Position numbers and translations under genes: made by a program. Shown piece after piece: positions 1 to 64,000 of a DNA stretch of 64,000 nt (position 1 is the stretch's first letter; every line of letters starts with the position of its first letter). The stretch is from Actinomycetales bacterium (GTDB lineage: Bacteria; Actinomycetota; Actinomycetes; S36-B12; UBA5976). Location: contig JAIXQF010000004.1 of the NCBI GenBank assembly GCA_027484085.1, positions 1,022,162-1,086,161 of the forward strand. The letters run 5' to 3'. The notes under the pieces are model-generated. The model did not search any database. It was not told where the DNA came from and saw only the letters and a list, made by a program, of their open reading frames with translations.

Positions 1-2
1 CC

Positions 3-797
3 GATCACATAATCAACGAAATCCTGGATGAAACCGAATCGCAACGTCGAGACACGCATGCCCTGCGCACTCAGGCATCCTTTATTCGAAGCGTCTGCCG
101 TCCGCTTTACACATCTTGGATTGACGAGATCGAGAGCTCGGATGAGAGTGGATTGTTGCCACGTGAATACCTTGAGCGCAAGCAACAAGAGATGATTGAC
201 TTCCCCATTAACTCCGAGTCCGACCTTAGGGATTGGCTTGGCTACATGTTCGATCGCTTCGACAATCTTTCAGATGTGAAAAAGGTGTCAAGTAGGTCTC
301 AGGGTCGAATCAATTCAAGTGCCGTTCGCACCTATCGAAACGCTTGGATGACATTCACTACTCGAAACTTTGACAGCATTTGGCGCGAGATGCAGCGCCG
401 AGCTGAAAACGGAGTAACGCCAAAGAATGTCCGCGATGAGCGATTCAAGCGCCCTCGTGAGTTATCTCGGACGATTGTCCGAATGGCAAGTTCCGAAGGT
501 ATTGATTTGCATCCTGAGAAACCGCCGAAGATCACATCGGTCACAGCTACTCTTTTGGAAAATGGACCAAGTCCGATCAAGCTAACCAAGTCTTGGACCT
601 CTGCGAAGTTTGCTCGCAATGAGATCCAAGCCTGGTTAGCTGATGCGGATGCGATTCTTGGCAAGAACCGAATAGATGTCGCAAGGCTTGATGTAACAGG
701 CACTTCCGGACATGATCAGTTCTTGCTTGAAGAAGCGGAGTTACCCAGCATTTCTCTAATGTTTATTCGTTACCTTGATGCCAAGGCCAAGTATTAG
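3..797 (+). CDS. 5'-truncated protein of unknown function
   Basis: The reading frame is open from base 3 with no stop, so the gene begins upstream of the window; the TTG at 153 is inside the gene and is not a good start. The visible 264 residues are hydrophilic and rich in charged residues, with no signal peptide or membrane segment. I do not recognise a family. The basic middle (around window bases 300-480) could bind nucleic acid, but that is a guess. Its stop overlaps by 4 bases the stop of the convergent phosphatase gene. Codon use looks like that of its neighbours. Confidence 0.75.
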   Translation, partial: DHIINEILDETESQRRDTHALRTQASFIRSVCRPLYTSWIDEIESSDESGLLPREYLERKQQEMIDFPINSESDLRDWLGYMFDRFDNLSDVKKVSSRSQGRINSSAVRTYRNAWMTFTTRNFDSIWREMQRRAENGVTPKNVRDERFKRPRELSRTIVRMASSEGIDLHPEKPPKITSVTATLLENGPSPIKLTKSWTSAKFARNEIQAWLADADAILGKNRIDVARLDVTGTSGHDQFLLEEAELPSISLMFIRYLDAKAKY

Positions 798-1336
798 GCC
801 GCAGAGTTTGAGGACTTATTCTCAACAAACTCTGGAGCCCGCTCCACAAGCCAAGTCACGAAGTGGTTGTTGAACAACGCCATTTTTGAACGCTGCTTTC
901 GGATCAACTTAATCGCATCTGCCGGTTGGTAGCCCGCGTGCATCAAAGTCAGCGCAGTTACCAGGCCAGATCGATTAAGGCCTGCTTGGCAGCGAATCAA
1001 GACTTGCTCACCGGCGTTCCAGCGATCAAATGCCCACTTGGATACGCGCAATAGTCGATCAGTATCGAAATGTTCAACGGAAGCATCAGCAAATCCGTAA
1101 CGCATCTCTTCAACTCCCCAACCCATTGGCTGGGCAAAGGAATACAGCGTCACAACTGCGTCGAATTGGCAGGAATCACCTAGGCCGGGTAGCGGCATTG
1201 AATAATTTACCGTTGCGTCGTCAGCCGTCCCACCCATGAAAAGTCCAGGCAGGATTTCAGCAAACAGTTCGGTTGGGTACTGGTCATCTGAATGCCAGCG
1301 TGGTGCGAACAGGTTATTTATTGGGGTTTTACTCAT
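794..1336 (-). CDS. dual-specificity/tyrosine phosphatase-like protein (paralogue 1)
   Basis: A 180-residue protein with the cysteine-phosphatase signature C-x5-R-S, seen as IRCQAGLNRSGLV near residue 115, followed by a typical helix (LMHAGYQPADAIKLIRKQRS). An upstream Asp that could act as general acid lies in the FDTD stretch. The family removes phosphate from Tyr/Ser/Thr or small phospho-compounds; the substrate is unknown. The start is supported by AGGAG about 11 bases upstream. It is clearly paralogous to the next gene (1413-1928), sharing the GGTAD and AGLNRS blocks, and has its own upstream region (1337-1412) holding the repeated element AAAAATGTCATG. Confidence 0.85.
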   Translation of the reverse strand: MSKTPINNLFAPRWHSDDQYPTELFAEILPGLFMGGTADDATVNYSMPLPGLGDSCQFDAVVTLYSFAQPMGWGVEEMRYGFADASVEHFDTDRLLRVSKWAFDRWNAGEQVLIRCQAGLNRSGLVTALTLMHAGYQPADAIKLIRKQRSKMALFNNHFVTWLVERAPEFVENKSSNSAA

Positions 1337-1412
1337 GGTTTTGGGTTTCTCCTTTAGGTGCGAGTAATTGGTTTAGTGAGAATAAAGCATGGGCATGACA
1401 TTTTTGCCCTAG

Positions 1413-1928
1413 TTATGATCCGCCGAATAGCCAATCAGAAGTATCAAGAGCAAGAAGCCAGCGTTCAAACTCTGGATTATGCATTACCCAAACACTTCGC
1501 TTAGCTCGAATCAGTTCAATTGCATCGTTAGCGGTGTAACCGGCAGCAATCATTACAAGAGTCACCACTAACGCGGAGCGATTAAGGCCAGCTAAACAAC
1601 GAACCAAGATTCGTTTTCCGGCTTGCCAATCGGCATACACATTGGCAACCAAGAAACGTAGGTCATCTACATCAAAGTCAGCGACTTCCCCATCGTGAAA
1701 TGCTTGGCGTAACTCACGAACTTGCCAATCAACCGGATTACTCCAGGCATGCAGTGTCACGACGGTGTCGAACGAGTCTTTTGTAATCTGTGGCTCGATT
1801 TCGGGCATGCCAATCATGTCGTTGTCTGCGGTGCCGCCAATCCAAAGTCTTGGCAGGACTTCAGTCCAAAGATCTTTAGGTGTGAAATCTTCGTAGTTAT
1901 GATCCTCAAACATTGGACGATCATTCAT
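1413..1928 (-). CDS. dual-specificity/tyrosine phosphatase-like protein (paralogue 2)
   Basis: A 171-residue paralogue of the preceding phosphatase. It keeps the active-site loop VRCLAGLNRSALV (C-x5-R-S), the GGTAD block near residue 33 and the C-terminal RAKRS helix. The start ATG shares one base with the stop of the upstream deacetylase gene (TAATG), so the two are almost certainly translationally coupled. Co-expression of a phosphatase with a deacetylase-like enzyme suggests joint control of protein modification or of a small-molecule pathway; the target is not visible in the sequence. Confidence 0.85.
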   Translation of the reverse strand: MNDRPMFEDHNYEDFTPKDLWTEVLPRLWIGGTADNDMIGMPEIEPQITKDSFDTVVTLHAWSNPVDWQVRELRQAFHDGEVADFDVDDLRFLVANVYADWQAGKRILVRCLAGLNRSALVVTLVMIAAGYTANDAIELIRAKRSVWVMHNPEFERWLLALDTSDWLFGGS

Positions 1929-2923
1929 TAGCTCACCACCGATCCGCTAACCAATCCAGTTGCAGCGCTCAACCACATCTGTGGTGTGTAGTTATCTGGT
2001 TCGTAACCACCAGCGCCACCCATCAGGATCGGCAGACTTGGAAAGCTCTCGCGCACCTTACTCATCGCAGCGAACATGCCTTCGGTCTCATAGTTCAAAC
2101 GAGCCAGCGGATCTTCGCGATGGCCATCAGCGCCGGCGGCAACAAAGATCAGGTCTGGCGCAAATTCCGTTGCAAGTTCGATAAATCTCTCGACAGCTGC
2201 CAGTAGTTCAGCATCGCCGGCACCGCCAGCTAGTCCTTCATTGAAAACCAGTTTCTCCGGAATTTCGTGCGCTCCAGTGCCTGGGAAGATTCCCAGTTGA
2301 TGCACGGAAAATGTCAAGATGTTTGGATCATCACTGCATAAGTTCTCAGTGCCATCGCCATGATGTGCATCAACATCCAGGATTGCAACTTTCAAACCCT
2401 TGGACACAGCGACCTTTGCAGCGATTGCAAAGTCGGCAAACACACAAAATCCCGAAGAATGATCGAATTGAGCGTGATGCTTGGCGCCCGGTAAGTGAAT
2501 GGCAGTTAGCGTTTCGCCATTGAGCAAAGCGTCCAGCGCAACCAATGTTCCACCTGCAAAAGTCTGTGCCAGGAGGGCAAGATCTTCGTTTTGGTTATCC
2601 CACTCATCCGTTACCCAGTCTTCGGTAACTTCTTCTACATAGTTCAGTTCATGAACTAAAGTCAACTCTTCAATGGTCGCTAGCCGTGGCGCAACAATCG
2701 AGAGCTTGTCACCAAAGTGGTTCTGCAACTGGCTTAGGCCATTGCTGAATCGGCGGCCTCTAGTGACCGTTAAGTTCCAGTTGTTATAGGAATCATCATG
2801 AATGATTACAGGATTAGTTGTTGTTGCTGACTTGATTTGGGCCACAGCGTTACCTCTTTTCTGAATACCTGCTGCGACCGGGTGCCTAGCAAGTTCGAGA
2901 AAGTTAACAGCCCAACATGACAT
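1928..2923 (-). CDS. histone deacetylase-like amidohydrolase
   Basis: A 331-residue protein of the HDAC/acetoin utilisation/acetylpolyamine amidohydrolase superfamily. Family signatures are visible: GAKHHA (paired histidines), DVDAHHGDGTE (zinc-binding Asp and His), FSVHQ, and AGADGHREDPL near the C-terminus (second zinc Asp). These enzymes are Zn-dependent and hydrolyse acetyl-amide bonds on lysines or polyamines. The start is firm: GAGGTGA lies 4-5 bases upstream of the ATG. It is the first gene of a two-gene operon with the phosphatase at 1413-1928 and is transcribed divergently from the vWA gene. The N-terminal 35 residues are not typical of the family. Confidence 0.85.
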   Translation of the reverse strand: MSCWAVNFLELARHPVAAGIQKRGNAVAQIKSATTTNPVIIHDDSYNNWNLTVTRGRRFSNGLSQLQNHFGDKLSIVAPRLATIEELTLVHELNYVEEVTEDWVTDEWDNQNEDLALLAQTFAGGTLVALDALLNGETLTAIHLPGAKHHAQFDHSSGFCVFADFAIAAKVAVSKGLKVAILDVDAHHGDGTENLCSDDPNILTFSVHQLGIFPGTGAHEIPEKLVFNEGLAGGAGDAELLAAVERFIELATEFAPDLIFVAAGADGHREDPLARLNYETEGMFAAMSKVRESFPSLPILMGGAGGYEPDNYTPQMWLSAATGLVSGSVVS

Positions 2924-3049
2924 TTCTTCACCTCAGATCATTCAGCTCAAGAGTGTGGCCTATTTACAACAGGTATTTTCGAGCACGCTAAAAATGTCAT
3001 GGTCGCGAGGTACCTTGAAACTCCCCAACAGAAAAGGAGTAAGTCCCCC
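2924..3049. promoter_or_regulatory. divergent intergenic region with repeated AAAAATGTCATG element
   Basis: This 126-base region must hold the promoters for the deacetylase (minus) and vWA (plus) genes. At 2990-3001 it carries the 12-mer AAAAATGTCATG, which recurs exactly on the minus strand at 1405-1394 upstream of the first phosphatase gene. A shorter form, AAAATGTCA, is at 4882-4890 before the GIY-YIG gene. From the ATG at 2994 a 19-codon open frame runs to a TGA that overlaps the vWA start (ATGA). A ribosome-binding site AAAGGAG lies at 3033-3039. Whether the element is an operator or a leader-peptide start cannot be decided from sequence alone. Confidence 0.45.
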
Positions 3050-3667
3050 ATGACAAACAGCAACTACACCCACCTTGCACTTGTCGTTGATCGTTCCGGA
3101 TCAATGGCTGACATTAAAGACGATGCCCAAGGCGGCATCAATACCCTCATCGCTGAGCAGTTCGCCGAAGAAGGTCAGCTGACCGTAACTCTTTCTGAGT
3201 TCGACGATCATTTCAATGACGTAGTTCGAATGAGCGGCAAGCCATTTGCCTACAAGCTATCCCCACGTGGCAGCACTGCCCTGCTTGATGCTGTTGGCAA
3301 GGAAATCACTCGAACCGCTCAGGAACTGGATGCTCTGCCTAAGGCACTTCGACCAAGCAAAGTTCTCTTTGTTGTCGTCACCGACGGTCAAGAAAACGCC
3401 AGCAATGAGTTCACGCTCAAGGCTGTCAAAGACAGCATCGAAACCCAGCGCAAAGACCATGGCTGGACTTTCCAGTTCATCGGTGCTGAAGAAGCTGCCT
3501 GGCAAGGTCGCCAGATGGGTATGAACTCTGCTTCATTTAGTCGATCAGATAAAGGTCAACGCGGAGCATACAAATCCATGAATGACTCGATGAAGACCTT
3601 CCGAAAGCAGCCTGGTCAAGGCATTGGCTTTACGATGCCGGATCAAATTCCGGACGACGAAGACTAA
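3050..3667 (+). CDS. von Willebrand factor A domain protein (MIDAS type)
   Basis: A cytoplasmic 205-residue vWA protein with no signal peptide or membrane segment. The metal-ion-dependent adhesion site is intact: DRSGSM (DxSxS) near residue 16, the Thr in GSTALLDAVG, and the Asp in VVTDGQE. Such domains bind partner proteins through Mg2+, as in TerY-like and chelatase-associated proteins. The ATG at 3050 is preferred over the ATG at 2999 because AGGAG lies 10 bases before it and the domain starts at once. It is followed by a strong hairpin and five small genes on the same strand, so the small proteins are candidate partners. Divergent from the deacetylase-phosphatase operon. Confidence 0.85.
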   Translation: MTNSNYTHLALVVDRSGSMADIKDDAQGGINTLIAEQFAEEGQLTVTLSEFDDHFNDVVRMSGKPFAYKLSPRGSTALLDAVGKEITRTAQELDALPKALRPSKVLFVVVTDGQENASNEFTLKAVKDSIETQRKDHGWTFQFIGAEEAAWQGRQMGMNSASFSRSDKGQRGAYKSMNDSMKTFRKQPGQGIGFTMPDQIPDDED

Positions 3668-3679
3668 ATCTGTCTCAAG

Positions 3680-3720
3680 GCAAGGATTGCAGCCATTAGC
3701 CTCTTGGTTGCAATCCTTGC
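3680..3720 (+). terminator. strong hairpin after vWA gene, no T-tract
   Basis: Perfect 12-bp inverted repeat GCAAGGATTGCA / TGCAATCCTTGC (3680-3691 and 3709-3720), extended by four further pairs inside (one G-U), leaving a 9-base loop. No run of T follows, so it may act as an RNA-processing or stability element, or as a partial terminator that lowers expression of one side of the vWA/small-gene unit. Confidence 0.6.
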
Positions 3721-3764
3721 TTCTAGCACCGAAAAGTGATTATAAAAATAATCAAGGAGTAGCA

Positions 3765-3908
3765 ATGGAAAACGAACAGTCGCCCTCTAATTCAGTATCG
3801 CAAGCAGAGCAGTGTGAGCCAGAAGCAGCTGAATCACATTTAGTCAAGCGTGGCAAGGAATACGGACTAACGCCTGAGCAAAGCCAAGCGCTGTCCCTTT
3901 ATCTCTAA
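3765..3908 (+). CDS. small protein with YGLTPxQ...LYL C-terminus (copy 1)
   Basis: A 47-residue acidic protein starting at the ATG at 3765, with AAGGAG 5 bases upstream, an excellent ribosome-binding site. The N-terminal 30 residues are polar and low in hydrophobics (probably disordered); the C-terminus is EYGLTPEQSQALSLYL. The same ending recurs in three genes downstream, although the rest of these proteins differs, so the C-terminal 16 residues are the conserved functional part. The function is unknown: possibilities are a docking peptide for the neighbouring vWA protein, a precursor peptide, or a C-terminal sorting or proteolysis tag. Confidence 0.75.
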   Translation: MENEQSPSNSVSQAEQCEPEAAESHLVKRGKEYGLTPEQSQALSLYL

Positions 3909-3951
3909 CACAAAAGAATTGCCTTAAAGCCCAACCCACACGGAGAACATA

Positions 3952-4134
3952 ATGAACAATGAAAATGAGAATTTGGTGCAAGCCTCAATTGGAGCACCCA
4001 AGCCACAAAAGGTCCACCTCGTAAAGCCACCGAAAAAGCTCAACGAGATGACCGAGGAAGAGCGCCGGGCCTGGGCGAATGCATTAGGCGAAGCGCTTAA
4101 GAAAAAGTTCCCAAAGCAGGAAGTTGAGGACTAA
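3952..4134 (+). CDS. small basic helical protein in the LYL-peptide cluster
   Basis: A 60-residue protein with a purine-rich site (GGAGA) upstream of the ATG. The C-terminal half is a likely amphipathic helix (MTEEERRAWANALGEALKKKFPK); the N-terminal half is rich in Asn, Pro and Lys. It lacks the LYL ending of its neighbours and is the only member of the cluster of this type. It lies between copies 1 and 2 of the LYL family with 2 bases to the next start, so it is probably co-transcribed. No family recognised. Confidence 0.7.
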   Translation: MNNENENLVQASIGAPKPQKVHLVKPPKKLNEMTEEERRAWANALGEALKKKFPKQEVED

Positions 4135-4136
4135 AC

Positions 4137-4307
4137 ATGTCGGATGAAACTCCAGCTGAAATCCCTGAGAACCAGCAAGAGCCTGCCACAGCCGAAGCGG
4201 AATCTAATGAAACAAAAGCAGGATCGACTGTTCCATGTACATCTGCGCGGGCCGAGCGCTACGGACTCACGCCAGAGCAGGCCGAAATGTTGGACTTGTA
4301 TCTCTAG
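4137..4307 (+). CDS. small protein with YGLTPxQ...LYL C-terminus (copy 2)
   Basis: A 56-residue protein read from the ATG at 4137, two bases after the previous stop; GAGGA at 4126-4130 can serve as its ribosome-binding site. The N-terminal 38 residues are rich in Glu, Ala, Thr and Pro and probably disordered. The ending is ERYGLTPEQAEMLDLYL, matching copies 1, 3 and 4. It contains one Cys (residue 34). Reality is supported by the conserved C-terminus and by the tight spacing. Confidence 0.72.
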   Translation: MSDETPAEIPENQQEPATAEAESNETKAGSTVPCTSARAERYGLTPEQAEMLDLYL

Positions 4308-4351
4308 AGCAACACCACGGAACAGATAACAAGCAAAGCAATGAGGTTGAA

Positions 4352-4519
4352 ATGAACAAAGAACAAGACCTAGGGCAGACCGATCCAGAGAAACCGGCAA
4401 CCAGTTCTACTGAGTCATCTGAATCGGATACTTATTCAGATGATCCAGCCTATGCAGCAATGGTCAAGCGGTATGGATTGACGCCGCAGCAGGCCAAGGA
4501 AATGAGCTTGTACCTCTAG
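4352..4519 (+). CDS. small protein with YGLTPxQ...LYL C-terminus (copy 3)
   Basis: A 55-residue protein starting MNKEQ, with GAGG 5-8 bases before the ATG at 4352. The middle is Ser/Thr/Asp/Glu-rich and probably disordered; the ending is KRYGLTPQQAKEMSLYL. Starts and upstream spacers of copies 3 and 4 resemble each other (MNKE start; CAGAT...ATGAGG leader), so these two are probably tandem duplicates. The frame can be extended upstream to an ATG at 4235, but this would overlap copy 2 and is not needed. Confidence 0.75.
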   Translation: MNKEQDLGQTDPEKPATSSTESSESDTYSDDPAYAAMVKRYGLTPQQAKEMSLYL

Positions 4520-4563
4520 CGCGACCCCAACCAGATTGAAACCAACCAGATCATGAGGAACAA

Positions 4564-4734
4564 ATGAACAAAGAAAAACACGTAAGTCAGGTAGATTCCG
4601 AGGAATTGTCGCCTGACGCTCCAGCGGCCAAGAATTTCGAGCAAAACGAGAAATCAAATCAAGAAGATCAACAAATGGCTGATGAGTACGGATGGACTCC
4701 GCAACAGGCCAAGGAATCAACGCTTTATCTATAG
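4564..4734 (+). CDS. small protein with YGWTPxQ...LYL C-terminus (copy 4)
   Basis: A 56-residue protein starting MNKEK at the ATG at 4564, with GAGGA upstream. It is the last of the cluster and ends DEYGWTPQQAKESTLYL; Leu of the motif is replaced by Trp. The N-terminal 40 residues are polar and differ from the other copies beyond the first four residues. A hairpin follows within 2 bases of the stop, which suggests this is the end of the transcript. Confidence 0.75.
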   Translation: MNKEKHVSQVDSEELSPDAPAAKNFEQNEKSNQEDQQMADEYGWTPQQAKESTLYL

Positions 4735-4735
4735 A

Positions 4736-4758
4736 TTGAGCCGGCCTCATCGGCTCAA
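4736..4758 (+). terminator. hairpin closing the small-protein cluster
   Basis: TTGAGCCG / CGGCTCAA, an 8-bp perfect stem with a 7-base loop, directly after the last small gene. There is no clear T-tract. A second weaker stem ATGCCG/CGGCAT follows at 4769-4803. The remaining stretch to 4913 holds no gene that I can see. Confidence 0.5.
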
Positions 4759-4913
4759 GAATCTAAACATGCCGTTGCCTATTTGGTTCATCTGAGCCGG
4801 CATTACTCTAGATTCACGAACCTGGGAAACGCCTAACACTGTAGGTCTTGGCCCAGAATTTGCCCTAAACATCGGCACTTCAAAATGTCACCCAAATGCA
4901 ACACAATAGAGTT

Positions 4914-5951
4914 ATGACATTTGCAGGTGGCGAGATCTATTTCATACGTGAGCGTGACTTGATTAGTAATGAGTTAACGGAATACTTCAAGGTTGGAATA
5001 GTAAGGGAAGGTGGAAAAAACGGACGTAACAGTGAGGACCGTCTCAAGGACCATCAAACTGGAAACCCACGTGAACTTGTTCTAGATGAAGTTTTCAAGA
5101 CACCACTTGCTGAAAAACTTGAGACGATTGTGCAGGCAATTAACGCTGAGGCTGGCATTCGCGGAGAGTGGATGCGGATTCAAGATGGAAACATTGATTT
5201 AATCAAAAGCCAACTAGTTCAGCTCGTAGATGAAGCCAAATCTGCTGGTCCAATTATGACAAACGCAGAAGAGCTGAAGAACAAATCTTCTAACGGCACA
5301 AAGTTGCAAGCAGACGATGACGCTCTAAAGTGGCACGCAGTTTACTCCCGAGCAAATCTTTCAATTGCTTACTATGAGCCAATAGTAAAAAGAATTAACT
5401 CCCTGATTTTAGATGCCATCGAAAAAGGTGAGGATGTCGCCAAGGTCGCGAAAATTCAAGAGAAGAAAATAAGATTCGATCTAGATGAGCACGCGCTTAA
5501 AGCTGCGCATCCGGATATCTATGCACTATTTTTTGAAATTGTGGTCAGCGAACCAACCGGTAAATTTGTTCCAAAAAAGGTCCCAACGGATCAGGATTTA
5601 ATCGACAACGTTCTGATGCCTTTAACTTCCGAAATTGTTCAAGTTGTTGAACGCGTCGAGGCTGGGGAGTTAGGGAAGGTTTCACTTCATAAGCCTTGGC
5701 TTAGCCTTTGGGGGCTGTTGGCGAAAGAATCATGGGATAAAGAGGTAGCTTTAGCCAACTTGAAGGTTATCTGTGGTTTAAATTCTGGAATCGAAGATGT
5801 TTGTACGTGGAATCGCTTGGAAAAGAAGACAGAAAAGTTCAATAAGAGTGCCTTCAAAGAGGCGCATCCAGAACTTTACGAAAAATTCCAAAAAGAGATT
5901 CAGGTAAAGGCTGCGCTGATAGTTGATAAGAATGTTGGATATGCGGATTAG
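4914..5951 (+). CDS. GIY-YIG (T5orf172-like) nuclease-domain protein
   Basis: A 345-residue protein with an N-terminal GIY-YIG-type fold of the T5orf172/Mug113 kind: EIYFIRE (residues 7-13), FKVGI (25-29) and a conserved Arg/His block RLKDHQTGNPREL (43-55), with a Glu in the following helix. Such domains cut or bind DNA. The C-terminal two thirds are unassigned but contain a repeated 26-residue unit (residues 184-209 and 304-329) with the shared core KxAHPxxYxxF. ATG 4914 is preferred to ATG 4896 because the domain starts at once and a weak -10 (CACAAT) lies 6 bases upstream, as in leaderless genes. Precedes the NERD helicase on the same strand. Confidence 0.75.
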   Translation: MTFAGGEIYFIRERDLISNELTEYFKVGIVREGGKNGRNSEDRLKDHQTGNPRELVLDEVFKTPLAEKLETIVQAINAEAGIRGEWMRIQDGNIDLIKSQLVQLVDEAKSAGPIMTNAEELKNKSSNGTKLQADDDALKWHAVYSRANLSIAYYEPIVKRINSLILDAIEKGEDVAKVAKIQEKKIRFDLDEHALKAAHPDIYALFFEIVVSEPTGKFVPKKVPTDQDLIDNVLMPLTSEIVQVVERVEAGELGKVSLHKPWLSLWGLLAKESWDKEVALANLKVICGLNSGIEDVCTWNRLEKKTEKFNKSAFKEAHPELYEKFQKEIQVKAALIVDKNVGYAD

Positions 5952-6040
5952 GTCAATGTCTAGATTCAAAGAATCACAAGTGCATACCTATCCCCTCACT
6001 TGCCATTCAAGTGGTCACCGAGCCAGGACATAATCAATAC

Positions 6041-7726
6041 ATGCCAATCCTGGTCCCCGAGAATCCTTCTTTTGCTAATGATGCAGAAAAGGAAGTTTGG
6101 CTTGCCCTAAACAAAACACTCCCCGACACTTGCTGGCTGTTGCATGGTGTGCGAATCACTAATGTTTCGGGTGATCGTGAAGGTGATCTTATAGTCATGT
6201 GGCCTGAGAAGGGCATCGCCTTTATTGAAATCAAAGGCGGCTACATAACCTCTAAGTCCAACGGAAAGTTCACTCAAGGCTCAGGCAAAAACAAGCGTGA
6301 GATTGATCCAATTGACCAAGCACACGGTGCTATGTATCAGATTCGTGATTGGGTTTTATCTCATACCAGCCTTAGATACTGGTATCCGATGGTTGCAATG
6401 GCGGCCTTTCCAAATTCCGTTCTGGAACGTTCTTACGAGAGCACACGTGCCAAGCGCAGCCAATTCATTGACCGTGACGATCTGGTAAACGCATCCGATT
6501 TAGTACGAAGGTCAATTGAGTCACACTCTGGCCACGCAATTGCCCCGGTCACCGAGGACCTGGATCGAATTGCCCAGGCATTAGAAGCAAACATTTTGGA
6601 TGTAACTGACCCGGCATCGCTTGCACTGCTTATTGACTCTCGGACAGAGCTGGTAAACGAACTCGCAAAGGAGAACCTAAAACTCCTTGACTTTGTTTCA
6701 GAACTAAACCGCTTCGATGTTCGAGGAGCTGCCGGAACAGGGAAAACAGCTCTTGCCTTAGAGCACGCTAAGAGGCTTAAAAGACAGGGTAAACGTGTCG
6801 TGTTTCTTTGCTACAGCCGAGCACTCTCAGCTCATATTCGCCACCTTGTGGAGTCATGGGACAGATCTGAGCGCATAGATGTAGTCAGGACATTCCACGC
6901 CTTAGCTCGTGATTGGGGCGTAACTGTTCCAGCAGGAGTTACCGACGAATTCTGGGAATCAACTGCAACTCTTGAGTTGATTCAAAGAGCAACCCAAGCC
7001 CCTGACTCAGAGAAGTTTGATGCAGTGATCGTTGATGAGGCCCAAGACTTTGGTGTGAATTGGTGGGTTGCGGCAGCGGAGTTACTAAAGGACAAGGATC
7101 AAGGCGGACTTTATGCCTTCGGCGATCTTGGGCAAGGCATCTTCAATCGAGCAGGAACAGCAGATCTAGGTTTCGTGCCACTACGACTACATAAAAATCT
7201 GAGGAACGCAGAACCAATCGCAGATGCAGCAAACTACCTAACCGATACTCCAGCTCCAGCAGCTGGGCTTGATGGACCAGAGATTCGATTTGTTCAAGTT
7301 CCAGAGGATGCAAGCGACAATGAAATCATCTATGCGGCAGATGACGTAGTCGATTACCTTAGGGATGACTACGGCCCACAGCATGTCGCATTACTAACCA
7401 CAAAGAGTCGTCATCCAGTCCACAGAGAACTTGCGGATCGTGCTGCGGATGCGTACCTCAAAACGCTTTGGAAAACCGATGACATCTTCTATGGAACTGT
7501 GAGTGGATTTAAAGGCCTTGAGCGCAACTGCGTGATTCTCACAGTTAACGGATTCCATGACGAAGTTGATCCAAAGCGCCTGCTTTATGTTGGCATGACC
7601 AGGGCAAGGGATTTTCTGGTCATTGTGGCAAAGCGATCCGAGCTTGCTTCTGCATTGAACCCAGAATTAATGATTAGGCTTGAAAGACAAGTTATACAGT
7701 TAGGCGAACCCTGGATGAATAGATAA
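6041..7726 (+). CDS. NERD nuclease-domain / UvrD-like SF1 helicase
   Basis: A 561-residue protein. The N-terminal NERD domain (about residues 5-120) shows a PD-(D/E)XK core: EGDLIVM, then IEIKGG. The SF1 helicase part follows with Walker A GAAGTGKT (about residue 230), DEAQD (Walker B), the motif III-like GDLGQGIF, KNLRN, and the C-terminal YVGMTRARD. This architecture is known from phage-defence islands and plasmids and would couple DNA translocation to cleavage. The frame opens at a GTG at 6011, but homologous NERD proteins usually start just before the PENPSF block, so ATG 6041 is chosen; no clear ribosome-binding site for either. Convergent with the PLD gene. Confidence 0.85.
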   Translation: MPILVPENPSFANDAEKEVWLALNKTLPDTCWLLHGVRITNVSGDREGDLIVMWPEKGIAFIEIKGGYITSKSNGKFTQGSGKNKREIDPIDQAHGAMYQIRDWVLSHTSLRYWYPMVAMAAFPNSVLERSYESTRAKRSQFIDRDDLVNASDLVRRSIESHSGHAIAPVTEDLDRIAQALEANILDVTDPASLALLIDSRTELVNELAKENLKLLDFVSELNRFDVRGAAGTGKTALALEHAKRLKRQGKRVVFLCYSRALSAHIRHLVESWDRSERIDVVRTFHALARDWGVTVPAGVTDEFWESTATLELIQRATQAPDSEKFDAVIVDEAQDFGVNWWVAAAELLKDKDQGGLYAFGDLGQGIFNRAGTADLGFVPLRLHKNLRNAEPIADAANYLTDTPAPAAGLDGPEIRFVQVPEDASDNEIIYAADDVVDYLRDDYGPQHVALLTTKSRHPVHRELADRAADAYLKTLWKTDDIFYGTVSGFKGLERNCVILTVNGFHDEVDPKRLLYVGMTRARDFLVIVAKRSELASALNPELMIRLERQVIQLGEPWMNR

Positions 7727-7750
7727 CCAGCTTCAGTACTTGCGTGCAAC

Positions 7751-7780
7751 AAGAGCCGTTACCAGTTACTTTTGGCTCTT
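7751..7780. terminator. probable bidirectional terminator between convergent genes
   Basis: AAGAGCC (7751-7757) pairs with GGCTCTT (7774-7780), followed by TTAAC on the plus strand. It lies between the NERD helicase stop and the stop of the PLD gene. The loop is long (16 bases), so confidence is moderate. Confidence 0.45.
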
Positions 7781-7783
7781 TAA

Positions 7784-9538
7784 CTACGGTTCATTACTCT
7801 CAAAAACTGGAGCCAGTTTAAATTGCCATCTACTTTTTACTGTTGACCATTCTATCTCTGTGATCAACACTCGGTGCTTTGTGTGCTTCGGGAAATCTTC
7901 ACTCAACTCTTCGATTGAATTGCATCCAGTCATGCTCACATGCATTAATCCTTCATAGGGACCGTCTTCAAGTCTCAAGAAAACACCAAAGTTAAGTAGA
8001 TTTTCAACAATTCCAGTGACAATCTGACCAGTCTGGAAGCTAGGTTGTATGTCGAAATCTGAGGCTATGGCGTCAGATCTAAAGCGTTTATCTCCTTTGC
8101 TTCGATGAACGAAAGAACGTGCTGCGCCTTCTGTGCGATTTACCGATGACTTTAACTTTCGTCGCTCTACATACTTACTCGCTCCCACCAGAAGATGCTC
8201 AGTTATCTCTGCCATCTGCGCTTCATAACTTAGGTCTGCAAATTCCCTATCAGTTATAACATCGCTATCTTCATCCCGATAATAGGTGCTCTCTTCATCG
8301 GGTCTGAAACTAAGCCAATTAAAGCTGCCCGCGACTTTAACATCATCGAATATAAGTACCTTTCCATGCGTGTTCTCGTGCCTCAAAATCGAAAGATTTG
8401 GATGTCGATCTGCAAGTCTTTCAAGTTTCCTCACGGTTGCGGCATCCGATTTCTCACCATCCTCATAGCCATGAACGATTGTGGCGACCACACCTCGGCT
8501 GGCGCATTCATCTAGTAAGTACAAGAATTCCTGGTCCACAACTGTCCCCTTAATCCACGGGCACTTGAGAAAGAATCTTTCCTTTGCAGTGGCCAATGCT
8601 GCCAACATAATTGGACGATGTTCAAAAACCTTTAGATTCCTGAGCCTTGGAACTGGGATTACGGGCAAGTCATCTTCATTCACTGACTCCCCGATTGTCT
8701 CAATTAGGCGGATACTCTCAAGCTGGGATACCTCAACACGCTCTTTCTCAATTTCTTGAGGGACTTCAGAAACATGTTCAATCTTCTCAATTGTTATCCC
8801 AAGTGAACTTACGCCACCTCGGGATGAAATTAATTCCTCGTGCTTCTCGCTAAATTCGCCGTCGATGTAGACTGCTGCTTGGGGCTCGGTATTGTGTCGA
8901 AGTTTGTAAATAATCAATTTTGCTATAAATCCGAAGTTACCTCTCTTGCGATTCACTGCCTCAATACGAATAACATTCGATTGTCCGCGTGTGTTTTGGG
9001 CCGCTTCCATAACGGCGCGCAAATCTCTAATCGGAATTGCTGCTTCAGTAACAGCCGCTTTTGTAATCTGGGGCAAGGTAACAAGTTCTGATTCCTTTAT
9101 AGCCTTTGACGAAACGCGCCGAGAAAAATCTACGGACGAAAGTTGGAAAATTGATTTATCAAAAAGAAAACTCGCCACATGTGCGGTGGGAACGATCTCT
9201 TGGTGCTCAATGGCTAATTTCCGTCCCACGGAAGTCAAGCTGAACCCTGCATCACGGTCATATCTAAGTGCTCCTGAGGAGACCAGTTCAGCAGCACACA
9301 ATTCAATTGCATCATCGCCATCAAGTCCAAGCAACTTAGATATTCGATCAAGTTTAACTTCGCCTTGCAGAATCAAGCGCAGTAAGAACTCGTGCAATAA
9401 GGGAAGGTCTTTCACTAACTGAACTACCATGTCTATCTCAACTGCAGACACCGGCACGATGCAATTGGGCATGGCAATAATTGTCGCCTCAGGATTCATT
9501 GCCAAGAAGCGCGAAGCCAAGACAAGTTCTTCATTCAT
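7784..9538 (-). CDS. winged-helix / phospholipase D-like / S1 RNA-binding protein
   Basis: A 584-residue protein with three recognisable parts. Residues about 45-115 form a winged-helix-like segment (LLGLDGDDAIELCAAELVSSGALRY). Around residue 390 one HKD motif, HGKVLIFDD, followed by GSFNW, marks a PLD-superfamily nuclease; a single motif means dimerisation is expected. Residues about 505-580 form an S1 domain (GQIVTGIVENLLNFGVFLRL, then GLMHVS), which binds RNA or single-stranded nucleic acid. The start overlaps the end of the kinase-helicase gene by 8 bases (ATGAATGA), so the pair is coupled. PLD nucleases paired with helicases are typical of defence systems (DISARM DrmC, Dpd), but the S1 fusion is unusual. 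Confidence 0.8.
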   Translation of the reverse strand: MNEELVLASRFLAMNPEATIIAMPNCIVPVSAVEIDMVVQLVKDLPLLHEFLLRLILQGEVKLDRISKLLGLDGDDAIELCAAELVSSGALRYDRDAGFSLTSVGRKLAIEHQEIVPTAHVASFLFDKSIFQLSSVDFSRRVSSKAIKESELVTLPQITKAAVTEAAIPIRDLRAVMEAAQNTRGQSNVIRIEAVNRKRGNFGFIAKLIIYKLRHNTEPQAAVYIDGEFSEKHEELISSRGGVSSLGITIEKIEHVSEVPQEIEKERVEVSQLESIRLIETIGESVNEDDLPVIPVPRLRNLKVFEHRPIMLAALATAKERFFLKCPWIKGTVVDQEFLYLLDECASRGVVATIVHGYEDGEKSDAATVRKLERLADRHPNLSILRHENTHGKVLIFDDVKVAGSFNWLSFRPDEESTYYRDEDSDVITDREFADLSYEAQMAEITEHLLVGASKYVERRKLKSSVNRTEGAARSFVHRSKGDKRFRSDAIASDFDIQPSFQTGQIVTGIVENLLNFGVFLRLEDGPYEGLMHVSMTGCNSIEELSEDFPKHTKHRVLITEIEWSTVKSRWQFKLAPVFESNEP

Positions 9539-12500
9539 AAAGAACAGCTTCCTCTACGCTGCAGTATTTATCATTTTCAATCACATATTTAGCAACCGTA
9601 CCCAAACCAGATTTCGAACCCAATGAGAAATCGAGGTTTCCAACTATTGTTAACAAATGCTTAGCTCTAGAAAGCGCCACGTTTAGGCGTCTCCAGTCTG
9701 ATAGAAATCCAACATTTGAACTATTATTTGACCGCACAAGACTTAAGAAAACAACGTCGGCCTGACGACCTTGGACCTGATCAATTGAAAGACATTCTGG
9801 ATCAATGACATTCCAATTCTTTGTTCGAATCGCCCTACTCAAGGCATTTACCTGTACTTTGTACGGGGAGATGACAAGTACATCAATTTCGCCAGGGTGA
9901 GCATCATTAGCCAACAAGGATCTATCCAATTCAACTAAGCGCCTAATGATGACTTCTACTTCAGCTGGATTGTGAAAACTATTGGAGTCCTTCGCTTGTT
10001 GCTCTAAAGAGTCAGAATTCAAGATTGCCGTATTCAACCATAGAACAGGTTTTTCTTGGAAACTCTGAAGTATTTGATTAAATTCACGCCCAGAAGAAAT
10101 CAGTCTGCCGCCATAAAAGCAATCTGAGACTAAGTTGCCAATACCCTGCACCATTCGATACTGGGTCGAGAGATTCGTTATCAAATTGCTTTGAAGAGAA
10201 TTCTCAAGGTATTCAAATAAAGTCTCATCAAATGTTCCCTGCGCAATTTGAGCTTCTTGTGCCAAGTCTTTTCCTGCTCGATACTCACTCAAGGGTGGGA
10301 GTTGCTTTGAGTCACCAACAAGAAGAACCTTTCTTGATTTTGCTATTGGAACCAATAGCTCATTTGCTGTCGCTTTTGAAGCCTCATCGATGATGCAAAG
10401 ATCAAATGTGAGTTGACTTACATTCTTAAGCCCAATGAAGCCAATTGCAGTTCCCGCTAGGACGGAGCGTGATGATAGAAAACTTTCAATTAAAGTGTTG
10501 TCTGTGGTCAGTCTTTCAAGCCATTCAGATTGCATATCAACAATTCCTTGAATAGTTTCAGACTCTTCGTTTGGCGGCACCAAGGAATGTTGAATGGTCC
10601 TCAATTGTGATTCATCTAGTAGTTCAGGAGAATCCAGTGAGAGATTTAACCAACTTGGAGAAAAAGCTCCCAACTGTTCTACTAACTTCGAGCGACGTTG
10701 ATCTATAGACGCCAACGTATCCTCAAAGTCATCTTCATTTTCAGAATCAAATGGTCCGATTGTCAGGGAAGTATATTGACCTTCTTCTTGTTTTGCTCTC
10801 TCAAGATCTCTCTCTAATCTCTGCTGTGAGTCCAAAAGTGATCGCAATTCACCTAGAATCTGGCTACTTCGTAGTCGATTGTGGTCAAGATTAAAAGCGG
10901 CCAACTCTGATTTAAGGAATTCAACCGAACGAGCTCGAACATCCTCTCGCCACTTCTCAGCCTGGATATCTAGGCGAAAGCCTTCAATGGTTTCGCTCAA
11001 CTCCCGTTCTGGTCGAGCAAGACGAACCATTCCGTTCACGCCCGCAGCCGCCAAACGTTCAAGCGCATTATCAACCGCAACATGGGTTTGGCTTACAAGT
11101 AGAACTCGGGCGCCGGGATTTGCTCTAAGAGTTTGCTGAACTAATTCAGTAATGAGCGCCGTCTTCCCAGTCCCTGGTGGTCCTTGCACAAGCGATAGAG
11201 TTTCCGATTGAAGGGCCACTAAAACTGCCCGTTTCTTATCCTCATCGATCGCACTCTCTTTTGAATCATCGCTAAACCATTGACCGATGGTAATTGAAGC
11301 ATCAATAGTTGCCGAGGTCGGAATGTTCAAGACCTCTCTAATACCTGGATTTGCACTTTCCCCAGATCTAATTGCGAGTAGAGCCTGCCTCTGCCTCTTC
11401 AGTGATTGGAAGGTGGCATTTCTTGATGGCCTGACAAGGCTAGCCTCTTTAACATTACCAACGCGCCCACGAGGTCTAACAATTAACTGATCGCCAGATT
11501 GATAAGCCAAGTCGCCTCTGGCAATGATTTTCTCGCCATCATTGGATACTAGTTCAACTTCTTCGCCAAGCTCGGAATAATCACGCTCCTCTCCATCGCC
11601 GATTTCGATTAGATCCACTTCCAGCCCGTTATTGGACTGAACGACTGCATTAACTCGAAAACTGGAAAGAGAAGAGTTCGCCAACTTCTCTTTGATTTCT
11701 AGAATTCGATCCAGTTGTTCAAGGTAGTCCCGTGGACCTACGTTTTCATTTGAAAGTGCTCCGAGTTTTGACTCTTGATGGGAATCGATAGCCTGCACAA
11801 GCCAATCAAGGCCATTCTTCGACAGACTTAAATTCAATTGACCAGTTAATGCAATTGGTAACTCATCATTAACCCACAATGCCCTACGCCTCATGTCTTC
11901 TAGTTGCGCGACTTGTTTTCCATAGGCTCGATAAACAGTGATAGCTCCCATTGCCCTATCTATCTCGCCAAATAGAATGCGCTCGGAAGTACCAATTAGA
12001 ATTTGGTTGCGGTCATCGCCTGACTTGTCAGCCTTGAGGCGAAACTCCGCGCAATACCCAGCACTCATCTCACTCATAATCTGCCCCAAAACTTCGGTTT
12101 TTGAAGGATTTCCAGGCATGTCCTCTGCAACGTGTTCTATAGCATTACTTTGTATTTCAAGCCTTAATATTCTCGCTTTCGCCACATCGGCAGCTATTCT
12201 CGACTTAAAGATTGCACGATACTCAGCCAGCAGTTCTACACCGTTATCAAAAACCCTATTTGGGTCGTTGTTGACACACTTCCTTAGCAGGGTGCCGAAT
12301 TCAGAATTTCTTGCCTCTACAGCATCTAATGAGGGCGCAACATCTTCAAACTTAGTCAACGTCTCACCATGTGCACACCTAAGCAGCAGAAGGCCCAGTG
12401 AATAAACGTCCCGTACGAATCGCTTATCTGTCGTTCGACTCCATGGGGGCGTGTACAGCGGTGAAGTCCACTCCATTGTCGTCAACTCGTTCTGTGTTTC

Positions 12501-13004
12501 ACTTTGGGTTTTTCCAATGCCGAAATCAATTAGTACAGGAATTGAGCCCGAGCGCAACATTACGTTTCCGAGGCTAATGTCACGATGTTCAACTGGATTT
12601 GGTTTCAGTGAGTGAGCATAAGCTATCGCTTCCACAAGTGGCAGACCGATAGAACGAAATGTTTCAGGTAACGAGCACTTACCTCCAGGTTGTTCAGATA
12701 GATATTCTTTGAGCGACTTCTGTATCCATTCGGTAGCCAAGTATGGCTGACCCTTAGATGTGACGCCATGATGTACGTACCTGACAATGTTCTCGTGTCT
12801 CAATGCACGTAGACTCGAAACGTCATTCTGATAAATCCTTCGAAGCATGCTGTCTTCTATGTCACCTTCGAAAATCTTTATCGCAACCTCTTGATCATTG
12901 GTTAGATCCCTTGCCTTGCAGACATAGGCAGTGCCGCCAAGCCGCTTCGCTTCCGCATTAATGAAACTAAAGCGTCCATCCAAAATTGGGGATTGGCTAA
13001 CCAT
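9531..13004 (-). CDS. Ser/Thr protein kinase fused to Upf1/Dna2-like SF1 helicase
   Basis: A 1157-residue fusion. The kinase part (residues about 10-270) is complete: VAIK with Lys43, HRD at 140-142, DFG at 160-162. After a middle region, the SF1B helicase has Walker A GPPGTGKT at 608-615, CIIDEAS (motif II), GDSKQLPP (III), STQYRM (IV), DQVQGRQADVV (V) and NVALSRAK (VI). A coiled stretch lies between motifs I and II. The start is supported by a leaderless-type -10 (TATCAT, minus strand 13016-13011) with exactly 6 bases before the ATG. It forms an overlapping operon with the PLD/S1 gene. I infer nucleic-acid sensing by the helicase, phosphorylation signalling and PLD cleavage; the combination does not match a defence system that I can name. 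Confidence 0.88.
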   Translation of the reverse strand: MVSQSPILDGRFSFINAEAKRLGGTAYVCKARDLTNDQEVAIKIFEGDIEDSMLRRIYQNDVSSLRALRHENIVRYVHHGVTSKGQPYLATEWIQKSLKEYLSEQPGGKCSLPETFRSIGLPLVEAIAYAHSLKPNPVEHRDISLGNVMLRSGSIPVLIDFGIGKTQSETQNELTTMEWTSPLYTPPWSRTTDKRFVRDVYSLGLLLLRCAHGETLTKFEDVAPSLDAVEARNSEFGTLLRKCVNNDPNRVFDNGVELLAEYRAIFKSRIAADVAKARILRLEIQSNAIEHVAEDMPGNPSKTEVLGQIMSEMSAGYCAEFRLKADKSGDDRNQILIGTSERILFGEIDRAMGAITVYRAYGKQVAQLEDMRRRALWVNDELPIALTGQLNLSLSKNGLDWLVQAIDSHQESKLGALSNENVGPRDYLEQLDRILEIKEKLANSSLSSFRVNAVVQSNNGLEVDLIEIGDGEERDYSELGEEVELVSNDGEKIIARGDLAYQSGDQLIVRPRGRVGNVKEASLVRPSRNATFQSLKRQRQALLAIRSGESANPGIREVLNIPTSATIDASITIGQWFSDDSKESAIDEDKKRAVLVALQSETLSLVQGPPGTGKTALITELVQQTLRANPGARVLLVSQTHVAVDNALERLAAAGVNGMVRLARPERELSETIEGFRLDIQAEKWREDVRARSVEFLKSELAAFNLDHNRLRSSQILGELRSLLDSQQRLERDLERAKQEEGQYTSLTIGPFDSENEDDFEDTLASIDQRRSKLVEQLGAFSPSWLNLSLDSPELLDESQLRTIQHSLVPPNEESETIQGIVDMQSEWLERLTTDNTLIESFLSSRSVLAGTAIGFIGLKNVSQLTFDLCIIDEASKATANELLVPIAKSRKVLLVGDSKQLPPLSEYRAGKDLAQEAQIAQGTFDETLFEYLENSLQSNLITNLSTQYRMVQGIGNLVSDCFYGGRLISSGREFNQILQSFQEKPVLWLNTAILNSDSLEQQAKDSNSFHNPAEVEVIIRRLVELDRSLLANDAHPGEIDVLVISPYKVQVNALSRAIRTKNWNVIDPECLSIDQVQGRQADVVFLSLVRSNNSSNVGFLSDWRRLNVALSRAKHLLTIVGNLDFSLGSKSGLGTVAKYVIENDKYCSVEEAVLYE

Positions 13005-13068
13005 GCAACAATGATAATGAAACTATGTTGCTTATCTGACTAATTGCGATTGATTCGAACCGAATCAA
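13005..13068 (-). promoter_or_regulatory. leaderless promoter and palindromic operator of the kinase-helicase operon
   Basis: On the minus strand TATCAT (13016-13011) stands 6 bases before the ATG at 13004, the spacing expected of a leaderless transcript. Upstream, at 13050-13068, is a perfect inverted repeat with 8-bp arms and 3-base spacer (TTGATTCG AAC CGAATCAA), centred about 55 bases before the start, suited to a dimeric regulator. No regulator gene is obvious next to it. Confidence 0.5.
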
Positions 13069-13251
13069 AGTTTGCTTGATTTACTAGAAATACCTATTCA
13101 GCAAATCGACTAGTGTCGTTTGCCACCTCCTAATTGGGTGGGCGAAAATCAACATAATTGCGTCTGGACGCCCAGTCTGCTGCAAAGGATGCTGAAGCCA
13201 GTGATCTCAGAATTTGGGAGAAAAGCCCCCACCGCGGATTTTTGTTGCCCC

Positions 13252-13296
13252 TAGACAACACGTCGATCAGAATCCTATAATCGAACAAATGTTCTA
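13252..13296 (+). promoter_or_regulatory. sigma70-type promoter overlapped by a LexA (SOS) box
   Basis: TAGACA (-35, 13252-13257), an 18-base spacer and TATAAT (-10, 13276-13281) are followed at once by TCGAACAAATGTTCTA (13281-13296). The last is the same sequence type as the lexA and recA boxes in this window (TCGAAC-N4-GTTC). LexA bound here would block the promoter. The next plus-strand gene is the TPR protein (13396), then the methyltransferase. The rest of the 376-base gap 13005-13380 holds the kinase promoter; a 65-codon minus-strand frame inside it (13130-13327) has no coding support. Confidence 0.65.
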
Positions 13297-13395
13297 ATTT
13301 AGAGATTTTGGGCCTATTCCTAGTCATTTCCCTGAACTAAGAATTGTCAGTATCCACCCCTAGATTAAAACTCCCCAAGTTTGAACGGAGCCCCA

Positions 13396-14469
13396 GTGAG
13401 CGATTTCGACGAAATGACAATTGATGAACTTTGGACTGAGATGGAGTCATCTGATGGGTTCCATAAAGGCCAGGTCCTCTTTGCCCTATTTAACCGAAAG
13501 TACGACGCAAATGACTTTGGCCTAGCTCATGCTTATGCAATCCAAGCCAGTGAGGTATTTAAAGAATCTGGTCATCCACGCGAGTACGCAATGGCGCTGG
13601 TTTACTCCGGCAACGCTAAGCACGCTCAAGAAAACTATGTCGATGCCATCGCCTACTATGACCAAGCCGATGAACCAACTATTGCTTACGGTGAGAACGA
13701 AGACCTCGCCATCTTGCAAGGCAATAAAGCAAACTCTTATCTTGCAGCCGATCGTTTCCATGAGGCTCACGATGGCTACCTTGCAGCCGAAGCTCTCTTT
13801 GCCGCGGCTCAAATTCATGTCCGGGCCTACTCGATGGCACTTGAACTTGGTGATCTCCAGATGCGCTTTGGCCAATATGAGCTAGCACTGGAAACCTATA
13901 CTCGTGCTCGTTCTTACATCGTTGGTCATGGCGACGTAACTCAAGTTGCCACCGCAGAAGGAAGGATTGCTGACTCTCTCCTGCGACTTGATCGAACGGA
14001 TGAAGCCATCACCCATGCTCGTGAAGATCTCAACATGTCTAAGACATGTCCGTGCCCTAGGTGTGTTCCTGATGCACACCTTCGTCTTGGCAAATGCCTT
14101 GTCAAAGCCGGCCAGATAGATTCAGGCGTTGAATACATTGAGAAGGCGCTTGAAGCATTTCACAAAATCAATGAACCAGGGATGCAAGGACATTGTCTAT
14201 TCGCAAAGGCAACAGCGCTAAAGGAATCTGATCCCACGCAGGCAAGAGACTTACTTGAACAGGCACGGAGCATCTATACAGGGCTTGACTGGTCATGGCC
14301 CCTGGACAAAGTTCTAGTTTCTATCGCAGATTTGGATTTGGCAGAAGGAAACAGTGCCGACGCCATATCCACCTACGAACAAGTTTTAGTGCGCGCAAAG
14401 GAGCTGAGTCGCCATGGACTTGAAAGTGAAGTAGAGGAAAAACTGTCTAAGTTCCAAGCACCATTGTAG
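13396..14469 (+). CDS. tetratricopeptide repeat protein with Cys cluster, SOS-box promoter
   Basis: A 357-residue protein made almost wholly of TPR-like helical hairpins (for example ALVYSGNAKHAQENYVDAIA and MQFGQYELA-type repeats), so a protein-protein scaffold. A CPCPRC cluster with a further Cys lies near residue 215, a possible metal site unusual in a TPR array. No membrane segment. GTG 13396 is chosen because GGAG lies 6 bases before it, although the frame opens at TTG 13381. It follows the promoter with a LexA box by about 100 bases and precedes a cytosine methyltransferase by 70 bases. Function unknown; a link to DNA damage is inferred from the box only. Confidence 0.75.
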   Translation: MSDFDEMTIDELWTEMESSDGFHKGQVLFALFNRKYDANDFGLAHAYAIQASEVFKESGHPREYAMALVYSGNAKHAQENYVDAIAYYDQADEPTIAYGENEDLAILQGNKANSYLAADRFHEAHDGYLAAEALFAAAQIHVRAYSMALELGDLQMRFGQYELALETYTRARSYIVGHGDVTQVATAEGRIADSLLRLDRTDEAITHAREDLNMSKTCPCPRCVPDAHLRLGKCLVKAGQIDSGVEYIEKALEAFHKINEPGMQGHCLFAKATALKESDPTQARDLLEQARSIYTGLDWSWPLDKVLVSIADLDLAEGNSADAISTYEQVLVRAKELSRHGLESEVEEKLSKFQAPL

Positions 14470-14527
14470 GCGATTCGGCACCAACTACTAAACCACCTCG
14501 GAACTAGCTATTGTCGGTGACATCAAG

Positions 14528-14533
14528 TAAGCT
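14528..14533 (+). promoter_or_regulatory. leaderless -10 element of the methyltransferase gene
   Basis: TAAGCT stands 6 bases before the ATG at 14540, the spacing of a leaderless actinobacterial transcript. The -35 is weak. This could give expression independent of the SOS-type promoter upstream of the TPR gene. Confidence 0.4.
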
Positions 14534-14539
14534 ATTCAC

Positions 14540-15865
14540 ATGGCCGCAAAATTCACCTACATTGACCTATTCGCAGGAATTGGCGGGTTTCACGCAGCCC
14601 TGTCTGCCATGGGCGGCGAATGTGTTGCGGCGGTAGAAATTGACCCTCGCGCTGCCGCCATATATGAGATGAATTGGGGCACTCCTGCCCTTGCTGACAT
14701 AACTGAAATTGCAAATGACAATGGCGTAAAACTGCCCAAGCACGACGTACTAGTCGCAGGATTTCCCTGCCAGCCATTCTCAAAATCTGGTGCTCAGCGA
14801 GGAATGGATGAAACCCGCGGCACGCTTTACTGGAATATCCTCAAGATAATTGAAAAGCACCACCCTGCAATCGTTCTGCTTGAGAATGTTCGCAATCTTG
14901 CTGGTCCGCGTCACGTGCACGAATGGGAAGTAATTATAGAGACCCTTCGCGCTGAGGGATATCGAGTTAGTGATACGCCAGCAATCTTTAGTCCTCATCT
15001 ATTGGACAAGAAGCACGGTGGACGTCCTCAGATTCGTGAACGGGTATTTATCGCAGCTACTTATGTTGGTAAAAAGTTATCCCAGGCAGACTTAGAAGTT
15101 GAACCCCCTGTTTCAAATAAGCCGATCGCAGGTTGGGATCCCCAGAATTGGTATCTAAGTGCCGACTTATTGGATGCCCACGATGAACTACCTGAGGAGT
15201 CATTGCTTTCGAAAGAAGAAATCAAGTGGATAGATGCTTGGGATGACTTTGTATTAAAGATGCTTAAGTCCCGTAAGGGTGAGAAACTCCCTGGTTTCCC
15301 TCTTTGGTCGGACTCATGGGTGCTTCCCGAGGATCTTGATATTGAAGAAGGAACTCCTGGCTGGAAAATCGACTTTCTTCAGAAGAATTCAAATTTCTAT
15401 GCTGACCATCAGAAACTTATTGATAGCTGGAAAACCAAATGGAAAGTTTCTGAGTTTCCGCCATCACGAAGAAAACTTGAATGGCAAGCACAAGACGCTC
15501 AATCTTTGTGGGAAACAGTAATGCACTTTAGGCCCTCCGGGATCCGTGCAAAGAAGGCTACGTATTTGCCCGCGCTTGTTGCTATAACTCAAACTTCAAT
15601 CATTGGCCCTGAAAAGCGCCGACTGACTACACGTGAGGCCGCTAGGCTTCAGGGGTTTCCTGATTCATTTAAGTTCGACGGCCAGTCCCCTGCTGCAACA
15701 TTTAAACAACTTGGCAATGGCGTGAACATTGGTGTGGTTTGGCATGTTCTTAAGCAACTTGCGGAACGAGATGCGAAGATTCTGACAAAACGTAAACCTG
15801 AATTGCTAGACGCAATTTCCAGTTCGCCCATGTCACCTGATGCAATTCTGCGGAAACGTAGATAA
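14540..15865 (+). CDS. DNA (cytosine-5-)methyltransferase, C5 type
   Basis: A 441-residue enzyme transferring a methyl group from S-adenosylmethionine to C5 of cytosine in DNA. Motifs are in the canonical order: I DLFAGIGGFHAAL (residues 9-21), IV GFPCQPFS with the catalytic Cys near 78, VI ENVRNL, VIII QIRERVF, and X QLGNGVNIGVV near the C-terminus. A long region between VIII and X (about 200-345) is the target-recognition part, larger than in the second methyltransferase of the window. It converges on the minus-strand operon with a 16-base gap. It may be the protective methylase of that operon, like DruM of Druantia type II, or a separate system. Confidence 0.92.
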   Translation: MAAKFTYIDLFAGIGGFHAALSAMGGECVAAVEIDPRAAAIYEMNWGTPALADITEIANDNGVKLPKHDVLVAGFPCQPFSKSGAQRGMDETRGTLYWNILKIIEKHHPAIVLLENVRNLAGPRHVHEWEVIIETLRAEGYRVSDTPAIFSPHLLDKKHGGRPQIRERVFIAATYVGKKLSQADLEVEPPVSNKPIAGWDPQNWYLSADLLDAHDELPEESLLSKEEIKWIDAWDDFVLKMLKSRKGEKLPGFPLWSDSWVLPEDLDIEEGTPGWKIDFLQKNSNFYADHQKLIDSWKTKWKVSEFPPSRRKLEWQAQDAQSLWETVMHFRPSGIRAKKATYLPALVAITQTSIIGPEKRRLTTREAARLQGFPDSFKFDGQSPAATFKQLGNGVNIGVVWHVLKQLAERDAKILTKRKPELLDAISSSPMSPDAILRKRR

Positions 15866-15881
15866 GAAAACGATTATTTCA

Positions 15882-16964
15882 TTAATCCCATTGGTAAACG
15901 AGGGTATTCCAGTTTGCTGCACATGACCCGTTTCTTTCACGGAAATTTGAGAGTGATATGCGTTCTCCCAGACGCGGTGGGCGTGCAGTAGAAAGGTTCA
16001 CTATCGTCATCGGACTAGACATCCACTCTGGAGACTCAACGTCAATCTCCAGAGTGTATTTATTTGAAATGTTTTCCAATCTGACTACCTGTCCCACCAA
16101 GACACGATTTGTGTTCCATTCCTGTTTGCATTCGTCAATAAATGCGGGACAAACGACTTTGAATGAGCACCAAGAACAATTGCTTTCGCTGGGGCTGGCT
16201 TCAAGTACATTCAATTTCGCTTCTGAATCAGATTCCATTAATCTCCGGGTTTCAATTGCTAAATCAACGACTTTTCTCACGTCACTCTCATTGACTTCAA
16301 TTGCATACGGTGCATTTTGCGTTGTAAGAATTTCGACTCTCTTTGGAAAAACTCCATAGTTAACATAAACCAGCCACGCATAGAACATGAGTTGGCGTCT
16401 TTGACTTTCCGTTGGATGCGCCTGATTCAAACCTGATTTGTGATCTACAACAATAAGGTCTTCCCCGTCCATTCGCACTAAGTCAGGAATTCCCACCAAA
16501 CCTAGCCCTCTGTCGAAAAGCTTACGCTCGACCCATGGAAAAGGGATGTTTGCTAACTCACTGGCAAAATCGACCTGATTTGAATTCTTGCGCTGTGCAG
16601 ACCCAACCCCTAATTTGTGCCCAGAAGACACGCTTCCAAACTCGCCCTTGCTCGCGCGAACTGCAAGGCGCGCCTTATTCACCTGATACCCCGCCCAGCT
16701 CTCAGGTCGAGGAATTAGCGCAGGTTCCCATTCTTCTTGCATTGTGTTTTCAATGCTAGAGACAGCAATTGACCACGCAGCATCGAACGATTTTCCTGCG
16801 TACAAGAGTTCGATTGCTGAGTGGACTACAAGACCTACAGCTGCTCTATCACTAATTCTACGCAACTTTTTATAATTTGAATCTTGAGTAAATTGCCAAC
16901 GGGCTTTACAGGAAATAAAATTCTCCAAGGACGTCGGAGATATCCAAATCAATTGCTTGTACAC
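15882..16964 (-). CDS. Cas4/RecB-like PD-(D/E)XK nuclease with Cys cluster
   Basis: A 360-residue protein of the RecB/Cas4 nuclease family. The start SPTSLENFISCKARWQF is the family's N-terminal motif with the first Cys; then the conserved His (VVHSAIELL), the core GIPDLV...LIVVDHKSG (Asp and Asp-x-Lys) and the motif QLMFYAWLV. CSWCSFKVVC gives three further Cys, so a 4Fe-4S cluster as in Cas4/AddB is likely. The last 80 residues are beta-rich, possibly OB-like. It is the last gene of the operon: GTG start 2 bases after the helicase stop, with AAGGA upstream. Exonuclease or end-trimming action together with the helicase is inferred. Confidence 0.82.
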   Translation of the reverse strand: MYKQLIWISPTSLENFISCKARWQFTQDSNYKKLRRISDRAAVGLVVHSAIELLYAGKSFDAAWSIAVSSIENTMQEEWEPALIPRPESWAGYQVNKARLAVRASKGEFGSVSSGHKLGVGSAQRKNSNQVDFASELANIPFPWVERKLFDRGLGLVGIPDLVRMDGEDLIVVDHKSGLNQAHPTESQRRQLMFYAWLVYVNYGVFPKRVEILTTQNAPYAIEVNESDVRKVVDLAIETRRLMESDSEAKLNVLEASPSESNCSWCSFKVVCPAFIDECKQEWNTNRVLVGQVVRLENISNKYTLEIDVESPEWMSSPMTIVNLSTARPPRLGERISLSNFRERNGSCAANWNTLVYQWD

Positions 16965-16966
16965 AT

Positions 16967-19900
16967 TTATCCTTGAAGGAATCTCCAGATCGAAAGTGGA
17001 TTTAGCCTAAATCTTCTTGCGTCATACCAAGTGATGGAGTCAAATTCACTGCCTTCTATCATCGCGTGAGCAACTGCCTGATCTTCATTCAACCAACTCA
17101 AATTTGTCCGCCAAAGTGGGTGGGACAGCATGACCGCAGATTTACCTCTATAAATCATTGGTATGTTGTTGATCATCTGAATTTTTGCGCCACCGAGCTC
17201 TGCAACAATCTTCGCCATTCCATCATCCAATGGTGGCAATGAACGCTGTACATTTAATTGCCTTCCCAAAAGTAGCTCTAACATGTCGCATGACAATCTC
17301 CAATCAAGCAATGAATGCTTCCGGGAATTGTCATATGAGCGCATACAATCTGGGCATGATGTGTCGCAGTTCTGTGAATGCTTACTAACGTCCCATCGCT
17401 CTAATGCATCCTCATAGGTTTTGAGTAGCAGAGATTCAAAATTGTCTCGGTTTCCCAGTTCGACAGCATATCCTGCTCCATTTTCGGCAGCGTCTGAAAG
17501 ATATATTCCTGCCGCAACTTGTGCTTTCACATCGCCTTCATCATTAGGTAGTGGTATTCGTATTGGAATAATTCCTGTAATCAACTCACTAGGATCAAGA
17601 TCTAATGCAACTTGCGCACCTCTACGAAGGACCTCGGCCATAGAGTAATAGGCTGCCTGACCCGAACTTTGTTCATGAAGTCCTATTGCTCCTGTTGGTA
17701 CATCCAGCCGATTTGGTGAAATCAATAAGGCATCTGTAACTCTCACTTCACCAATTACGTCTAGTTCAGTGGCCCCCTGCTTACCAGCATCTGCAATTAC
17801 TGAGCCGTCTGTTTGCCTAACAAAGTCGTAACCTCGGCCAAAGTTATCATTTATGGTTACTAGGCGACATTGTTCAAATACTTCCACTTCAACGGTATCC
17901 AATGACAATGAACTTGTAGGCATAGAACTAACGGTCAATTCCGGTGCAGATGCGCCCGAGACTTGTTCACTCTCTTCCGAATACGCTTCTGGTGCATAAG
18001 TGGTCCTAAATCCCTTAGGTTCATAGAGCGAATAGATTTGATATTGATCATTACAGGTATTGCACGCAATTGCCGATGAACTAAGCTCACTTCTGCCACA
18101 TGAAATACACTTGCAAAATCTCATAGGAGCACCCATTGGATCGACTGTGAAAGTCTTTTTCCCTTGCGTCCTATACGACACAAAACCGTTGACTTTATGA
18201 ACCAGGCCATCCTTTACAATTCTTGCACCAGGAGCAAATGCACCCACCGCCATTCCCAGTGGACGATCCGAAACTGCAAAATCTTCAAGCCCATTAGGCG
18301 CCCAGATTGACCTTGACCAAAGGGTGCGAACTCTTGTAGGAAATCCAAACATCGGGAGAATTCCATTTCGTGCAAGCTGCGCACTAAGTTCTTCATCGCC
18401 CGCTGGTGGCGACATGTTCACAATATTGTCTATGTCAGAAATCAAAGATTCTTTAACGTACGTTTCAATTTGCAGTCGTTCCTGGTCTGAGATCAATGTG
18501 AACTCGCTCAATCGAACTATAACAGGCCTTAGGGAATTTGAAGTTGCCAAGAACGTTGAGATGTCATTGCGGAAAACTGACCAGTCACTAACTTTGCCGA
18601 AGGTGCCATGATTGCTGTTTGCATTCCACTTTGGTGAATCCTGCACCGACAAAAAAGCTTTCCTTAAGACCTCACTTACAACAACTCGCTGGACAATTCG
18701 CACTCTTTCCAAGTCGAGGAATGGTTGTGGCGGTATGTCACCCGTAATCCGCTCCGGGCGATTAAAATAGTACTCATCATGTGTGCGATCTCTGCATATA
18801 GTTACTGCAAAACTCAGGAATTGACCAGACCTTCCAGCTCGCCCAACTCGTTGCTGGTAATTGAATCGCTGAGGTGGAACATTCGCCATCATGGTTGCCC
18901 TTAGACTTCCAATGTCAACACCAACTTCCATAGTTGTGGTGACGGAAAGTACGTCAATCTCATCAGTTAGTGCATACTCACCGTCCGCGAACGCACCCTT
19001 GAATAGTCGTTGACGATCACGCTGTAGTTCTAAAGGCCTGGTTTGGCCAGTCAATTCAGCAATTTTCAATCTTCTAGGTTCTTGGCGGGCCAGCCATGCA
19101 TAGTAATCGGATGAATCGACATCAATTGCAACCTCTCGCAACTCTCCGCCTTGGCACTTTGCATTAACGCAAACATTAAGTGAAGGCGACAAATGCCTAA
19201 AGTTACAATTTTTGCAGATCCACCATGTTCTTCCAGCCGCTTCCAAAACAAGTGAAGTATCTGCTTTGGCAGTTTGCAATAACCAACCTCCAATTGCCAG
19301 TTTCATTGCCGGGGTTGAAAGAATTTTATCTAATTGTTTAATCAATAGTTCAATCTGAACATCATTACGTGAAGCTACAACTTGAATGTAGCGCTCGATG
19401 GTTTTTGGCATGGTTGATTGCTCATCCGCCGAAGTAGATTCCATGTATCGTCTTGAAAGTCCTAGAATTCTTAAAATTGAATTTACAAGCATTACTTGTT
19501 GTTGATCATTTAATGGGCCATCTACAGGCTCTTGATCTTTAACCGACATGAATGCCACGCCAACCGATTCAATGTCTCGCTGGGCCCTGTCGAATAAAGC
19601 CTCAGCAACATACTTTCTTAAGTTCCTGATTAATTTCTCTTGACCCTGGAAAATGATTGGGCCGTTCCATAGATCAGTGGATGGAGCATCAAACGCCTTG
19701 TACCATGGGGTAGTTCCGACATAACCATCCTCCAGAAACTGATCTCTAGGGTCAGTACCACCAGGGTTTACGCCAATGCTGACAAATGATTCTGTCATTT
19801 GCCTATACAGAGCAACTAATGACACTTCACCTTCTACCTTTAATTTGTCAAGTGCTTCTTGGAGTGATCTTTCCTGATTGGAGTCGAGTACTTCCCCTGC

Positions 19901-22273
19901 TATAACTTTGCCGAGAAGCGCTCTGGCTTCTAAAAGATCATTAGAAGCGAGTGCCTCATAGGACATCTCAAAAAGAATTTTTTTAGGATCAGGTTTCTTT
20001 TCTATTTCTTGACGTAATACCTGGCGTACTAAGTCACGATGATGGTTTTTAGAAGCACCAGCTGAAGTTCTTGCTGCATCATCTCTACTATCGGTAAAAA
20101 TAATGGTTTTTGAGTCAACGATCGCACCTCTACCCTGCTTGCCTTCAGCTAACGAGCGAATCATTTGAGATAGATAGAGTTCTGTTGCAGCTGATTGACC
20201 AGACGTATGTGCACGAATCGGTGATCGAACTTCTCCTGATTTGAAATCACTCACCGCACTTTGCTTGCTGTTAAAATTGCACTTAGGGCATTTGGTAGGC
20301 AAAGCGGGCACTCGATCGCTTTCGACAGCTTTGGCATGTCTAACTACTACGCCAGTTGGCTGAGCACTAGATCCAATTTCAAGTTGGCCTAACATGGCAT
20401 TCCAGTGAGCGGCGACAAATTGGAATTCAATTCCGCCTACAGTCCACTTGGTTCCGAGATCCTCGATTCTTCCAGGCCGGTACCAGGTGAACTCATTAGT
20501 AGACCTAAGGAATACAAATTTTCCCGACTGTTTTTCATCAATTGGAGTTGGGCCCAATAATTGAGCATTAGCAGTTGAATCCGCAATGAAACCACCAAGA
20601 CTAACGTCGCCGCACTCAAAACAATAAAGAAGTTCGAGTACGCGACATCCGCAATACGTACAAGAATTTAATGGCGAGGTAAATAGTCTCCCAACCCCTA
20701 ATGTAACATCTTCATTGTCGTTAAATGAGGGATCTTTGCATTCAAAGTTGGTGCACGCCCAGATTCCTCTGGGTGTTCGTACGAACAAGTGAGAGCGCAG
20801 AGGTATAACCTCTTCGATTGAATCATCAGGCGTGGGGTTCGAAAGTCTATCCAGCAGCTCTAACATCGAAGCTTCTGTGTCAACTCCAGGTTGAAGTATG
20901 CGCGACGCAATCTCTTGAATTGATGTTGCTCTCAATCGCTCACTTTCAGTTTCATAACAAGCAGCGGTGAGAATATGTGAAATTTCTGACAGGGATAGAG
21001 ATGCAACTTCACTTTGCGATATCTTCTTTGTGTTTGCAATGTCGACATTTACGGGTTTACCTGGAAGAAGAATAAATGTTGATCTACTAACGCCAAAAAA
21101 TTGCTCCAGATACGCCAGTCCTTCCTCGTCCGCCGACAGCGAAGCCGAGGTTGAGATGATACGAAGTTGAGGTGAGTCAGTTGCTATGTTGAGACGGTTA
21201 AGCAATGATCTGACAATCATTCCCACTTCGCTACCCTGAGTCCCACGATATAGATGAAGTTCATCAACGATTAAAGTGAAAACATTTTCAGGGTCTTCTT
21301 CTAGCCACTTCCTGGTGCTTTCGAAAATAGGTTCTTCAACATCTCGCATCATCATGGTATTCAACATTGAATAGTTAGTGACCAAAATGTCAGGAGGATT
21401 TGAGATCATGTCCCAACGCGTTAACATCTCACCAGATTTTGAATCAGGAAACTGTGCGAGATCGATTGTTTCTCGAGTCAGAACTCCATTAGCGCGTTCA
21501 GATTCAATTACTTTATTCGTATTCTTTAGATGTTCGTACGTGGACTGAATTTTGGAAATTTCAGATGCAACTTCTTTTGCCCCAGTACTCGAAGGCTTTC
21601 GAACGCTGTTCCCTAGCGTGCTTCCTGTGTACCGACCAAACCATATTGGCTTGGTCGGTTGCAGATTTCTCAAATCTCTTACGGCTCTTCGGAGTCGTGT
21701 CATCTGATCCTCAACCAAGGCGTTGGTTGGATATAAGATCAATGACCTGACTGCGGATGTCCTTGTCTCTGAATGTCTCATGTTTGTCCATTGAGGGTTG
21801 TGTCCATCCCACCACCATTGAGCCTCAATCTGAGGTTTCCAAGTCGAAGACTCAGCCATTATCCTCAGTAATGCTGGCAGAAGAAAGGATTCAGTCTTAC
21901 CTGAACCAGTTCCAGAAGTTACAACTACATTCCTGCCGTCCGAGGAGCCACCTCTAAAGCTGTGAGTAATTGACGCTGCCTGGTGTTGGCGCAACTTGAG
22001 AGAATTCGGTTCGGCGAATGGAAAAAGTGACTTACCTACCATTGTTGCGACTTCTTCAGTTAGGCCAGCAGCTTGGCATACCTCGAGATAGGGCTCTATG
22101 TTCGGGTATGGCAAAACAGGCTCTAATAAAACATCGCTAATCAAGGTTCCATTTTCCTCAAGCAATGATCGACGCTCTCGCATGAGGCTTGGGCTATCCA
22201 GCCAATAGGCCGTATCTATGTACTTTAGAAAAGTCGAGCGCAATTCTTTTGCCATTTGAATTGGATTAGTCAT
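16967..22273 (-). CDS. giant DEAD/DEAH helicase with DUF1998 (DruE-like)
   Basis: A 1768-residue SF2 helicase. Walker [10 protein letters not shown] is at 119-127, the DEAH-type box reads VDELHLYRG, motif III is STSAS, and motif VI is [11 protein letters not shown] in the second RecA-like half. Several Cys clusters (CTNFEC, CTYCGC, CFEC, CPKC, CKNC) mark zinc-binding inserts between the halves. The C-terminus has the DUF1998/MrfA-type signature [14 protein letters not shown]...HSLLDW. Length and order fit DruE of Druantia rather than the shorter, separate DrmA and DrmB of DISARM. It is placed between the large unknown protein (12 bases upstream) and the Cas4-like nuclease (2 bases downstream). 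Intact, with no frameshift seen. Confidence 0.88.
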
Positions 22274-22285
22274 TTTTTTGTCTCA

Positions 22286-25200
22286 CTAACTGAGCAGAAG
22301 CGTTTGAAGCAATTTTGCCGCAGACTCTTCTACTTCATTGTATTTTCTGCAGTTACGACTGCCGTTCTCGCCTTTAAACTTTACGCTTTCAGGTGTACTA
22401 CCACTCATAAGTACCATTGCGCGCCCATAGAGTCCTGGTAGCTCGACGCCAAATGGAACTAGTAGTTCCTTTGACTCTTTCTTATAAGAAACTAAAGAAG
22501 TTTTTAGAACTTGAGCTCCCAAATATTTGACTAGATACGGAGTTCCTTTTGCTGCCGTGCCTTGGTTTACATCATTTTCGTTTCTAAAGATATATTCCGA
22601 TCGAAAATCTCGTTTAAGGCGAAAAGAGCCTGGCCTTGATACGTCATTTGTCTCTTGCCAAGACGCAGTTTTAACATCAAAAAACTCTGCTTTATTGAAA
22701 CCTGGCATTACTTTTCTTGGCAATGCCGCGCCTACGCTAGACAGCAGCGGCAAGCCCTTCAACATGCTCATCCCAGCCAGCGGAACAACCTCTCCAATTT
22801 GAGCATCAGTGAGTTGCTCTTTAGTCAAGCCAGAAACCTTGACAATTGTTGGCTGGGCATCACTACCTACCAAAGTAATCTGTCCGCTCACTTTGGCGAC
22901 TAAATCTTTAATTTGTTCAAGTAGGTGCGGAGGCCAGTAACCCACAAGGAGCCATTCACCTTTAGAGGTCTCAGCAAGACAAGTTGGAGATACTTCCCAA
23001 CTAGTTACGGATCCATCTGGTTCTCTCTTTAGCTCAAGGTGGCCCAGTTGCTCCAAGGTGTTAGCAAAATTGAATGCAAAAATAGAATCATTATCAATTT
23101 GATTAGCAAGCGAATTCAGGGCTTGTCCCGTGCCCCCTCCAAGATGCATCAAGGAATCTAATGCAGCATCCCAAAGGTTAGTAGTTGCATTACTTACGCC
23201 AACTAAAGATTCGAAGGAAGTAATTGTCTCTGGAGTTATAGTCGCAGTTCCATAAACCCTAGGTTTCAACGGTTTGGGCCATATTGGATACTGCTTGACC
23301 AAATGACAGTGCGTGCATTCCCCTCGCTGAAATTTTCCTCTTAAGGCTCTCCATGGGGTGGCCTGATCAATTGTCTCTATCTGCATTCTGTGTGCGCCTG
23401 TATAAACGCATGAATCAGGACTAACGGGGGCAATTTGGACTAGGTTGATTGCGGATTCATGGGACGGCTCTTGATAACTCGTCCAGGCTGCTGAATAGTC
23501 AGAAGTATCCGTTAGAACGAAGTTAAACGAGCCATGCGTTACTGCCCCATCAATAGTTACGAGCGCATCTTCAGTGTCTTCATCAACCGCAGATAGCGCA
23601 CCAAGGGCAACACCTTCATTGTCAATCTTGTACGCAAGTGCATCAACCAAATGCCAGCGCGAATCGACTTCATTCGATGAACGCAGACGCACACTTGACT
23701 GATGCGACGGCTCCTTTGAGGATGAAACATATACCGAAACTCTATAGTCACCAGGGCTAAACTCCAGTTTCGACATTTCAATAACAAGTGCTCCATCACT
23801 TGAAGATTCTCGATGTAACTCATCGCCAGAAAATGAATCCGTAATCGATACTTCAAAGAAGTCAGCATCCGCAATTGCAACCCGTATTTCCGGGGCTGCC
23901 AAGGCTGTCCATTTCCTCACGGATGACGGAATTCTCACGCCACCCGCAATGGTTAACTGGCTCCTTGAGATCGGCTGCAATTCTTTGAATCTAGTTTTTT
24001 CTGGAACGCCAAACAGTTGAACGCCCGAGAATGCTGTCCAATCTTCTGGCAGTTCATTGAAGTGCAGTTCTTCGTACCCTGGGCGGGCATACTGCGCAAG
24101 TATTGCCCTGACTTGCTCGACGCTATCTTTGCTTCTTCTCACAAGCAGAATGCAATCCGTATTAAGATGCACTGCAGTCTGTTCCATGTAACCGCCATGT
24201 ATCTCATCGAGCACCAGTGGAACCACGGTTCTCGGAAAGCGCTTAGACACATGCTCAGCATTTTGAGGAATGCGGATGTTAACCGATCCTTCTAAAACAG
24301 AACCAACATCCAAGCCATCAGAATTGCTGGTACGCCATAGATTTCCAGCTAATGGTTGAAATGAAATTTCAACCCATTCTCCGCTGGAAGTTTCAAGTTC
24401 TAAATTTCCATCAAGGAGTGGCTCACCTGCATGGCGATAAGTAAGAGAAAGATTAAAGGTTCTGCCAAGAAAGTTTTGGTTCATACTTGCCATCAACTTA
24501 ACTTGAGAAAGAATGGCTCCTTCCGTTCTCATCCCTCTTGGTACAGTTCCATCCCAGCCGACAAGCTCTAATGAAACTATTTCTGCAATGCGCTCGTGAG
24601 TTGCCGTATTTGACCAAGACCGCTTTAGCGCCTCTCCCGCGCTCGTAAGGTCGGAATTAATCCAGGCATCGAGAAAAACTACCATGGTTTCTGTCGATAC
24701 ATTTGTTCCTGGATCAAGTCCATACTGTGAAAAAAAGCCAGGCAATTTTTGACGATCCGCCTTGCGTACAAGAGCTTGCGATTGCGGAATACCGACGTAC
24801 CGTTTACTCAATGAGTATGCAGTAGGAAGTCCGATGCGCCCCTCTTGGCTTTCAATCCAAATGTTTAGCTCTCGCCATAATCGTTCCGAATAATCATGAA
24901 ACTGCGCCTGTATGGATCTTTCATCCTTGGCCAACTTTGTAAGATCTGCAACTCTTGGATAGTAAGCTATTGAAGGCAGTTCGTCTCTACCCATATCAAG
25001 CGCAGCTAATGTCGCAAGCGCAAGAAACCCTACCGAAGGAGGATTGCCAATAGATTCTGCTTGCAAAGAATCTTCTCTAGTTGATTTAGTTTTTCGTATC
25101 TCGCGCATCCATTTGCTGTGTTCAAGAACAATTTTTTGCAGATTGAAACTTGACCCATTCACCACAACTCTGGATACTGCTTCACACAATCCATCTTTTG

Positions 25201-25357
25201 GATCACCGTCATATCCAACTTTTCTTGCAATCTCAGCCAGCGTGTCGTCATCAAGATCGAGATATACAGGCACAGCATCGTCAATTTCTGGATAAACTAC
25301 GCTGAGAATCGCTTTATTCCACTCAAGGTAGTAATTCCAGTCTGCGTCACTGCACAT
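22286..25357 (-). CDS. large defence-associated protein of unknown function (Druantia II-like)
   Basis: A 1023-residue protein when read from the ATG at 25357; the frame opens at a TTG at 25429, but the conserved-looking start (DADWNYYLEWNKAIL) is just after the ATG. No nuclease, ATPase or membrane motif is recognisable. The N-terminal third is helical (RIGLPTAYSLSKRYVGIPQSQALVRKADRQ), the middle is beta-rich with immunoglobulin-like stretches, and one CTHC pair lies near residue 700. Position directly before the DruE-like helicase suggests it is the counterpart of DruF or DruG of Druantia type II; which one I cannot say. Probably a structural or DNA-recognition subunit. Confidence 0.7.
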   Translation of the reverse strand: MCSDADWNYYLEWNKAILSVVYPEIDDAVPVYLDLDDDTLAEIARKVGYDGDPKDGLCEAVSRVVVNGSSFNLQKIVLEHSKWMREIRKTKSTREDSLQAESIGNPPSVGFLALATLAALDMGRDELPSIAYYPRVADLTKLAKDERSIQAQFHDYSERLWRELNIWIESQEGRIGLPTAYSLSKRYVGIPQSQALVRKADRQKLPGFFSQYGLDPGTNVSTETMVVFLDAWINSDLTSAGEALKRSWSNTATHERIAEIVSLELVGWDGTVPRGMRTEGAILSQVKLMASMNQNFLGRTFNLSLTYRHAGEPLLDGNLELETSSGEWVEISFQPLAGNLWRTSNSDGLDVGSVLEGSVNIRIPQNAEHVSKRFPRTVVPLVLDEIHGGYMEQTAVHLNTDCILLVRRSKDSVEQVRAILAQYARPGYEELHFNELPEDWTAFSGVQLFGVPEKTRFKELQPISRSQLTIAGGVRIPSSVRKWTALAAPEIRVAIADADFFEVSITDSFSGDELHRESSSDGALVIEMSKLEFSPGDYRVSVYVSSSKEPSHQSSVRLRSSNEVDSRWHLVDALAYKIDNEGVALGALSAVDEDTEDALVTIDGAVTHGSFNFVLTDTSDYSAAWTSYQEPSHESAINLVQIAPVSPDSCVYTGAHRMQIETIDQATPWRALRGKFQRGECTHCHLVKQYPIWPKPLKPRVYGTATITPETITSFESLVGVSNATTNLWDAALDSLMHLGGGTGQALNSLANQIDNDSIFAFNFANTLEQLGHLELKREPDGSVTSWEVSPTCLAETSKGEWLLVGYWPPHLLEQIKDLVAKVSGQITLVGSDAQPTIVKVSGLTKEQLTDAQIGEVVPLAGMSMLKGLPLLSSVGAALPRKVMPGFNKAEFFDVKTASWQETNDVSRPGSFRLKRDFRSEYIFRNENDVNQGTAAKGTPYLVKYLGAQVLKTSLVSYKKESKELLVPFGVELPGLYGRAMVLMSGSTPESVKFKGENGSRNCRKYNEVEESAAKLLQTLLLS

Positions 25358-25452
25358 AGCTGATTCGGGCTGCTTTCTTACATAAATGCTGTTGCGGATA
25401 AACACTACGCTATAGCAAGCAACTGACAATTTCAGGAACTGTGCCCAATCGT

Positions 25453-26439
25453 CTAAATAGGCAGTTCGGCAAACTGAATCTCGGATCCTCTTGCTTTTGA
25501 TATATCTAATGAATACTTGGGGTTTCTAGGCGCACCATTCGGTTGTTTACCCTGAGCAAATTGATTAAGCAATCCATCTCGAAGGGCGCTTTCGAGAACT
25601 GACTCATCCGGAATGAAAAACGCCTCTAAGTGAGTTGGGGTAAAAACTTCCTTTAATTGCTTAATTGGCTCCCCCTCGGAACCGCGAAACTGCTTATGCC
25701 ATCTCGAGAATTCGAGGCTGTAGGTTGGATCACCGCTAAGTACCACTAATCCCAATCCACCCTCACCAACAACCTGCCTCATTGCTAATTGATCGTTTAG
25801 TTGACAGGCCTTGTTAACGCTTTTTGGGCCAGCCACTCCGAAGTTACTGTGGACCTTTAAATCCCATACTCTTTGCAGTTGATAATCAAATTCCGTGAAT
25901 CCAATTTTCACGGGACCGCCACCTAATGAGTTGACTAAATGGCCGATAGCGCGAAACTCAAAATAGAATCCTTGCCATTCAGTTTGCCTCCACTTGGTCG
26001 AACCGCCTTCTTTCATCTCAATTACACAATCTTTACCAATCCAATTCTTCGGTATCGACTTCTTTGCTATGTTCAGGATCGAGTTTGCTTCATCAGTCAA
26101 AGAAGTCCATGTATTTGGGCTAGCTGTCTTACGAAAGTGCACTTCTGAAAATTCTAAAATTCGATTAAGGCCCACCAAGGTGATCGTTTGACCGGTGGAC
26201 TCACAGTCTGAATTCCACTTTCCACCTAAATAACTCAGCAGTCTTTCGCCCAGCTGTTGCTTTGACAGGGATTCAGCATCCAGGTCAAGGTTTAGACCGT
26301 TGGCCAAATTGATAAGAACGCGCTTGCGTTCTTTACTTCCAGGTCCAAGGTCTTCTGGACCGCTATTGGTTAGATTGCTTATGCGCCCAACCGCCTCAAG
26401 TTTACTTTTTGCGGGCGCAAATTGACTGTCTAGGCTCAT
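25453..26439 (-). CDS. putative PD-(D/E)XK restriction endonuclease-like protein
   Basis: A 328-residue protein. The segment FYFEFRAIGHL ... EFDYQLQRVWDLKVHS reads as a PD-(D/E)XK core: Glu in the helix, Asp of EFD, then D-L-K. That is the layout of type II restriction endonucleases; the exact family is not recognised. The C-terminal half (ADESVLE-like helices, SLEFSRWHKQFRG) would hold target recognition. It lies 44 bases after the HpaII-like endonuclease and 95 bases before the large protein, all in one direction. It may be a second endonuclease, or a nuclease subunit of the Druantia-like module. Confidence 0.6.
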   Translation of the reverse strand: MSLDSQFAPAKSKLEAVGRISNLTNSGPEDLGPGSKERKRVLINLANGLNLDLDAESLSKQQLGERLLSYLGGKWNSDCESTGQTITLVGLNRILEFSEVHFRKTASPNTWTSLTDEANSILNIAKKSIPKNWIGKDCVIEMKEGGSTKWRQTEWQGFYFEFRAIGHLVNSLGGGPVKIGFTEFDYQLQRVWDLKVHSNFGVAGPKSVNKACQLNDQLAMRQVVGEGGLGLVVLSGDPTYSLEFSRWHKQFRGSEGEPIKQLKEVFTPTHLEAFFIPDESVLESALRDGLLNQFAQGKQPNGAPRNPKYSLDISKARGSEIQFAELPI

Positions 26440-26483
26440 AATCTGACTCTATTGGTAGATACTGAAATTCATGCAAAACGAGA

Positions 26484-27539
26484 TTACCTGGACTTGAACC
26501 TAATTTGTAAGTTGAGTTTAATCCTTGATTCACCTTGAAAGTCATACACTTGCCCGAAACCATGCTTGCTTGCAGACGGCGTTTCAAACCTCAAATGCCT
26601 AAATAAGTAGTCCTCGAACTTTTGCAAGTTGTAGAGATAGTAAAAAAGGACATCTCCATTCTCCTTAACAAGAAGTAGCCCACCAAAATCTTCAGGGTAC
26701 CCTGACCAAATTTTATTTGCTCGCAAGCCCATAGAGGCTGCACTCAAAAACTTCTTAATCTTGCTTACCTGAAGCGCGTTACCTTTTTTTTCATTAGCCC
26801 AAGTTGTCTTACAAAGCGAAGATAGATTTGTAGTTGAACTTAGGTAATAGTTGAGCATTAACTCAGCTAGGTATTCAGGCAAATTACTATCAATATTTTC
26901 AAGGCTTTGCTCAAATGTTGAGTTATCGTACTCAACAAATTCCAAGGAGTGGCCTTTGTCAACGAGTGCGCGAAGGTTTGTTTTTACAGCAGATGCACTC
27001 AGAAATGGTTCAGGCCGCGGATTGCCGAGAATTTTAAACGTCAAATTTGTTGAGCCTGATGCATTAAAGATCGTAGCGGGACTTCCTATTTCAGATTTAA
27101 TACTGAAGCTGCGCTTTGGTGTCGCGATTCTGGTCTCAATATCCTCAAGAATTAGATGCAGGTCTTCCACGTTTGACGAGCTTGAACTGAGTCTTTCGCG
27201 CATCAGCAACTTCAGAAGGGCATCTCCAGAAGGTAGGTTAAATGCCCTAGAACCCGTGTGTTTAACTAATGCCTTGAAGAAGGCATCCAAATTAGGAGCT
27301 AGATTTTCTCTCTCTATTCTTACAATTCCTATTCCATTTTGTGTTACCTGAATGTCAGAGTTTCCAAGTGTATAAACTGTTTCCAAACTTCCGCTTGGAT
27401 TGTCCACAACCTGAAGAACCTTATAGAAAATAGAGGTGTCTCTTCTTGCATTCTCGTCTGCTCCAAAGCCGCCGCCATTTAGAAGCAGGTATCCAATTGC
27501 ATAAAGTTCGGACCACTCACCTCTATTTGCGGAGTTCAT
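26484..27539 (-). CDS. HpaII-family type II restriction endonuclease
   Basis: A 351-residue protein. Features I associate with the HpaII endonuclease family are the N-terminal NRGEWSELYAIGYLL, the central SIKSEIGSPATIFNASG (Ser-x-Lys after an acidic cluster) and the C-terminal FETPSASKHGFG...KLNLQIRF. Family members cut CCGG, so this specificity is expected but not shown here. The start ATG overlaps the stop of the cytosine methyltransferase (ATGA), the normal arrangement of a methylase with its endonuclease. The region is AT-richer than the core genes, which fits transfer. Confidence 0.8.
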   Translation of the reverse strand: MNSANRGEWSELYAIGYLLLNGGGFGADENARRDTSIFYKVLQVVDNPSGSLETVYTLGNSDIQVTQNGIGIVRIERENLAPNLDAFFKALVKHTGSRAFNLPSGDALLKLLMRERLSSSSSNVEDLHLILEDIETRIATPKRSFSIKSEIGSPATIFNASGSTNLTFKILGNPRPEPFLSASAVKTNLRALVDKGHSLEFVEYDNSTFEQSLENIDSNLPEYLAELMLNYYLSSTTNLSSLCKTTWANEKKGNALQVSKIKKFLSAASMGLRANKIWSGYPEDFGGLLLVKENGDVLFYYLYNLQKFEDYLFRHLRFETPSASKHGFGQVYDFQGESRIKLNLQIRFKSR

Positions 27540-28405
27540 TTTGAATTCTTTTTATGTTCTAATGAGCGAATCATTGATTCAGCCCAGTCCTGGATGGCGT
27601 TAACTGCAACGCTATTTCCTAGCTGTTTGAGAGCCTCCGAGTTTGAGACTGGGAATTCAAAATCATCAGGAAAACCTTGCATTTTCTTGCCTTCGGTTGG
27701 AGTTATTCTCCGAACCTCTCCATCCACAATGTAACCATCCCAATTTCTGCGATCATCGATTGGGGATCTTCCTCCACCTACTCTTAGGGTAAAACCAACT
27801 TCCCGATTAACTTGGCCTTTCATGACATCAGACATATTGAAAAGCAAATCTTTTTTCTTTGGATGCTCAAATGGTGTATCAGGATTCTTGAAGCCAACCA
27901 TGAATAACCTAGGTCTATGTTGAGGAAGTCCATGTTCAGACGCTTTAACAATTGAATAGTGAAGCGAATAACCAAGATCAATAGTCAGTGCGTTTTTGAT
28001 AACTTGGAACGTCTTGCCTTCGTCGTGCTTGAAGAGACCACGCACATTTTCAAGAAAAAATGCTTGTGGTTGCTTTATGCGAATTATTTCGGCTATGTCA
28101 AAAAACAAGGTTCCACGTGTATCATCAAATCCGAGCTTATGACCAGCCTGGCTGAAAGGCTGGCAAGGAAATCCAGCACATAAAATATCAAAATCGGGGA
28201 TGGACGCTTTATCGACTTTTGTTATGTCCCCCACGTAATTGCCTGATTCAAACAATTTTGGTGAAATTTCTTTGAAGTTCAATTCATAAGTTTTTCTTGC
28301 ATTTTCATCCCATTCAGATGCAAATACACACTCAGCTCCAAGGTTATGTAGGGCTAAATGGAATCCACCAATTCCCGCAAATAGGTCAATAAACTTGTAA
28401 GTCAT
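27536..28405 (-). CDS. DNA (cytosine-5-)methyltransferase of the restriction system
   Basis: A compact 289-residue C5 methyltransferase. Motif I DLFAGIGGFHLAL (6-18), IV GFPCQPFSQAG with the catalytic Cys, VI ENVRGL, VIII QHRPRLFMVGF, the target-region block FTLRVGGGRSPIDDRRNWDG, and X QLGNSVAVNAI. It overlaps by 4 bases the HpaII-like endonuclease, so it is that enzyme's protective methylase; CCGG is the expected site. It is preceded by 67 bases from the DUF2075 gene, room for a separate promoter so that methylation can come first. Confidence 0.92.
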   Translation of the reverse strand: MTYKFIDLFAGIGGFHLALHNLGAECVFASEWDENARKTYELNFKEISPKLFESGNYVGDITKVDKASIPDFDILCAGFPCQPFSQAGHKLGFDDTRGTLFFDIAEIIRIKQPQAFFLENVRGLFKHDEGKTFQVIKNALTIDLGYSLHYSIVKASEHGLPQHRPRLFMVGFKNPDTPFEHPKKKDLLFNMSDVMKGQVNREVGFTLRVGGGRSPIDDRRNWDGYIVDGEVRRITPTEGKKMQGFPDDFEFPVSNSEALKQLGNSVAVNAIQDWAESMIRSLEHKKNSK

Positions 28406-28472
28406 GTATCAACAATAGCCAATAGGTACGACATAGCCCGAAGGTAGTCTGTGATGGTCTAGCCGATGGACT

Positions 28473-30206
28473 TTAGGCCTTTAGACTCATTCTTGCTGAA
28501 ATCAGCTTTCGTAATTCCAAATCGCAAACGTAAACAAAAGTTCCTTTAATCCCCCGTGTCAAAAGGACACGATATATATTCAAGACATACTGCAAAATCT
28601 CATCGTCAGAATATTTCACACCTAATACCTTGTTATTCTCTTTGCCTTTTGCGTCAAAGTAACAATTACGATTAAACACAATCTTTTGATTAATTGGGTC
28701 ATAGCCCAAATCATTTCCAATAATTACTCCCGCAAAATTCAGATCATAACCTTGAATTGTGTGAATACTCCCAACTTCGTTAACAGAATTTGGTGAATTT
28801 ACCCAGTCTTTTACTGTTTGATTCCAACGCAACTGATGTCCATCTATATCGATGTCGTACAAATCTGGATTCTTTTTTGATTTGTACTTCCATGCAAACC
28901 CAGCCAACAGTCTTGATAAACCAACTTCTTCATTTAAATAAAGAATGTCGTTCCTCATGGATTCAAAATCATCATAAAATCTCAAGTCGTATCCGTTGAA
29001 ATCTCTTTTTAGCGCTGGGGAATCTGAGAACAACTTGTTGACAAAATTTAGATAATCGTTGCCACCCTTTATGCGCATTTGTGAAACAAGTTGGAATAGC
29101 CTCGAATCATTCTTTGCTGTATTGATAATTTCATGTGTAATTGTCAGTGGCAAATCGCCTGGCTTAACGCTCTGCTCTGGATCCAGTAGAAGTAATTGAT
29201 GCGTACTTTTAGTTTCAATCCAATCCAATTGTGTTTTGGTTTTATCATCAATTCCAAAAAGCTTAATGTTCGCTTCCGTGAATTGCTTATTTAGCATTGC
29301 GGATGACTGATTCGCTCGTTGTCCCAATCGATGCGCCTCATCAACAATGAGTAAGTCAAAGTGCATTTCACTTTTAGCTACTTCAAATGGCGTTAGAACC
29401 ATGCTTTTATCCAAGCCAGGAGTCTGTGCGAAGACCTTTTCTATAGTCTCGCGCAAGGATTGCTGGGGAACCACAAGTGCAATCTTCATGTTTTCAAAAA
29501 GTTCCGCATACTCGCTGCTAAAGAAGTCGGCAAAAATCGAATCTTGATCAGAAAGGTCGTCTATGGACATCTGTGCAATGTCCCGTAATAGCTTAATTAA
29601 ATAGATTGCAACGATCGTCTTTCCGGTTCCTGGCTCGCCTTGAACAATTAATTGTGAGCCTTGATTTGCTTCTGCATCCGTGGATAGTCGCTTGATGATT
29701 TCTGACAATGCAATTTCTTGATCTACATTAAGTGCCTTAAATGGTGAGAACTTAAACAAATTACTATTTATGATTTCTGATGCCGGTCGAGACAGCAGTC
29801 CATCATTGACTAAAATTTCAAAAATTTCATTAAATGAATCTCGATATTCATCTCGTTGGTAGTAATTGCCACTTGCCATACCCGCATTGGCATTTAGAAC
29901 TTTGTGCTTGCCATCGGCGGAAAACAGTGAAATCAGTTTAGATTCAAGATCTGTGCATACTGATCGATTGAACTTTTCATTCAAGATAATTCCGACTTGA
30001 CTTAGATGCTTCTTTTTCTCGTGGGCAAGATGTTGGTAAAATCTTTTTGTTGCACTCTTAGTTTCCCCAACATAAACCGACTTGTCGTCACTTAGCAGAT
30101 AAACGACTGGCCAGTCACGCGCTATGGCATTTGAAAGTGACCAAGTAATGATTGATTCTTGATCAAAAGGCATTTTGATTAACTCAAAGTCGGTCATACT
30201 TATCAC
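28473..30206 (-). CDS. GIY-YIG nuclease / DUF2075 (P-loop NTPase, helicase-like) protein
   Basis: A 577-residue fusion. N-terminal GIY-YIG module: VVYLLSDDKSVYVGET (residues about 34-49), an Arg in SATKRFYQH and Glu in TDLESKLI. The C-terminal DUF2075 ATPase has Walker A GEPGTGKT (about residue 190), DLLIVDEAHRLG, LLLDPEQS, and the helicase-like HTIQGYDLN and LLTRGIKG. DUF2075 proteins are common in defence islands. The GTG start at 30206 has AAAGGG 5 bases upstream and overlaps the MazG-like gene by 23 bases; an ATG three codons later is the alternative. Second gene of the operon. Confidence 0.85.
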   Translation of the reverse strand: MISMTDFELIKMPFDQESIITWSLSNAIARDWPVVYLLSDDKSVYVGETKSATKRFYQHLAHEKKKHLSQVGIILNEKFNRSVCTDLESKLISLFSADGKHKVLNANAGMASGNYYQRDEYRDSFNEIFEILVNDGLLSRPASEIINSNLFKFSPFKALNVDQEIALSEIIKRLSTDAEANQGSQLIVQGEPGTGKTIVAIYLIKLLRDIAQMSIDDLSDQDSIFADFFSSEYAELFENMKIALVVPQQSLRETIEKVFAQTPGLDKSMVLTPFEVAKSEMHFDLLIVDEAHRLGQRANQSSAMLNKQFTEANIKLFGIDDKTKTQLDWIETKSTHQLLLLDPEQSVKPGDLPLTITHEIINTAKNDSRLFQLVSQMRIKGGNDYLNFVNKLFSDSPALKRDFNGYDLRFYDDFESMRNDILYLNEEVGLSRLLAGFAWKYKSKKNPDLYDIDIDGHQLRWNQTVKDWVNSPNSVNEVGSIHTIQGYDLNFAGVIIGNDLGYDPINQKIVFNRNCYFDAKGKENNKVLGVKYSDDEILQYVLNIYRVLLTRGIKGTFVYVCDLELRKLISARMSLKA

Positions 30207-31263
30207 TCTTACCCTTTGATTTTTCTACAGGGTATTTCTCTTTGGTCTTCTCAAGTTTTTCAATTACGAGTTCGTAAGGATCTAAACCATACTGATCGGC
30301 AAGCAAAATGCAATAGGTAAGGACGTCAGCGAGTTCATCTTCGATTTTGGCCTCATCGGCTTCGCTGTCCCATTGGAACAGTTCAAGTAGTTCAGCTGCC
30401 TCAATTGAGATGCTCTTTGCCAGATTCTCGGGTGTGTGAAATTGCTTCCAATCGCGATCGGCTACAAACTGGCGCAATTGCTCAAGAACTTTATCCTTGT
30501 CCACGACCGTAGCACTAAGCTGGAAGTCTATCTGCGTAGGAGGTGACGGGTACGAAGGCTGCTGAGTGTGCAATTCCCGATGAACTAGCAGCGCCAGTCC
30601 TTCTCCAATAACATTATTCATTCGCGTCAGATTCTGTATTTGATCGGGAATATCTGGAGGAAATTTAGTCATCTGTGCGTGTGCTTTTGCTAACTCTCTA
30701 TACGCCGTCTTAAGCGCATTTATAGTTTCCTCGTCAGGTTGTTCCCAATTTAGAATCTTGCGATCTCCATTACGGTCGGCAAGATAATGCGTTTGGACAT
30801 AGCGTAATTCTTTGTAGTTGTATTCTCGAACTCCAGGAACCCGCTCCACCCCGTCGATGTAGTGCACATCTAGATGCCAGTACTTGTTCGAAGACTCTTT
30901 TCCAGCTTGTTCTGCTTTAGCCCAAATAGTGGCTTCCGCATCATGCCATTTTTTTAACGAGACCTCATATGAATGAATATACTTCTTTACATTTGACAAT
31001 TCCTTGGATAGGCGAACAAGGTCTTCTTCAAATCTATTAAAGATAGATCTGACTATGTCTACATTTGATGCACAAGCCAATGTCACATTTTCAGCATTTA
31101 GAATTCCCAACTTATCAAGTTCGTAAATTGAATCAAGTACCTCTTTGTTAATCGCTACTGGATTGCGCTTGGTGGATTTATTTCGACTCATCAAGCGTGC
31201 GTCGCTGGGCTTATCGGCAGCCGGTTCATTGCCTGTCGCCAGTTTACCTCGAGAAGCCACCAT
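30184..31263 (-). CDS. MazG-like nucleotide pyrophosphohydrolase with long N-terminal extension
   Basis: A 359-residue protein. The C-terminal 110 residues are a MazG/dCTPase-like domain: FHTPENLAKSISIEAAELLELFQW, then EDELADVLTYCILLADQ, giving the metal-binding ExxE and ExxD pairs. It would hydrolyse (d)NTPs to monophosphates. The N-terminal 240 residues are unassigned, helical and rich in charged residues, with a KYWHLDVHYIDGVERV block. This extension is not part of ordinary MazG. First gene of the long operon; the ATG lies 6 bases after a -10, consistent with a leaderless transcript. Nucleotide depletion during infection is a possible role. Confidence 0.8.
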   Translation of the reverse strand: MVASRGKLATGNEPAADKPSDARLMSRNKSTKRNPVAINKEVLDSIYELDKLGILNAENVTLACASNVDIVRSIFNRFEEDLVRLSKELSNVKKYIHSYEVSLKKWHDAEATIWAKAEQAGKESSNKYWHLDVHYIDGVERVPGVREYNYKELRYVQTHYLADRNGDRKILNWEQPDEETINALKTAYRELAKAHAQMTKFPPDIPDQIQNLTRMNNVIGEGLALLVHRELHTQQPSYPSPPTQIDFQLSATVVDKDKVLEQLRQFVADRDWKQFHTPENLAKSISIEAAELLELFQWDSEADEAKIEDELADVLTYCILLADQYGLDPYELVIEKLEKTKEKYPVEKSKGKSDKYDRL

Positions 31264-31269
31264 GGCGAT

Positions 31270-31275
31270 AGTTTA
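31270..31275 (-). promoter_or_regulatory. leaderless -10 element of the 15-kb defence operon
   Basis: Minus strand TG-TAAACT, an extended -10 at 31275-31270, with 6 bases to the ATG at 31263, so transcription would start at the initiation codon. It lies between the nrdJ terminator and the first gene, where a promoter for the eight collinear genes is needed. Confidence 0.5.
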
Positions 31276-31311
31276 CACGACCAGTAGATTGAATACATTG
31301 GACAAAACAAT

Positions 31312-31335
31312 GGCCCCCTGGTTTCCCAGGAGGCC
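31312..31335 (-). terminator. nrdJ terminator
   Basis: GGCC-x-CCTGG / CCAGG-x-GGCC stem with a 4-base loop and one internal mismatch. Read on the minus strand, the hairpin is followed by ATTGTTTTG. It lies directly after nrdJ and separates core genes from the defence operon. Confidence 0.7.
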
Positions 31336-31357
31336 TTTGTTGTATGTTGCCTATTTG

Positions 31358-34222
31358 CTAGCTGCAGCCGCTTGTGCTTCCGCAACCTTCACATACGTAG
31401 CAGGATCCTGCTGGGCGCATCTTGATGCCACAGGTCATGCAAAGTGGTGCATCTGAGGTTTTGCCGGTGATCTGCTCAAGTAGTTCAGCACTTGAGTGGG
31501 CATCGCCGGTACCACGGTCTGCTGCTGGCACTGCTGCGCGGGTTGCTTGCTGATCAGCCTTTGGGGCTGCTGCTGGGGCTTCGGCATCAGCAAAGCTCAT
31601 TGAGGAGAGCTCGGCTGTTACTGCTGCTGCAATTTCTGCGGTTGGTGCAGGTGCTTGGTCGTAACCGGCAACCTGGGCAGCGCGCTCATCAGCTGTGAAG
31701 ATGCTAAGTGCTTCGCGCTTTTCGTATGGCAAGTAATCCAAAGCCAAGCGACGGAAGATGTAGTCCATCATGGACTGGGCCATGCGGATGTCCTTATCAT
31801 CTGTCATACCTGCTGGCTCGAATCGCATGTTGACGAACTTGGAAACGAATGCTTCCAGTGGCACGCCGTACTGCAATGCAATCGAGATTGCTACTGAGAA
31901 TGCATCCATTACACCGGCAAGAGTTGAACCCTGCTTGCCAAGCTTTAGGAATACTTCGCCTAGTTCGCCATCTTCGTAGGTGCCTGCGGTTAGGTAACCT
32001 TCGGCGCCAGCAACCTGGAAGGAAGTGGTGCGGCTGTTACGTGTCTTTGGCAGACGCTTGCGAGTTGGGTGAGCCAGTACTTCTTCAGTTGCTGGGGCAT
32101 CCTTGGTCTTTGCCTTTGCATCAGATAGTGGCTGGCCAACCTTGCAGTTGTCGCGGTAGATCGCAAGGGCCTTGATGCCTAGCTTCCATGATTCGAAGTA
32201 GATTTCTTCTACTTCTTCAACGGTTGCATCTTCTGGCATGTTTACGGTCTTTGAGATCGCGCCGGATAGGAACGGCTGGCAAGCAGCCATCATGTAGACG
32301 TGGCCCATTGGGCTGATGGAACGCTCGCCCATTGCAGTGTCAAAGATTGAGTAGTGCTCAGTCTTTAGACCTGGTGCGTCAACTACGTGACCCTTGTCAG
32401 CGATGTATTCGATGATCGCTTCTACGGTCTCTTCGGCATAACCCCAACGGCGAAGTGCGCGTGGAATTGTCTGGTTAACGATCTGCATGGAACCGCCGCC
32501 AACAAGCTTCTTGAATTTCACTAGCGAGAAGTCAGGCTCGATACCGGTGGTGTCACAGTCCATCATGAAACCGATGGTTCCTGTTGGTGCAAGCACGGAA
32601 GCCTGCGCGTTACGCCAGCCGTTCTTTTCGCCGATCTTGTTGCCTTCGATCCAAGCGTTAGTTGCAAGCTTCCAGATGTCGCCATCAAGTGAAGTTGCAG
32701 ATACTGCTGCTTCGGATGCGGCCTGGTGCTTACGCATTACGCGCTTGTGACCCTGCTCGTTACGTGCGTAGCCTTCGTATGGGCCAACGATGCCAGCAAG
32801 TTCTGCTGAACGCTTGTATGCAGTTCCGGTCATTAGCGATGTGATGGAGCCAGCAAGTGCGCGGCCACCTTCGGAATCGTAAGCAAGACCTGTTGCCATT
32901 AGCAATGCGCCAAGGTTTGCATAACCAATACCTAGCTGGCGGTACTTGCGTGTGGTGTCGCCAATTGGCTCGGTTGGGAAGTCAGCAAAGCAGATGGAGA
33001 TATCCATTGCAGTGATGATGTATTCAACGGCCTTACCAAAGGTTGCGGCATCGAAGGTGTCATCATCCTTTAGGAACTTAAGCAAGTTAAGTGATGCCAA
33101 GTTGCATGATGAGTTATCCAATGACATGTATTCAGAACATGGGTTGGATGCGTTGATGCGACCGGTTTCTGGGTTGGTGTGCCAGTCGTTGATCGTGTCG
33201 TCGTACTGGATGCCAGGATCAGCACATGCCCAAGCTGCGTGAGTTACCTTGCGGAATAGCTCTCGTGCGTCAACGGTTTCTACGATTTCGCCATTGGTGC
33301 GGGCGCGCAGGCCGAATTCAGTGCCGTCTTCGACAGCCTTCATAAATTCATCGGATACGCGAACTGAGTTGTTGGCGTTTTGGTACTGGACCGAAACGAT
33401 GTCCTTGCCACCAAGGTCCATGTCGTAACCAGCATCGCGAAGGGCGCGGATCTTGTCTTCTTCGCGAACCTTGGTCTCGATGAATTCTTCAACATCTGGG
33501 TGATCGATGTCTAGAACAACCATCTTGGCCGCGCGACGAGTTGCGCCACCGGACTTGATGGTTCCTGCAGAGGCATCAGCGCCGCGCATGAAGCTAACTG
33601 GACCTGAGGCGGTTCCACCTGAGTTCTTGAGGATTTCTTTGGAGGAACGAATGCGTGAAAGGTTAAGACCGGCACCCGAGCCGCCCTTGAAGATCATGCC
33701 TTCTTCTTTGTACCAGTTAAGGATTGAGTCCATGGTGTCATCCACAGAAAGGATGAAGCACGCGCTTACTTGCTGAGGAGATGCGGTGCCAACGTTGAAC
33801 CATACTGGTGAGTTAAACGAAAAGACCTGGTGCAGAAGCATCCAAGTTAGTTCGTGCTCGAAGATTTCTGCGTCCTTTTCAGTTGCAAAGTAACCGTGCT
33901 CTTTGCCGGCCTTTGTGTAAGTAAGGACTACGCGGTCTAGCAGCTGGCGAAGTGTGCGCTCGCGGTTTTCGGCGCCGACCTGGCCACGGAAGTACTTTGT
34001 GGTCACGATTGTTGAAGCGTTAACGCTCCAGAAATCTGGGAACTCGACGCCACGCTGTTCGAAAACAGTTTCGCCGGTCTTCCAGTTTGTCTGCACAACG
34101 TCGCGGTTTTCCCAGATCACTTCTGCGTATGGGTGAACACCTTCGGTTGTGTATAGACGAGTCATTGTCAAGCCTTTGCCTGACTTCTTCGTTCCTGTTT
34201 CTGCGTTGACCACGTCGGTCAT
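31358..34222 (-). CDS. nrdJ: adenosylcobalamin-dependent ribonucleotide reductase, class II
   Basis: A 954-residue vitamin B12-dependent reductase that makes deoxyribonucleotides with or without oxygen. Signatures: SACFILSVDDTMDSI (N-terminal active-site Cys), the NPCSEYMSLDNSSCNL block with the catalytic Cys and Glu, GGATRRAAKMVVLDI, and a C-terminal zinc-like tail CMTCGIK...CYVCEGCGSTSGC. A low-complexity Ala-rich linker (around residues 870-930) precedes the tail. The start ATG has GAGGAGG 4-5 bases upstream. It lies 136 bases after nrdR on the same strand, as in Streptomyces, where NrdR represses this operon. I see no cobalamin riboswitch. Confidence 0.96.
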   Translation of the reverse strand: MTDVVNAETGTKKSGKGLTMTRLYTTEGVHPYAEVIWENRDVVQTNWKTGETVFEQRGVEFPDFWSVNASTIVTTKYFRGQVGAENRERTLRQLLDRVVLTYTKAGKEHGYFATEKDAEIFEHELTWMLLHQVFSFNSPVWFNVGTASPQQVSACFILSVDDTMDSILNWYKEEGMIFKGGSGAGLNLSRIRSSKEILKNSGGTASGPVSFMRGADASAGTIKSGGATRRAAKMVVLDIDHPDVEEFIETKVREEDKIRALRDAGYDMDLGGKDIVSVQYQNANNSVRVSDEFMKAVEDGTEFGLRARTNGEIVETVDARELFRKVTHAAWACADPGIQYDDTINDWHTNPETGRINASNPCSEYMSLDNSSCNLASLNLLKFLKDDDTFDAATFGKAVEYIITAMDISICFADFPTEPIGDTTRKYRQLGIGYANLGALLMATGLAYDSEGGRALAGSITSLMTGTAYKRSAELAGIVGPYEGYARNEQGHKRVMRKHQAASEAAVSATSLDGDIWKLATNAWIEGNKIGEKNGWRNAQASVLAPTGTIGFMMDCDTTGIEPDFSLVKFKKLVGGGSMQIVNQTIPRALRRWGYAEETVEAIIEYIADKGHVVDAPGLKTEHYSIFDTAMGERSISPMGHVYMMAACQPFLSGAISKTVNMPEDATVEEVEEIYFESWKLGIKALAIYRDNCKVGQPLSDAKAKTKDAPATEEVLAHPTRKRLPKTRNSRTTSFQVAGAEGYLTAGTYEDGELGEVFLKLGKQGSTLAGVMDAFSVAISIALQYGVPLEAFVSKFVNMRFEPAGMTDDKDIRMAQSMMDYIFRRLALDYLPYEKREALSIFTADERAAQVAGYDQAPAPTAEIAAAVTAELSSMSFADAEAPAAAPKADQQATRAAVPAADRGTGDAHSSAELLEQITGKTSDAPLCMTCGIKMRPAGSCYVCEGCGSTSGCS

Positions 34223-34358
34223 GTTGTCCTCCTCATGGACTTAATGTCTCTTTTTCTCATCGGGTTGATAAAAGAGAAAACTAGATATTCATTTTTGTTT
34301 GGTTTGTTAGGAAGTTTGTCTTAGTTGTGGGAAGGGCTTTCGGGGGAAGTGAAAGTTT

Positions 34359-34847
34359 CTAGCTCGCGGGTTCTTTTTGCTTTACAGCGGCCGGAACCTT
34401 TGAGGGCGCAGATCGCAAGTCCTCGATTTCTAATTCGAAGTCTGCGATGGATTCGAATGAGCGATACACACTTGCAAATCGCAAGTATGCAACTTCATCT
34501 AGTTCACGAAGCGGACCAAGGATTGCAAGGCCAACTTCGTTACTTGGAACTTCAGCGTGGCCCGAAGCGCGAAGGTTTTCTTCGACTTGAGCTGCCAAAA
34601 TTGCAAGATCGTCTTCAGTAACAGGTCGGCCTTGGCAAGCGCGGCGTACGCCAGCGATTACCTTGTCGCGACTAAACGGTTCTGCTACCCCATTGCGCTT
34701 AACAATGTTGAGTGTGATGGTTTCGTTTGTAGTGAACCGGCGGGAGCACTCTGGGCACTCGCGACGACGACGAATACTTAGACCTTCATCGCTGGAACGG
34801 GAATCGATTACGCGGGAATCGTCATGTTGGCAGAATGGGCACTTCAT
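34359..34847 (-). CDS. nrdR: transcriptional repressor NrdR
   Basis: A 162-residue repressor of ribonucleotide reductase genes. The N-terminal zinc ribbon [17 protein letters not shown]...[10 protein letters not shown] is followed by the ATP-cone ([16 protein letters not shown] ... [11 protein letters not shown]) that senses ATP/dATP. ATG 34847 is chosen because MKCPFC is the universal start and GGGAG lies 6 bases upstream; the frame extends 7 codons further. First gene of the nrdR-nrdJ operon, and likely autoregulated through the two NrdR-box-like sites upstream. Confidence 0.96.
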
Positions 34848-34952
34848 GTCTAACTCCCTTCGATTCAAGTCTTCGTTCTAGTTCGGTTCGATCTAGCTCA
34901 GACCCCACATCTTGTGGTGTCCGTTTTGGGGCTATTTCTAGCTCCGCTTGCC

Positions 34953-35005
34953 TGTTATTCGTGTTACTGGTGTTACTTGGTGTTATCTCGTGTTACTGGT
35001 GTGAC
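34953..35005. repeat. iterated TGTTA(C/T) repeats, 9-10 base period
   Basis: TGTTA begins at 34953, 34962, 34971, 34981 and 34991, followed by TGTGA at 35000. The repeats lie about 100-150 bases upstream of nrdR, in its probable leader, and read as TAACA repeats in the sense strand. Not a palindrome, so either a leader RNA feature or sites for a regulator in phase with the helix turn. Confidence 0.6.
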
Positions 35006-35101
35006 ACCCAAAAAGTGTGCATTTCTCCAGGTTGTGGATCCTTTTGGGGATAACCTGTGTGGAGAAAACCACAATCTGTGGGTGAATCACATTGCTGTGA
35101 C

Positions 35102-35115
35102 CACTAGATGTAGTG
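35102..35115. promoter_or_regulatory. NrdR box 1
   Basis: CACTAGATGTAGTG, the reverse complement of the actinobacterial NrdR-box form CACTACATCTAGTG known upstream of nrd operons. Imperfect palindrome about 255 bases upstream of the nrdR start. The gap 34848-35297 between nrdR and the oxidoreductase holds this box, box 2 and the TGTTA repeats, and no gene that I can support. Confidence 0.65.
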
Positions 35116-35185
35116 ATGACTTTATTGGTAAATGGGCAGGGGCGCAAGCGTTTTACCTATATATGGCGTTTTGGGCGTGTCGCGA

Positions 35186-35201
35186 CCACTAGATGATGTG
35201 G
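35186..35201. promoter_or_regulatory. NrdR box 2
   Basis: CCACTAGATGATGTGG, a second, less perfect NrdR-like palindrome 85 bases (about eight helical turns) from box 1. An AT-rich stretch (TATATA on both strands, 35158-35163) between the boxes could hold the promoter. Confidence 0.55.
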
Positions 35202-35297
35202 TTTTTGGGGCTGTTGGACCGTTTCGAGGCGGATTTAGGTGGCAAATATCGGATATTGGGCCAATTGCGGCCGTTTTTCAGCTGGTATTTCCGCCTG

Positions 35298-36479
35298 CTA
35301 CCTAGTTGCTGCCACAAAGTCAGTTGCCGAGTATCCGGCAGGATACTTTCCCGTCAAGACCAAATTGGCCGCCACTTTGCCTTGCCCATCAGAAGTCATC
35401 GCGGAATAACCATTGCAACCCGTTGCTACAAACAGCCCTGGCTCAATTACATCTATATAGGGATTAAGTGTGGTGGTGCGCGAAATGACGCAAGGCTTGG
35501 TTTGGAAACTTAAAAAGTTGATGCTTGGGAAAAGTTTTTCAATCTCGCGCTGCAAGATCGGTAAGTACTGTACGTGAGCTTGGCCTTGGAACCAAGCGTT
35601 TAGTTCGGTCAGTGAATTGGTAAACAAATCAATGCGTTGATTCATTCCCATCTTTAGGTACCACTTGCCATCTGGATACTGCACGGGACGCATTAAGTAA
35701 ATTCCGTCGAAGTCAGGTTCATGAATTTCATAAAGCAGCGACGGCAGATTGGCCAATGCGCCAGCTTGTTCCGCGCTAACTTCGGCCAAAATCACCACTT
35801 CGCTCTTGACCAAGATGTCTAGGGTTACCGGCAGTAAATTATGGAAATTAGAAAAGGACCCACCAGCAACAACTACCTTGGTCGCGCTGATCTGCTCCCC
35901 TGTTGCTGTGGTGATGATCCAACCAGATTCGTTGCGGGAAACATCAGTTGCTACATCACGCAAAACACTTCCACCTGATTTTTCAAACACTGCAAGCTGG
36001 GCTTCGACCAATACTCGTGGGTTGATCGTGCCAGCAGGACCTGGTTCATAAATACCTTGCACGTGGCGATCGAAGGCAAACTCCGGTGCGAGCTTTGCAA
36101 CATCTGACGCGTTGTCTAGTAATTGGTAACTCAAATCAAATTGTTTTGATTGGGACGCAACGCTTGCCAAGTATTCATCTTCGGATTCAGCTAGATAAAT
36201 GCAGCCAGCGCCGTTATGAAAGTTGATTCCGGATTCGGCTTCAATGTCTGGGTAGGCGGACACCGAGTCAATGCTGAGCTGAGTCCACATCGGTGTGAAA
36301 TTGATAATCCGTTGGGCTCGAGCTTGGTCATAGTGACTAGCGAACATCGTGGCAGTGGAAAAGTCCGTGGGTTCATCTGGGCCGATGATCAATACTGAGT
36401 CACCTGATTTGGCCAGATACTTGGCAGTTGCGGTGCCAACCAAGCCCTTGCCTATGACCACGTGCGCAAAAGTTCTCAC
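35298..36479 (-). CDS. FAD-dependent oxidoreductase (DAO family)
   Basis: A 393-residue flavoprotein of the D-amino-acid oxidase/glycine oxidase fold. N-terminal dinucleotide-binding GKGLVGTATAKYL (residues 10-22), a central KVVVAGGSFSN block contacting FAD, and the C-terminal PGLFVATGCNGYSAM, which closes the FAD site. It would oxidise an amine or amino-acid-like substrate; which one cannot be told. GTG start, no clear ribosome-binding site. It stands alone, tail toward the nrdR promoter region. Other FAD enzymes such as sarcosine oxidase-like proteins are not excluded. Confidence 0.8.
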   Translation of the reverse strand: MRTFAHVVIGKGLVGTATAKYLAKSGDSVLIIGPDEPTDFSTATMFASHYDQARAQRIINFTPMWTQLSIDSVSAYPDIEAESGINFHNGAGCIYLAESEDEYLASVASQSKQFDLSYQLLDNASDVAKLAPEFAFDRHVQGIYEPGPAGTINPRVLVEAQLAVFEKSGGSVLRDVATDVSRNESGWIITTATGEQISATKVVVAGGSFSNFHNLLPVTLDILVKSEVVILAEVSAEQAGALANLPSLLYEIHEPDFDGIYLMRPVQYPDGKWYLKMGMNQRIDLFTNSLTELNAWFQGQAHVQYLPILQREIEKLFPSINFLSFQTKPCVISRTTTLNPYIDVIEPGLFVATGCNGYSAMTSDGQGKVAANLVLTGKYPAGYSATDFVAATR

Positions 36480-36557
36480 CTTTAAAGGCTACGGGTGGGA
36501 TTTGGGCAAATGGCTAGCGGGATGGGCTGGCTTGGGCTGAAAACTCCAGAAAATCCA

Positions 36558-36597
36558 AAACCCATAATTATGGGTTTATGTTATTCTTGGGTTTATG
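36558..36597 (+). promoter_or_regulatory. palindromic operator/promoter of the vapBC-like operon
   Basis: AAACCCATAATTATGGGTTT (36558-36577) is a perfect 20-base palindrome. The half-site GGGTTTATG at 36572-36580 recurs at 36589-36597, running into the first ATG of the operon. This is the usual layout for autoregulation by an antitoxin or antitoxin-toxin complex. Confidence 0.65.
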
Positions 36598-36762
36598 AAG
36601 ACAAATGCTGTGCCCAAAGAGCCCTGGGACCCCAATGGTGATTTCAGCGTTAACGGTGACGGTTTGCACCCATGGCTAGCAGACCTCGACATAAACACGG
36701 TTATCAATATGGGCGACGAAGAATTGAAAGTAGTGAAGGAATGTTATGAAAACAACAGTTGA
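36595..36762 (+). CDS. small acidic protein upstream of the antitoxin
   Basis: A 55-residue ORF (MKTNAVPKEPWDPNG...) that starts right at the operator half-site and overlaps the antitoxin gene by 17 bases in another frame. It is acidic with several Trp and Asp residues. The tight overlap suggests a real third gene of the toxin-antitoxin operon, possibly translated from a leaderless or very short leader. No family recognised. Confidence 0.5.
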   Translation: MKTNAVPKEPWDPNGDFSVNGDGLHPWLADLDINTVINMGDEELKVVKECYENNS

Positions 36763-37009
36763 GATCAGAGATCCGTTAATGGCAGAGGCTAAAGCGGTTT
36801 GCGCCCTACACAACATCACGATGAAGGGTTTGATCGAGCGCGCGCTCGCTGCAGAGATCGAAAAGCTCTCTGCCCAACCGCGTTGGCAACCGACCGATGA
36901 GTTTCTGATTCATGGAGATGTGATGGTTGATACCGATGTTGATGCAGAGATCGCCGCCATGTACGAAAACATGATGGCAAACGATTTCATGATGGTTGAG
37001 GAAGATTAA
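36746..37009 (+). CDS. VapB-like antitoxin
   Basis: An 87-residue protein. The N-terminal MKTTVEIRDPLMAEAKAVCALHNITMKGLIERALAAEI is a ribbon-helix-helix-like DNA-binding segment of the DUF2191/VapB kind. The acidic C-terminus (DTDVDAEIAAMYENMM) would neutralise the toxin. GAAGGA lies 4-6 bases before the ATG. Its stop and the toxin start share one base (TAATG), so the two are coupled. Confidence 0.82.
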   Translation: MKTTVEIRDPLMAEAKAVCALHNITMKGLIERALAAEIEKLSAQPRWQPTDEFLIHGDVMVDTDVDAEIAAMYENMMANDFMMVEED

Positions 37010-37443
37010 TGATTGGCGTAGACACCAACATATTGCTTAACGCCGTCCGAACGTATGAAAAAAACCATGTCGTAGCCAAGCAAACGCTTGAGGCAATGCT
37101 TTCAAACAAAGAAGCGGTTGCATTCACAGACATTGTGATTTTTGAATTTATCGCTCAAGTCACCAATCAATCAGATCCTTCGAAATCTTTGACAGCCTCT
37201 CAAGCTATTGCCCAAATAGAAAACTGGCTTTCGTCACCAGGCACTCAAGTGATTAGAAATAGCGACAAAGACTTCAAGACATTTGCGCGTCTGTGTGCCG
37301 AGTCAGGCAGAACTGGTCAAAATATATTTGACGTACAAGTTGCAGCGATTTGTATTGATAACGGTGTCACTGAGTTCGTTACCGGTGACAGGGGTTTTGA
37401 ACAATTCACGGAACTGCGCATACGCAATCCGTTTGCTGCTTAA
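37009..37443 (+). CDS. VapC-like PIN-domain toxin ribonuclease
   Basis: A 144-residue PIN-domain protein: VDTNILLNAV with the first Asp at residue 4, Glu in the DIVIFEF helix, and the DVQVAAICIDNG and VTGDRGF acidic residues forming the Mg-binding site. VapC enzymes cleave tRNA or rRNA and stop growth until neutralised. Coupled to the antitoxin and intact. Confidence 0.87.
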   Translation: MIGVDTNILLNAVRTYEKNHVVAKQTLEAMLSNKEAVAFTDIVIFEFIAQVTNQSDPSKSLTASQAIAQIENWLSSPGTQVIRNSDKDFKTFARLCAESGRTGQNIFDVQVAAICIDNGVTEFVTGDRGFEQFTELRIRNPFAA

Positions 37444-37466
37444 TCAATTGCTTCTGAGATTTACCT

Positions 37467-39158
37467 TTACAAAACCAAATAGCGAGTCAGGACGCTAGTC
37501 TTTGGCACAATCCCCTGGTTTGTGATTTTTGTGTTGATTGTGATGTTGGATTTCTTGACGCCTAGCTTTACTAAATAAGCCTTAACAATATTGGCGCGTA
37601 GCTTTGCTAAATTTTTCACCTGTGCTTCAGTTGCACTAGATAGTCGACCCGCAGTTCCAGTAACTACATAGGACGCATCTTTCCCGAAAGAGTTGACTAG
37701 TTTTTTTAACGCTAACTTATTTGCCTTAGTTAATACCCGGTAACCACTTGAGAACGTAACTGTTTCTTTAGGGTTATTGGCTACCGGCGTTGTGGAAGTT
37801 GCTGTCCATTTGGCATGTAGCGTCAGGTCACCATTGAATGGTGGTGTGTATGGGAACCGAATAACAGATCCGCCATTAGCTGCACTCCACCCAGCAAATG
37901 TGTAACCAGATCGAGTTGGAGGCGTTGGAGCTGATGCAATTGATCCGTTTCGAACAAAGCTTGACGCCGATACTGTGCTGCCACCATTTGAGTTGTATTT
38001 TGCCTCATAAACACCGATTGCAACCGTTAAGCCATTCCAAAGTGATCCAACTGACGGGAAGCCTGTGGACGTGGATTGTATGTACGCAGTGGAGCCAACT
38101 ATGTCTCCAGTTCCGGTGAATACATCCAGGCCACCTGTTGTTGGGGCATTGCCTAAGAAGTAGATACTGGTGAGCGAAGGGGTGGCATAAAAAGCACCAT
38201 CCCCAATAGCTGTAACACTAGATGGAATCGTGATTGAGGGAAGGCTGCTTGCCCCATAAAAAGCCCAGTCGGCAATGGTTGAAAGATTGCTACCAGGTTC
38301 AAAAGTCACAGAAGTTAGCGCGCTTGCTCCATCGAATGCATCCTCACCTATTGTCACAACGCTCGCTGGGATTTTAATTGAAGTTAGCGAAGTTGTTCCA
38401 TTGAATGCGTAACTCCCGATTATTGTCAGTTTGCTTCCTGGCTCAAATGTGACCGCTCTTAGTGAAGTTGCACCACCAAAAGCGTTGTCCTCCATCGTTG
38501 TGATGCTGGCTGGAATTGTCAGGGAAGTAAGACCAGAAGCATTCGCAAAGGCATCCGATTCTATGGTTGTAGCGCTAGATGGGATCGTGACAGAGGTAAG
38601 CCTGGTTGCACTAAAAAATGCGTAATCGCCAATTGTCGTAACGCTGGATGGGATTGTGTATGAAGTTGCATTCAATCCAGCGGGGTAATGAATTAACGTG
38701 AGTCCCGACTTATCAAATAGAACGCCATTGGTCGACTTGTAATTGCTGTTTCCCGCGTCAACATTAATTGCAGTTAGCGATGCTGTTGGCGTAAAGGCGG
38801 CGTTGCCAATAGTTGTGACACTGGATGGAATAGTGATTGATGTAAGCCCGGGTGCATATCCGAAGGCACCAGTTCCGATCGTTGTAACACTGGATGGAAT
38901 AGTGATCGATGTAAGCCCGGGTGCTTGATAAAAGGCGTAGTTGCCGATTCCCGTCACACCATCAGGAATAATCGCCTTACCGGTGCACGCATTTCTATCT
39001 ATCACGACATTGTTCTCAATTGTAAATGTGCCAGAACCTGTCACGGCTCCATCTGTTACGCAATTAATCAAACCATCGGATACGGCGAAGGCTGGGGCGA
39101 CGGTTAAGCCCGAAAAGGCCAAAGCTAATGAACTGGCAACAATCAATGACCTACGCAT
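37467..39158 (-). CDS. secreted BspA-type leucine-rich repeat protein with OmpA-like C-terminus
   Basis: A 563-residue exported protein. The signal peptide is MRRSLIVASSLALAFSGLTV followed by an AFA cleavage motif. Residues about 60-370 are 23-residue LRR_5/BspA repeats with the core ITIPSSVTTIGxxAF. An InlB-type B repeat follows (YNSNGGSTVSASS ... GYTFAGWSA, about 385-450), then a C-terminal OmpA-like segment (TGTAGRLSSATEAQVKNLAK...RANIVKAYLVKLGV). BspA repeats mediate adhesion and the OmpA-like part may anchor to peptidoglycan. DNA copies of the repeat unit are nearly identical (38812 and 38881, 69 bases apart), so the array has expanded recently. Confidence 0.82.
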   Translation of the reverse strand: MRRSLIVASSLALAFSGLTVAPAFAVSDGLINCVTDGAVTGSGTFTIENNVVIDRNACTGKAIIPDGVTGIGNYAFYQAPGLTSITIPSSVTTIGTGAFGYAPGLTSITIPSSVTTIGNAAFTPTASLTAINVDAGNSNYKSTNGVLFDKSGLTLIHYPAGLNATSYTIPSSVTTIGDYAFFSATRLTSVTIPSSATTIESDAFANASGLTSLTIPASITTMEDNAFGGATSLRAVTFEPGSKLTIIGSYAFNGTTSLTSIKIPASVVTIGEDAFDGASALTSVTFEPGSNLSTIADWAFYGASSLPSITIPSSVTAIGDGAFYATPSLTSIYFLGNAPTTGGLDVFTGTGDIVGSTAYIQSTSTGFPSVGSLWNGLTVAIGVYEAKYNSNGGSTVSASSFVRNGSIASAPTPPTRSGYTFAGWSAANGGSVIRFPYTPPFNGDLTLHAKWTATSTTPVANNPKETVTFSSGYRVLTKANKLALKKLVNSFGKDASYVVTGTAGRLSSATEAQVKNLAKLRANIVKAYLVKLGVKKSNITINTKITNQGIVPKTSVLTRYLVL

Positions 39159-39248
39159 TAGAAATCACTTTCGCTAGTTTCAAAGAACCAGCAAGGCGGT
39201 CCTAGTGTTTCCTAAGTGTATTGACAAACTTAGTTACGCATTTTGGAA

Positions 39249-39626
39249 TTAGTTAGATAGCGGCACTACCAAGGCTTGGCCAGCTAATACTTCACTGGTG
39301 GTTAAGTCGTTTAGTTCCTTGATAGTCCAAATTGTGGACCGTGGATCTTCACTTGGTGCCACTGCAACAGCAACATCCCAAAGACTCTGTCCTGCTTCAA
39401 CCTTGATCACTTCAGTTGTTGGACCGGACTGGTCGGCTTGAACCGCGCGAGTGCCAACGAAGAAGAATGCGATGACGATTGGTAGCAGGGCAAGTAAAGC
39501 CACCACTCGTCGACCACGAACAGTTAGCTTCAAACCAGAGTTGGCTGGCTTGGCTGATGGTGCGGAATTGATTGATCGAACAGCGGCTCGCTGTACGGGA
39601 AGTGCTGCTGCAGTTACTTGAGCCAT
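39249..39626 (-). CDS. LysM-domain SOS cell-division inhibitor (DivS/YneA/Rv2719c-like)
   Basis: A 125-residue membrane-anchored protein. A basic N-terminus is followed by one membrane segment (VVALLALLPIVIAFFFVG, about 43-60) and an extracytoplasmic LysM domain (EVIKVEAGQSLWDVAVAVAP...VLAGQALVVPL). ATG 39626 has GGAGAAA 6 bases upstream; the longer frame lacks one. It is transcribed divergently from lexA with LexA boxes between, the same arrangement as divS of Corynebacterium and Rv2719c of Mycobacterium, whose products block division during DNA damage. That function is inferred from context and architecture. Confidence 0.82.
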   Translation of the reverse strand: MAQVTAAALPVQRAAVRSINSAPSAKPANSGLKLTVRGRRVVALLALLPIVIAFFFVGTRAVQADQSGPTTEVIKVEAGQSLWDVAVAVAPSEDPRSTIWTIKELNDLTTSEVLAGQALVVPLSN

Positions 39627-39692
39627 GGTATTTCTCCTTCTAGTTGCTGGACTTGCGGGTCTTGCTAGCCTTACCTTCTTGATGTGATACAT

Positions 39693-39725
39693 TCGAACAA
39701 GTGTTCTAATCGAACGTATGTTCTA
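39693..39725. promoter_or_regulatory. two adjacent LexA boxes (LysM gene side)
   Basis: TCGAACAAGTGTTCTA (39693-39708) and TCGAACGTATGTTCTA (39710-39725), one base apart, 67 bases upstream of the LysM gene start. Both fit the actinobacterial SOS consensus TCGAAC-N4-GTTCGA. Confidence 0.85.
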
Positions 39726-39762
39726 TTTGTACACCCCACCTACGACACTTTGCAAGTTATAT

Positions 39763-39778
39763 TCGAACAAATGTTTGA
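39763..39778. promoter_or_regulatory. LexA box (lexA side)
   Basis: TCGAACAAATGTTTGA, 112 bases upstream of the lexA start; a half-site GTTCTA follows at 39794-39799. It would give autoregulation of lexA. Confidence 0.8.
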
Positions 39779-39889
39779 ATAAGTTCCAAAAGTGTTCTAA
39801 TGTGGCATTAGCAAGAACCGCAAGAAAAGCTCGAAAACTGTAAGAAACCCATTGAAATAAGCGAATATTGATCGGAAATTAGGTAAATC

Positions 39890-40597
39890 ATGGCTAAGAA
39901 TGATTCGAACACCCCGGAATCAGGTGCCCAGATTGTGTCCCTGCCAGATGGCCCAGACGGCGATGATGGCTTAACACCACGTCAGCGGTTGATCATGGAA
40001 ATGATCACCACCACCACTGCCGAGCGGGGATATCCGCCAAGTGTGCGCGAGATCGCGGACGCAGTTGGCCTAGCTAGCCCATCGAGCGTGCAGCATCAGT
40101 TAGGTGTTCTGCAGAAAAAGGGTTTCATTAACCGCGATGCCACTCGCGCTCGTGCGTTGGACGTTTTGAGCCAAGAAGTTTCCGGTATGCCTGAACATCT
40201 ACTTGAGGGTGACCTTAACCCTGCTGCGGCTTATGTGCCACTAGTTGGTCGCATTGCTGCAGGTGGTCCAATCCTGGCGGAGCAAGCTGTCGAAGAAATC
40301 TTCCCGCTACCTAAGTCACTTGTTGGCGAAGGTGAGCTATTCATGCTTAAGGTCTCTGGCGATTCAATGATTGATGCTGCGATTTGCGATGGTGACTTTG
40401 TTGTAGTTCGTCGCCAGCCAACTTGCGAGAACGGTGACATTGTTGCTGCGCTACTTGACGATGAAGCAACTGTGAAGACGTTCAAGAAGCGTGATGGACA
40501 TGTTTGGTTGATGCCGCATAACCCGGCTTACGAACCAATTGCTGGCGATCATGCAACCATCATGGGCAAAGTCGTTTCGGTTTTGCGCAAAGTCTGA
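39890..40597 (+). CDS. lexA: SOS repressor LexA
   Basis: A 235-residue repressor-protease. The N-terminal winged helix ([12 protein letters not shown]...[20 protein letters not shown]) binds the SOS boxes. The C-terminal peptidase has the cleavage site in [11 protein letters not shown], the catalytic Ser in [11 protein letters not shown] and Lys in DDEATVKTF. When RecA filaments form, LexA cuts itself and the regulon is released. The boxes before it, before the LysM gene, before recA and before the TPR gene at 13396 define the visible regulon. An acidic 30-residue N-terminal extension precedes the HTH, as in other actinobacteria. Confidence 0.97.
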
Positions 40598-40644
40598 GCA
40601 AATTAACAAAACAAAATCTTCGGTTCGCAGCCGGAACTAAAAGA

Positions 40645-40683
40645 AGCGCTAGCTGGAACTTGGTCCAGCAGCGCTACTTTTTT
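40645..40683 (+). terminator. lexA intrinsic terminator
   Basis: A 12-bp stem with one bulged A (AGCGCT-A-GCTGGA / TCCAGC-AGCGCT) and a short loop, followed by ACTTTTTT. A classic intrinsic terminator 48 bases after the lexA stop. Confidence 0.85.
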
Positions 40684-40695
40684 GTGACTAGTTAA

Positions 40696-41532
40696 CTAGC
40701 CAATTGCGATTGCGTTGAGTGTATAGGTATTCATTCGGACATCTGATGGACTGTCTCCAAATCGGATGCACTTAACTGCAAATGCGGTGTCGCTAGAGGC
40801 TTGCACCCAACCGTTTATGTGCATGGTTCCACTAAATCCGGAATCAATTGATTTCTCAGAAATATCTAAGTAAGTGTCAGATCCAATCACGTATGTGTAT
40901 CCAGAGATGTTAGCGCCAGGAGAACCACTAAACATGTTGCACATCAGTAGTCCTGACTCAAGGGCCGCATCATTGCCAGAGACTTGAACGAAATTTAATT
41001 TGGCTGCGACTTGCACCAATTTGCTTGATGTCAGCGCCAGTCGATCCGAACTTGACGCACCGTATGTAGAAACATCGTCGGTTCGGAAAATAACAACCGG
41101 CAAAATAAATCCGACTGATTCAGGTATCTCCACTGTTGGTCGGTAAGGCTGTATTTCAGAACTAATGTCTGATACAGATAAACCCGATGAGTACCCTGGG
41201 GCTCCCGAAGGTCCAGGTGAACCCGTTGGACCTGGTGCTCCTGTTGGTCCAGGCGAACCTGTTGGCCCTTGAGCCCCCGTTGCGCCGCGCGCTCCTTGGA
41301 CACCCGGTTTGCCGATACTCAAAGTGCGCTCAGAGCTTTTGCACTTTCCTTTTACCAAGTAACGCAGATCTCCAGTTGTTTTGTTGTAGCAAGTAGTGAT
41401 GCTTGTACCACTGGACTGGCTAGCTGAGAGGTTTCCTGACACAACGACTAGTGCAAGTGCAATAACGATCGAGGAAGGCAAAAGAGATTGTTTCTTGCGA
41501 ATGCTTTTCAAGGTCGTGCGAATCTGATTCAT
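40696..41532 (-). CDS. secreted collagen-like triplet-repeat protein
   Basis: A 278-residue protein with an N-terminal signal/anchor segment (SSIVIALALVVVSGNLSAS). A short module ITTCYNKTTGDLRYLVKGKCKSSE precedes about 14 Gly-X-Y triplets (GxxGxTGxxGPTG, residues about 74-112), then a globular beta-rich C-terminal domain of about 150 residues. Collagen-like tails form trimeric stalks and the C-terminal head is usually the binding part. The same plan is seen in the gene at 48809-49699, so the two are related. Function unknown; surface attachment is plausible. Confidence 0.75.
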   Translation of the reverse strand: MNQIRTTLKSIRKKQSLLPSSIVIALALVVVSGNLSASQSSGTSITTCYNKTTGDLRYLVKGKCKSSERTLSIGKPGVQGARGATGAQGPTGSPGPTGAPGPTGSPGPSGAPGYSSGLSVSDISSEIQPYRPTVEIPESVGFILPVVIFRTDDVSTYGASSSDRLALTSSKLVQVAAKLNFVQVSGNDAALESGLLMCNMFSGSPGANISGYTYVIGSDTYLDISEKSIDSGFSGTMHINGWVQASSDTAFAVKCIRFGDSPSDVRMNTYTLNAIAIG

Positions 41533-41591
41533 GCCATCAGGCTACACGGCGACCGTGGGCGAAACCCGAGAGTTTGCCTAGAATTTAAACT

Positions 41592-42017
41592 CTAATTCGT
41601 AAGTTTGTATTTTTCGATTTGATCGCGGCACAGGAATGACACTGCAGCGGCTGAAGTTACCAGCGTGAATTCATTGCGCTGGTTCTCGTTCAAGCCGTTT
41701 TCTTTACCTGAAGTAGCTAGCGCGCTAAGAATTTCATCTAGCGGTATGTCTTGCTTTAAGCCATTGCATACTGTGGCGCCAATTTCGACATAGTTGCTAG
41801 CCGACAAGAAGATGCTGGCTGCGAGATCTGCATCGTTAATTGCGTTTAAGTATTCCGTTTCTTCAGGTGACCAAGCAGAAGGTCCGGCTGTGCTTGATGT
41901 GGGATCTGGTGTAGCCGTACCTTCAGTGGAACTGGCGCACGAAGCTAGGGAAAGGGCGAGACTGGCAACCGCCAGGGCTGCAACTGACTTACCGAGCTTT
42001 GAATCCAATTTCAACAC
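41592..42017 (-). CDS. putative lipoprotein
   Basis: A 141-residue protein with a lipoprotein signal peptide: basic start, hydrophobic AALAVASLALSLASC with the lipobox Cys at residue 27, then a Ser/Thr/Pro-rich linker. The mature part is helical (ETEYLNAINDADLAASIFLS) and resembles DUF732-like small secreted actinobacterial proteins, with a Cys pair (TVCNGLK, FLCRDQ) that could form a disulphide. No function can be assigned. Confidence 0.72.
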   Translation of the reverse strand: MLKLDSKLGKSVAALAVASLALSLASCASSTEGTATPDPTSSTAGPSAWSPEETEYLNAINDADLAASIFLSASNYVEIGATVCNGLKQDIPLDEILSALATSGKENGLNENQRNEFTLVTSAAAVSFLCRDQIEKYKLTN

Positions 42018-42029
42018 GTGTTAAACCTA

Positions 42030-44030
42030 TCAGTCTTGTGAATTTGAAGCCGAATCGTCGAGACGCTCAAGGGCAGAAATAACCGCTGACTTGTCAGTGG
42101 TCCACCACAAATTTGGTAACGATTTACGCAGGGTAGTTCCGTAGCCTGAGTTTGCGAGTCTGGAATCCAAAACCGCTACTACTCCCCGATCTTCGGTACT
42201 GCGAATCAATCGACCAACGCCTTGTGCCAATAGCAGCGCAGCTCTTGGCAAAGACACAGACCGGAAACCGCTGCCACCGGATTCATCTACGCGTGCCGAT
42301 CGGGCCGCCATCACAGGATCATCTGGACGCGGGAATGGAATTCGGTCAATGGTTACCAATGTGCAGGTGTTGCCTGGCACATCAATGCCCTGCCAAAGCG
42401 AAACCGTGCCAAGCAAACTTGATTCTGGCGTTTCTTTGAATCTGCGGACGAGATCTGAAACGGAATCACCCTTGCGAGCGACAATTATCGGACGGTCGCT
42501 GCGACCCTTAAATCGAACCGTTAGATATTCCTCAGCGCGCTCGACTCCGCGCCACGATGAGAACAGCGAAAGTGTTCGGCCGCCTGCAGCGTCAATCAAG
42601 TCACCTAGTTCGTCCAGCGCTTCTTCGGCTACCCCACTTGAACTCGGTGCAGGCAAGTTTGATGGGCAATACAAAATTCCTTGTTTGCTGTAATCGAATG
42701 GACTGCCAACGTCTAAGCCCTTCCACTTGGAATCCCCTAGCCCAACTGCTTTAGCCGTTGAGTCCATTGATCCAGCAACAGCCAGTGTGGCACTGGTTAG
42801 CACGATGGTGTGTTGACCAAATAGCGCTTCTCCGAGGAATCCGGCAACTGAAAGTGGCGCATGATGCAGCACTGCAGTTCGTGACACATCAATCCAAGTA
42901 ACGCTGTGTTCGTCTGCACTGAGTAATTCAGCGGCAACATCGTAAACATCTTTTACGGCTGCCTTAGCGCGCTGTTTCTGCGCGGCAACATCAGATTCAT
43001 CTTGCGAAGAAGTTGTCATTTCTGCTTGGGCAACTTTGTAAACATCGCGGACATCGGTGAGTGCTTTAAGCAACTGACCTTCGAAGCCTTCAATCCGAGT
43101 TGTGGTGCCCTCTCGGTTATAGCTCTCAAGCGCTAAACCTAAGTCTTCGGCAACTTCCATCATGCGATCATGCGTTGAAGGTTGAATGAATTTACGAGCC
43201 ATGCCAGTTGCTCGACCCATGCCACCGACTTCAAGCGATCCCGCGAGGGCATTTGTAGTGCGATCAACTAGTTCATGGGCTTCATCAATGATGACTGAGT
43301 CATGGTCTGGCAGAATCGGCAAGTTTTCCAATATGTCAATTGCAAGAAGTGCGTGGTTAGTAACGACAATGTCGCTGGCATGAGCTTTGTTACGAGCCGC
43401 TTCGGCAAAGCAATCTTCACCCCAAGCACATTTCGATGCGCCAACACATTCGCGACCAGAGACCGAGAGTGAGCGCCAAAGTCGGCCATCAAGTTCTTCT
43501 TCGTAGTCATCGCGATCGCCAGTATCGGTTACATCGACCCATTGCCTAAGTTTTTTGGCCTGTTTAGCTAACGCAGAAGTGGAAGTTTGAAATAGTTGTT
43601 CTTCCCCATCGTCAGCACCATCAACTTCGACTCGATTGAACTTGTCCAGGCATATGTAGTTATGACGACCCTTGAGCACGGCATAGGAAATTGGATGATC
43701 GGTTTGCTCTGATAACGCTTCAACTGCATTTGGTAGATCATGTTCAACTAGTTGTCGCTGCAATGCCAAAGTAGCGGTCGCAATTACAGTTCGGTTGGTG
43801 CCATCTGGCAGCACGCCTTTGTTGGCTCGCAAGATCGCCGGTACCAGGTAACCCAAGGACTTTCCCGTGCCAGTTCCGGCCTGAACCAATAAGTGCTCGC
43901 CCTCATTCATGGCCTTGTCGACCGCAGTTGCCATCTCGATCTGGCCTTCGCGCGGCGTGCCACCGATACCTTCGACTACTTGTTGTAGCGCGGACTCGAT
44001 GGGCTTTACAGATTTGGATTCTTTAGCCAC
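42030..44030 (-). CDS. dinG: DinG-family ATP-dependent DNA helicase
   Basis: A 666-residue XPD/DinG-like SF2 helicase. Walker A QAGTGTGKSLGYLVPAI, a Cys cluster (GRECVGASKCAWGEDCFAE) that would hold a 4Fe-4S centre, VVTNHALLAIDI, DEAH box (IIDEAHELVDR), and the C-terminal LWQGIDVPG and QGVGRLIRS. It unwinds 5'-3', including R-loops and D-loops. GTG 44030 is chosen because GAGGA lies 6 bases upstream and it overlaps hflX by only 8 bases; the frame opens at 44075. No LexA box is needed at its own start if it is read through from hflX. Confidence 0.85.
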   Translation of the reverse strand: MAKESKSVKPIESALQQVVEGIGGTPREGQIEMATAVDKAMNEGEHLLVQAGTGTGKSLGYLVPAILRANKGVLPDGTNRTVIATATLALQRQLVEHDLPNAVEALSEQTDHPISYAVLKGRHNYICLDKFNRVEVDGADDGEEQLFQTSTSALAKQAKKLRQWVDVTDTGDRDDYEEELDGRLWRSLSVSGRECVGASKCAWGEDCFAEAARNKAHASDIVVTNHALLAIDILENLPILPDHDSVIIDEAHELVDRTTNALAGSLEVGGMGRATGMARKFIQPSTHDRMMEVAEDLGLALESYNREGTTTRIEGFEGQLLKALTDVRDVYKVAQAEMTTSSQDESDVAAQKQRAKAAVKDVYDVAAELLSADEHSVTWIDVSRTAVLHHAPLSVAGFLGEALFGQHTIVLTSATLAVAGSMDSTAKAVGLGDSKWKGLDVGSPFDYSKQGILYCPSNLPAPSSSGVAEEALDELGDLIDAAGGRTLSLFSSWRGVERAEEYLTVRFKGRSDRPIIVARKGDSVSDLVRRFKETPESSLLGTVSLWQGIDVPGNTCTLVTIDRIPFPRPDDPVMAARSARVDESGGSGFRSVSLPRAALLLAQGVGRLIRSTEDRGVVAVLDSRLANSGYGTTLRKSLPNLWWTTDKSAVISALERLDDSASNSQD

Positions 44031-45414
44031 AGTATTCCTCGAGCAAGTTGGCAAGTGCTTGTGGAACTTTGGCAATCACGACGGTTCCGGATTCGGTGTC
44101 TGTGCGCGACAAGACATTGCCTTCGCGATAAGCCCGAGCTAACAAGTCTCCGCGGTCATACGGAATCGTTGCCTTTATGTCGACTTGTGGGTGCGGCAAC
44201 TGAGCTTCAATCAATGCGACAAGCTCAGCTATGCCTTGACCAGTTAAGGCCGAAATCGCAATGGCGTTCTTTTCATGTAATTTGATGCGATCGATTACAA
44301 AAGGATCGGCTGCATCTGCTTTATTGATAACAACTAGTTCTGGAATGTCGTGGGCATCAATTTCTGCCAGAACTTTACGAACTGCCGATAGCTGACCTTC
44401 TGGATCTGGATCGCTGCCGTCAACTACGTGCAAGATTAAGTCGCTAGCTGCGACTTCTTCAAGTGTGGAGCGAAATGCTTCAACTAGTTGATGCGGCAGA
44501 TCGCGCACGAACCCAACAGTGTCGGAAAGCGTGAACTCTCGGCCGCCAGGAGTCTTGGCTTGGCGGACTGTCGGATCCAAAGTTGCGAACAGCGCGTTCT
44601 CTACGAGTACTCCAGCGTCAGTTAAGCGGTTTAACAGACTTGATTTACCTGCGTTGGTGTATCCAGCGATGGCAACCGATGGGATGTTGCTACGACGGCG
44701 TTGCGCGCGTTGAGTGGTGCGAGCCACACCCATTTCTTTAATCTCGCGGCGAAGCTTTGACATCGACTTACCGATGCGCCGGCGATCAGATTCAAGCTTG
44801 GTTTCACCAGGGCCACGGGTTCCAATGCCACCGGACTGACGAGATAGCGCATCACCCCAACCACGTAGGCGTGGCAACATGTATTGCATTTGAGCCAGGC
44901 TCACTTGGGCTTTACCTTCGCGGCTTCGCGCATGCTGGGCAAAGATATCGAGGATCAACCAAGTGCGGTCGATGACTTTAACTTTCACAACCTTTTCCAT
45001 CTTGGAAAGTTGTGACGGCGAAAGTTCACCATTGCAAATCACAGTATCTGCGCCAGTTGCCATGACAATCTGGTGAAGTTCTTGTAATTTGCCCGAGCCG
45101 ATGTAAGTTGCTGGATCAGGTCGATCCCGGCGCTGGACTAAGACATCTAAAACTTGTGAGCCAGCGGTCTCGGCTAGTTGGGCAAGTTCGGCTAGTGATC
45201 TTTGGGTTTGATCAAAGTCGCCCTCGGTCCAAACTCCAATTAGAACAACTTTCTCCAAACGAAGTTGTCGGTATTCAACTTCGGTAACGTCTTGGAGTTC
45301 TGTTGAGAGACCGACCACTCGGCGAAGGCCGGATCGGGCTTCCAGGTCTAGTTCGCCTGTGGTTTGCTCTTCAAGGTTGTTATCGGCGAAACGTGGATCG
45401 AAAAATTCAGACAT
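44023..45414 (-). CDS. hflX: ribosome-associated GTPase HflX
   Basis: A 463-residue GTPase. The N-terminal HflX domain (VVLIGVW...LAQLAETAGSQVLDVLVQRRDRPDPATYIGSGK) is followed by the helical GPGETKLESDRRRIGKS linker and a G domain with G1 GYTNAGKSSLLN, DTVGFVRDLPHQLVEAF and NKAD. HflX splits stalled ribosomes under stress. Downstream of dapF by 6 bases and upstream of dinG in one operon-like run dapF-hflX-dinG. Confidence 0.95.
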   Translation of the reverse strand: MSEFFDPRFADNNLEEQTTGELDLEARSGLRRVVGLSTELQDVTEVEYRQLRLEKVVLIGVWTEGDFDQTQRSLAELAQLAETAGSQVLDVLVQRRDRPDPATYIGSGKLQELHQIVMATGADTVICNGELSPSQLSKMEKVVKVKVIDRTWLILDIFAQHARSREGKAQVSLAQMQYMLPRLRGWGDALSRQSGGIGTRGPGETKLESDRRRIGKSMSKLRREIKEMGVARTTQRAQRRRSNIPSVAIAGYTNAGKSSLLNRLTDAGVLVENALFATLDPTVRQAKTPGGREFTLSDTVGFVRDLPHQLVEAFRSTLEEVAASDLILHVVDGSDPDPEGQLSAVRKVLAEIDAHDIPELVVINKADAADPFVIDRIKLHEKNAIAISALTGQGIAELVALIEAQLPHPQVDIKATIPYDRGDLLARAYREGNVLSRTDTESGTVVIAKVPQALANLLEEYCG

Positions 45415-45420
45415 CTAGTA

Positions 45421-46278
45421 CTAGCTCTGTAACAAACTTGGCTCGATGACTCCATTGGCAACGAAAACCGCCGGTCCGCGAAGTGTCAAGACGCCATCTG
45501 AATCGCTATCGACATAAACCGTGCCACCAAGCACATCGACTTGAACCGTCCAAGGATCATTTAGATGATTGCTAGTTGCGTGCACGTAAGCGGCAGCGCA
45601 AGATCCTGAGCCGCAAGAGAGGGTCTCCCCCACACCACGCTCATGCGTACGCATAGCGATGTGTGTTGGTGACTTGGCTTGAATGAATTCAAAGTTCACA
45701 CCATCTGGGTAAGTGTTAGCTGGCAGTGCAATTGGAATCTCGGTTAGCGATCCGGCGTGGGCTATATCATCAACAACACTCACCGCATGATTGTTCATAC
45801 CTGCGATGCCAACTGCAGGCCAAGAACCAGATTCCGTTTGAACTGTGACATCCATTGGCCCCAATGAAACTCGGCCCATTGTTATTGCGATGTTTGTAAA
45901 GTCACTGTCAGTTTCAGAAATGGCAACAGTTACTGTTCCAGCACGGGTACCGATTGTGAAAAGGCCGCGACTTTCAAGTCCCGCTTCGACAAGGTAGCGA
46001 GCAAATACCCGCAGGCCATTGCCACATGTAGCGCTTTTCGAGCCGTCAGCATTTGTGTAATCCATGAAGTATTGAGCGTCATCAGTGTCGATCTCCGAAG
46101 CTTTCGCGACGCGCAAAATGCCGTCGGCCCCGATTCCTCGATGGCGATCACAAAGTGCTTGGGACAGTTCTGGCGTTACAGATTTAGGGTCAGCAAAAAA
46201 GCCTTCGAGGCCATTAACCACGATGAAATCATTGCCAGTGCCATGGCCTTTGCGAAACGGCACACCAGAATTTGTCAT
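45421..46278 (-). CDS. dapF: diaminopimelate epimerase
   Basis: A 285-residue enzyme that converts LL- to meso-diaminopimelate for lysine and peptidoglycan. Both catalytic Cys motifs are present: SATCGNGLRVFARY and ETLSCGSGSCAAA; the start FRKGHGTGNDFIVV is typical. ATG 46278 is chosen as the family start; the frame runs on upstream to 46416, but that would overlap miaA and add 46 atypical residues. Confidence 0.95.
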   Translation of the reverse strand: MTNSGVPFRKGHGTGNDFIVVNGLEGFFADPKSVTPELSQALCDRHRGIGADGILRVAKASEIDTDDAQYFMDYTNADGSKSATCGNGLRVFARYLVEAGLESRGLFTIGTRAGTVTVAISETDSDFTNIAITMGRVSLGPMDVTVQTESGSWPAVGIAGMNNHAVSVVDDIAHAGSLTEIPIALPANTYPDGVNFEFIQAKSPTHIAMRTHERGVGETLSCGSGSCAAAYVHATSNHLNDPWTVQVDVLGGTVYVDSDSDGVLTLRGPAVFVANGVIEPSLLQS

Positions 46279-46334
46279 TACTTGAATTCTACCGCGCAGC
46301 GATGGATCAGTCCGTTTGAATACCAGGCTGTGAT

Positions 46335-47228
46335 TTAAGCCTGAAGCGCAACCACATCTTGGGCAGTCAAGGAGTTGGCATCTCGCCAAAGGATGGTGGA
46401 ATCTCGGCCAAACCAAGAGTCTTGGCGTCTAGCGAATTGACGAGTGGCAATCATGGTTCGTTCTGGAGCTTGCTCAAGCGTGAACTCACCATCGAAGGCA
46501 GATAAGACCTGAGCATAACCAAGAGCCTTGCGAGCCGTTACGCCGTCGCGCAGACCTTTGGCCTCAAGCTCGCGGACTTCATCGACTAAACCTTGCTCCC
46601 ACATCAACGCAATTCGCTTAGTTATTCGTTCATCGAGTTCTGGACGTACGCGACGCAGGCCAACGCGAATACTTGGCACAATTTCGGGTAACGCAGTTAG
46701 CGATGTAACAGGCGCCTGGCCAGTAACTTCAATTACTTCAAGTGCGCGAATCACTCGGCGGGCATTTGCTGGATTCACTTTTGCGCCAGCTTCTGGATCA
46801 AAGTCCATCAAGCGTTTGTAAAGTGCGGCTATTCCGAGTTCTTCGCATTCCTGCTCTAACCTGGCTCGCACATCAGCATCACCAGGCGGGAACTGCATGT
46901 CTTCGAGAAGAGCCTGAATAAACAAACCCGATCCCCCAACAACAATCGCTCGCTTACCGCGGCCATGGATGTCGTCAATTACTTTGCGGCCAGCAACTTG
47001 GTAATCGTTGACATTTGCCATCTCGGTGATGTCGAGAACATCGAGCATGTGATGCGCAATGCCTCGGCGATCTGCAAGTGGAAGTTTCGCAGTTCCGATG
47101 TCCATGCCTTTGTAAAGCTGCATTGAATCGGCGTTAATGATTTCGCCATCGATCAATTCAGCTAGATCTAGTGACAGATCAGTTTTTCCAACAGCCGTAG
47201 CGCCGAGAATTACAAAGACTGGTTGCAT
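46335..47228 (-). CDS. miaA: tRNA dimethylallyltransferase
   Basis: A 297-residue enzyme that adds dimethylallyl to A37 of tRNAs reading U-starting codons. P-loop GATAVGKTDLSLDLA at the N-terminus, the NADSMQLYKGMDIGTAKL block, and the QFARRQDSWFGRD tail. ATG 47228 (MQPVFVIL) is preferred; a TTG six codons upstream (47246) is the alternative, and neither has a clear ribosome-binding site. It follows miaB, which acts on its product. Confidence 0.95.
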   Translation of the reverse strand: MQPVFVILGATAVGKTDLSLDLAELIDGEIINADSMQLYKGMDIGTAKLPLADRRGIAHHMLDVLDITEMANVNDYQVAGRKVIDDIHGRGKRAIVVGGSGLFIQALLEDMQFPPGDADVRARLEQECEELGIAALYKRLMDFDPEAGAKVNPANARRVIRALEVIEVTGQAPVTSLTALPEIVPSIRVGLRRVRPELDERITKRIALMWEQGLVDEVRELEAKGLRDGVTARKALGYAQVLSAFDGEFTLEQAPERTMIATRQFARRQDSWFGRDSTILWRDANSLTAQDVVALQA

Positions 47229-47247
47229 GGCTGACACTTGCGCCAAA

Positions 47248-48717
47248 CTACCGAACCGGAATGCTTGGCATTCCCAGCATTACGCCAGATTCAGTTCCTG
47301 GAGTCGTTGGCATTTGCCCAGCTTCATAGTTATCACCGGCAATTGTTTTGCGAACGGAAATCAACTTGTCAGCCAAGAAGTGGAATGGTGCAGCGTGAGT
47401 TACTTCAGCCATCACAACGTCGCCCGGACGAAGTTTGTGTTCAACGCCGTGGATGTCAGTGCGAGACACGTGAGCCAGGCGGAAGTCACGTGCGCGCCCA
47501 CTGACTCGGCCAGTTTCATCGTCTTTCCGACCTTCGCCAGTTGCCACCATAACTTCAATTTCTTTACCGATGAACTTTTTGTTTTCATCCCAAGCAATGG
47601 AATTTTGTAATTCAACTAAGCGTTCGTGACGCTCTTGAATAACTTCCTGTGGAACTTGGTTATCCATAGTTGCAGCTGGTGTACCAGGGCGCTTTGAGTA
47701 TTGGAATGTGAAGGCGCTCGAGAAGCGTGCTTGGCGAACTACTTCGAGAGTTTGCTGGAAGTCTTCCTCGGTCTCGCCTGGGAACCCAGTGATGATGTCA
47801 GTCGTGATTGCCGCATCTGGCATCGCAGCGCGCACGCGTTCGATGATGCCTAAGTATTTGTCTTGGCGGTAAGAGCGGCGCATTGCTTGCAAGATGCGAT
47901 CGCTACCGGATTGAAGTGGCATGTGAAGTTGTGGCATGACATTCCAAGTGGTGGCCATGGCTTCGATCACATTGTCAGTGAAGTCGCGTGGGTGCGGACT
48001 GGTGAAGCGAACTCGTTCAAGGCCTTCGATTTCGCCACAAGCTTTTAGTAAATCTGAAAAAGCATTGCGATCGCCAAACTCAACGCCATAGGCATTTACG
48101 TTTTGGCCAAGCAAAGTAACTTCGAGGACCCCTTGCTCAACTAGGACTTTGATTTCATTCAAGATGTCAGCCGGGCGACGATCTTTCTCGCGGCCACGTA
48201 GCGCAGGCACGATACAGAATGTGCAGGTGTTATTGCAGCCAACACTGACGCTGACCCAAGCTGAATGCGCAGCGTCACGACGAGCTGGAAGTGTTGATGG
48301 GAATACGTCTAAGGATTCAAGAATCTCAACTTGGGAATCTTTTTCAACGCGGGCACGCTCTAGCAAGATTGGTAGCGCGTCTAGGTTGTGGGTTCCGAAA
48401 ACCACATCGACATATGGTGCGCGCTTGATGATGTCGCCACGATCCTTTTGAGCCAGGCATCCCCCAACAGCAATCTGGAGCTTCGGGTTCTTCTCCTTGA
48501 GAGGCACAAGCTGACTGAGTGCGCCATACAGCTTGTTCGAAGCATTCTCGCGGACTGCACAAGTATTGAAAACTATGACGTCAGGCTGCTGGCCTTCAGG
48601 AACTGCCAAGTAGCCAGCCGCATCTAAAAGGCCAGCGAATCGCTCGGAGTCGTGAACATTCATCTGGCAGCCCATGGTGCGCACCTCATAGGTGCTGGAT
48701 GCGTTAGTTGAAGTCAC
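47248..48717 (-). CDS. miaB: tRNA-2-methylthio-N6-dimethylallyladenosine synthase
   Basis: A 489-residue radical-SAM methylthiotransferase. N-terminal UPF0004 part with [19 protein letters not shown] and VGGCLAQ Cys residues for the auxiliary cluster. The radical-SAM motif is [12 protein letters not shown] (CxxxCxxC), and a TRAM domain is near the C-terminus ([14 protein letters not shown]). It methylthiolates the i6A37 made by MiaA. A short C-terminal extension (about 35 residues) follows TRAM. Confidence 0.96.
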
Positions 48718-48808
48718 TACGCAATTCTAGACAAAGATGGAGTGACACATACTCACCTGAAGTGCCCTAATTCACTCGAAGTCAGGCATGGTGATTGAAC
48801 CCTAGCGC

Positions 48809-49699
48809 CTAGTTTCCCTTTGAAAGTGGAGGTGTGTGAACAACCGCTGCGTTAACCAGTTCAACTCGATAAGCTGCAACGGAAGCTTCACTATTCAAAG
48901 TACATCCTCCAAACATCATCATGGAGCTAAATTGATGAGTCACTACAGTGGTGTCCACAAGTTGGTATTCCCGGGTAGCGCTGGATTGATCGCGAACGAA
49001 CCTGAGGGCAGCAGGGCCGTAATCGTCATAATCTGACTGGCGCACGTAGGGCGTTCCAGAGCAGCTTGAATTTTGATAATACAGATAGGTATAAATTGGT
49101 CGCCCGCTAGGTTCAAACAAATTTATATTGCCTAAACTTTCGCCAATTCGAACTTCGGTTCCGTTCAGCAGCATAGTGAATCCTGAAGATTCAAAAGTGC
49201 CCTCCCTGAAATCCTCTACAGTAGAAAATTCCCCTGTCCAGTCACCCAAGACTCGACCCAAGGAGTCCTTCACGAAAAATCCTGTGCTACTTGTTGGATT
49301 TGGAGTTGGAGATGCGGTGCTGCCTCCGCCTGCTGGTCCTTGTGGGCCTTCAGGACCTTGTGCACCTTGAGGACCTTGTGGGCCTTCAGGACCTTGTGCA
49401 CCCGTGTCGCCTCGAGGGCCTTGTGGACCAGTAGCACCGGTTGCTCCTCTAGATCCAGCCCCATTCCATTGCCAACGCGTCTCACCGCTCTTGCATGCTT
49501 TATTGGACGCAACCATTCGCATTACGCCAGTTGAATTATTCGAGCAGGCGTAAAACGTCGCAGCTGTCTTGCCTGCGATGGTCCTTGTGCTTCCATTTAC
49601 AACAACACCAGATCCAATCACGAGAACTGCAATCGTTGCGATACTTGTAACCCGAAATCCGATAGACCTTGGGTTCAAATTCTTAGGGCTAAAACTCAT
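48809..49699 (-). CDS. secreted collagen-like triplet-repeat protein (second copy)
   Basis: A 296-residue protein with a signal/anchor segment (SIATIAVLVIGSGVVVNG), a short Cys-containing module (FYACSNNSTGVMRMVASNKACKSGETRWQWN), about 16 Gly-X-Y triplets rich in Pro, Gln and Glu (residues about 83-126), a short linker and a C-terminal head of about 155 residues. Same plan as 40696-41532, but with a different head and triplet composition. Probably exported and trimeric. It lies between miaB and recX without being part of either unit. Confidence 0.75.
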   Translation of the reverse strand: MSFSPKNLNPRSIGFRVTSIATIAVLVIGSGVVVNGSTRTIAGKTAATFYACSNNSTGVMRMVASNKACKSGETRWQWNGAGSRGATGATGPQGPRGDTGAQGPEGPQGPQGAQGPEGPQGPAGGGSTASPTPNPTSSTGFFVKDSLGRVLGDWTGEFSTVEDFREGTFESSGFTMLLNGTEVRIGESLGNINLFEPSGRPIYTYLYYQNSSCSGTPYVRQSDYDDYGPAALRFVRDQSSATREYQLVDTTVVTHQFSSMMMFGGCTLNSEASVAAYRVELVNAAVVHTPPLSKGN

Positions 49700-49778
49700 A
49701 TGAAGAGTTTACGTTTTCACGCAGTAACTAATCCCTAAAAACAGCAAATGCCGACAAATTTGCAAAATGTGCTTCGGA

Positions 49779-50363
49779 TTAGGATAAAAACGCTATTTCT
49801 TCTGCGCCATTGAAATCAGCAGCTTCGAGGTCGTTGATCACGCGAAGGGCGATTGAAGTGTTGTAACCCTTGCGTGCCAGTAACCCAAAGAGCCGGCGCT
49901 TGCGAACTTCTGGTTCTAGGCGCGACATCGCCCGAGCTTTTCGTTCAACCAACTCAGTAGCCATGCGAAGTTCGTCATCATCGGATACCACAAGTAGTGC
50001 ATCTTCGATGATTTCTTGATCAACGCCCTTTTGGCGCAGTTGCTGGCGTAAGACCGAACGAGAAACGCGCTTGGTGTTGCATCTGGAGCGAATCAAGAGT
50101 TCGGCATAGGCAGCATCATCGACCATACCGATTTCTTCAAAGCGATCCAGCACGCTCTTAGCTACATCCGGCTCGACGTTTCGCTTCGCTAACGCAGTTT
50201 CTAGTTCTTTGCGCGAGCGTGGCATGAAGTTAAGTTGATTTAGAACTATGTTGCGCGCCTCGGCATGCGAATCCTTAGCGCTACTTTCATGCGCAACTAA
50301 AACAGCCTCGGTGGCACTAATTAAGTCGTTAAGACTTGGCTTAGTATCCACCGAGGCGTCCAT
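49779..50363 (-). CDS. recX: RecA regulatory protein RecX
   Basis: A 194-residue three-helix-repeat protein. The blocks LNFMPRSRKELETALAKRNV, DDAAYAELLIRSR and SRSVLRQQLRQKGVDQEIIEDAL are typical of RecX, which inhibits RecA filament extension. Placed 33 bases after recA on the same strand, the standard actinobacterial pair, so it is co-induced through the recA LexA box. Confidence 0.93.
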   Translation of the reverse strand: MDASVDTKPSLNDLISATEAVLVAHESSAKDSHAEARNIVLNQLNFMPRSRKELETALAKRNVEPDVAKSVLDRFEEIGMVDDAAYAELLIRSRCNTKRVSRSVLRQQLRQKGVDQEIIEDALLVVSDDDELRMATELVERKARAMSRLEPEVRKRRLFGLLARKGYNTSIALRVINDLEAADFNGAEEIAFLS

Positions 50364-50396
50364 TCGTTTTAGAACTTATTTAAGAAGCGAGAAGGA

Positions 50397-51491
50397 TTAA
50401 TCCTCTTCTGGCATTTCTTCGTCATCATCAATTGAAACTGGCACTACTGCTAGTTCAGGCTTAGCTGCAGCCATCTTCTTTTCCTTGATCTGACGTTCCA
50501 ATTCGTTGGTAAGACCTGGGTTGTCCTTTAGGTACTTGCGAGCATTTTCCTTGCCCTGACCAAGCTGATCGCCATCGTGGGTGTACCAGGCACCGGACTT
50601 ACGAACAAAGCCTTCTTCGACAGCCATGTCCAAGATGCCACCTTCACGTGAGATGCCTTCGCCATAAAGAATGTCGAATTCAGCCTGCTTGAATGGTGGC
50701 GCAACCTTGTTCTTAACAACCTTTACGCGAGTACGGTTACCAACTGGCTCAGTACCGTCCTTCAAAGTTTCGATGCGACGAATGTCTAGGCGAACTGATG
50801 CGTAGAACTTAAGAGCCTTGCCACCAGTTGTGGTTTCAGGACTTCCGAACATTACGCCGATCTTGTCGCGCAACTGGTTAATGAAGATACAAGTTGTGTT
50901 GTTGGTGGAAAGTGCACCGGTGATCTTGCGAAGAGCCTGAGACATCAAGCGAGCTTGTAGACCCATGTGGCTATCGCCCATTTCACCTTCGATTTCAGCG
51001 CGTGGCACAAGTGCAGCAACTGAGTCGATAACGATAAGTGACAATGCGCCAGAACGAATCAACATGTCTGCGATTTCTAGGGCTTGTTCACCGGTGTCTG
51101 GCTGTGAAACCAAAAGGTTGTCGATGTCTACGCCAAGCTTCTTTGCATACTCTGGATCAAATGCATGCTCAGCATCAACGAAAGCCGCAATGCCACCAGC
51201 GGCTTGGCAGTTGGCAATTGCGTGAAGTGCAAGTGTGGTCTTACCGGAAGATTCTGGACCGTAGATTTCAACTACGCGACCACGTGGCAGGCCGCCAATA
51301 CCCAAAGCGATGTCCAATGCGATGGAACCGGTTGGGATGGCCTCAACTGGAACACGATCTTCCTGGCCGAGCTTCATGATTGAGCCCTTGCCGAACTGGC
51401 GTTCGATTTGAGCTAGCGCAGTATCAAGCGCCTTGTCGCGATCGTTGGTTTCGCGAGCGGTTGGCTCTTTTGCGGATTTTGCACTTGCCAT
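50397..51491 (-). CDS. recA: recombinase RecA
   Basis: A 364-residue strand-exchange ATPase and LexA co-protease. N-terminal [20 protein letters not shown], Walker [34 protein letters not shown], the loop 2 block [20 protein letters not shown] and an acidic C-terminal tail. The start ATG follows AGGAG by 6 bases. A LexA box lies about 200 bases upstream (51691-51706). No intein. Confidence 0.98.
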
Positions 51492-51690
51492 TTCGTGTCT
51501 CCTATGAGTCTGGTTAAGACCGGTATTCGGTACTTTTTGATTAGAACCGAAACGTTAGTTGCGACCTACGACAGTTCCGGCAAAAGCGTGTCGGCCTGTG
51601 TGTCGCGAGCCCCTGTGAAGTATTGATCAGGAATCCGTGCCTGGCCTTGCGCTTTATCGGGCACTGTTTTGTGCTCGCAGTAGTACGTTA

Positions 51691-51706
51691 TCGAACACCT
51701 GTTCGA
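51691..51706. promoter_or_regulatory. LexA box upstream of recA
   Basis: TCGAACACCTGTTCGA, a perfect match to the actinobacterial SOS palindrome, 200 bases before the recA start. The gap 51492-51735 otherwise holds the recA leader and no gene. Confidence 0.85.
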
Positions 51707-51735
51707 ATGGCTATTCGACACGCCGAAAGGGCGAG

Positions 51736-51930
51736 TTATCGATATTTTGGGTGTAAATCAAGGGTTTGATGGACTGCGCGCCAGACTGTCTGGGTGTCTT
51801 CGCCCTGCGAAAGGGCCTCATTGACGGTTCGCCCGCCCAGGCTGGGCACATGAAAATCAGCCGCCCAGGACCTGGCATAGGAAGCCCCAAGTGCTTGCTC
51901 CATGCGATCCCAAAAGTCGGTAAGCCTCAT
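51736..51930 (-). CDS. DUF3046 protein
   Basis: A 64-residue protein matching the small actinobacterial DUF3046 family: MRLTDFWDRMEQALG, YARSWAADFHVPSLGGRTVNEAL and the Trp-containing TQTVWRAVHQ. Function unknown; it is regularly found next to recA in actinobacteria, as here. It reads toward recA. Confidence 0.9.
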   Translation of the reverse strand: MRLTDFWDRMEQALGASYARSWAADFHVPSLGGRTVNEALSQGEDTQTVWRAVHQTLDLHPKYR

Positions 51931-51948
51931 GACAGGTAACCATATCTG

Positions 51949-51990
51949 AAAACCCGAGTACAGCTATGGAGTTAGCCGTACCCGGGGTTT
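51949..51990 (-). terminator. ald terminator
   Basis: On the minus strand AAACCC-C-GGGTAC pairs with GTACTCGGGTTT (one bulge, one G-U), followed by TTC; it lies 26 bases after the alanine dehydrogenase stop. The plus strand side is also T-rich, so it may work in both directions. Confidence 0.65.
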
Positions 51991-52015
51991 CGTTGTTTAG
52001 AACTAGATCAATTGA

Positions 52016-53131
52016 TTACGAGATGGCGTCTTCAAGTTTTAGCAATTCGTAGCCGAAAGCTTCAGCAACGGCTGGGTAAGTTACCTTGCCATCGTGAGTG
52101 TTCAGGCCAAGAGCTAGTGCCTTGTCATCCTTTAGCGCCTGCTTCCAACCCTTGTTAGCTAGCGCAACTGCATAAGGCAAGGTCACGTTAGTTAGCGCGT
52201 ACGTTGAAGTGTTTGGCACCGAACCTGGCATGTTTGCAACACAGTAGAAAACTGAATTGTGAACTGTGTAAGTCGGATCTGCGTGAGTTGTGGCATGTGA
52301 ATCTTCAAAGCAACCGCCCTGATCGATCGCGATGTCAACAAGTACTGAACCTGGCTTCATGCGAGAAACCAATTCGTTGCTTACAAGCTTTGGAGCCTTT
52401 GCACCTGGCACAAGTACTGCGCCAATTACTAAGTCAGCAGCCAAGCACTCTTGCTCGATTGCATAAGCGTTTGAGGCAAGGGTCTTGATAGCGCCATTGA
52501 AGGCAAGATCAATCTGGCGAAGGCGTGGGATGTTTAGATCAAGGATCGTTACATCTGCACCCATACCAAGTGCGATCTGGGCAGCATGAAGTCCGGAGAC
52601 GCCACCACCCAGAACAACTACCTTGGCTGGCTTCACGCCAGGTACGCCACCAAGCAATACGCCGCGGCCACCGTTAGCACGCATCAATGAGTAAGCGCCA
52701 ACCTGTGGAGCTAGACGTCCAGCAACTTCAGACATTGGGGCAAGTAGTGGAAGGGAGCGATCGGCAAGCTCAACTGTTTCGTAAGCAACGCCGGTTACCT
52801 TGTTCTTTAACAATGCATCAGTGCACTTCTGTTCGGCTGCAAGGTGAAGGTAAGTAAATAGCAACTGGCCTTCGCGCATGCGATCGTATTCAGCTGCGAT
52901 TGGCTCTTTGACCTTCATGATCATGTCGCCGGTCTGCCAAACTTCATCAGCAGTCGCTAGCATTTTGGCGCCAGCCTTTACGTATTCTTCGTTTGAGATT
53001 GAGGAACCAATTCCTGCATCATGCTCGATAAAAACTTCATGGCCGTGGCGAACCATTTCCATAACGCCAGCAGGAGTAATTGCAACGCGGTATTCATGGT
53101 TCTTAATTTCGCGTGGGACGCCAATCTTCAT
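52016..53131 (-). CDS. ald: alanine dehydrogenase
   Basis: A 371-residue NAD-dependent enzyme interconverting L-alanine with pyruvate and ammonia. The start MKIGVPREIKNHEYRVAITPAG is the family signature, and KVVVLGGGVSGLHAAQIALGMGADVTILD is the NAD-binding segment. The ATG at 53131 is chosen; the frame extends 16 codons upstream. Preceded by an inverted repeat at 53186-53231 that could bind an Lrp/AldR-type regulator. Confidence 0.95.
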   Translation of the reverse strand: MKIGVPREIKNHEYRVAITPAGVMEMVRHGHEVFIEHDAGIGSSISNEEYVKAGAKMLATADEVWQTGDMIMKVKEPIAAEYDRMREGQLLFTYLHLAAEQKCTDALLKNKVTGVAYETVELADRSLPLLAPMSEVAGRLAPQVGAYSLMRANGGRGVLLGGVPGVKPAKVVVLGGGVSGLHAAQIALGMGADVTILDLNIPRLRQIDLAFNGAIKTLASNAYAIEQECLAADLVIGAVLVPGAKAPKLVSNELVSRMKPGSVLVDIAIDQGGCFEDSHATTHADPTYTVHNSVFYCVANMPGSVPNTSTYALTNVTLPYAVALANKGWKQALKDDKALALGLNTHDGKVTYPAVAEAFGYELLKLEDAIS

Positions 53132-53185
53132 GACGAAAACCTTTCGGATGTGGCCAAGCCGTTTTGCTCGCCTCCCCATACGCTA

Positions 53186-53231
53186 CCTACGAAATTGCGA
53201 TTTTGATATTTCGGGGTACCGAATTCGTAGG
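53186..53231. promoter_or_regulatory. inverted repeat upstream of ald
   Basis: CCTACGAA (53186-53193) and TTCGTAGG (53224-53231) form 8-bp arms 30 bases apart. Related half-sites (CGAAATT, GAATTCG, ATTCGTA) recur between 53190 and 53281. Wide-spaced repeats of this kind suit an Lrp/AsnC-family octamer such as AldR, which controls ald in mycobacteria; this is inferred. Confidence 0.45.
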
Positions 53232-53305
53232 TGCCAATTCGGAATACGTCTTTGCGTAATGGTGAATATGCGAAATTCGTAAAACCATGCCAAATTGGCA
53301 ACGAT

Positions 53306-53956
53306 TTACCTTGTTTTTGGCAACCAGACGCGATCAGTGGCTAACAGATCTTCTCGGGCGTGCCATGGCGCGTCTTGGCTACGCAGGGCTAAGTCTGGCT
53401 CGGCCATTGCAATTAAGGCTGCGTGAGTTCCGGCAACAAGTTGTGGGTTAGTCACCGCTCCCCGGCGAATTGACTCCAACACGTCTTGAATTGAAATCCA
53501 GTGCACTGGCATATCGAGCTCTTCGGCGCTTCCAGTTGGCCGGCCATCAGGATGCAGGCTTAAATCGCGGGCAAAGTAAATCCGAATTTGTTCCGAGGAT
53601 CCCCCAGGAGAATTTGCTAGATCGAGCAGCACATTCCAAGTCTGAGCAACGTATCCGGTTTCTTCGAAGAGTTCGCGCTTAGCTGTTTCAAGCGGATCCT
53701 CGTTCACTAGATCCATTAAGCCAGCGGGGGCTTCCCACATGATTTTGCCTTGCGCATGTCGATACTGCTCAATCAGAAGCAGTTCGCCGGAATCATTAAG
53801 CGCAATGATTGCCACCGCACCCGGGTGAACTATGTAATCGCGTTCGACTTTTTCACCGTTTAGTTCAAAGGCATCGTGACGGACATCCCAAACCATGCCA
53901 GGAAAAACGGTCTGGCGATCTAATAGCGGAACAGCAACTACGCGATCAGAAATCAT
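53306..53956 (-). CDS. NUDIX hydrolase (ADP-ribose pyrophosphatase-like)
   Basis: A 216-residue NUDIX protein. The box is APAGLMDLVNEDPLETAKRELFEETGY (G-x5-E-x7-REL-x-EE-x-G), preceded by LLIEQYRHAQGKIMWE, typical of ADP-ribose pyrophosphatases. The start shares a base with the pyrG stop (TAATG), the common pyrG-nudF arrangement in actinobacteria. Confidence 0.88.
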   Translation of the reverse strand: MISDRVVAVPLLDRQTVFPGMVWDVRHDAFELNGEKVERDYIVHPGAVAIIALNDSGELLLIEQYRHAQGKIMWEAPAGLMDLVNEDPLETAKRELFEETGYVAQTWNVLLDLANSPGGSSEQIRIYFARDLSLHPDGRPTGSAEELDMPVHWISIQDVLESIRRGAVTNPQLVAGTHAALIAMAEPDLALRSQDAPWHAREDLLATDRVWLPKTR

Positions 53957-55581
53957 TACGCACGACGCGCAAGCGCAGCTTCAATGAGTCCCTTGAAAAG
54001 CGGATGCGCGCGAGTTGGGCGGGAACGAAGTTCTGGATGTGCCTGAGTGCCGATGTAATACGGATGAACATCAACTGGAAGTTCTACGTATTCAACCAAG
54101 TGACCATCAGGTGAGGTTCCCGAGAAACTTAGGCCAAGCGCTTCAAGTTGTTCGCGGTAAGTGTTATTCACTTCATAGCGATGACGATGGCGCTCTTCGA
54201 CCAGGTTGGAGCCGTAAACTCGCTCGGCAGTACTGCCAGCCTTTAGGGCAGCCGGATACATGCCAAGACGCATCGTGCCACCCATGTCGCGTTCACCAGA
54301 AACTACATCTGTTTGATCGGCCATTGTGGAGATCACCGGGTTTGTGGTGGTTTCATCGAATTCAGCAGAGTTGGCATCTTTAATGCCAGCAATGTTGCGG
54401 GAGTATTCAATGACCATGCACTGTAAGCCAAGGCAAAGGCCCAAGGTTGGAATTTTGTTTTCGCGCACGTAACGCAATGCGCCAAGCTTGCCTTCAATTC
54501 CGCGCACACCAAAGCCGCCAGGAACGCAGATTGCATCCACATCCCCAAGCACTTTTTGAGCGCCAGCTTCGGTTTCGCAATCATCGGATGCAACCCAGCG
54601 AATGTTTACTTTCGCGTTGTTAGCAAAGCCACCAGCGCGAAGTGCTTCGGTTACCGAAAGGTAGGCATCCGGTAGGTCGATGTATTTACCAACTAACGCA
54701 ACCGTTACTTCATGTGCTGGATTGTGAACTCGCTCTAGTAGGTCATCCCATGAGCTCCAGTTAACTTCGGTGTTTGGCAATCCAAGTCGGCGAACTACGT
54801 AAGAGTCCAAACCTTCGGCGTGCAAAACTTTTGGAATGTCATAAATACTTGGCGCATCGACTGCAGAAACTACTGCAGATTCATCAACGTCACACATCAA
54901 AGAAATCTTGCGCTTAATGCCATCTGGAATTGGGCGATCCGCGCGAAGCACGATGGCATCTGGTTGCACACCAATGCTGCGAAGAGCTGCAACTGAGTGT
55001 TGAGTTGGCTTTGTTTTTAGTTCGCCTGATGGACCGATGTAAGGCAATAGCGATACGTGAACGAAGAAAACGTTATCGCGGCCAACTTCATGGCGAACTT
55101 GGCGAATTGATTCCAAGAATGGCAAGGATTCAATGTCACCAACGGTGCCGCCAACTTCGGTGATCACAACGTCAATGTCATCACTAGCCATAGCAAGGAT
55201 TCGAGCCTTGATTTCATTGGTGATGTGCGGAATAACTTGAACCGTATCCCCTAGGTACTCACCGCGGCGCTCTTTGGCAATCACAGTTGAGTAGACCTGA
55301 CCGGTTGTGACGTTTGCACTGCCATGTAAGTCGCGGTCTAGAAATCTTTCGTAGTGACCGATATCAAGATCGGTTTCAGCGCCATCATTCGTTACAAAAA
55401 CTTCGCCATGTTGAAATGGGTTCATGGTGCCGGGATCGACGTTTAAGTACGGATCAAGTTTTTGCATAGTGACGCGAAGGCCACGAGCAGTTAGAAGATT
55501 TCCCAGACTGGAGGCGGTAAGACCCTTGCCGAGTGATGAGGCGACGCCTCCCGTAACGAATATATGTTTGCTATTACCCAC
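53956..55581 (-). CDS. pyrG: CTP synthase
   Basis: A 541-residue enzyme that aminates UTP to CTP with glutamine. Synthetase part starts [22 protein letters not shown]; the amidotransferase part has the Cys nucleophile in [11 protein letters not shown] and His/Glu near [11 protein letters not shown] 55581 is preferred since it starts just before the conserved KHIFVTGG; the frame runs to 55620. Confidence 0.96.
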
Positions 55582-55658
55582 GGAATACAAACGTATCTCA
55601 CGCTTGCCTGAGTTGAGCACTCGGGTCGATTGCTATTTTTCGTGTTGCCAAAACTTGA

Positions 55659-57347
55659 TTATTTTGACGTGCGTTCAGCCTTGGCCAGCGCCAGCAATTC
55701 CTCAGCCAGTTGCGTGCCAGCCTGACTATCAGCAAGGCCAGCCAGCATGCGGGATAGTTCAGCCACACGCTGACCTTCCTGCACTTCCGAGACTGAGGAG
55801 CTATGGACTTCTTGGCCGTCGGAGCGAGCAATCACCAGATGGCGATCTGCAAAGGCGGCGACTTGTGGCAAGTGGGTAACCACAATTACCTGGGCGCTTC
55901 GCGCTAATCGAGCCAGGCGCTTGCCCACCTCAACTGCAGCGGCGCCGCCGACTCCAGCATCTACTTCATCGAATACAAAAGTTTCAGTAGGATCGGCCGC
56001 AGCTAGGACAACTTCAACCGCCAACATGATTCGGCTGAGTTCACCACCGGACGCGCCCTTAGACATCGGAATCCAAGGCGAATCAGGGCGACTGATTAGC
56101 CCAAGTTCGATTAAATCCGCACCAGATGGACCTGGGTTTGCTGGACTCAATTTGAATTGCACAGTTGCCCCAGGCATTGCCAAGGATTCAAGTTCGCCGG
56201 TTACCTGAGCAGAAAATGCGGTGGCAGCCTTAGTTCTGGCTTTTGTGATGTCGGCGGCAGCTTTGCCTAAATCAGATTTAACTTGGGCTAACTCGGCACG
56301 AAGTTGCTCGAGGACTTCATCGCCGCCTTCAAGTTCGGCAAGGCGGGGGCGATTCTCAGTAACCCAAGCAAGTAAGTCATCAACATCGCCAAACTCTCGA
56401 GTCAAAGTCTTGAGCGCAGCTCGGCGCGACTCCACAAATGCAAGTCGCTGTGGTGAGGCGTCAATACTGTTTGAGTAAGCACTGATGTCAGCCGACAAAT
56501 CCGCAGCCAGAATTTCAAGTTCTTTCATGCGATCTGCGAATTCACCAAGCGTGGCATCGAGGTTTCGTTCGTGATCAAGTCCTTTGCGCGCCGTTACTAA
56601 AGCGGCCACCACTGGCAATTCGTCGCCTTGACCGCCAGTTAGCAAATCACTGGCGCGTGCTGTTACTTCATAGAGTGCTTCGGTGTGCGAAAGGCGCTTG
56701 GCTTCGTCATCAAGTTCGTTGTCTTCACCTGGCTGTGGCTTGAGTGAATCGACCTGCTCGAGGATTCTTGTGATTCGTTCCAATTGAGCAGCGCGAGTGC
56801 CGGCATCTGAAGTCAGGCTTTTAATGCGACGCTCGAGGGTACGCTGAGCTTCCCAAAGTTCGGTGTATTTGGCCATTGGTTTGGCAACGGTTTCGCCAGC
56901 GTAACGATCTAGCAGAAGCCGTTGTTGTTCGGTTTTGGTCAACCGCAATTGATCGCTTTGGCCATGAACTGCGACTAACGCATCCCCCAACTCGCCTACG
57001 GCAGCGGCTGGAACTGAAGCGCCGCCAGCAAAGGATCGAGAGCGACCGGTTGAATTCACTTGGCGCGTGATGATCGCAATGTTGCCATCTTCGACTTGGC
57101 CACCTAGTTCATCAAGGCGAGTCACAAGGTCTGCAGGGATTGCCACATCTGCTTCAACTGATGCTTGTTCGGCGCCGGTTGAAATTAATGCGCTATCGGC
57201 CTTGCCGCCAAAAAGTAGGTGCAAGCTGCGAAACACCATAGTTTTACCAGCGCCAGTTTCACCTGTAAGCACAGTTAAGCCAGGTGAAAAATCCAACGTG
57301 GCGTCTCGAATTACGCCCAGGTTTTTAATTCGAAGCTGTTCGATCAT
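55659..57347 (-). CDS. recN: DNA repair protein RecN
   Basis: A 562-residue SMC-like ATPase of double-strand break repair. MIEQLRIKNLGVIRDATLDFSPGL-type start, Walker A GETGAGKTMVF, coiled-coil arms (about residues 150-370), signature SGGELSRIMLA and Walker B FVFDEVDAGVGG. It follows nadK by 7 bases in the tlyA-nadK-recN operon. RecN is usually SOS-induced; no box is visible directly before it. Confidence 0.95.
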   Translation of the reverse strand: MIEQLRIKNLGVIRDATLDFSPGLTVLTGETGAGKTMVFRSLHLLFGGKADSALISTGAEQASVEADVAIPADLVTRLDELGGQVEDGNIAIITRQVNSTGRSRSFAGGASVPAAAVGELGDALVAVHGQSDQLRLTKTEQQRLLLDRYAGETVAKPMAKYTELWEAQRTLERRIKSLTSDAGTRAAQLERITRILEQVDSLKPQPGEDNELDDEAKRLSHTEALYEVTARASDLLTGGQGDELPVVAALVTARKGLDHERNLDATLGEFADRMKELEILAADLSADISAYSNSIDASPQRLAFVESRRAALKTLTREFGDVDDLLAWVTENRPRLAELEGGDEVLEQLRAELAQVKSDLGKAAADITKARTKAATAFSAQVTGELESLAMPGATVQFKLSPANPGPSGADLIELGLISRPDSPWIPMSKGASGGELSRIMLAVEVVLAAADPTETFVFDEVDAGVGGAAAVEVGKRLARLARSAQVIVVTHLPQVAAFADRHLVIARSDGQEVHSSSVSEVQEGQRVAELSRMLAGLADSQAGTQLAEELLALAKAERTSK

Positions 57348-57354
57348 GGATTAC

Positions 57355-58218
57355 TTACTTGGCTCGCCAGCCGTGGACTGGTAATTCAAACTTTGCTACT
57401 AATCGTTCAGTAAAAGGTGTGACGTGAATGCGAGCAAGTTTTACTGGCTTGGTATTTCGGACAACGCGAAGTGTGCCGCCCGTTGCCAAATCTGTGTTGC
57501 GCTGGCGATCGGCGCTGACCACAACTGGACCGGAAGTAACTTCAATATCAACTACGGAGGCTGGCGATACAACTAGTGGTTTTGAAAACAATGCATGGGC
57601 ACTAACTGGAACAACTAGCATCGCTTCAACTTCAGGCCAAACCACAGGTCCTCCGGCACTAAAGGCATAAGCAGTTGAGCCAGTTGGAGTTGCAACCAGC
57701 ACGCCATCGCAGGCCCACTGTGAAACTGGACGCTCGTCAATGCTGACCAGCAAGTTGGCCATGTGTTCACGATTGAATTTCTCGATTGCGATTTCATTGA
57801 GCGCCCAGGAATCCCAAGTGCGTCCATCAGCATCAGTTGCAGTGATTGCAAGTGCTAGGCGCTCTTCGACTGACCATTCATGGTTAACCACAACGCTGAT
57901 TACGCGCTCGATGTCTTCGGGTTCAGCTTCAGCCAAAAAACCAACGTGACCTAGGTTGACCCCGAGAACTGGAATGTCGTGTTCGCGAGCAATTTCAATC
58001 CCGCGCAAGATTGTTCCGTCGCCGCCAAATACAACGACGAGTTCGCAACCCGCAGCATTATCTGCTGGGGTAACTTCAGGAATTTCGAGCTGACCAGCAT
58101 CGGCATCCGCGCAAGCAACGGCAATATTGTTGGCCAGTAAACCTTTGGCTGCGGCTCGGGCAACGTTGAACGCATCAGTACGAGCGCCATGAATAACAAA
58201 TAAGACTTTGCGTGTCAT
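57355..58218 (-). CDS. nadK: NAD kinase
   Basis: A 287-residue enzyme phosphorylating NAD to NADP. GGDGT motif in VVFGGDGTILRGIEIA, VNLGHVGFLAE, the NEIAIEK block and the TPTGSTAYAFSAGGP loop are all typical. Its start overlaps tlyA by 4 bases (ATGA). Confidence 0.95.
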   Translation of the reverse strand: MTRKVLFVIHGARTDAFNVARAAAKGLLANNIAVACADADAGQLEIPEVTPADNAAGCELVVVFGGDGTILRGIEIAREHDIPVLGVNLGHVGFLAEAEPEDIERVISVVVNHEWSVEERLALAITATDADGRTWDSWALNEIAIEKFNREHMANLLVSIDERPVSQWACDGVLVATPTGSTAYAFSAGGPVVWPEVEAMLVVPVSAHALFSKPLVVSPASVVDIEVTSGPVVVSADRQRNTDLATGGTLRVVRNTKPVKLARIHVTPFTERLVAKFELPVHGWRAK

Positions 58219-59006
58219 TGCGGTCCCTCCTGCACTGCGATCTCAATATCCGATTCTTGTGGGGCTGGTCCACCTGGCTTTAACCACAAGAAATACTCAA
58301 CGTTTCCACTTGGTCCAGGTAGCGGACTAGCTACTACGCCAGCCGTTCCAAGCCCTAATGAATAAGCCTTACCTGCGATCTTATTGACTGCAGCAATCCG
58401 TTGCTCATTGTCTTCCACAACACCGCCCGGACCAAGGGCTTCTTTGCCGACCTCGAACTGTGGTTTGACCATTAACAAGGCTTGACCCGTTGGCTTTAAG
58501 ACAGAAACTAATGCTGGCAACACGGTTTCCAGCGAGATAAAGGAAAGGTCAGCCACGATTAAATCAACGGTTGTGCCAAGTAGTTCTGGAGTCAGGTAAC
58601 GAATGTTGGTGCGATCCATCACGGTGACTTTTGAATCTTGACTAACTATCCAAGCGAGTTGTCCATAGCCAACATCAACGCAATAGATATGTGCGATCCC
58701 CCGGCGTAACATCACATCGCTGAAGCCACCCGTGGATGCGCCGGCATCCAGTGCAACAAGACCGGTGACATCAATATCAAAGGCCTCTAATGCGCCAATG
58801 AGTTTATGCGCGCCACGCGAGACGTAGTCGTCTGCGGCATTGAGGTTAACTTTGATCGCTGCAAACTCATCAACTTGAGTTGCCGCTTTAGTTGCGATCA
58901 TGCCGCCGACAATTACCAAACCTTCGGAAATTAAGTCTTGAGCTTGTTCGCGGCTGCGCGCAAGATGACGTCGGACAAGTTCAACGTCTAGGCGGCGGCG
59001 AGTCAC
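58215..59006 (-). CDS. tlyA: TlyA-family 16S/23S rRNA 2'-O-methyltransferase
   Basis: A 263-residue protein with an N-terminal S4 RNA-binding domain (RLDVELVRRHLARSREQAQDLI) and an FtsJ-like methyltransferase (ALDAGASTGGFSDVMLRRG; DLSFISLETVLP). TlyA methylates 2'-O of C residues in both rRNAs in mycobacteria. First of the tlyA-nadK-recN unit. Confidence 0.94.
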   Translation of the reverse strand: MTRRRLDVELVRRHLARSREQAQDLISEGLVIVGGMIATKAATQVDEFAAIKVNLNAADDYVSRGAHKLIGALEAFDIDVTGLVALDAGASTGGFSDVMLRRGIAHIYCVDVGYGQLAWIVSQDSKVTVMDRTNIRYLTPELLGTTVDLIVADLSFISLETVLPALVSVLKPTGQALLMVKPQFEVGKEALGPGGVVEDNEQRIAAVNKIAGKAYSLGLGTAGVVASPLPGPSGNVEYFLWLKPGGPAPQESDIEIAVQEGPQ

Positions 59007-59018
59007 AGGCTTAGGTAA

Positions 59019-59495
59019 TTACTGACCGGCTAGGTCAGCCAAAGTTTCGTGCAAGCGACGCTGCACGTCTTCGAAAACATCTACGTGTTCGTGAACTGGC
59101 AAGCCTTGCAGATCTGCAAGACGACCTAGTGCGTCGTCAACTCGAGCTTCGCCAGTGATTGGAAGCGTTTCCATAGAAACGATTGGTGCCTGCGGGGCTG
59201 CATTTTCTTCTTCGAAGTCAGCTGTATCAGTTTCGAAATCTTCGTCATCATCGGAATCTTCTTCGTCAGCATCTTCCTCTGACTCTTCGTCATCTTCGGA
59301 ATCGTCGTCTTCGAAATCGTCGTCTTCGAAATCGTGGTCTGCGGAATCGTGGTCTGCGGAATCAAACTCAGCTGAATCTAATTCTTCTGAATCCGCTGGC
59401 TCCTCGCCCAAAAGTGATTCAACGGATTCATCATCGGAGCCTTCGATGGTTTCATCGAGAGTATCGAGGTAATCGTTCACTTCGGAGTTTTCCAT
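59019..59495 (-). CDS. highly acidic protein of unknown function
   Basis: A 158-residue protein. The first 95 residues are almost all Asp, Glu and Ser (DEESEEDADEEDSDDDEDF) and disordered. The C-terminal 50 residues (GEARVDDALGRLADLQGLPVHEHVDVFEDVQRRLHETLADL) form a likely helical segment that is the conserved part of similar actinobacterial ORFs next to tlyA. The acidic part is encoded by imperfect 15-base tandem repeats, so its length is probably variable. Confidence 0.75.
   Translation of the reverse strand: MENSEVNDYLDTLDETIEGSDDESVESLLGEEPADSEELDSAEFDSADHDSADHDFEDDDFEDDDSEDDEESEEDADEEDSDDDEDFETDTADFEEENAAPQAPIVSMETLPITGEARVDDALGRLADLQGLPVHEHVDVFEDVQRRLHETLADLAGQ
59305..59364. repeat. 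15-base tandem repeats in the acidic gene
   Basis: Two copies of a TCGTCTTCGAAATCG-type unit are followed by two copies of a TGGTCTGCGGAATCG-type unit in frame, each encoding five residues of the acidic stretch. Such repeats can expand or contract by slippage without a frameshift. Confidence 0.6.
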
Positions 59496-59544
59496 GCCTC
59501 TAGCCTATGGCGTACCAGTTGCTGGGTTGAGGCTGGCGCTTTAG

Positions 59545-59916
59545 TTAAGCCTTAGCCTTTGGTGCTGGCTTATCAGATTTAGCCAGTGCGGCCTCAAGGT
59601 CAACTACGCGCTTGCGCAAGGCAGCTAGTTCGTCTTCCTGGACGAGTCCCATGCGGCCGATGATTTTGTCTACTTCAGCGATCACGGTCTCGCGAGCGCC
59701 ACCTTCGCCAGATCCTTTACATTCGGCCTTTGGCAACTTGGAAGCAACTTCCATGATGATGCCACCCGCGAGAGTCCCAACTGCTGTGATTGCCTCTACT
59801 ACCAACCGGGTGTCAATGCCGTCCTTGGAGTTTTCTTCCACGTTGGTTTTGATCTGGTTTACAGAATCTTCAAGCATTTCTTGGGCCATGCTTATCGCCG
59901 CACGAATATCAATCAC
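59545..59916 (-). CDS. small helical coiled-coil protein (phasin-like)
   Basis: A 123-residue protein. The N-terminal half is helical (ISMAQEMLEDSVNQIKTNVE), a Gly-rich hydrophobic patch (AVGTLAGGIIMEVASKL) lies in the middle, then a coiled coil (EDELAALRKRVVDLEAALA) and a Lys/Ala/Pro-rich tail. The coiled coil with KPAPKAKA tail resembles phasin-like proteins, but I cannot confirm this. Conserved position between the HAD phosphatase and the acidic gene. Confidence 0.65.
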   Translation of the reverse strand: MIDIRAAISMAQEMLEDSVNQIKTNVEENSKDGIDTRLVVEAITAVGTLAGGIIMEVASKLPKAECKGSGEGGARETVIAEVDKIIGRMGLVQEDELAALRKRVVDLEAALAKSDKPAPKAKA

Positions 59917-59943
59917 TGTCCTACGCTAACCCGAAATCAATGG

Positions 59944-60948
59944 TTAGCGCACCTCGAGACCAATGCCTTCAAGGGCCGATATCCCCGATTCAAGCGATAT
60001 CTCACCATTCCAATGTGCTGCCGCAATCGCAGCGACGGCATCTAGTCCATCGCCTTGGCCAAGCAAGTCACTATTGGAAACTCGCCACCCACCGCAAGTT
60101 GTCACATTACCTACGGTTTCGATTCCGTTGTGTGCCGTTAATACTGCGCTGGCATCCCATGCCAAGTAGGTGGGACGAAGTTCAGTTGGAGCCTGCAAGA
60201 TCTCTGCAATTGTCGTTACGCCAGAAAGAACTAGAAGAGAATTAATTCCAACATTGTTAGCGCCATGTATGTCAGTATCGAGTCGATCCCCGACTACTAG
60301 AGGACGCTTGGCGTGCGTGCGCTCAATCGATTGCTGCATCAACGGGATCTGCGGCTTACCTGCAACCACATTTGGGGTTCGATTCACCGTAGTTCCCAGT
60401 GCAGTCACCATAGTTCCGTTACCTGGACCAACTCCAGTGGGCGTTGGAATTGTCATATCCATATTGGTAGCCACCCACGGCACACCTGTTTGCAAAATGC
60501 TGGCGGCAAACCCGAGCATGCGCCAAGGCATGTCAGGCCAGTAGCCCTGAATCAACGCATCGTAAGTTACTGATTCATCGTGACTGGGAATCAAACCAAC
60601 TAGCTCGACTTCACGAGCTAAATCTTTACTGCCCAATACAAAAACGTTTGAGCCTTGCGGAATAAGTTTGGCGAGTTCTGCTGCGCCGGCCTGCGCAGAG
60701 GTTACTACGTCTTCGGCTGTGACTTGCAAACCTAATTCATTCAAATGCTGAGCGACTCGTTGCGGCGAACGGGAAGCATTGTTGGTTACACAAGTAAGAG
60801 TCATGCCGAATTCGTCATGAGCTTGATTCAGTGCGCCGATAACTCCAGGTACTGCATCTTCGCCGATGTAGACCACGCCATCAAGATCTAGTAGCGCAGT
60901 GTCGTAAGCCTGGGCCAGGATTGGGCTAGCGGATTTAAAACTCGACAC
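59944..60948 (-). CDS. HAD-IIA family sugar/nitrophenyl phosphatase
   Basis: A 334-residue HAD hydrolase of the NagD/4-nitrophenylphosphatase type. Motif I DLDGVVYIGEDAVPG (nucleophile Asp), CVTNNASRSP (motif II), a C2 cap, and VVGDRLDTDIHGANNVG (motif IV). A C-terminal extension of about 75 residues follows the HAD fold (WHASAVLT-like helices). Substrate unknown. Upstream member of the tlyA cluster. Confidence 0.88.
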   Translation of the reverse strand: MSSFKSASPILAQAYDTALLDLDGVVYIGEDAVPGVIGALNQAHDEFGMTLTCVTNNASRSPQRVAQHLNELGLQVTAEDVVTSAQAGAAELAKLIPQGSNVFVLGSKDLAREVELVGLIPSHDESVTYDALIQGYWPDMPWRMLGFAASILQTGVPWVATNMDMTIPTPTGVGPGNGTMVTALGTTVNRTPNVVAGKPQIPLMQQSIERTHAKRPLVVGDRLDTDIHGANNVGINSLLVLSGVTTIAEILQAPTELRPTYLAWDASAVLTAHNGIETVGNVTTCGGWRVSNSDLLGQGDGLDAVAAIAAAHWNGEISLESGISALEGIGLEVR

Positions 60949-60980
60949 GTTCTAAGAATGCCATGTCATTAAACAAGTGG

Positions 60981-62624
60981 TTAATCACCCAGAATTATGC
61001 GTGCAATGGCCTGCGCGTCTTCGGCACTAGCTGCATTGCAAGCAGCCTGTGCTGCCTTGATGCAAGTTGCCCGATCGACTCCAGCTAAGAACCCTCGAAC
61101 TTCTGCCAGAGCACTTGGTGCCATCGACAAACTCGTCACGCCAAGTCCAACCAGTACTGCCGCTAGATGTGGACTAGCTGCAGCCTCACCACAAACTCCA
61201 ATTGGGCGCGACAAAGTCATCGCCGAATCTCCTGCCGAACCAATAATTCGGAGAACTGCCGGGTGCCACGATGAAGTTAAGTCACTCAATCGCGAATCTA
61301 AACGATCAGCGGCCATGACATATTGCGTTAAGTCATTAGTACCAAGTGATGCGAAATCAACTTCGGCCAAAATCTTGTCAGCCAAAAGTGCGGCTGCGGG
61401 AGTTTCAATCATGACCCCAACAGCGCGGATTCCGCGCTTGCGAGCTCGCGCTGCGAAATCGGCAGCCTCGGCAACTGTGTCAATCATTGGTGCCATTACC
61501 CAGACATCTGCTCGAGCATTTTGCGCTGCTTGCGCAATGGCATCAAGTTGTCGGTTAAGCACAGCGTCCGCGATTCGAGTTAATCTCCAGCCACGAACAC
61601 CTAGCGCTGGGTTTTCTTCACTTTCGGCGTTGATAAATGGAACTGGCTTATCGCTACCGGCATCAAGAGTGCGAACCACGACTCGCCGTCCAGCCATCGC
61701 ATCAAAGACTGCGCTGTATAGCGCTACTTGTTCTGCCACAGTTGGTTCGTCTTCGCGATCAAGGAAAAGTAGTTCGGTACGAAACAGGCCAATGCCTTCG
61801 GCGCCTGCGGTTGCTGCCACTACCGCATCTTGGGCATTGCCCGAGTTAGCCAGAAGTGAAATTGGGGTTTTATCTAATAGTCGCCCTGGACCTTGCACCG
61901 CAGCAGCGCGAGCGCGTAAGGCGTCTTCGCGCGTTGTTCGAGCGGTCACAATCTCTTGAGTTGGGTTGATTTCAATCACACCATCACGGCCATCAACCAA
62001 AATTCCAGTGCCAACTGAAAGCTCTGTTATCCCTGCACAGCCAACGACGGCAGGGATACCCAAACCACGAGCAACGATTGCAGTGTGGCTTGTTGGTCCA
62101 CCGCGCTCAACTACTAAGGCTTTGGCAAAATTCAAATCAAGTGCTGCGGTGTCTGAAGGTGTTAAGTCAGTCGCAACAATAATGCTTGGTTCATGCAGCT
62201 TCAATGATGATTGTTCAACACCGCTTAAAACCGCCAAAGTCCGCTGCGCTATTTCATCTAAGTCCGCCACGCGCTCTGCGAAGTAATCCCCCAGCGCACT
62301 TAAAGCTTCTTTGAATCCAGCGAATGCACCGTCTACGGCAGGCCGAACATCTGAATAAGTTTTTGCTTCAGTTAAACGCGCCGCCAGCGCATCAATTAAC
62401 GCGGGGTCGCGGGCAATCATGGCTTGAGCGGAAAGTACATCACGTGCAACATCAAGGCTTACGGTTTCTGCGCGATGTTCTAATTCATCTGCAACAGCTC
62501 TTAAGGCTGCAAAAACTTCATCTGGTGTGGCAGCAACAGGCTCGGTGACTTCGGTGCGGTCTACGCGAAACACCGGTCCAATGGCTACACCGGGCGATAC
62601 GCCAATACCAGAAAGGGTCATCAC
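60981..62624 (-). CDS. ptsI: phosphoenolpyruvate-protein phosphotransferase (PTS enzyme I)
   Basis: A 547-residue enzyme that takes phosphate from PEP and passes it to HPr. Active His in GGPTSHTAIVARGLGIPAVVG (about residue 182), the GIGLFRTELLFLDRE block, MIETPAAALLAD, FASLGTNDLTQYVMAADR, and the C-terminal Cys in GVCGEAAASP. It lies 7 bases after ptsH. Confidence 0.96.
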   Translation of the reverse strand: MMTLSGIGVSPGVAIGPVFRVDRTEVTEPVAATPDEVFAALRAVADELEHRAETVSLDVARDVLSAQAMIARDPALIDALAARLTEAKTYSDVRPAVDGAFAGFKEALSALGDYFAERVADLDEIAQRTLAVLSGVEQSSLKLHEPSIIVATDLTPSDTAALDLNFAKALVVERGGPTSHTAIVARGLGIPAVVGCAGITELSVGTGILVDGRDGVIEINPTQEIVTARTTREDALRARAAAVQGPGRLLDKTPISLLANSGNAQDAVVAATAGAEGIGLFRTELLFLDREDEPTVAEQVALYSAVFDAMAGRRVVVRTLDAGSDKPVPFINAESEENPALGVRGWRLTRIADAVLNRQLDAIAQAAQNARADVWVMAPMIDTVAEAADFAARARKRGIRAVGVMIETPAAALLADKILAEVDFASLGTNDLTQYVMAADRLDSRLSDLTSSWHPAVLRIIGSAGDSAMTLSRPIGVCGEAAASPHLAAVLVGLGVTSLSMAPSALAEVRGFLAGVDRATCIKAAQAACNAASAEDAQAIARIILGD

Positions 62625-62631
62625 AAAAGAT

Positions 62632-62901
62632 TTATGCGTCGTGGTTGGTAGCGACGATAGAAACTAAGTTGGCTAGGACCTGATCCGAATCTGGGCCATC
62701 AGCAACGGTTATTTCTACAGATTCACCATGCTTGCATCCAAGTGCAAGTACCGAGAGCATGCTGGCGGCATTGACTGGAGTGTCCCCTACGCGACCGATA
62801 GTGACCGCTACACCAGCAGATGCTGCTGCCTTGATCAATAGTGCAGCTGGTCTGGCATGCAGACCCACAGAGCTTGCAATCACAACTACTTCGCTTGGCA
62901 T
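62632..62901 (-). CDS. ptsH: phosphocarrier protein HPr
   Basis: An 89-residue HPr with the phosphorylated His in SVGLHARPAALLIKAA (about residue 15) and a Ser in AASMLSVLALG at the regulatory position. Relays phosphate from enzyme I to the EII permeases. GGAG lies upstream of the ATG. Between the fructose EII gene and ptsI. Confidence 0.94.
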   Translation of the reverse strand: MPSEVVVIASSVGLHARPAALLIKAAASAGVAVTIGRVGDTPVNAASMLSVLALGCKHGESVEITVADGPDSDQVLANLVSIVATNHDA

Positions 62902-62954
62902 ACAAACTCCTAAATGGTTCTAACTCAAATCTAATGACGAGCGTTTCGAGCAGC

Positions 62955-62990
62955 AATGTGTGCCCCGACCAATTGATCGGGGCACACATT
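62955..62990 (-). terminator. strong hairpin between fructose EII and ptsH
   Basis: A 14-bp perfect stem (AATGTGTGCCCCGA / TCGGGGCACACATT) with an 8-base loop. No T-tract follows on the minus strand, so it may cause partial termination or protect the upstream mRNA, setting a different level for the permease and the general PTS proteins. Confidence 0.6.
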
Positions 62991-62998
62991 TAACTTAA

Positions 62999-64000
62999 TT
63001 AAGCAGCAACTGCTTCTTTTGAGCCAAGGCTCTTGGTTACGACAACTGCAGCAGCAGTAATCGCGGTACCAACAGCAAGGGCTGCAAGGTAAGTGCCTAC
63101 GCCGCCTACCAATGGGAACACCCAGATACCACCATGTGGTGCTTGCAAGGTGTTTCCAAATGCCATAACCATGGCACCGGTAACCGCAGAACCAGCCATC
63201 AATGATGGGATCACGCGGATTGGATCTGCAGCAGCAAATGGAATCGCACCTTCAGTGATGAAGGATGCGCCAAGTACCCAGGCAGCCTTACCGTTTTCGC
63301 GCTCAGAATCATTGAACAGTTTTGGACGAAGAACGGTTGCAAGAGCAAGACCTAGAGGAGGTGTCATACCAGCAGCCATAACTGCAGCCATAACGATCCA
63401 TTCGTTAGCATCAGTTGCACCAGCAGCAACGTTGGCAAGGCCACCAGCTGCGAAGGTGTAAGCAACTTTGTTAACTGGTCCACCCATGTCGAATGCCATC
63501 ATGAGGCCAAGGACGATACCTAGTACAACAGCGGAACCAGTTCCGATGTCGGCTAGCCAGTCTGTAAGTGACTTGTTTACGGATGCAATTGGCTTACCAA
63601 TTACGTAAAGCATGGCGAAACCGGTTGCAATTGTTGCAACTAGAGGGGTAACAACGATTGGCATAATGCTACGAAGTGCGGCTGGAACCTTTAGGTCCGA
63701 GATCCACTTAGCAACAAAACCTGCTACCAAACCACCAGCGAGACCACCAAGGTAGCCAGCGCCAAGAGTTGAAGCTAGGGAGCCAGCAACGAAACCTGGA
63801 ACCAAGCCTGGGCGGTCAGCAATTGCAAATGCAATGTAACCAGCAAGCACAGGGACTAAGAATCCAAATGCAGTTGCGCCAAGACGGAAGATAAGTGCAG
63901 CAAGGTTATTTGCAGCAAGAGCTTCTGTAACTGAAGGCTGTGTAACTTCAACGATATTGTCGGATCCTGCGAGCATAAATCCGATTGCGATCAAAATGCC
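62999..64000 (-). CDS. fructose-type PTS permease, EIIC domain (5' end outside the window)
   Basis: The frame is open to the window edge (codons for GILIAIGF precede the TTG at 63994), so this is the C-terminal part, about 333 residues, of a longer EIIBC or EIIABC protein. Many membrane segments (VPVLAGYIAFAIADRPGLVPGF, GFAMLYVIG, MMAFDMGGPVNKVAYTF) and the GAIPFAAADPIRVIP loop are those of fructose-family EIIC. It imports and phosphorylates fructose or a related sugar with ptsI and ptsH downstream. Confidence 0.92.
   Translation of the reverse strand, partial: GILIAIGFMLAGSDNIVEVTQPSVTEALAANNLAALIFRLGATAFGFLVPVLAGYIAFAIADRPGLVPGFVAGSLASTLGAGYLGGLAGGLVAGFVAKWISDLKVPAALRSIMPIVVTPLVATIATGFAMLYVIGKPIASVNKSLTDWLADIGTGSAVVLGIVLGLMMAFDMGGPVNKVAYTFAAGGLANVAAGATDANEWIVMAAVMAAGMTPPLGLALATVLRPKLFNDSERENGKAAWVLGASFITEGAIPFAAADPIRVIPSLMAGSAVTGAMVMAFGNTLQAPHGGIWVFPLVGGVGTYLAALAVGTAITAAAVVVTKSLGSKEAVAA

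Follow-up and report, generated by a model that had tools for sequence, protein, structure and literature searches.

In GNAT toxin-antitoxin systems of the TacAT/AtaRT type, a small protein is encoded just upstream of the GNAT. Polyvalent proteins, a class known from phages and from conjugative elements, are in the proposal of Iyer et al. (2017, PMC5512222) packaged and injected, and their GNATs would modify proteins of the host after injection; we found no mention of an overlapping gene in the text of that paper, nor any description of polyvalent proteins with nested or overlapping genes in the incompletely covered open-access literature. In MuF polymorphic toxins, effector domains are fused to phage head proteins and accompanied by small linked proteins (PMC5576092), and Rac, a GNAT of phiKMV-like phages, disables the host RNA polymerase and shuts down host transcription (PMC7552054).

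The window analyzed here, a 64,000-nt stretch (positions 1,022,162-1,086,161 of contig 3) of a 1.8-Mb actinobacterial genome, carries four short tandem genes that are very probably relatives of a genuine phage gene nested, out of frame, just upstream of a GNAT domain. The phage ORFs enclosing the nested gene are of the polyvalent class (LPD38, LPD22, ART-PolyVal, Mu F, GNAT), while the window genes are bacterial and free-standing. As in the TacAT/AtaRT type, the small protein is encoded just 5' of a GNAT, but it has no ribbon-helix-helix domain (no Pfam match), and the GNAT is part of a giant protein without a conserved separate start; neither of the marks of a type II GNAT system, a ribbon-helix-helix antitoxin and a separately translated GNAT, was thus found, and translation of the GNAT from an internal start was rejected as the start is not conserved. 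The orphan immunity genes that MuF toxins have in bacteria are the model that we use, by analogy, for the window copies. In MuF systems a C-terminal toxin is followed by a separate downstream immunity gene; here, by contrast, the GNAT occupies an internal position, and the small gene is nested within the candidate effector gene, in another frame and 5' of the effector domain. Rac, too, is a phage GNAT, one that acts on host machinery, but it is an expressed solo enzyme. No convincing match of any nested or window small protein was obtained in PHROGs, Pfam, or NCBIfam; the protein family is new, while nested phage genes as such are already known.

Table 1. Array of peptide genes and flanking features, in positions of the window
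Feature	Position	Strand	Description
vWA-like gene	3050..3667	+	phrog_7371, E 3.7e-46; upstream neighbor
Inverted repeat	3680..3720	.	16-nt arms, 94% complementary, 9-nt loop; between vWA gene and array
Peptide gene 1	3765..3908	+	47 aa, ending ..KRGKEYGLTPEQSQALSLYL (stop)
Small gene, probable companion	3952..4134	+	60 aa, motif LxxMTxEERxxWAxxL
Peptide gene 2	4137..4307	+	56 aa, ending ..RYGLTPEQAEMLDLYL (stop)
Peptide gene 3	4352..4519	+	55 aa, ending ..AMVKRYGLTPQQAKEMSLYL (stop)
Peptide gene 4	4564..4734	+	56 aa, ending ..MADEYGWTPQQAKESTLYL (stop)
Anti-phage defense island	4896-31263		NERD-UvrD, Mokosh, Druantia II, HpaII, GIY-YIG/Schlafen-type helicase

An initial annotation of the window had described four short tandem genes, each with a ribosome-binding site, an acidic, probably disordered N-terminus, and a common C-terminal motif. 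The genes are indeed where it placed them (Table 1), and reading the sequence directly we found a Shine-Dalgarno-like sequence before each (AAGGAG, GAGG, GAGG, and GAGGA for genes 1 to 4, respectively). The motif, too, is real and ends at the stop codon in all four peptides, although its spacing had been miscounted, with five residues after [AS] in the description and six in the proposed search pattern; the true form is YG[LW]TP[EQ]Q[AS]x4LYL, of which Y-G-x-T-P-x-Q and the L-Y-L at the stop are identical in all four. Over the last 16 codons of the four copies, pS was 0.79 and pN 0.27, a ratio of 0.34, compared with 0.78 and 2.65 for the same DNA in the other two frames, and so the motif is under purifying selection in the peptide frame. 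Genes 3 and 4 have their 5' end and N-terminus in common (74% over 53 nt). For the peptide, AlphaFold2 gave a low-confidence N-terminal half, in agreement with the disorder claimed for it, and two C-terminal helices (residues 32-41 and 45-54, pLDDT about 76-84) that flank the YGLTP turn. The peptide is thus predicted to combine a disordered N-terminus with a C-terminal helical hairpin, a model that lends support to the proposal of a conserved C-terminal unit of a partner-recognizing kind.

We then determined how widely the motif occurs in cellular genomes. With six residues separating Q from LYL, the pattern had no matches at all, even in the window's own genome, where the five-residue pattern matched the four copies only. 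In 43 genomes the latter pattern found, beyond the four window copies, a single copy in a congeneric genome (G004), and a reversed control pattern found none. Among 84,980 bacterial and archaeal species, a set from which the window's own records may be absent, the only occurrence of the exact motif elsewhere was on the G004 contig VFKC01000044.1, from an Actinomycetota MAG. Similarly, a profile search of 166 genomes of the order gave strong matches only to the window genes and G004; one weak match, in G005, was dropped, being unsupported when the sequence was read. A search of plasmids gave no match. Homologous C-terminal peptides, which the annotation had proposed to look for, thus exist in G004, and they also exist in phage contigs.

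The five-residue pattern matched three IMG/VR contigs, and relaxing it to YG or YD added a 119-kb contig and its near copy. Three other viral contigs obtained with the relaxed pattern (L018-L020) were chance matches, with an internal stop or no stop at the end, and tblastn of the peptide against annotated phages gave no match. The phage form of the peptide is an ORF of ~52 aa lying on the same strand, in the +1 frame, within a much longer ORF, and in the YG-type contigs it ends 69-81 nt before a GNAT acetyltransferase domain. The enclosing ORF encodes a Mu F minor head protein in L015, is 880 aa or longer in L016, and exceeds 3,800 aa in L024; the nested start sites are alike, with GGAG or AGGGAG a few bases upstream of ATG or TTG. 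The domain directly downstream in the main frame was modeled by AlphaFold2 with a pLDDT of 91, and its top Foldseek matches in the PDB were all GNATs. On sequence grounds, membership of the YG subfamily is secure for the window, G004, L015, L016, L024, and L055. The phage members scored E values of 1e-22 to 1e-28 against the whole-order profile, but are themselves rows of it; L055, in turn, was reached independently via the GNAT domain and agrees with the YG peptides in length, place, and ending. L024 and Actinomycetia phage DSL-LC01 have portal proteins with 69% identity, and the L015 portal protein is closest to those of Arthrobacter phages, which is consistent with actinobacterial hosts. 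DSL-LC01 itself showed neither the nested peptide nor the GNAT in the 29 kb read.

An alignment of the GNAT domain, used as a query against viral contigs, yielded 80 loci. In 72 of them a +1 ORF, 30 codons or longer, ended 40-125 nt before the GNAT (47 unique sequences), while comparable +2 ORFs were almost absent. Such ORFs could in principle be by-products of main-frame constraint, with only the bacterial ORFs being real, an explanation that we consider highly improbable. It draws on the fact that many loci were singly nonsignificant when codons were shuffled with the main protein kept (15 of 39 reached p<=0.05); over all loci, the +1 ORFs were longer than expected (combined Fisher p 1e-11), with a p of 1 for +2. 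Against it stands the synonymous constraint in the overlap. In 13 separate pairs of relatives, synonymous changes per codon came to 0.077 in the overlap, below the values for the GNAT part (0.168; Fisher p 1.7e-9, the difference having this sign in 12 of the 13 pairs) and the upstream part (0.132; p 6e-5), and the balance of first- and third-position changes in the overlap was shifted as a second coding frame predicts (p 2e-8). Moreover, the nested ORFs have consistent Shine-Dalgarno and start sites, L015 and L016 agree in 19 of 53 codons in the nested frame versus 10 of 53 in the main frame, and G004 holds a clean insert of just the nested gene (see below). The nested ORFs therefore show the marks of overprinted genes, namely, a start site of their own, another frame, and synonymous constraint.

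A reverse search, seeded solely with the nested subfamily ..NPGLTR.EA.EMAE.FGF, yielded 67 loci. Each of the 40 that we inspected had the +1 ORF about 30 codons before a GNAT, and none held a free-standing phage copy of the peptide. The pair of peptide and GNAT was kept even where the upstream protein is unrelated (L052/L055/L056 and L070/L081). No such peptide preceded the standalone phage GNAT relatives that we looked at. The linked GNAT domain has distant relatives among the early-gene GNATs of certain Pseudomonas phages. Two larger nested subfamilies, NPGLTR and SGLS, were compared with YG by hhalign: NPGLTR gave an E of 0.0017 (probability 15%, permutation p 0.009), and SGLS an E of 6e-5 (probability 65%, permutation p 0.005); a plain HMM search found no significant link from YG to either. 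From the shared position and frame together with these modest profile scores, NPGLTR and SGLS are probably homologous to YG, whereas the Microbacterium and GMSD nested types are positional analogues only. A conserved gene would have gone unseen across dozens of phage lineages, since ORFs nested in longer ones are omitted by gene callers. Being bound so strictly to a single effector domain, in proteins that are probably injected, this gene offers a direct handle on effector control.

A +1 ORF at the same place occurs in the records of Microbacterium phages UtzChips, Caron, and Barnstormer and of Limnohabitans phage DC33, and in none of them is it annotated as a gene. In the three Microbacterium phages (L036, L037, and L045) it reads MALPITEEERLAFLRRQEPTATPEEL..AAIL[TS]GW, has an AAAGG signal, and lies inside the minor capsid gene, just upstream of the GNAT domain. 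DC33 (L022, PQ492659.1) is filed under Inoviridae though it is 39 kb long and has a 9.4-kb ORF with a tailed-phage-like GNAT domain, and the placement looks wrong.

Exchange between phage and host could be followed most closely in G004. This genome and its sister G012 have a locus in common, with a companion gene, a second small gene, and an HD-domain gene; in G012 (L200) it has no peptide, and in G004 (L010) the peptide sits between the small gene, of 56-58 aa, and the HD-domain gene. Over 174 nt the extra DNA of G004 has 79% identity to phage L016, a similarity that begins at the Shine-Dalgarno sequence GGAGAACCAA and stops four bases past the stop codon, and the phage main frame is broken by a stop within the insert. 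These bounds and the main-frame stop indicate that the unit transferred or kept was precisely the nested gene together with its own signal for translation. The sequence comparison thus shows that, in this genus, at least one chromosomal copy is an insert cleanly confined to the nested gene and its own ribosome-binding site. For the window copies, 23 C-terminal residues were matched against phages and against one another. Gene 1 was closest to the nested peptide of L015 (16/23; best host copy, 12/23), gene 3 to that of L016 (19/23 versus 13/23), and gene 4 to that of L024 by a margin of one residue (14/23 versus 13/23), while for gene 2 no one phage peptide clearly stood out; host copies matched one another in at most 13/23. 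The simplest reading of these comparisons is that the array consists of several related versions partly exchanged with phages, plus local duplication; the direction of transfer is one that we infer.

How might these observations be joined? We tentatively favor an explanation, to which we give somewhat less than an even chance, in which the window genes are relatives of the nested phage gene, the phage peptide restrains the GNAT effector, and the host copies are captured immunity proteins. The disordered N-terminus would tether the C-terminal helical hairpin, and the hairpin would bind and restrain the GNAT effector translated from the same phage mRNA as the peptide. The GNAT would in this way do no harm in the producing cell and would become active only once injected into the next host; the tandem bacterial copies would then be captured immunity proteins with which the bacterium counters the acetyltransferases of incoming phages. 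The inhibitor and immunity mechanism taken separately is putative and similarly tentative. For captured immunity speak the several copies matching different phage versions and the position of the array beside a defense island. Against the inhibitor reading count the standalone phage GNAT relatives looked at, which no such peptide precedes, and the 43 genomes of the host's family, in which no GNAT domain was found by a search that had no positive control. The more general proposition, that phages with injected polyvalent proteins hide a GNAT inhibitor out of frame and that freshwater actinobacteria have captured its versions as a tandem immunity repertoire by a defense island, is doubtful. In the bacterial array there is a testable example of hosts keeping pieces of a phage control system, and if inhibition holds true, this would be a new effector/immunity arrangement with one partner inside the other's gene.

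The main rival assigns the nested protein to the virion, as a chaperone or adaptor that folds the polyvalent or MuF protein or loads it into the head; the bacterial copies would then be domesticated leftovers or would interfere with phage assembly. The linkage to the GNAT could instead reflect such a packaging or folding role, the enclosing ORFs carry the polyvalent domains LPD38, LPD22, and ART-PolyVal and also Phage_Mu_F (L015), and the nested protein would be made simultaneously with the virion protein because it is encoded within a virion-type gene. However, the peptide tracks the GNAT and not the rest of the protein, being retained with an unrelated upstream part, and one would be less likely to expect that hosts had captured several versions of the bare gene, for which reasons we regard this role as unlikely.

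Downstream of the array, the NERD-UvrD helicase gene lies 1.3 kb away and is followed by Mokosh (MkoB, MkoA), Druantia II (DruM, DruK, DruE, DruF), and HpaII restriction-modification. This neighborhood fits the captured-immunity reading, but it also fits an independent phage effector or anti-defense peptide whose hairpin binds a host factor, with the proximity to the GNAT a frozen accident of a traveling module and the host copies decoys or domesticated regulators. That bacterial members exist without a GNAT agrees with such a peptide as well. We nevertheless hold it to be distinctly unlikely, since every peptide-found locus inspected was linked to a GNAT and no copy stood free in a phage.

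Upstream, in addition to the genes of Table 1, the window has two dual-specificity-phosphatase-like genes and an HDAC-like gene, which with the vWA gene span positions 794-3667. The vWA gene lies immediately 5' of the array, and the initial annotation had accordingly suggested that the peptides are ligands of the vWA protein, with a precursor-peptide core or a degradation signal as the other options. There is very little to recommend this set beyond that adjacency. Homologs of the vWA protein (phrog_7371) occur in many actinophages, G018 and G012 have the vWA gene and no peptide, G004 has the peptide and no vWA gene, and none was found in the phage records carrying the peptide, some of which are fragments; the phage relatives of the peptide are tied to the GNAT instead. 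An inverted repeat, not a T-tailed terminator in a terminator scan, separates the vWA gene from gene 1, and the vWA gene probably stands outside the peptide unit. A peptide-maturation substrate is not supported by the neighbors of the array, which are vWA, HDAC-like, phosphatase, nuclease, and helicase genes, with no maturation or export genes adjoining it. A degradation signal is a poor fit, for the ORFs are whole genes with start sites of their own.

The small gene embedded between peptide genes 1 and 2 had been called unrelated. It is real, but its sequence makes it probably a companion of the peptide genes, as a diverged relative adjoins the peptide gene in G004 (15/37 identical, pair E 5e-7); further relatives occur in G006, G012, and G016. 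In G006, one protein (L202:948-1475, minus strand) has a companion-like segment, SLATMSEEEIMQWAKGL, and the end ..EYGMNPSSNSVIEELRLYL, and resembles a fusion of the companion with a peptide tail, the tail match being nonsignificant in an HMM search. A phosphatase/HDAC/vWA-type set similar to that of the window, together with MoxR-like and DUF2201 genes, is found in G018 (L047), and since it has no peptide there, the peptides are no fixed part of the cluster. In G078 (L208), a phosphatase gene and a vWA gene adjoin a weak relative of the companion gene.

What the first reader, a model, noticed from the sequence alone, without database searches (positions are those of the whole stretch)
13252..13296. 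LexA-controlled promoter inside the defence island
TAGACA-18-TATAAT overlaps TCGAACAAATGTTCTA, the same box type as at lexA and recA in this window. The transcript would run into the TPR gene and possibly the 5mC methyltransferase. SOS control of a methylase or of its partner would make sense if foreign-DNA restriction causes self-damage: more methylation when the chromosome is cut.
Basis: partly seen in the sequence, partly recalled or inferred. Interest (0 to 1): 0.62.

Follow-up and report, generated by a model that had tools for sequence, protein, structure and literature searches.

The report
SOS switch before a defence methylase
A DNA-damage (SOS) control site sits before a small gene and a DNA-methylating enzyme in an anti-phage gene cluster, and related enzymes in many actinobacteria carry the same kind of site, which suggests that these bacteria make more of the protective DNA mark when their own DNA is damaged.

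Summary
TAGACA-18-TATAAT lies at 13252-13281 and a LexA box, TCGAACAAATGTTCTA, at 13281-13296. The box scores with the lexA, recA, ruvC and imuA'-dnaE2 boxes of the same 1.8-Mb genome. It stands before a TPR gene (13396-14469), followed 70 bp on by a DruM-type 5mC methylase (14540-15865) between Mokosh-like and Druantia-II-like genes. Homologues of the TPR gene lack a strong box, but homologues of the methylase often have one: 42 of 108 promoters against 0.6 expected, in 21 of 68 unrelated promoter groups, with at least 15 gains or losses on the tree. The published Streptomyces LexA motif gives 33 of 108 against 2.4 expected. The same promoters are loaded with AGCT (TAAGCT as -10 element), which suggests an AGCT-specific methylase that senses its own mark. 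Best reading: DNA damage derepresses the methylase, so that newly made, unmodified host DNA is protected from the cell's own nuclease. Not shown: LexA binding, induction, read-through from TPR into druM (which also has its own promoter), and the protective purpose. Some homologous boxes lie about 60 bp upstream of the -10 and may serve a divergent gene, in some loci vsr.

The parts
13252..13281 (+). promoter: -35 TAGACA (13252-13257), 18 nt, -10 TATAAT (13276-13281)
   Evidence: 11 of 12 consensus positions
13281..13296 (+). LexA (SOS) box TCGAACAAATGTTCTA overlapping the expected transcription start
   Evidence: score 24.1, as strong as the boxes at lexA and recA
13396..14469 (+). TPR gene (357 aa, GTG start, GGAG at 13387-13390), first gene behind the box
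   Evidence: Pfam TPR_12 4.6e-20; distant homologues in relatives
14506..14533 (+). probable leaderless promoter of druM: AGCT at 14506 and 14530, TAAGCT -10 at 14528-14533, 6 nt before the ATG
   Evidence: the same TAAGCT-6/7-start arrangement in 46 of 108 druM-family promoters
14540..15865 (+). druM: 5-methylcytosine DNA methylase (441 aa), likely second gene behind the box
   Evidence: PADLOC DruM2 PDLC00034 5e-197, Pfam PF00145
15882..16964 (-). DruK-like PD-(D/E)XK nuclease
   Evidence: PDLC00060 1.5e-83, PF12705
16967..22273 (-). DruE2-like helicase
   Evidence: PDLC00015, 1690 bits
22286..25429 (-). DruF2-like protein
   Evidence: PDLC00023, 1061 bits
25453..26439 (-). unnamed protein with FDY-(6)-WDLK, also beside homologous methylases; candidate partner endonuclease
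   Evidence: no hit in PADLOC, Pfam or NCBIfam; motif largely conserved; model too poor to tell
9531..13004 (-). MkoA-like kinase-helicase, divergent from the TPR gene
   Evidence: PDLC03920 4.9e-187
7784..9538 (-). MkoB-like protein (PLD-like and S1 domains)
   Evidence: PDLC03922 6.3e-43
39693..39778 (+). three LexA boxes before lexA (39693, 39710, 39763), reference sites
39890..40597 (+). lexA
   Evidence: PF01726 and PF00717
51691..51706 (-). LexA box of recA (recA 50397-51491, minus strand), reference site

Best explanation
13281-13296 is a working LexA operator. In undamaged cells LexA sits over the start site of a strong promoter and keeps the TPR gene, and by read-through part of druM, low. 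When RecA filaments make LexA cleave itself, TPR and DruM rise. Extra DruM re-methylates host DNA that repair and recombination-dependent replication leave unmodified, so the cell's own defence nucleases (DruE/DruK or the 25453-26439 protein) do not cut it: a transcriptional form of restriction alleviation. A second promoter directly in front of druM carries AGCT, probably the methylase's own target, and gives feedback. Shown by sequence: box, promoter, geometry, recurrence of the box before homologous methylases, AGCT enrichment. Inferred: LexA binding, read-through, AGCT specificity, protection.
For: Box strength and genome-wide company. No terminator-like site between TPR and druM. Boxes before the methylase family: 42 of 108 distinct promoters with score >=10 against 0.59 expected from 3118 control windows of the same loci, >=14: 31 against 0.14; 21 of 68 promoter groups against 0.37; the label needs >=15 changes on a tree of 107 homologues (41 with box), shuffled mean about 33. 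Independent motif from Streptomyces ChIP-seq, tCGAAC-N4-GNNCGa (PMC9380542, passages): 33 of 108 against 2.4; three altered motifs 2-3 of 108. In 23 of the 37 boxes listed the box starts 0-2 nt after a -10-like hexamer, the window's own arrangement (-1). 24 of 24 lexA promoters of those genomes carry the same kind of box. Precedent: loss of a 5mC mark lets a Vsr-like nuclease cause SOS in Caulobacter (PMC12907096, passages); recombination makes unmethylated sites that provoke EcoKI (PMC11109961, passages).
Against: The box is 1.24 kb from druM and druM seems to have its own promoter. The nearest DruM homologue (66%, L053/L240) has no box within its 17-kb stretch, nor do two of the four other DruE-linked loci have one at the methylase (L083; L064/L251). 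66 of 108 homologous promoters have none. Seven homologous boxes lie 57-65 bp upstream of the -10 and may serve a divergent gene. Of 7 methylases of another family one also has a box, so the link may not be special to this family. In E. coli, plasmid-driven EcoKI alleviation does not need SOS. No host-type LexA site in 35 non-actinobacterial relatives, judged by recalled motifs.
Confidence: 0.57

Rival explanations
1. LexA controls the TPR gene alone; druM is run by its own AGCT promoter and the recurrence before other methylases is a separate story.
For: Box stands directly before TPR; druM has TAAGCT 6 nt before its ATG; nearest druM homologue has no box.
Against: Same strand, 70 bp apart, no terminator-like site between; TPR homologues lack a strong box, methylase homologues have one far above chance.
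Confidence: 0.25
2. SOS control serves attack: phage infection that damages DNA raises the whole defence.
For: The box lies in a defence island with Druantia-like and Mokosh-like genes.
Against: Only TPR and druM lie downstream; DruE, DruF and DruK are on the other strand without a box (scan of the window), and more methylase would mark phage DNA as self. The box is about 277 bp from mkoA, which has a candidate promoter of its own at its start (read).
Confidence: 0.12
3. The box belongs to another regulator with a LexA-like palindrome, for example one that belongs to the defence system.
For: Many homologous boxes have the GCTCGA half instead of GTTCGA.
Against: GNNCG is allowed in the measured Streptomyces LexA motif; the window's box is of the same type as the genome's own lexA and imuA' boxes; 24 of 24 host lexA promoters have the same box type.
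Confidence: 0.05
4. Chance palindrome.
For: Two of nine genome-wide places lie inside genes and are presumably chance.
Against: No site of score >=20 in 60 simulated 64-kb sequences; the site overlaps a near-consensus promoter.
Confidence: 0.02

Closest known systems
Actinobacterial LexA/SOS regulon (Streptomyces venezuelae ChIP-seq, PMC9380542)
   Same: Box tCGAAC-N4-GNNCGa in the promoter; same kind of site at lexA, recA, ruvC and dnaE2 in this genome
   Different: In the main text searched there, 'methyltransferase', 'methylase' and 'restriction' do not occur; here a defence methylase unit is the target
Druantia type II
   Same: DruM2, DruF2 and DruE2 models match strongly
   Different: No match to DruG among the listed hits of 15 proteins scanned; a DruK-like nuclease, a TPR gene and an unnamed motif-bearing protein are present; SOS control not found in print in our searches
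Restriction alleviation of type I systems (EcoKI, ClpXP)
   Same: Same problem: unmodified host sites after recombination provoke the cell's own nuclease
   Different: There proteolysis of the nuclease, not dependent on SOS (PMC11109961); here transcription of the methylase
Caulobacter ScmA methylase and VsrA (PMC12907096)
   Same: 5mC methylase protects against a nuclease that otherwise triggers SOS; vsrA is suspected to be under LexA
   Different: There the nuclease, not the methylase, is the suspected LexA target; the window's genome has no Vsr
M.AluI-type 5mC methylases (AGCT)
   Same: AGCT is the palindrome most enriched in the promoters of this family
   Different: Kinship with M.AluI is recalled, not tested; specificity not measured

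Membership tests
SOS (LexA) regulon | box equal in type to the host's LexA boxes, in a promoter core | tested here: met
SOS (LexA) regulon | lexA and recA present in the genome, with boxes of their own | tested here: met
   both in the window, with boxes; imuA'-dnaE2 and ruvC boxes elsewhere
SOS (LexA) regulon | box conserved before orthologues of the first gene (TPR) | tested here: not met
   0 of 19 distant homologue loci reach score 14; L033 has 13.3 and L034 10.2; no close orthologue found
SOS (LexA) regulon | box recurs before homologues of the second gene (druM) | tested here: met
   42 of 108, expected 0.59; 21 of 68 groups, expected 0.37
SOS (LexA) regulon | LexA binding and induction by damage | not testable with these tools
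   needs binding assay and RNA-seq
Druantia type II | DruE2, DruF2 and DruM2 together | tested here: met
Druantia type II | DruG (a component by recall) | tested here: not met
   no DruG family among the listed hits of the 15 island proteins scanned; tables for the best-matched proteins are cut at 25 rows
Mokosh type I | MkoA and MkoB adjacent | tested here: met
   PDLC03920 4.9e-187, PDLC03922 6.3e-43
AGCT-specific (AluI-type) 5mC methylase | methylates AGCT | not testable with these tools
   indirect only: AGCT 162 observed, 31 expected in 108 promoters

The most novel reading that the evidence does not exclude
In actinobacteria LexA has been recruited again and again to the promoters of one family of 5mC defence methylases (Druantia-II-like and stand-alone or Vsr/Z1-linked systems). 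Damage-induced modification is thus a general safety valve against self-restriction, a transcriptional counterpart of restriction alleviation. It is layered on a feedback in which the methylase's own target AGCT forms its -10 element, and in Nocardioidaceae one AGCT lies inside the LexA box together with the start codon, so that methylation and SOS meet on one operator.
Probability: 0.45. Interest if true: 0.75.

Novelty: new variant of a known kind. Interest (0 to 1): 0.6.

Why it matters
How cells with restriction-like defences avoid cutting their own DNA during repair, when fresh unmodified DNA appears, is open for most systems. A LexA switch on the methylase would be a simple answer and makes predictions that one damage experiment can test in culturable genera such as Oerskovia, Pedococcus, Aeromicrobium or Nocardioides. 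It also links the DNA-damage response to defence genes on the protective side, not on the attacking side.

Tried and rejected
Conservation before TPR homologues: rejected. Conservation before mkoA homologues: 5 loci, best score 9.0. Host-type LexA motifs (recalled) before 35 non-actinobacterial methylase relatives: nothing convincing (one search was repeated because its empty output looked wrong). Plasmids: no match for TPR or DruM. Phages: three records with at least 80% of the query covered, best 54% identity; not followed further than fetching one stretch. TPR in genome contigs: no relative confirmed. Control methylase family: only 7 loci found, 1 with a box, too few to say the box is special to DruM. 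Structure of the 25453-26439 protein from a two-row alignment: mean pLDDT 45, unusable, so no fold search was run. Literature: no paper on LexA control of Druantia or of a restriction-modification methylase found in searches; the library lacks most subscription journals.

Full report
What is there. The box TCGAACAAATGTTCTA differs by one base from the perfect palindrome found before imuA'-imuB-dnaE2 in the same genome (genes read from the translations) and scores 24.1 on a matrix built from six other SOS sites, which themselves score 21.6-26.2. The -10 hexamer ends on the first base of the box, so LexA would cover the start site; the third lexA box and the imuA' box sit the same way behind a -10-like hexamer (0 and 2 nt; read by eye).

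Genes around it. To the left, on the other strand, MkoA- and MkoB-like genes; to the right, on the box's strand, a TPR gene and 70 bp later a DruM2-type 5mC methylase; then, convergent, DruK-, DruE2- and DruF2-like genes and an unnamed protein. No DruG match appeared among the listed hits of the 15 proteins scanned, so I call this Druantia-II-like. There is no terminator-like site between TPR and druM. druM has its own probable leaderless promoter, TAAGCT 6 nt before the ATG. mkoA starts about 277 bp from the box and has a TATCAT hexamer 6 nt before its ATG (read), so it is unlikely to be the target.

Which gene does the box follow in evolution? Homologues of the TPR gene (19 loci) and of mkoA (5 loci) have no strong box. 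Homologues of druM do. From three whole-genome searches (394, 294 and 396 genomes with overlaps) plus named contigs and one viral contig I took 116 loci; in 4 the conserved motif could not be located and 4 were near-copies, which leaves 108. In the 160-bp promoter window 42 of 108 score >=10, where 17 of 3118 equal windows elsewhere in the same loci do (0.59 expected); 31 against 0.14 at >=14; 7 against 0.03 at >=18. The literature motif of S. venezuelae (passages of PMC9380542) hits 33 of 108 against 2.4 expected, while three altered motifs hit 2-3. Examples: Oerskovia turbata TAGAACACGTGTTCGA, Pedococcus cremeus TCGAACATGGGTTCGA, and Nocardioidaceae-type TCGAACATGAGCTCGA with the methylase's start codon inside.

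Independence. By blastn the 108 promoters fall into 68 groups; 21 have a box, 0.37 expected. On a FastTree tree of 107 homologues (41 with box) plus the window's DruM, the box label needs 15 changes (14 forced by supported branches; about 33 for shuffled labels). So the box is clustered in clades but has been gained or lost many times. 24 of 25 of these genomes have a LexA domain hit, and all 24 lexA promoters carry the same type of box.

Limits of that result. In 23 of the 37 boxes listed the box starts 0-2 nt after a -10-like hexamer. Seven lie 57-65 bp further upstream and four 19-29 bp upstream. Of the far ones, at least L059/L246 and L075/L259 have a divergent Vsr gene (Pfam PF03852) that may be the real target. 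Among the loci with DruE in reach, the box is present at L086 and L259 (far position) and absent at L083 and L251. The nearest homologue of the window's DruM has none in its 17-kb stretch. One of 7 methylases of another family also has a strong box, so the link could be wider than this family.

A second signal. AGCT is the most enriched 4-base palindrome in the 108 promoters: 162 against 31 expected, in 81 promoters. Per promoter there are 1.5 AGCT against 0.3 in 184 other promoters of the same loci, and TAAGCT occurs 6 or 7 nt before the start in 46 cases, against a single TAAGCT anywhere in the 184 controls. AGCT is the target of M.AluI (PMC11879396, passages). That DruM is of the AluI kind is recalled and inferred. 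A methylase whose own site forms its -10 element would regulate itself. In the GCTCGA type of LexA box one AGCT lies inside the operator.

Mechanism. Unmodified host DNA after breaks and recombination is what provokes EcoKI (PMC11109961, passages), and in Caulobacter loss of a 5mC mark lets a Vsr-like nuclease cause SOS (PMC12907096, passages). SOS-driven methylase synthesis would close that gap. In the window the candidate cutters are DruE, DruK and the 25453-26439 protein (FDY-(6)-WDLK motif; model unusable); the genome has no Vsr. The most doubtful step here is read-through from TPR into druM.

Literature. The searches named in Tried and rejected found no report of LexA control of Druantia or of a restriction-modification methylase. 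The one paper with Druantia and LexA (PMC13192584, passages) is about type III and uses a LexA inhibitor on Zorya.

Verdict. A real LexA operator (about 0.95 by my judgement), a likely SOS-controlled TPR-druM unit (about 0.65), and a protective role as the best of several explanations (about 0.5). The recurrence of LexA boxes before this methylase family is the part worth following.

Noticed in passing
14506-14533 and homologous promoters: AGCT, mostly as TAAGCT -10 element 6-7 nt before the start codon, is strongly enriched in druM-family promoters; suggests autoregulation by the methylase's own target site.
   Followed up: partly
25453-26439: Unnamed protein without Pfam, NCBIfam or PADLOC match; relatives lie beside homologous methylases (L240, L250, L259, L088); candidate endonuclease by motif only.
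   Followed up: partly
26484-28405: A second 5mC methylase with a type II restriction enzyme match (PDLC03563, 5.7e-61) in the same island.
   Followed up: no
6011-7726 and 28473-30206: NERD-helicase protein (PADLOC RTasNERD-Hel 1.7e-35) and a second helicase-like protein with weak PADLOC matches, further candidate defence genes.
   Followed up: no
31358-40597: The island lies beside the class II ribonucleotide reductase gene, nrdR and lexA. In L084, L086, L089, L249, L250 and L253 the methylase sits close behind a ribonucleotide-reductase-like gene, and lexA is within about 30 kb of the methylase in six of the searched genomes: a shared insertion spot?
   Followed up: partly
L368 (another 5mC methylase family): LexA-like box ACGAACATCTGTTCGA (score 20.2), at -124 from the match start; the only one of 7 control loci.
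   Followed up: no
L059/L246, L075/L259: LexA-like box between druM and a divergent vsr gene; SOS control of vsr is an alternative reading.
   Followed up: partly
L030, L031: TPR relatives in the same genus stand just behind a gene that looks like an ECF sigma factor (by eye), without a LexA box.
   Followed up: no
G000 contig C11:162396-163688 (L079): The genome has a second DruM-family methylase (53% identity) without a LexA box.
   Followed up: no
L242, 4.8 kb upstream of its methylase: A near-perfect LexA box TCGAACAGATGTTCGA (25.7) before something not examined.
   Followed up: no
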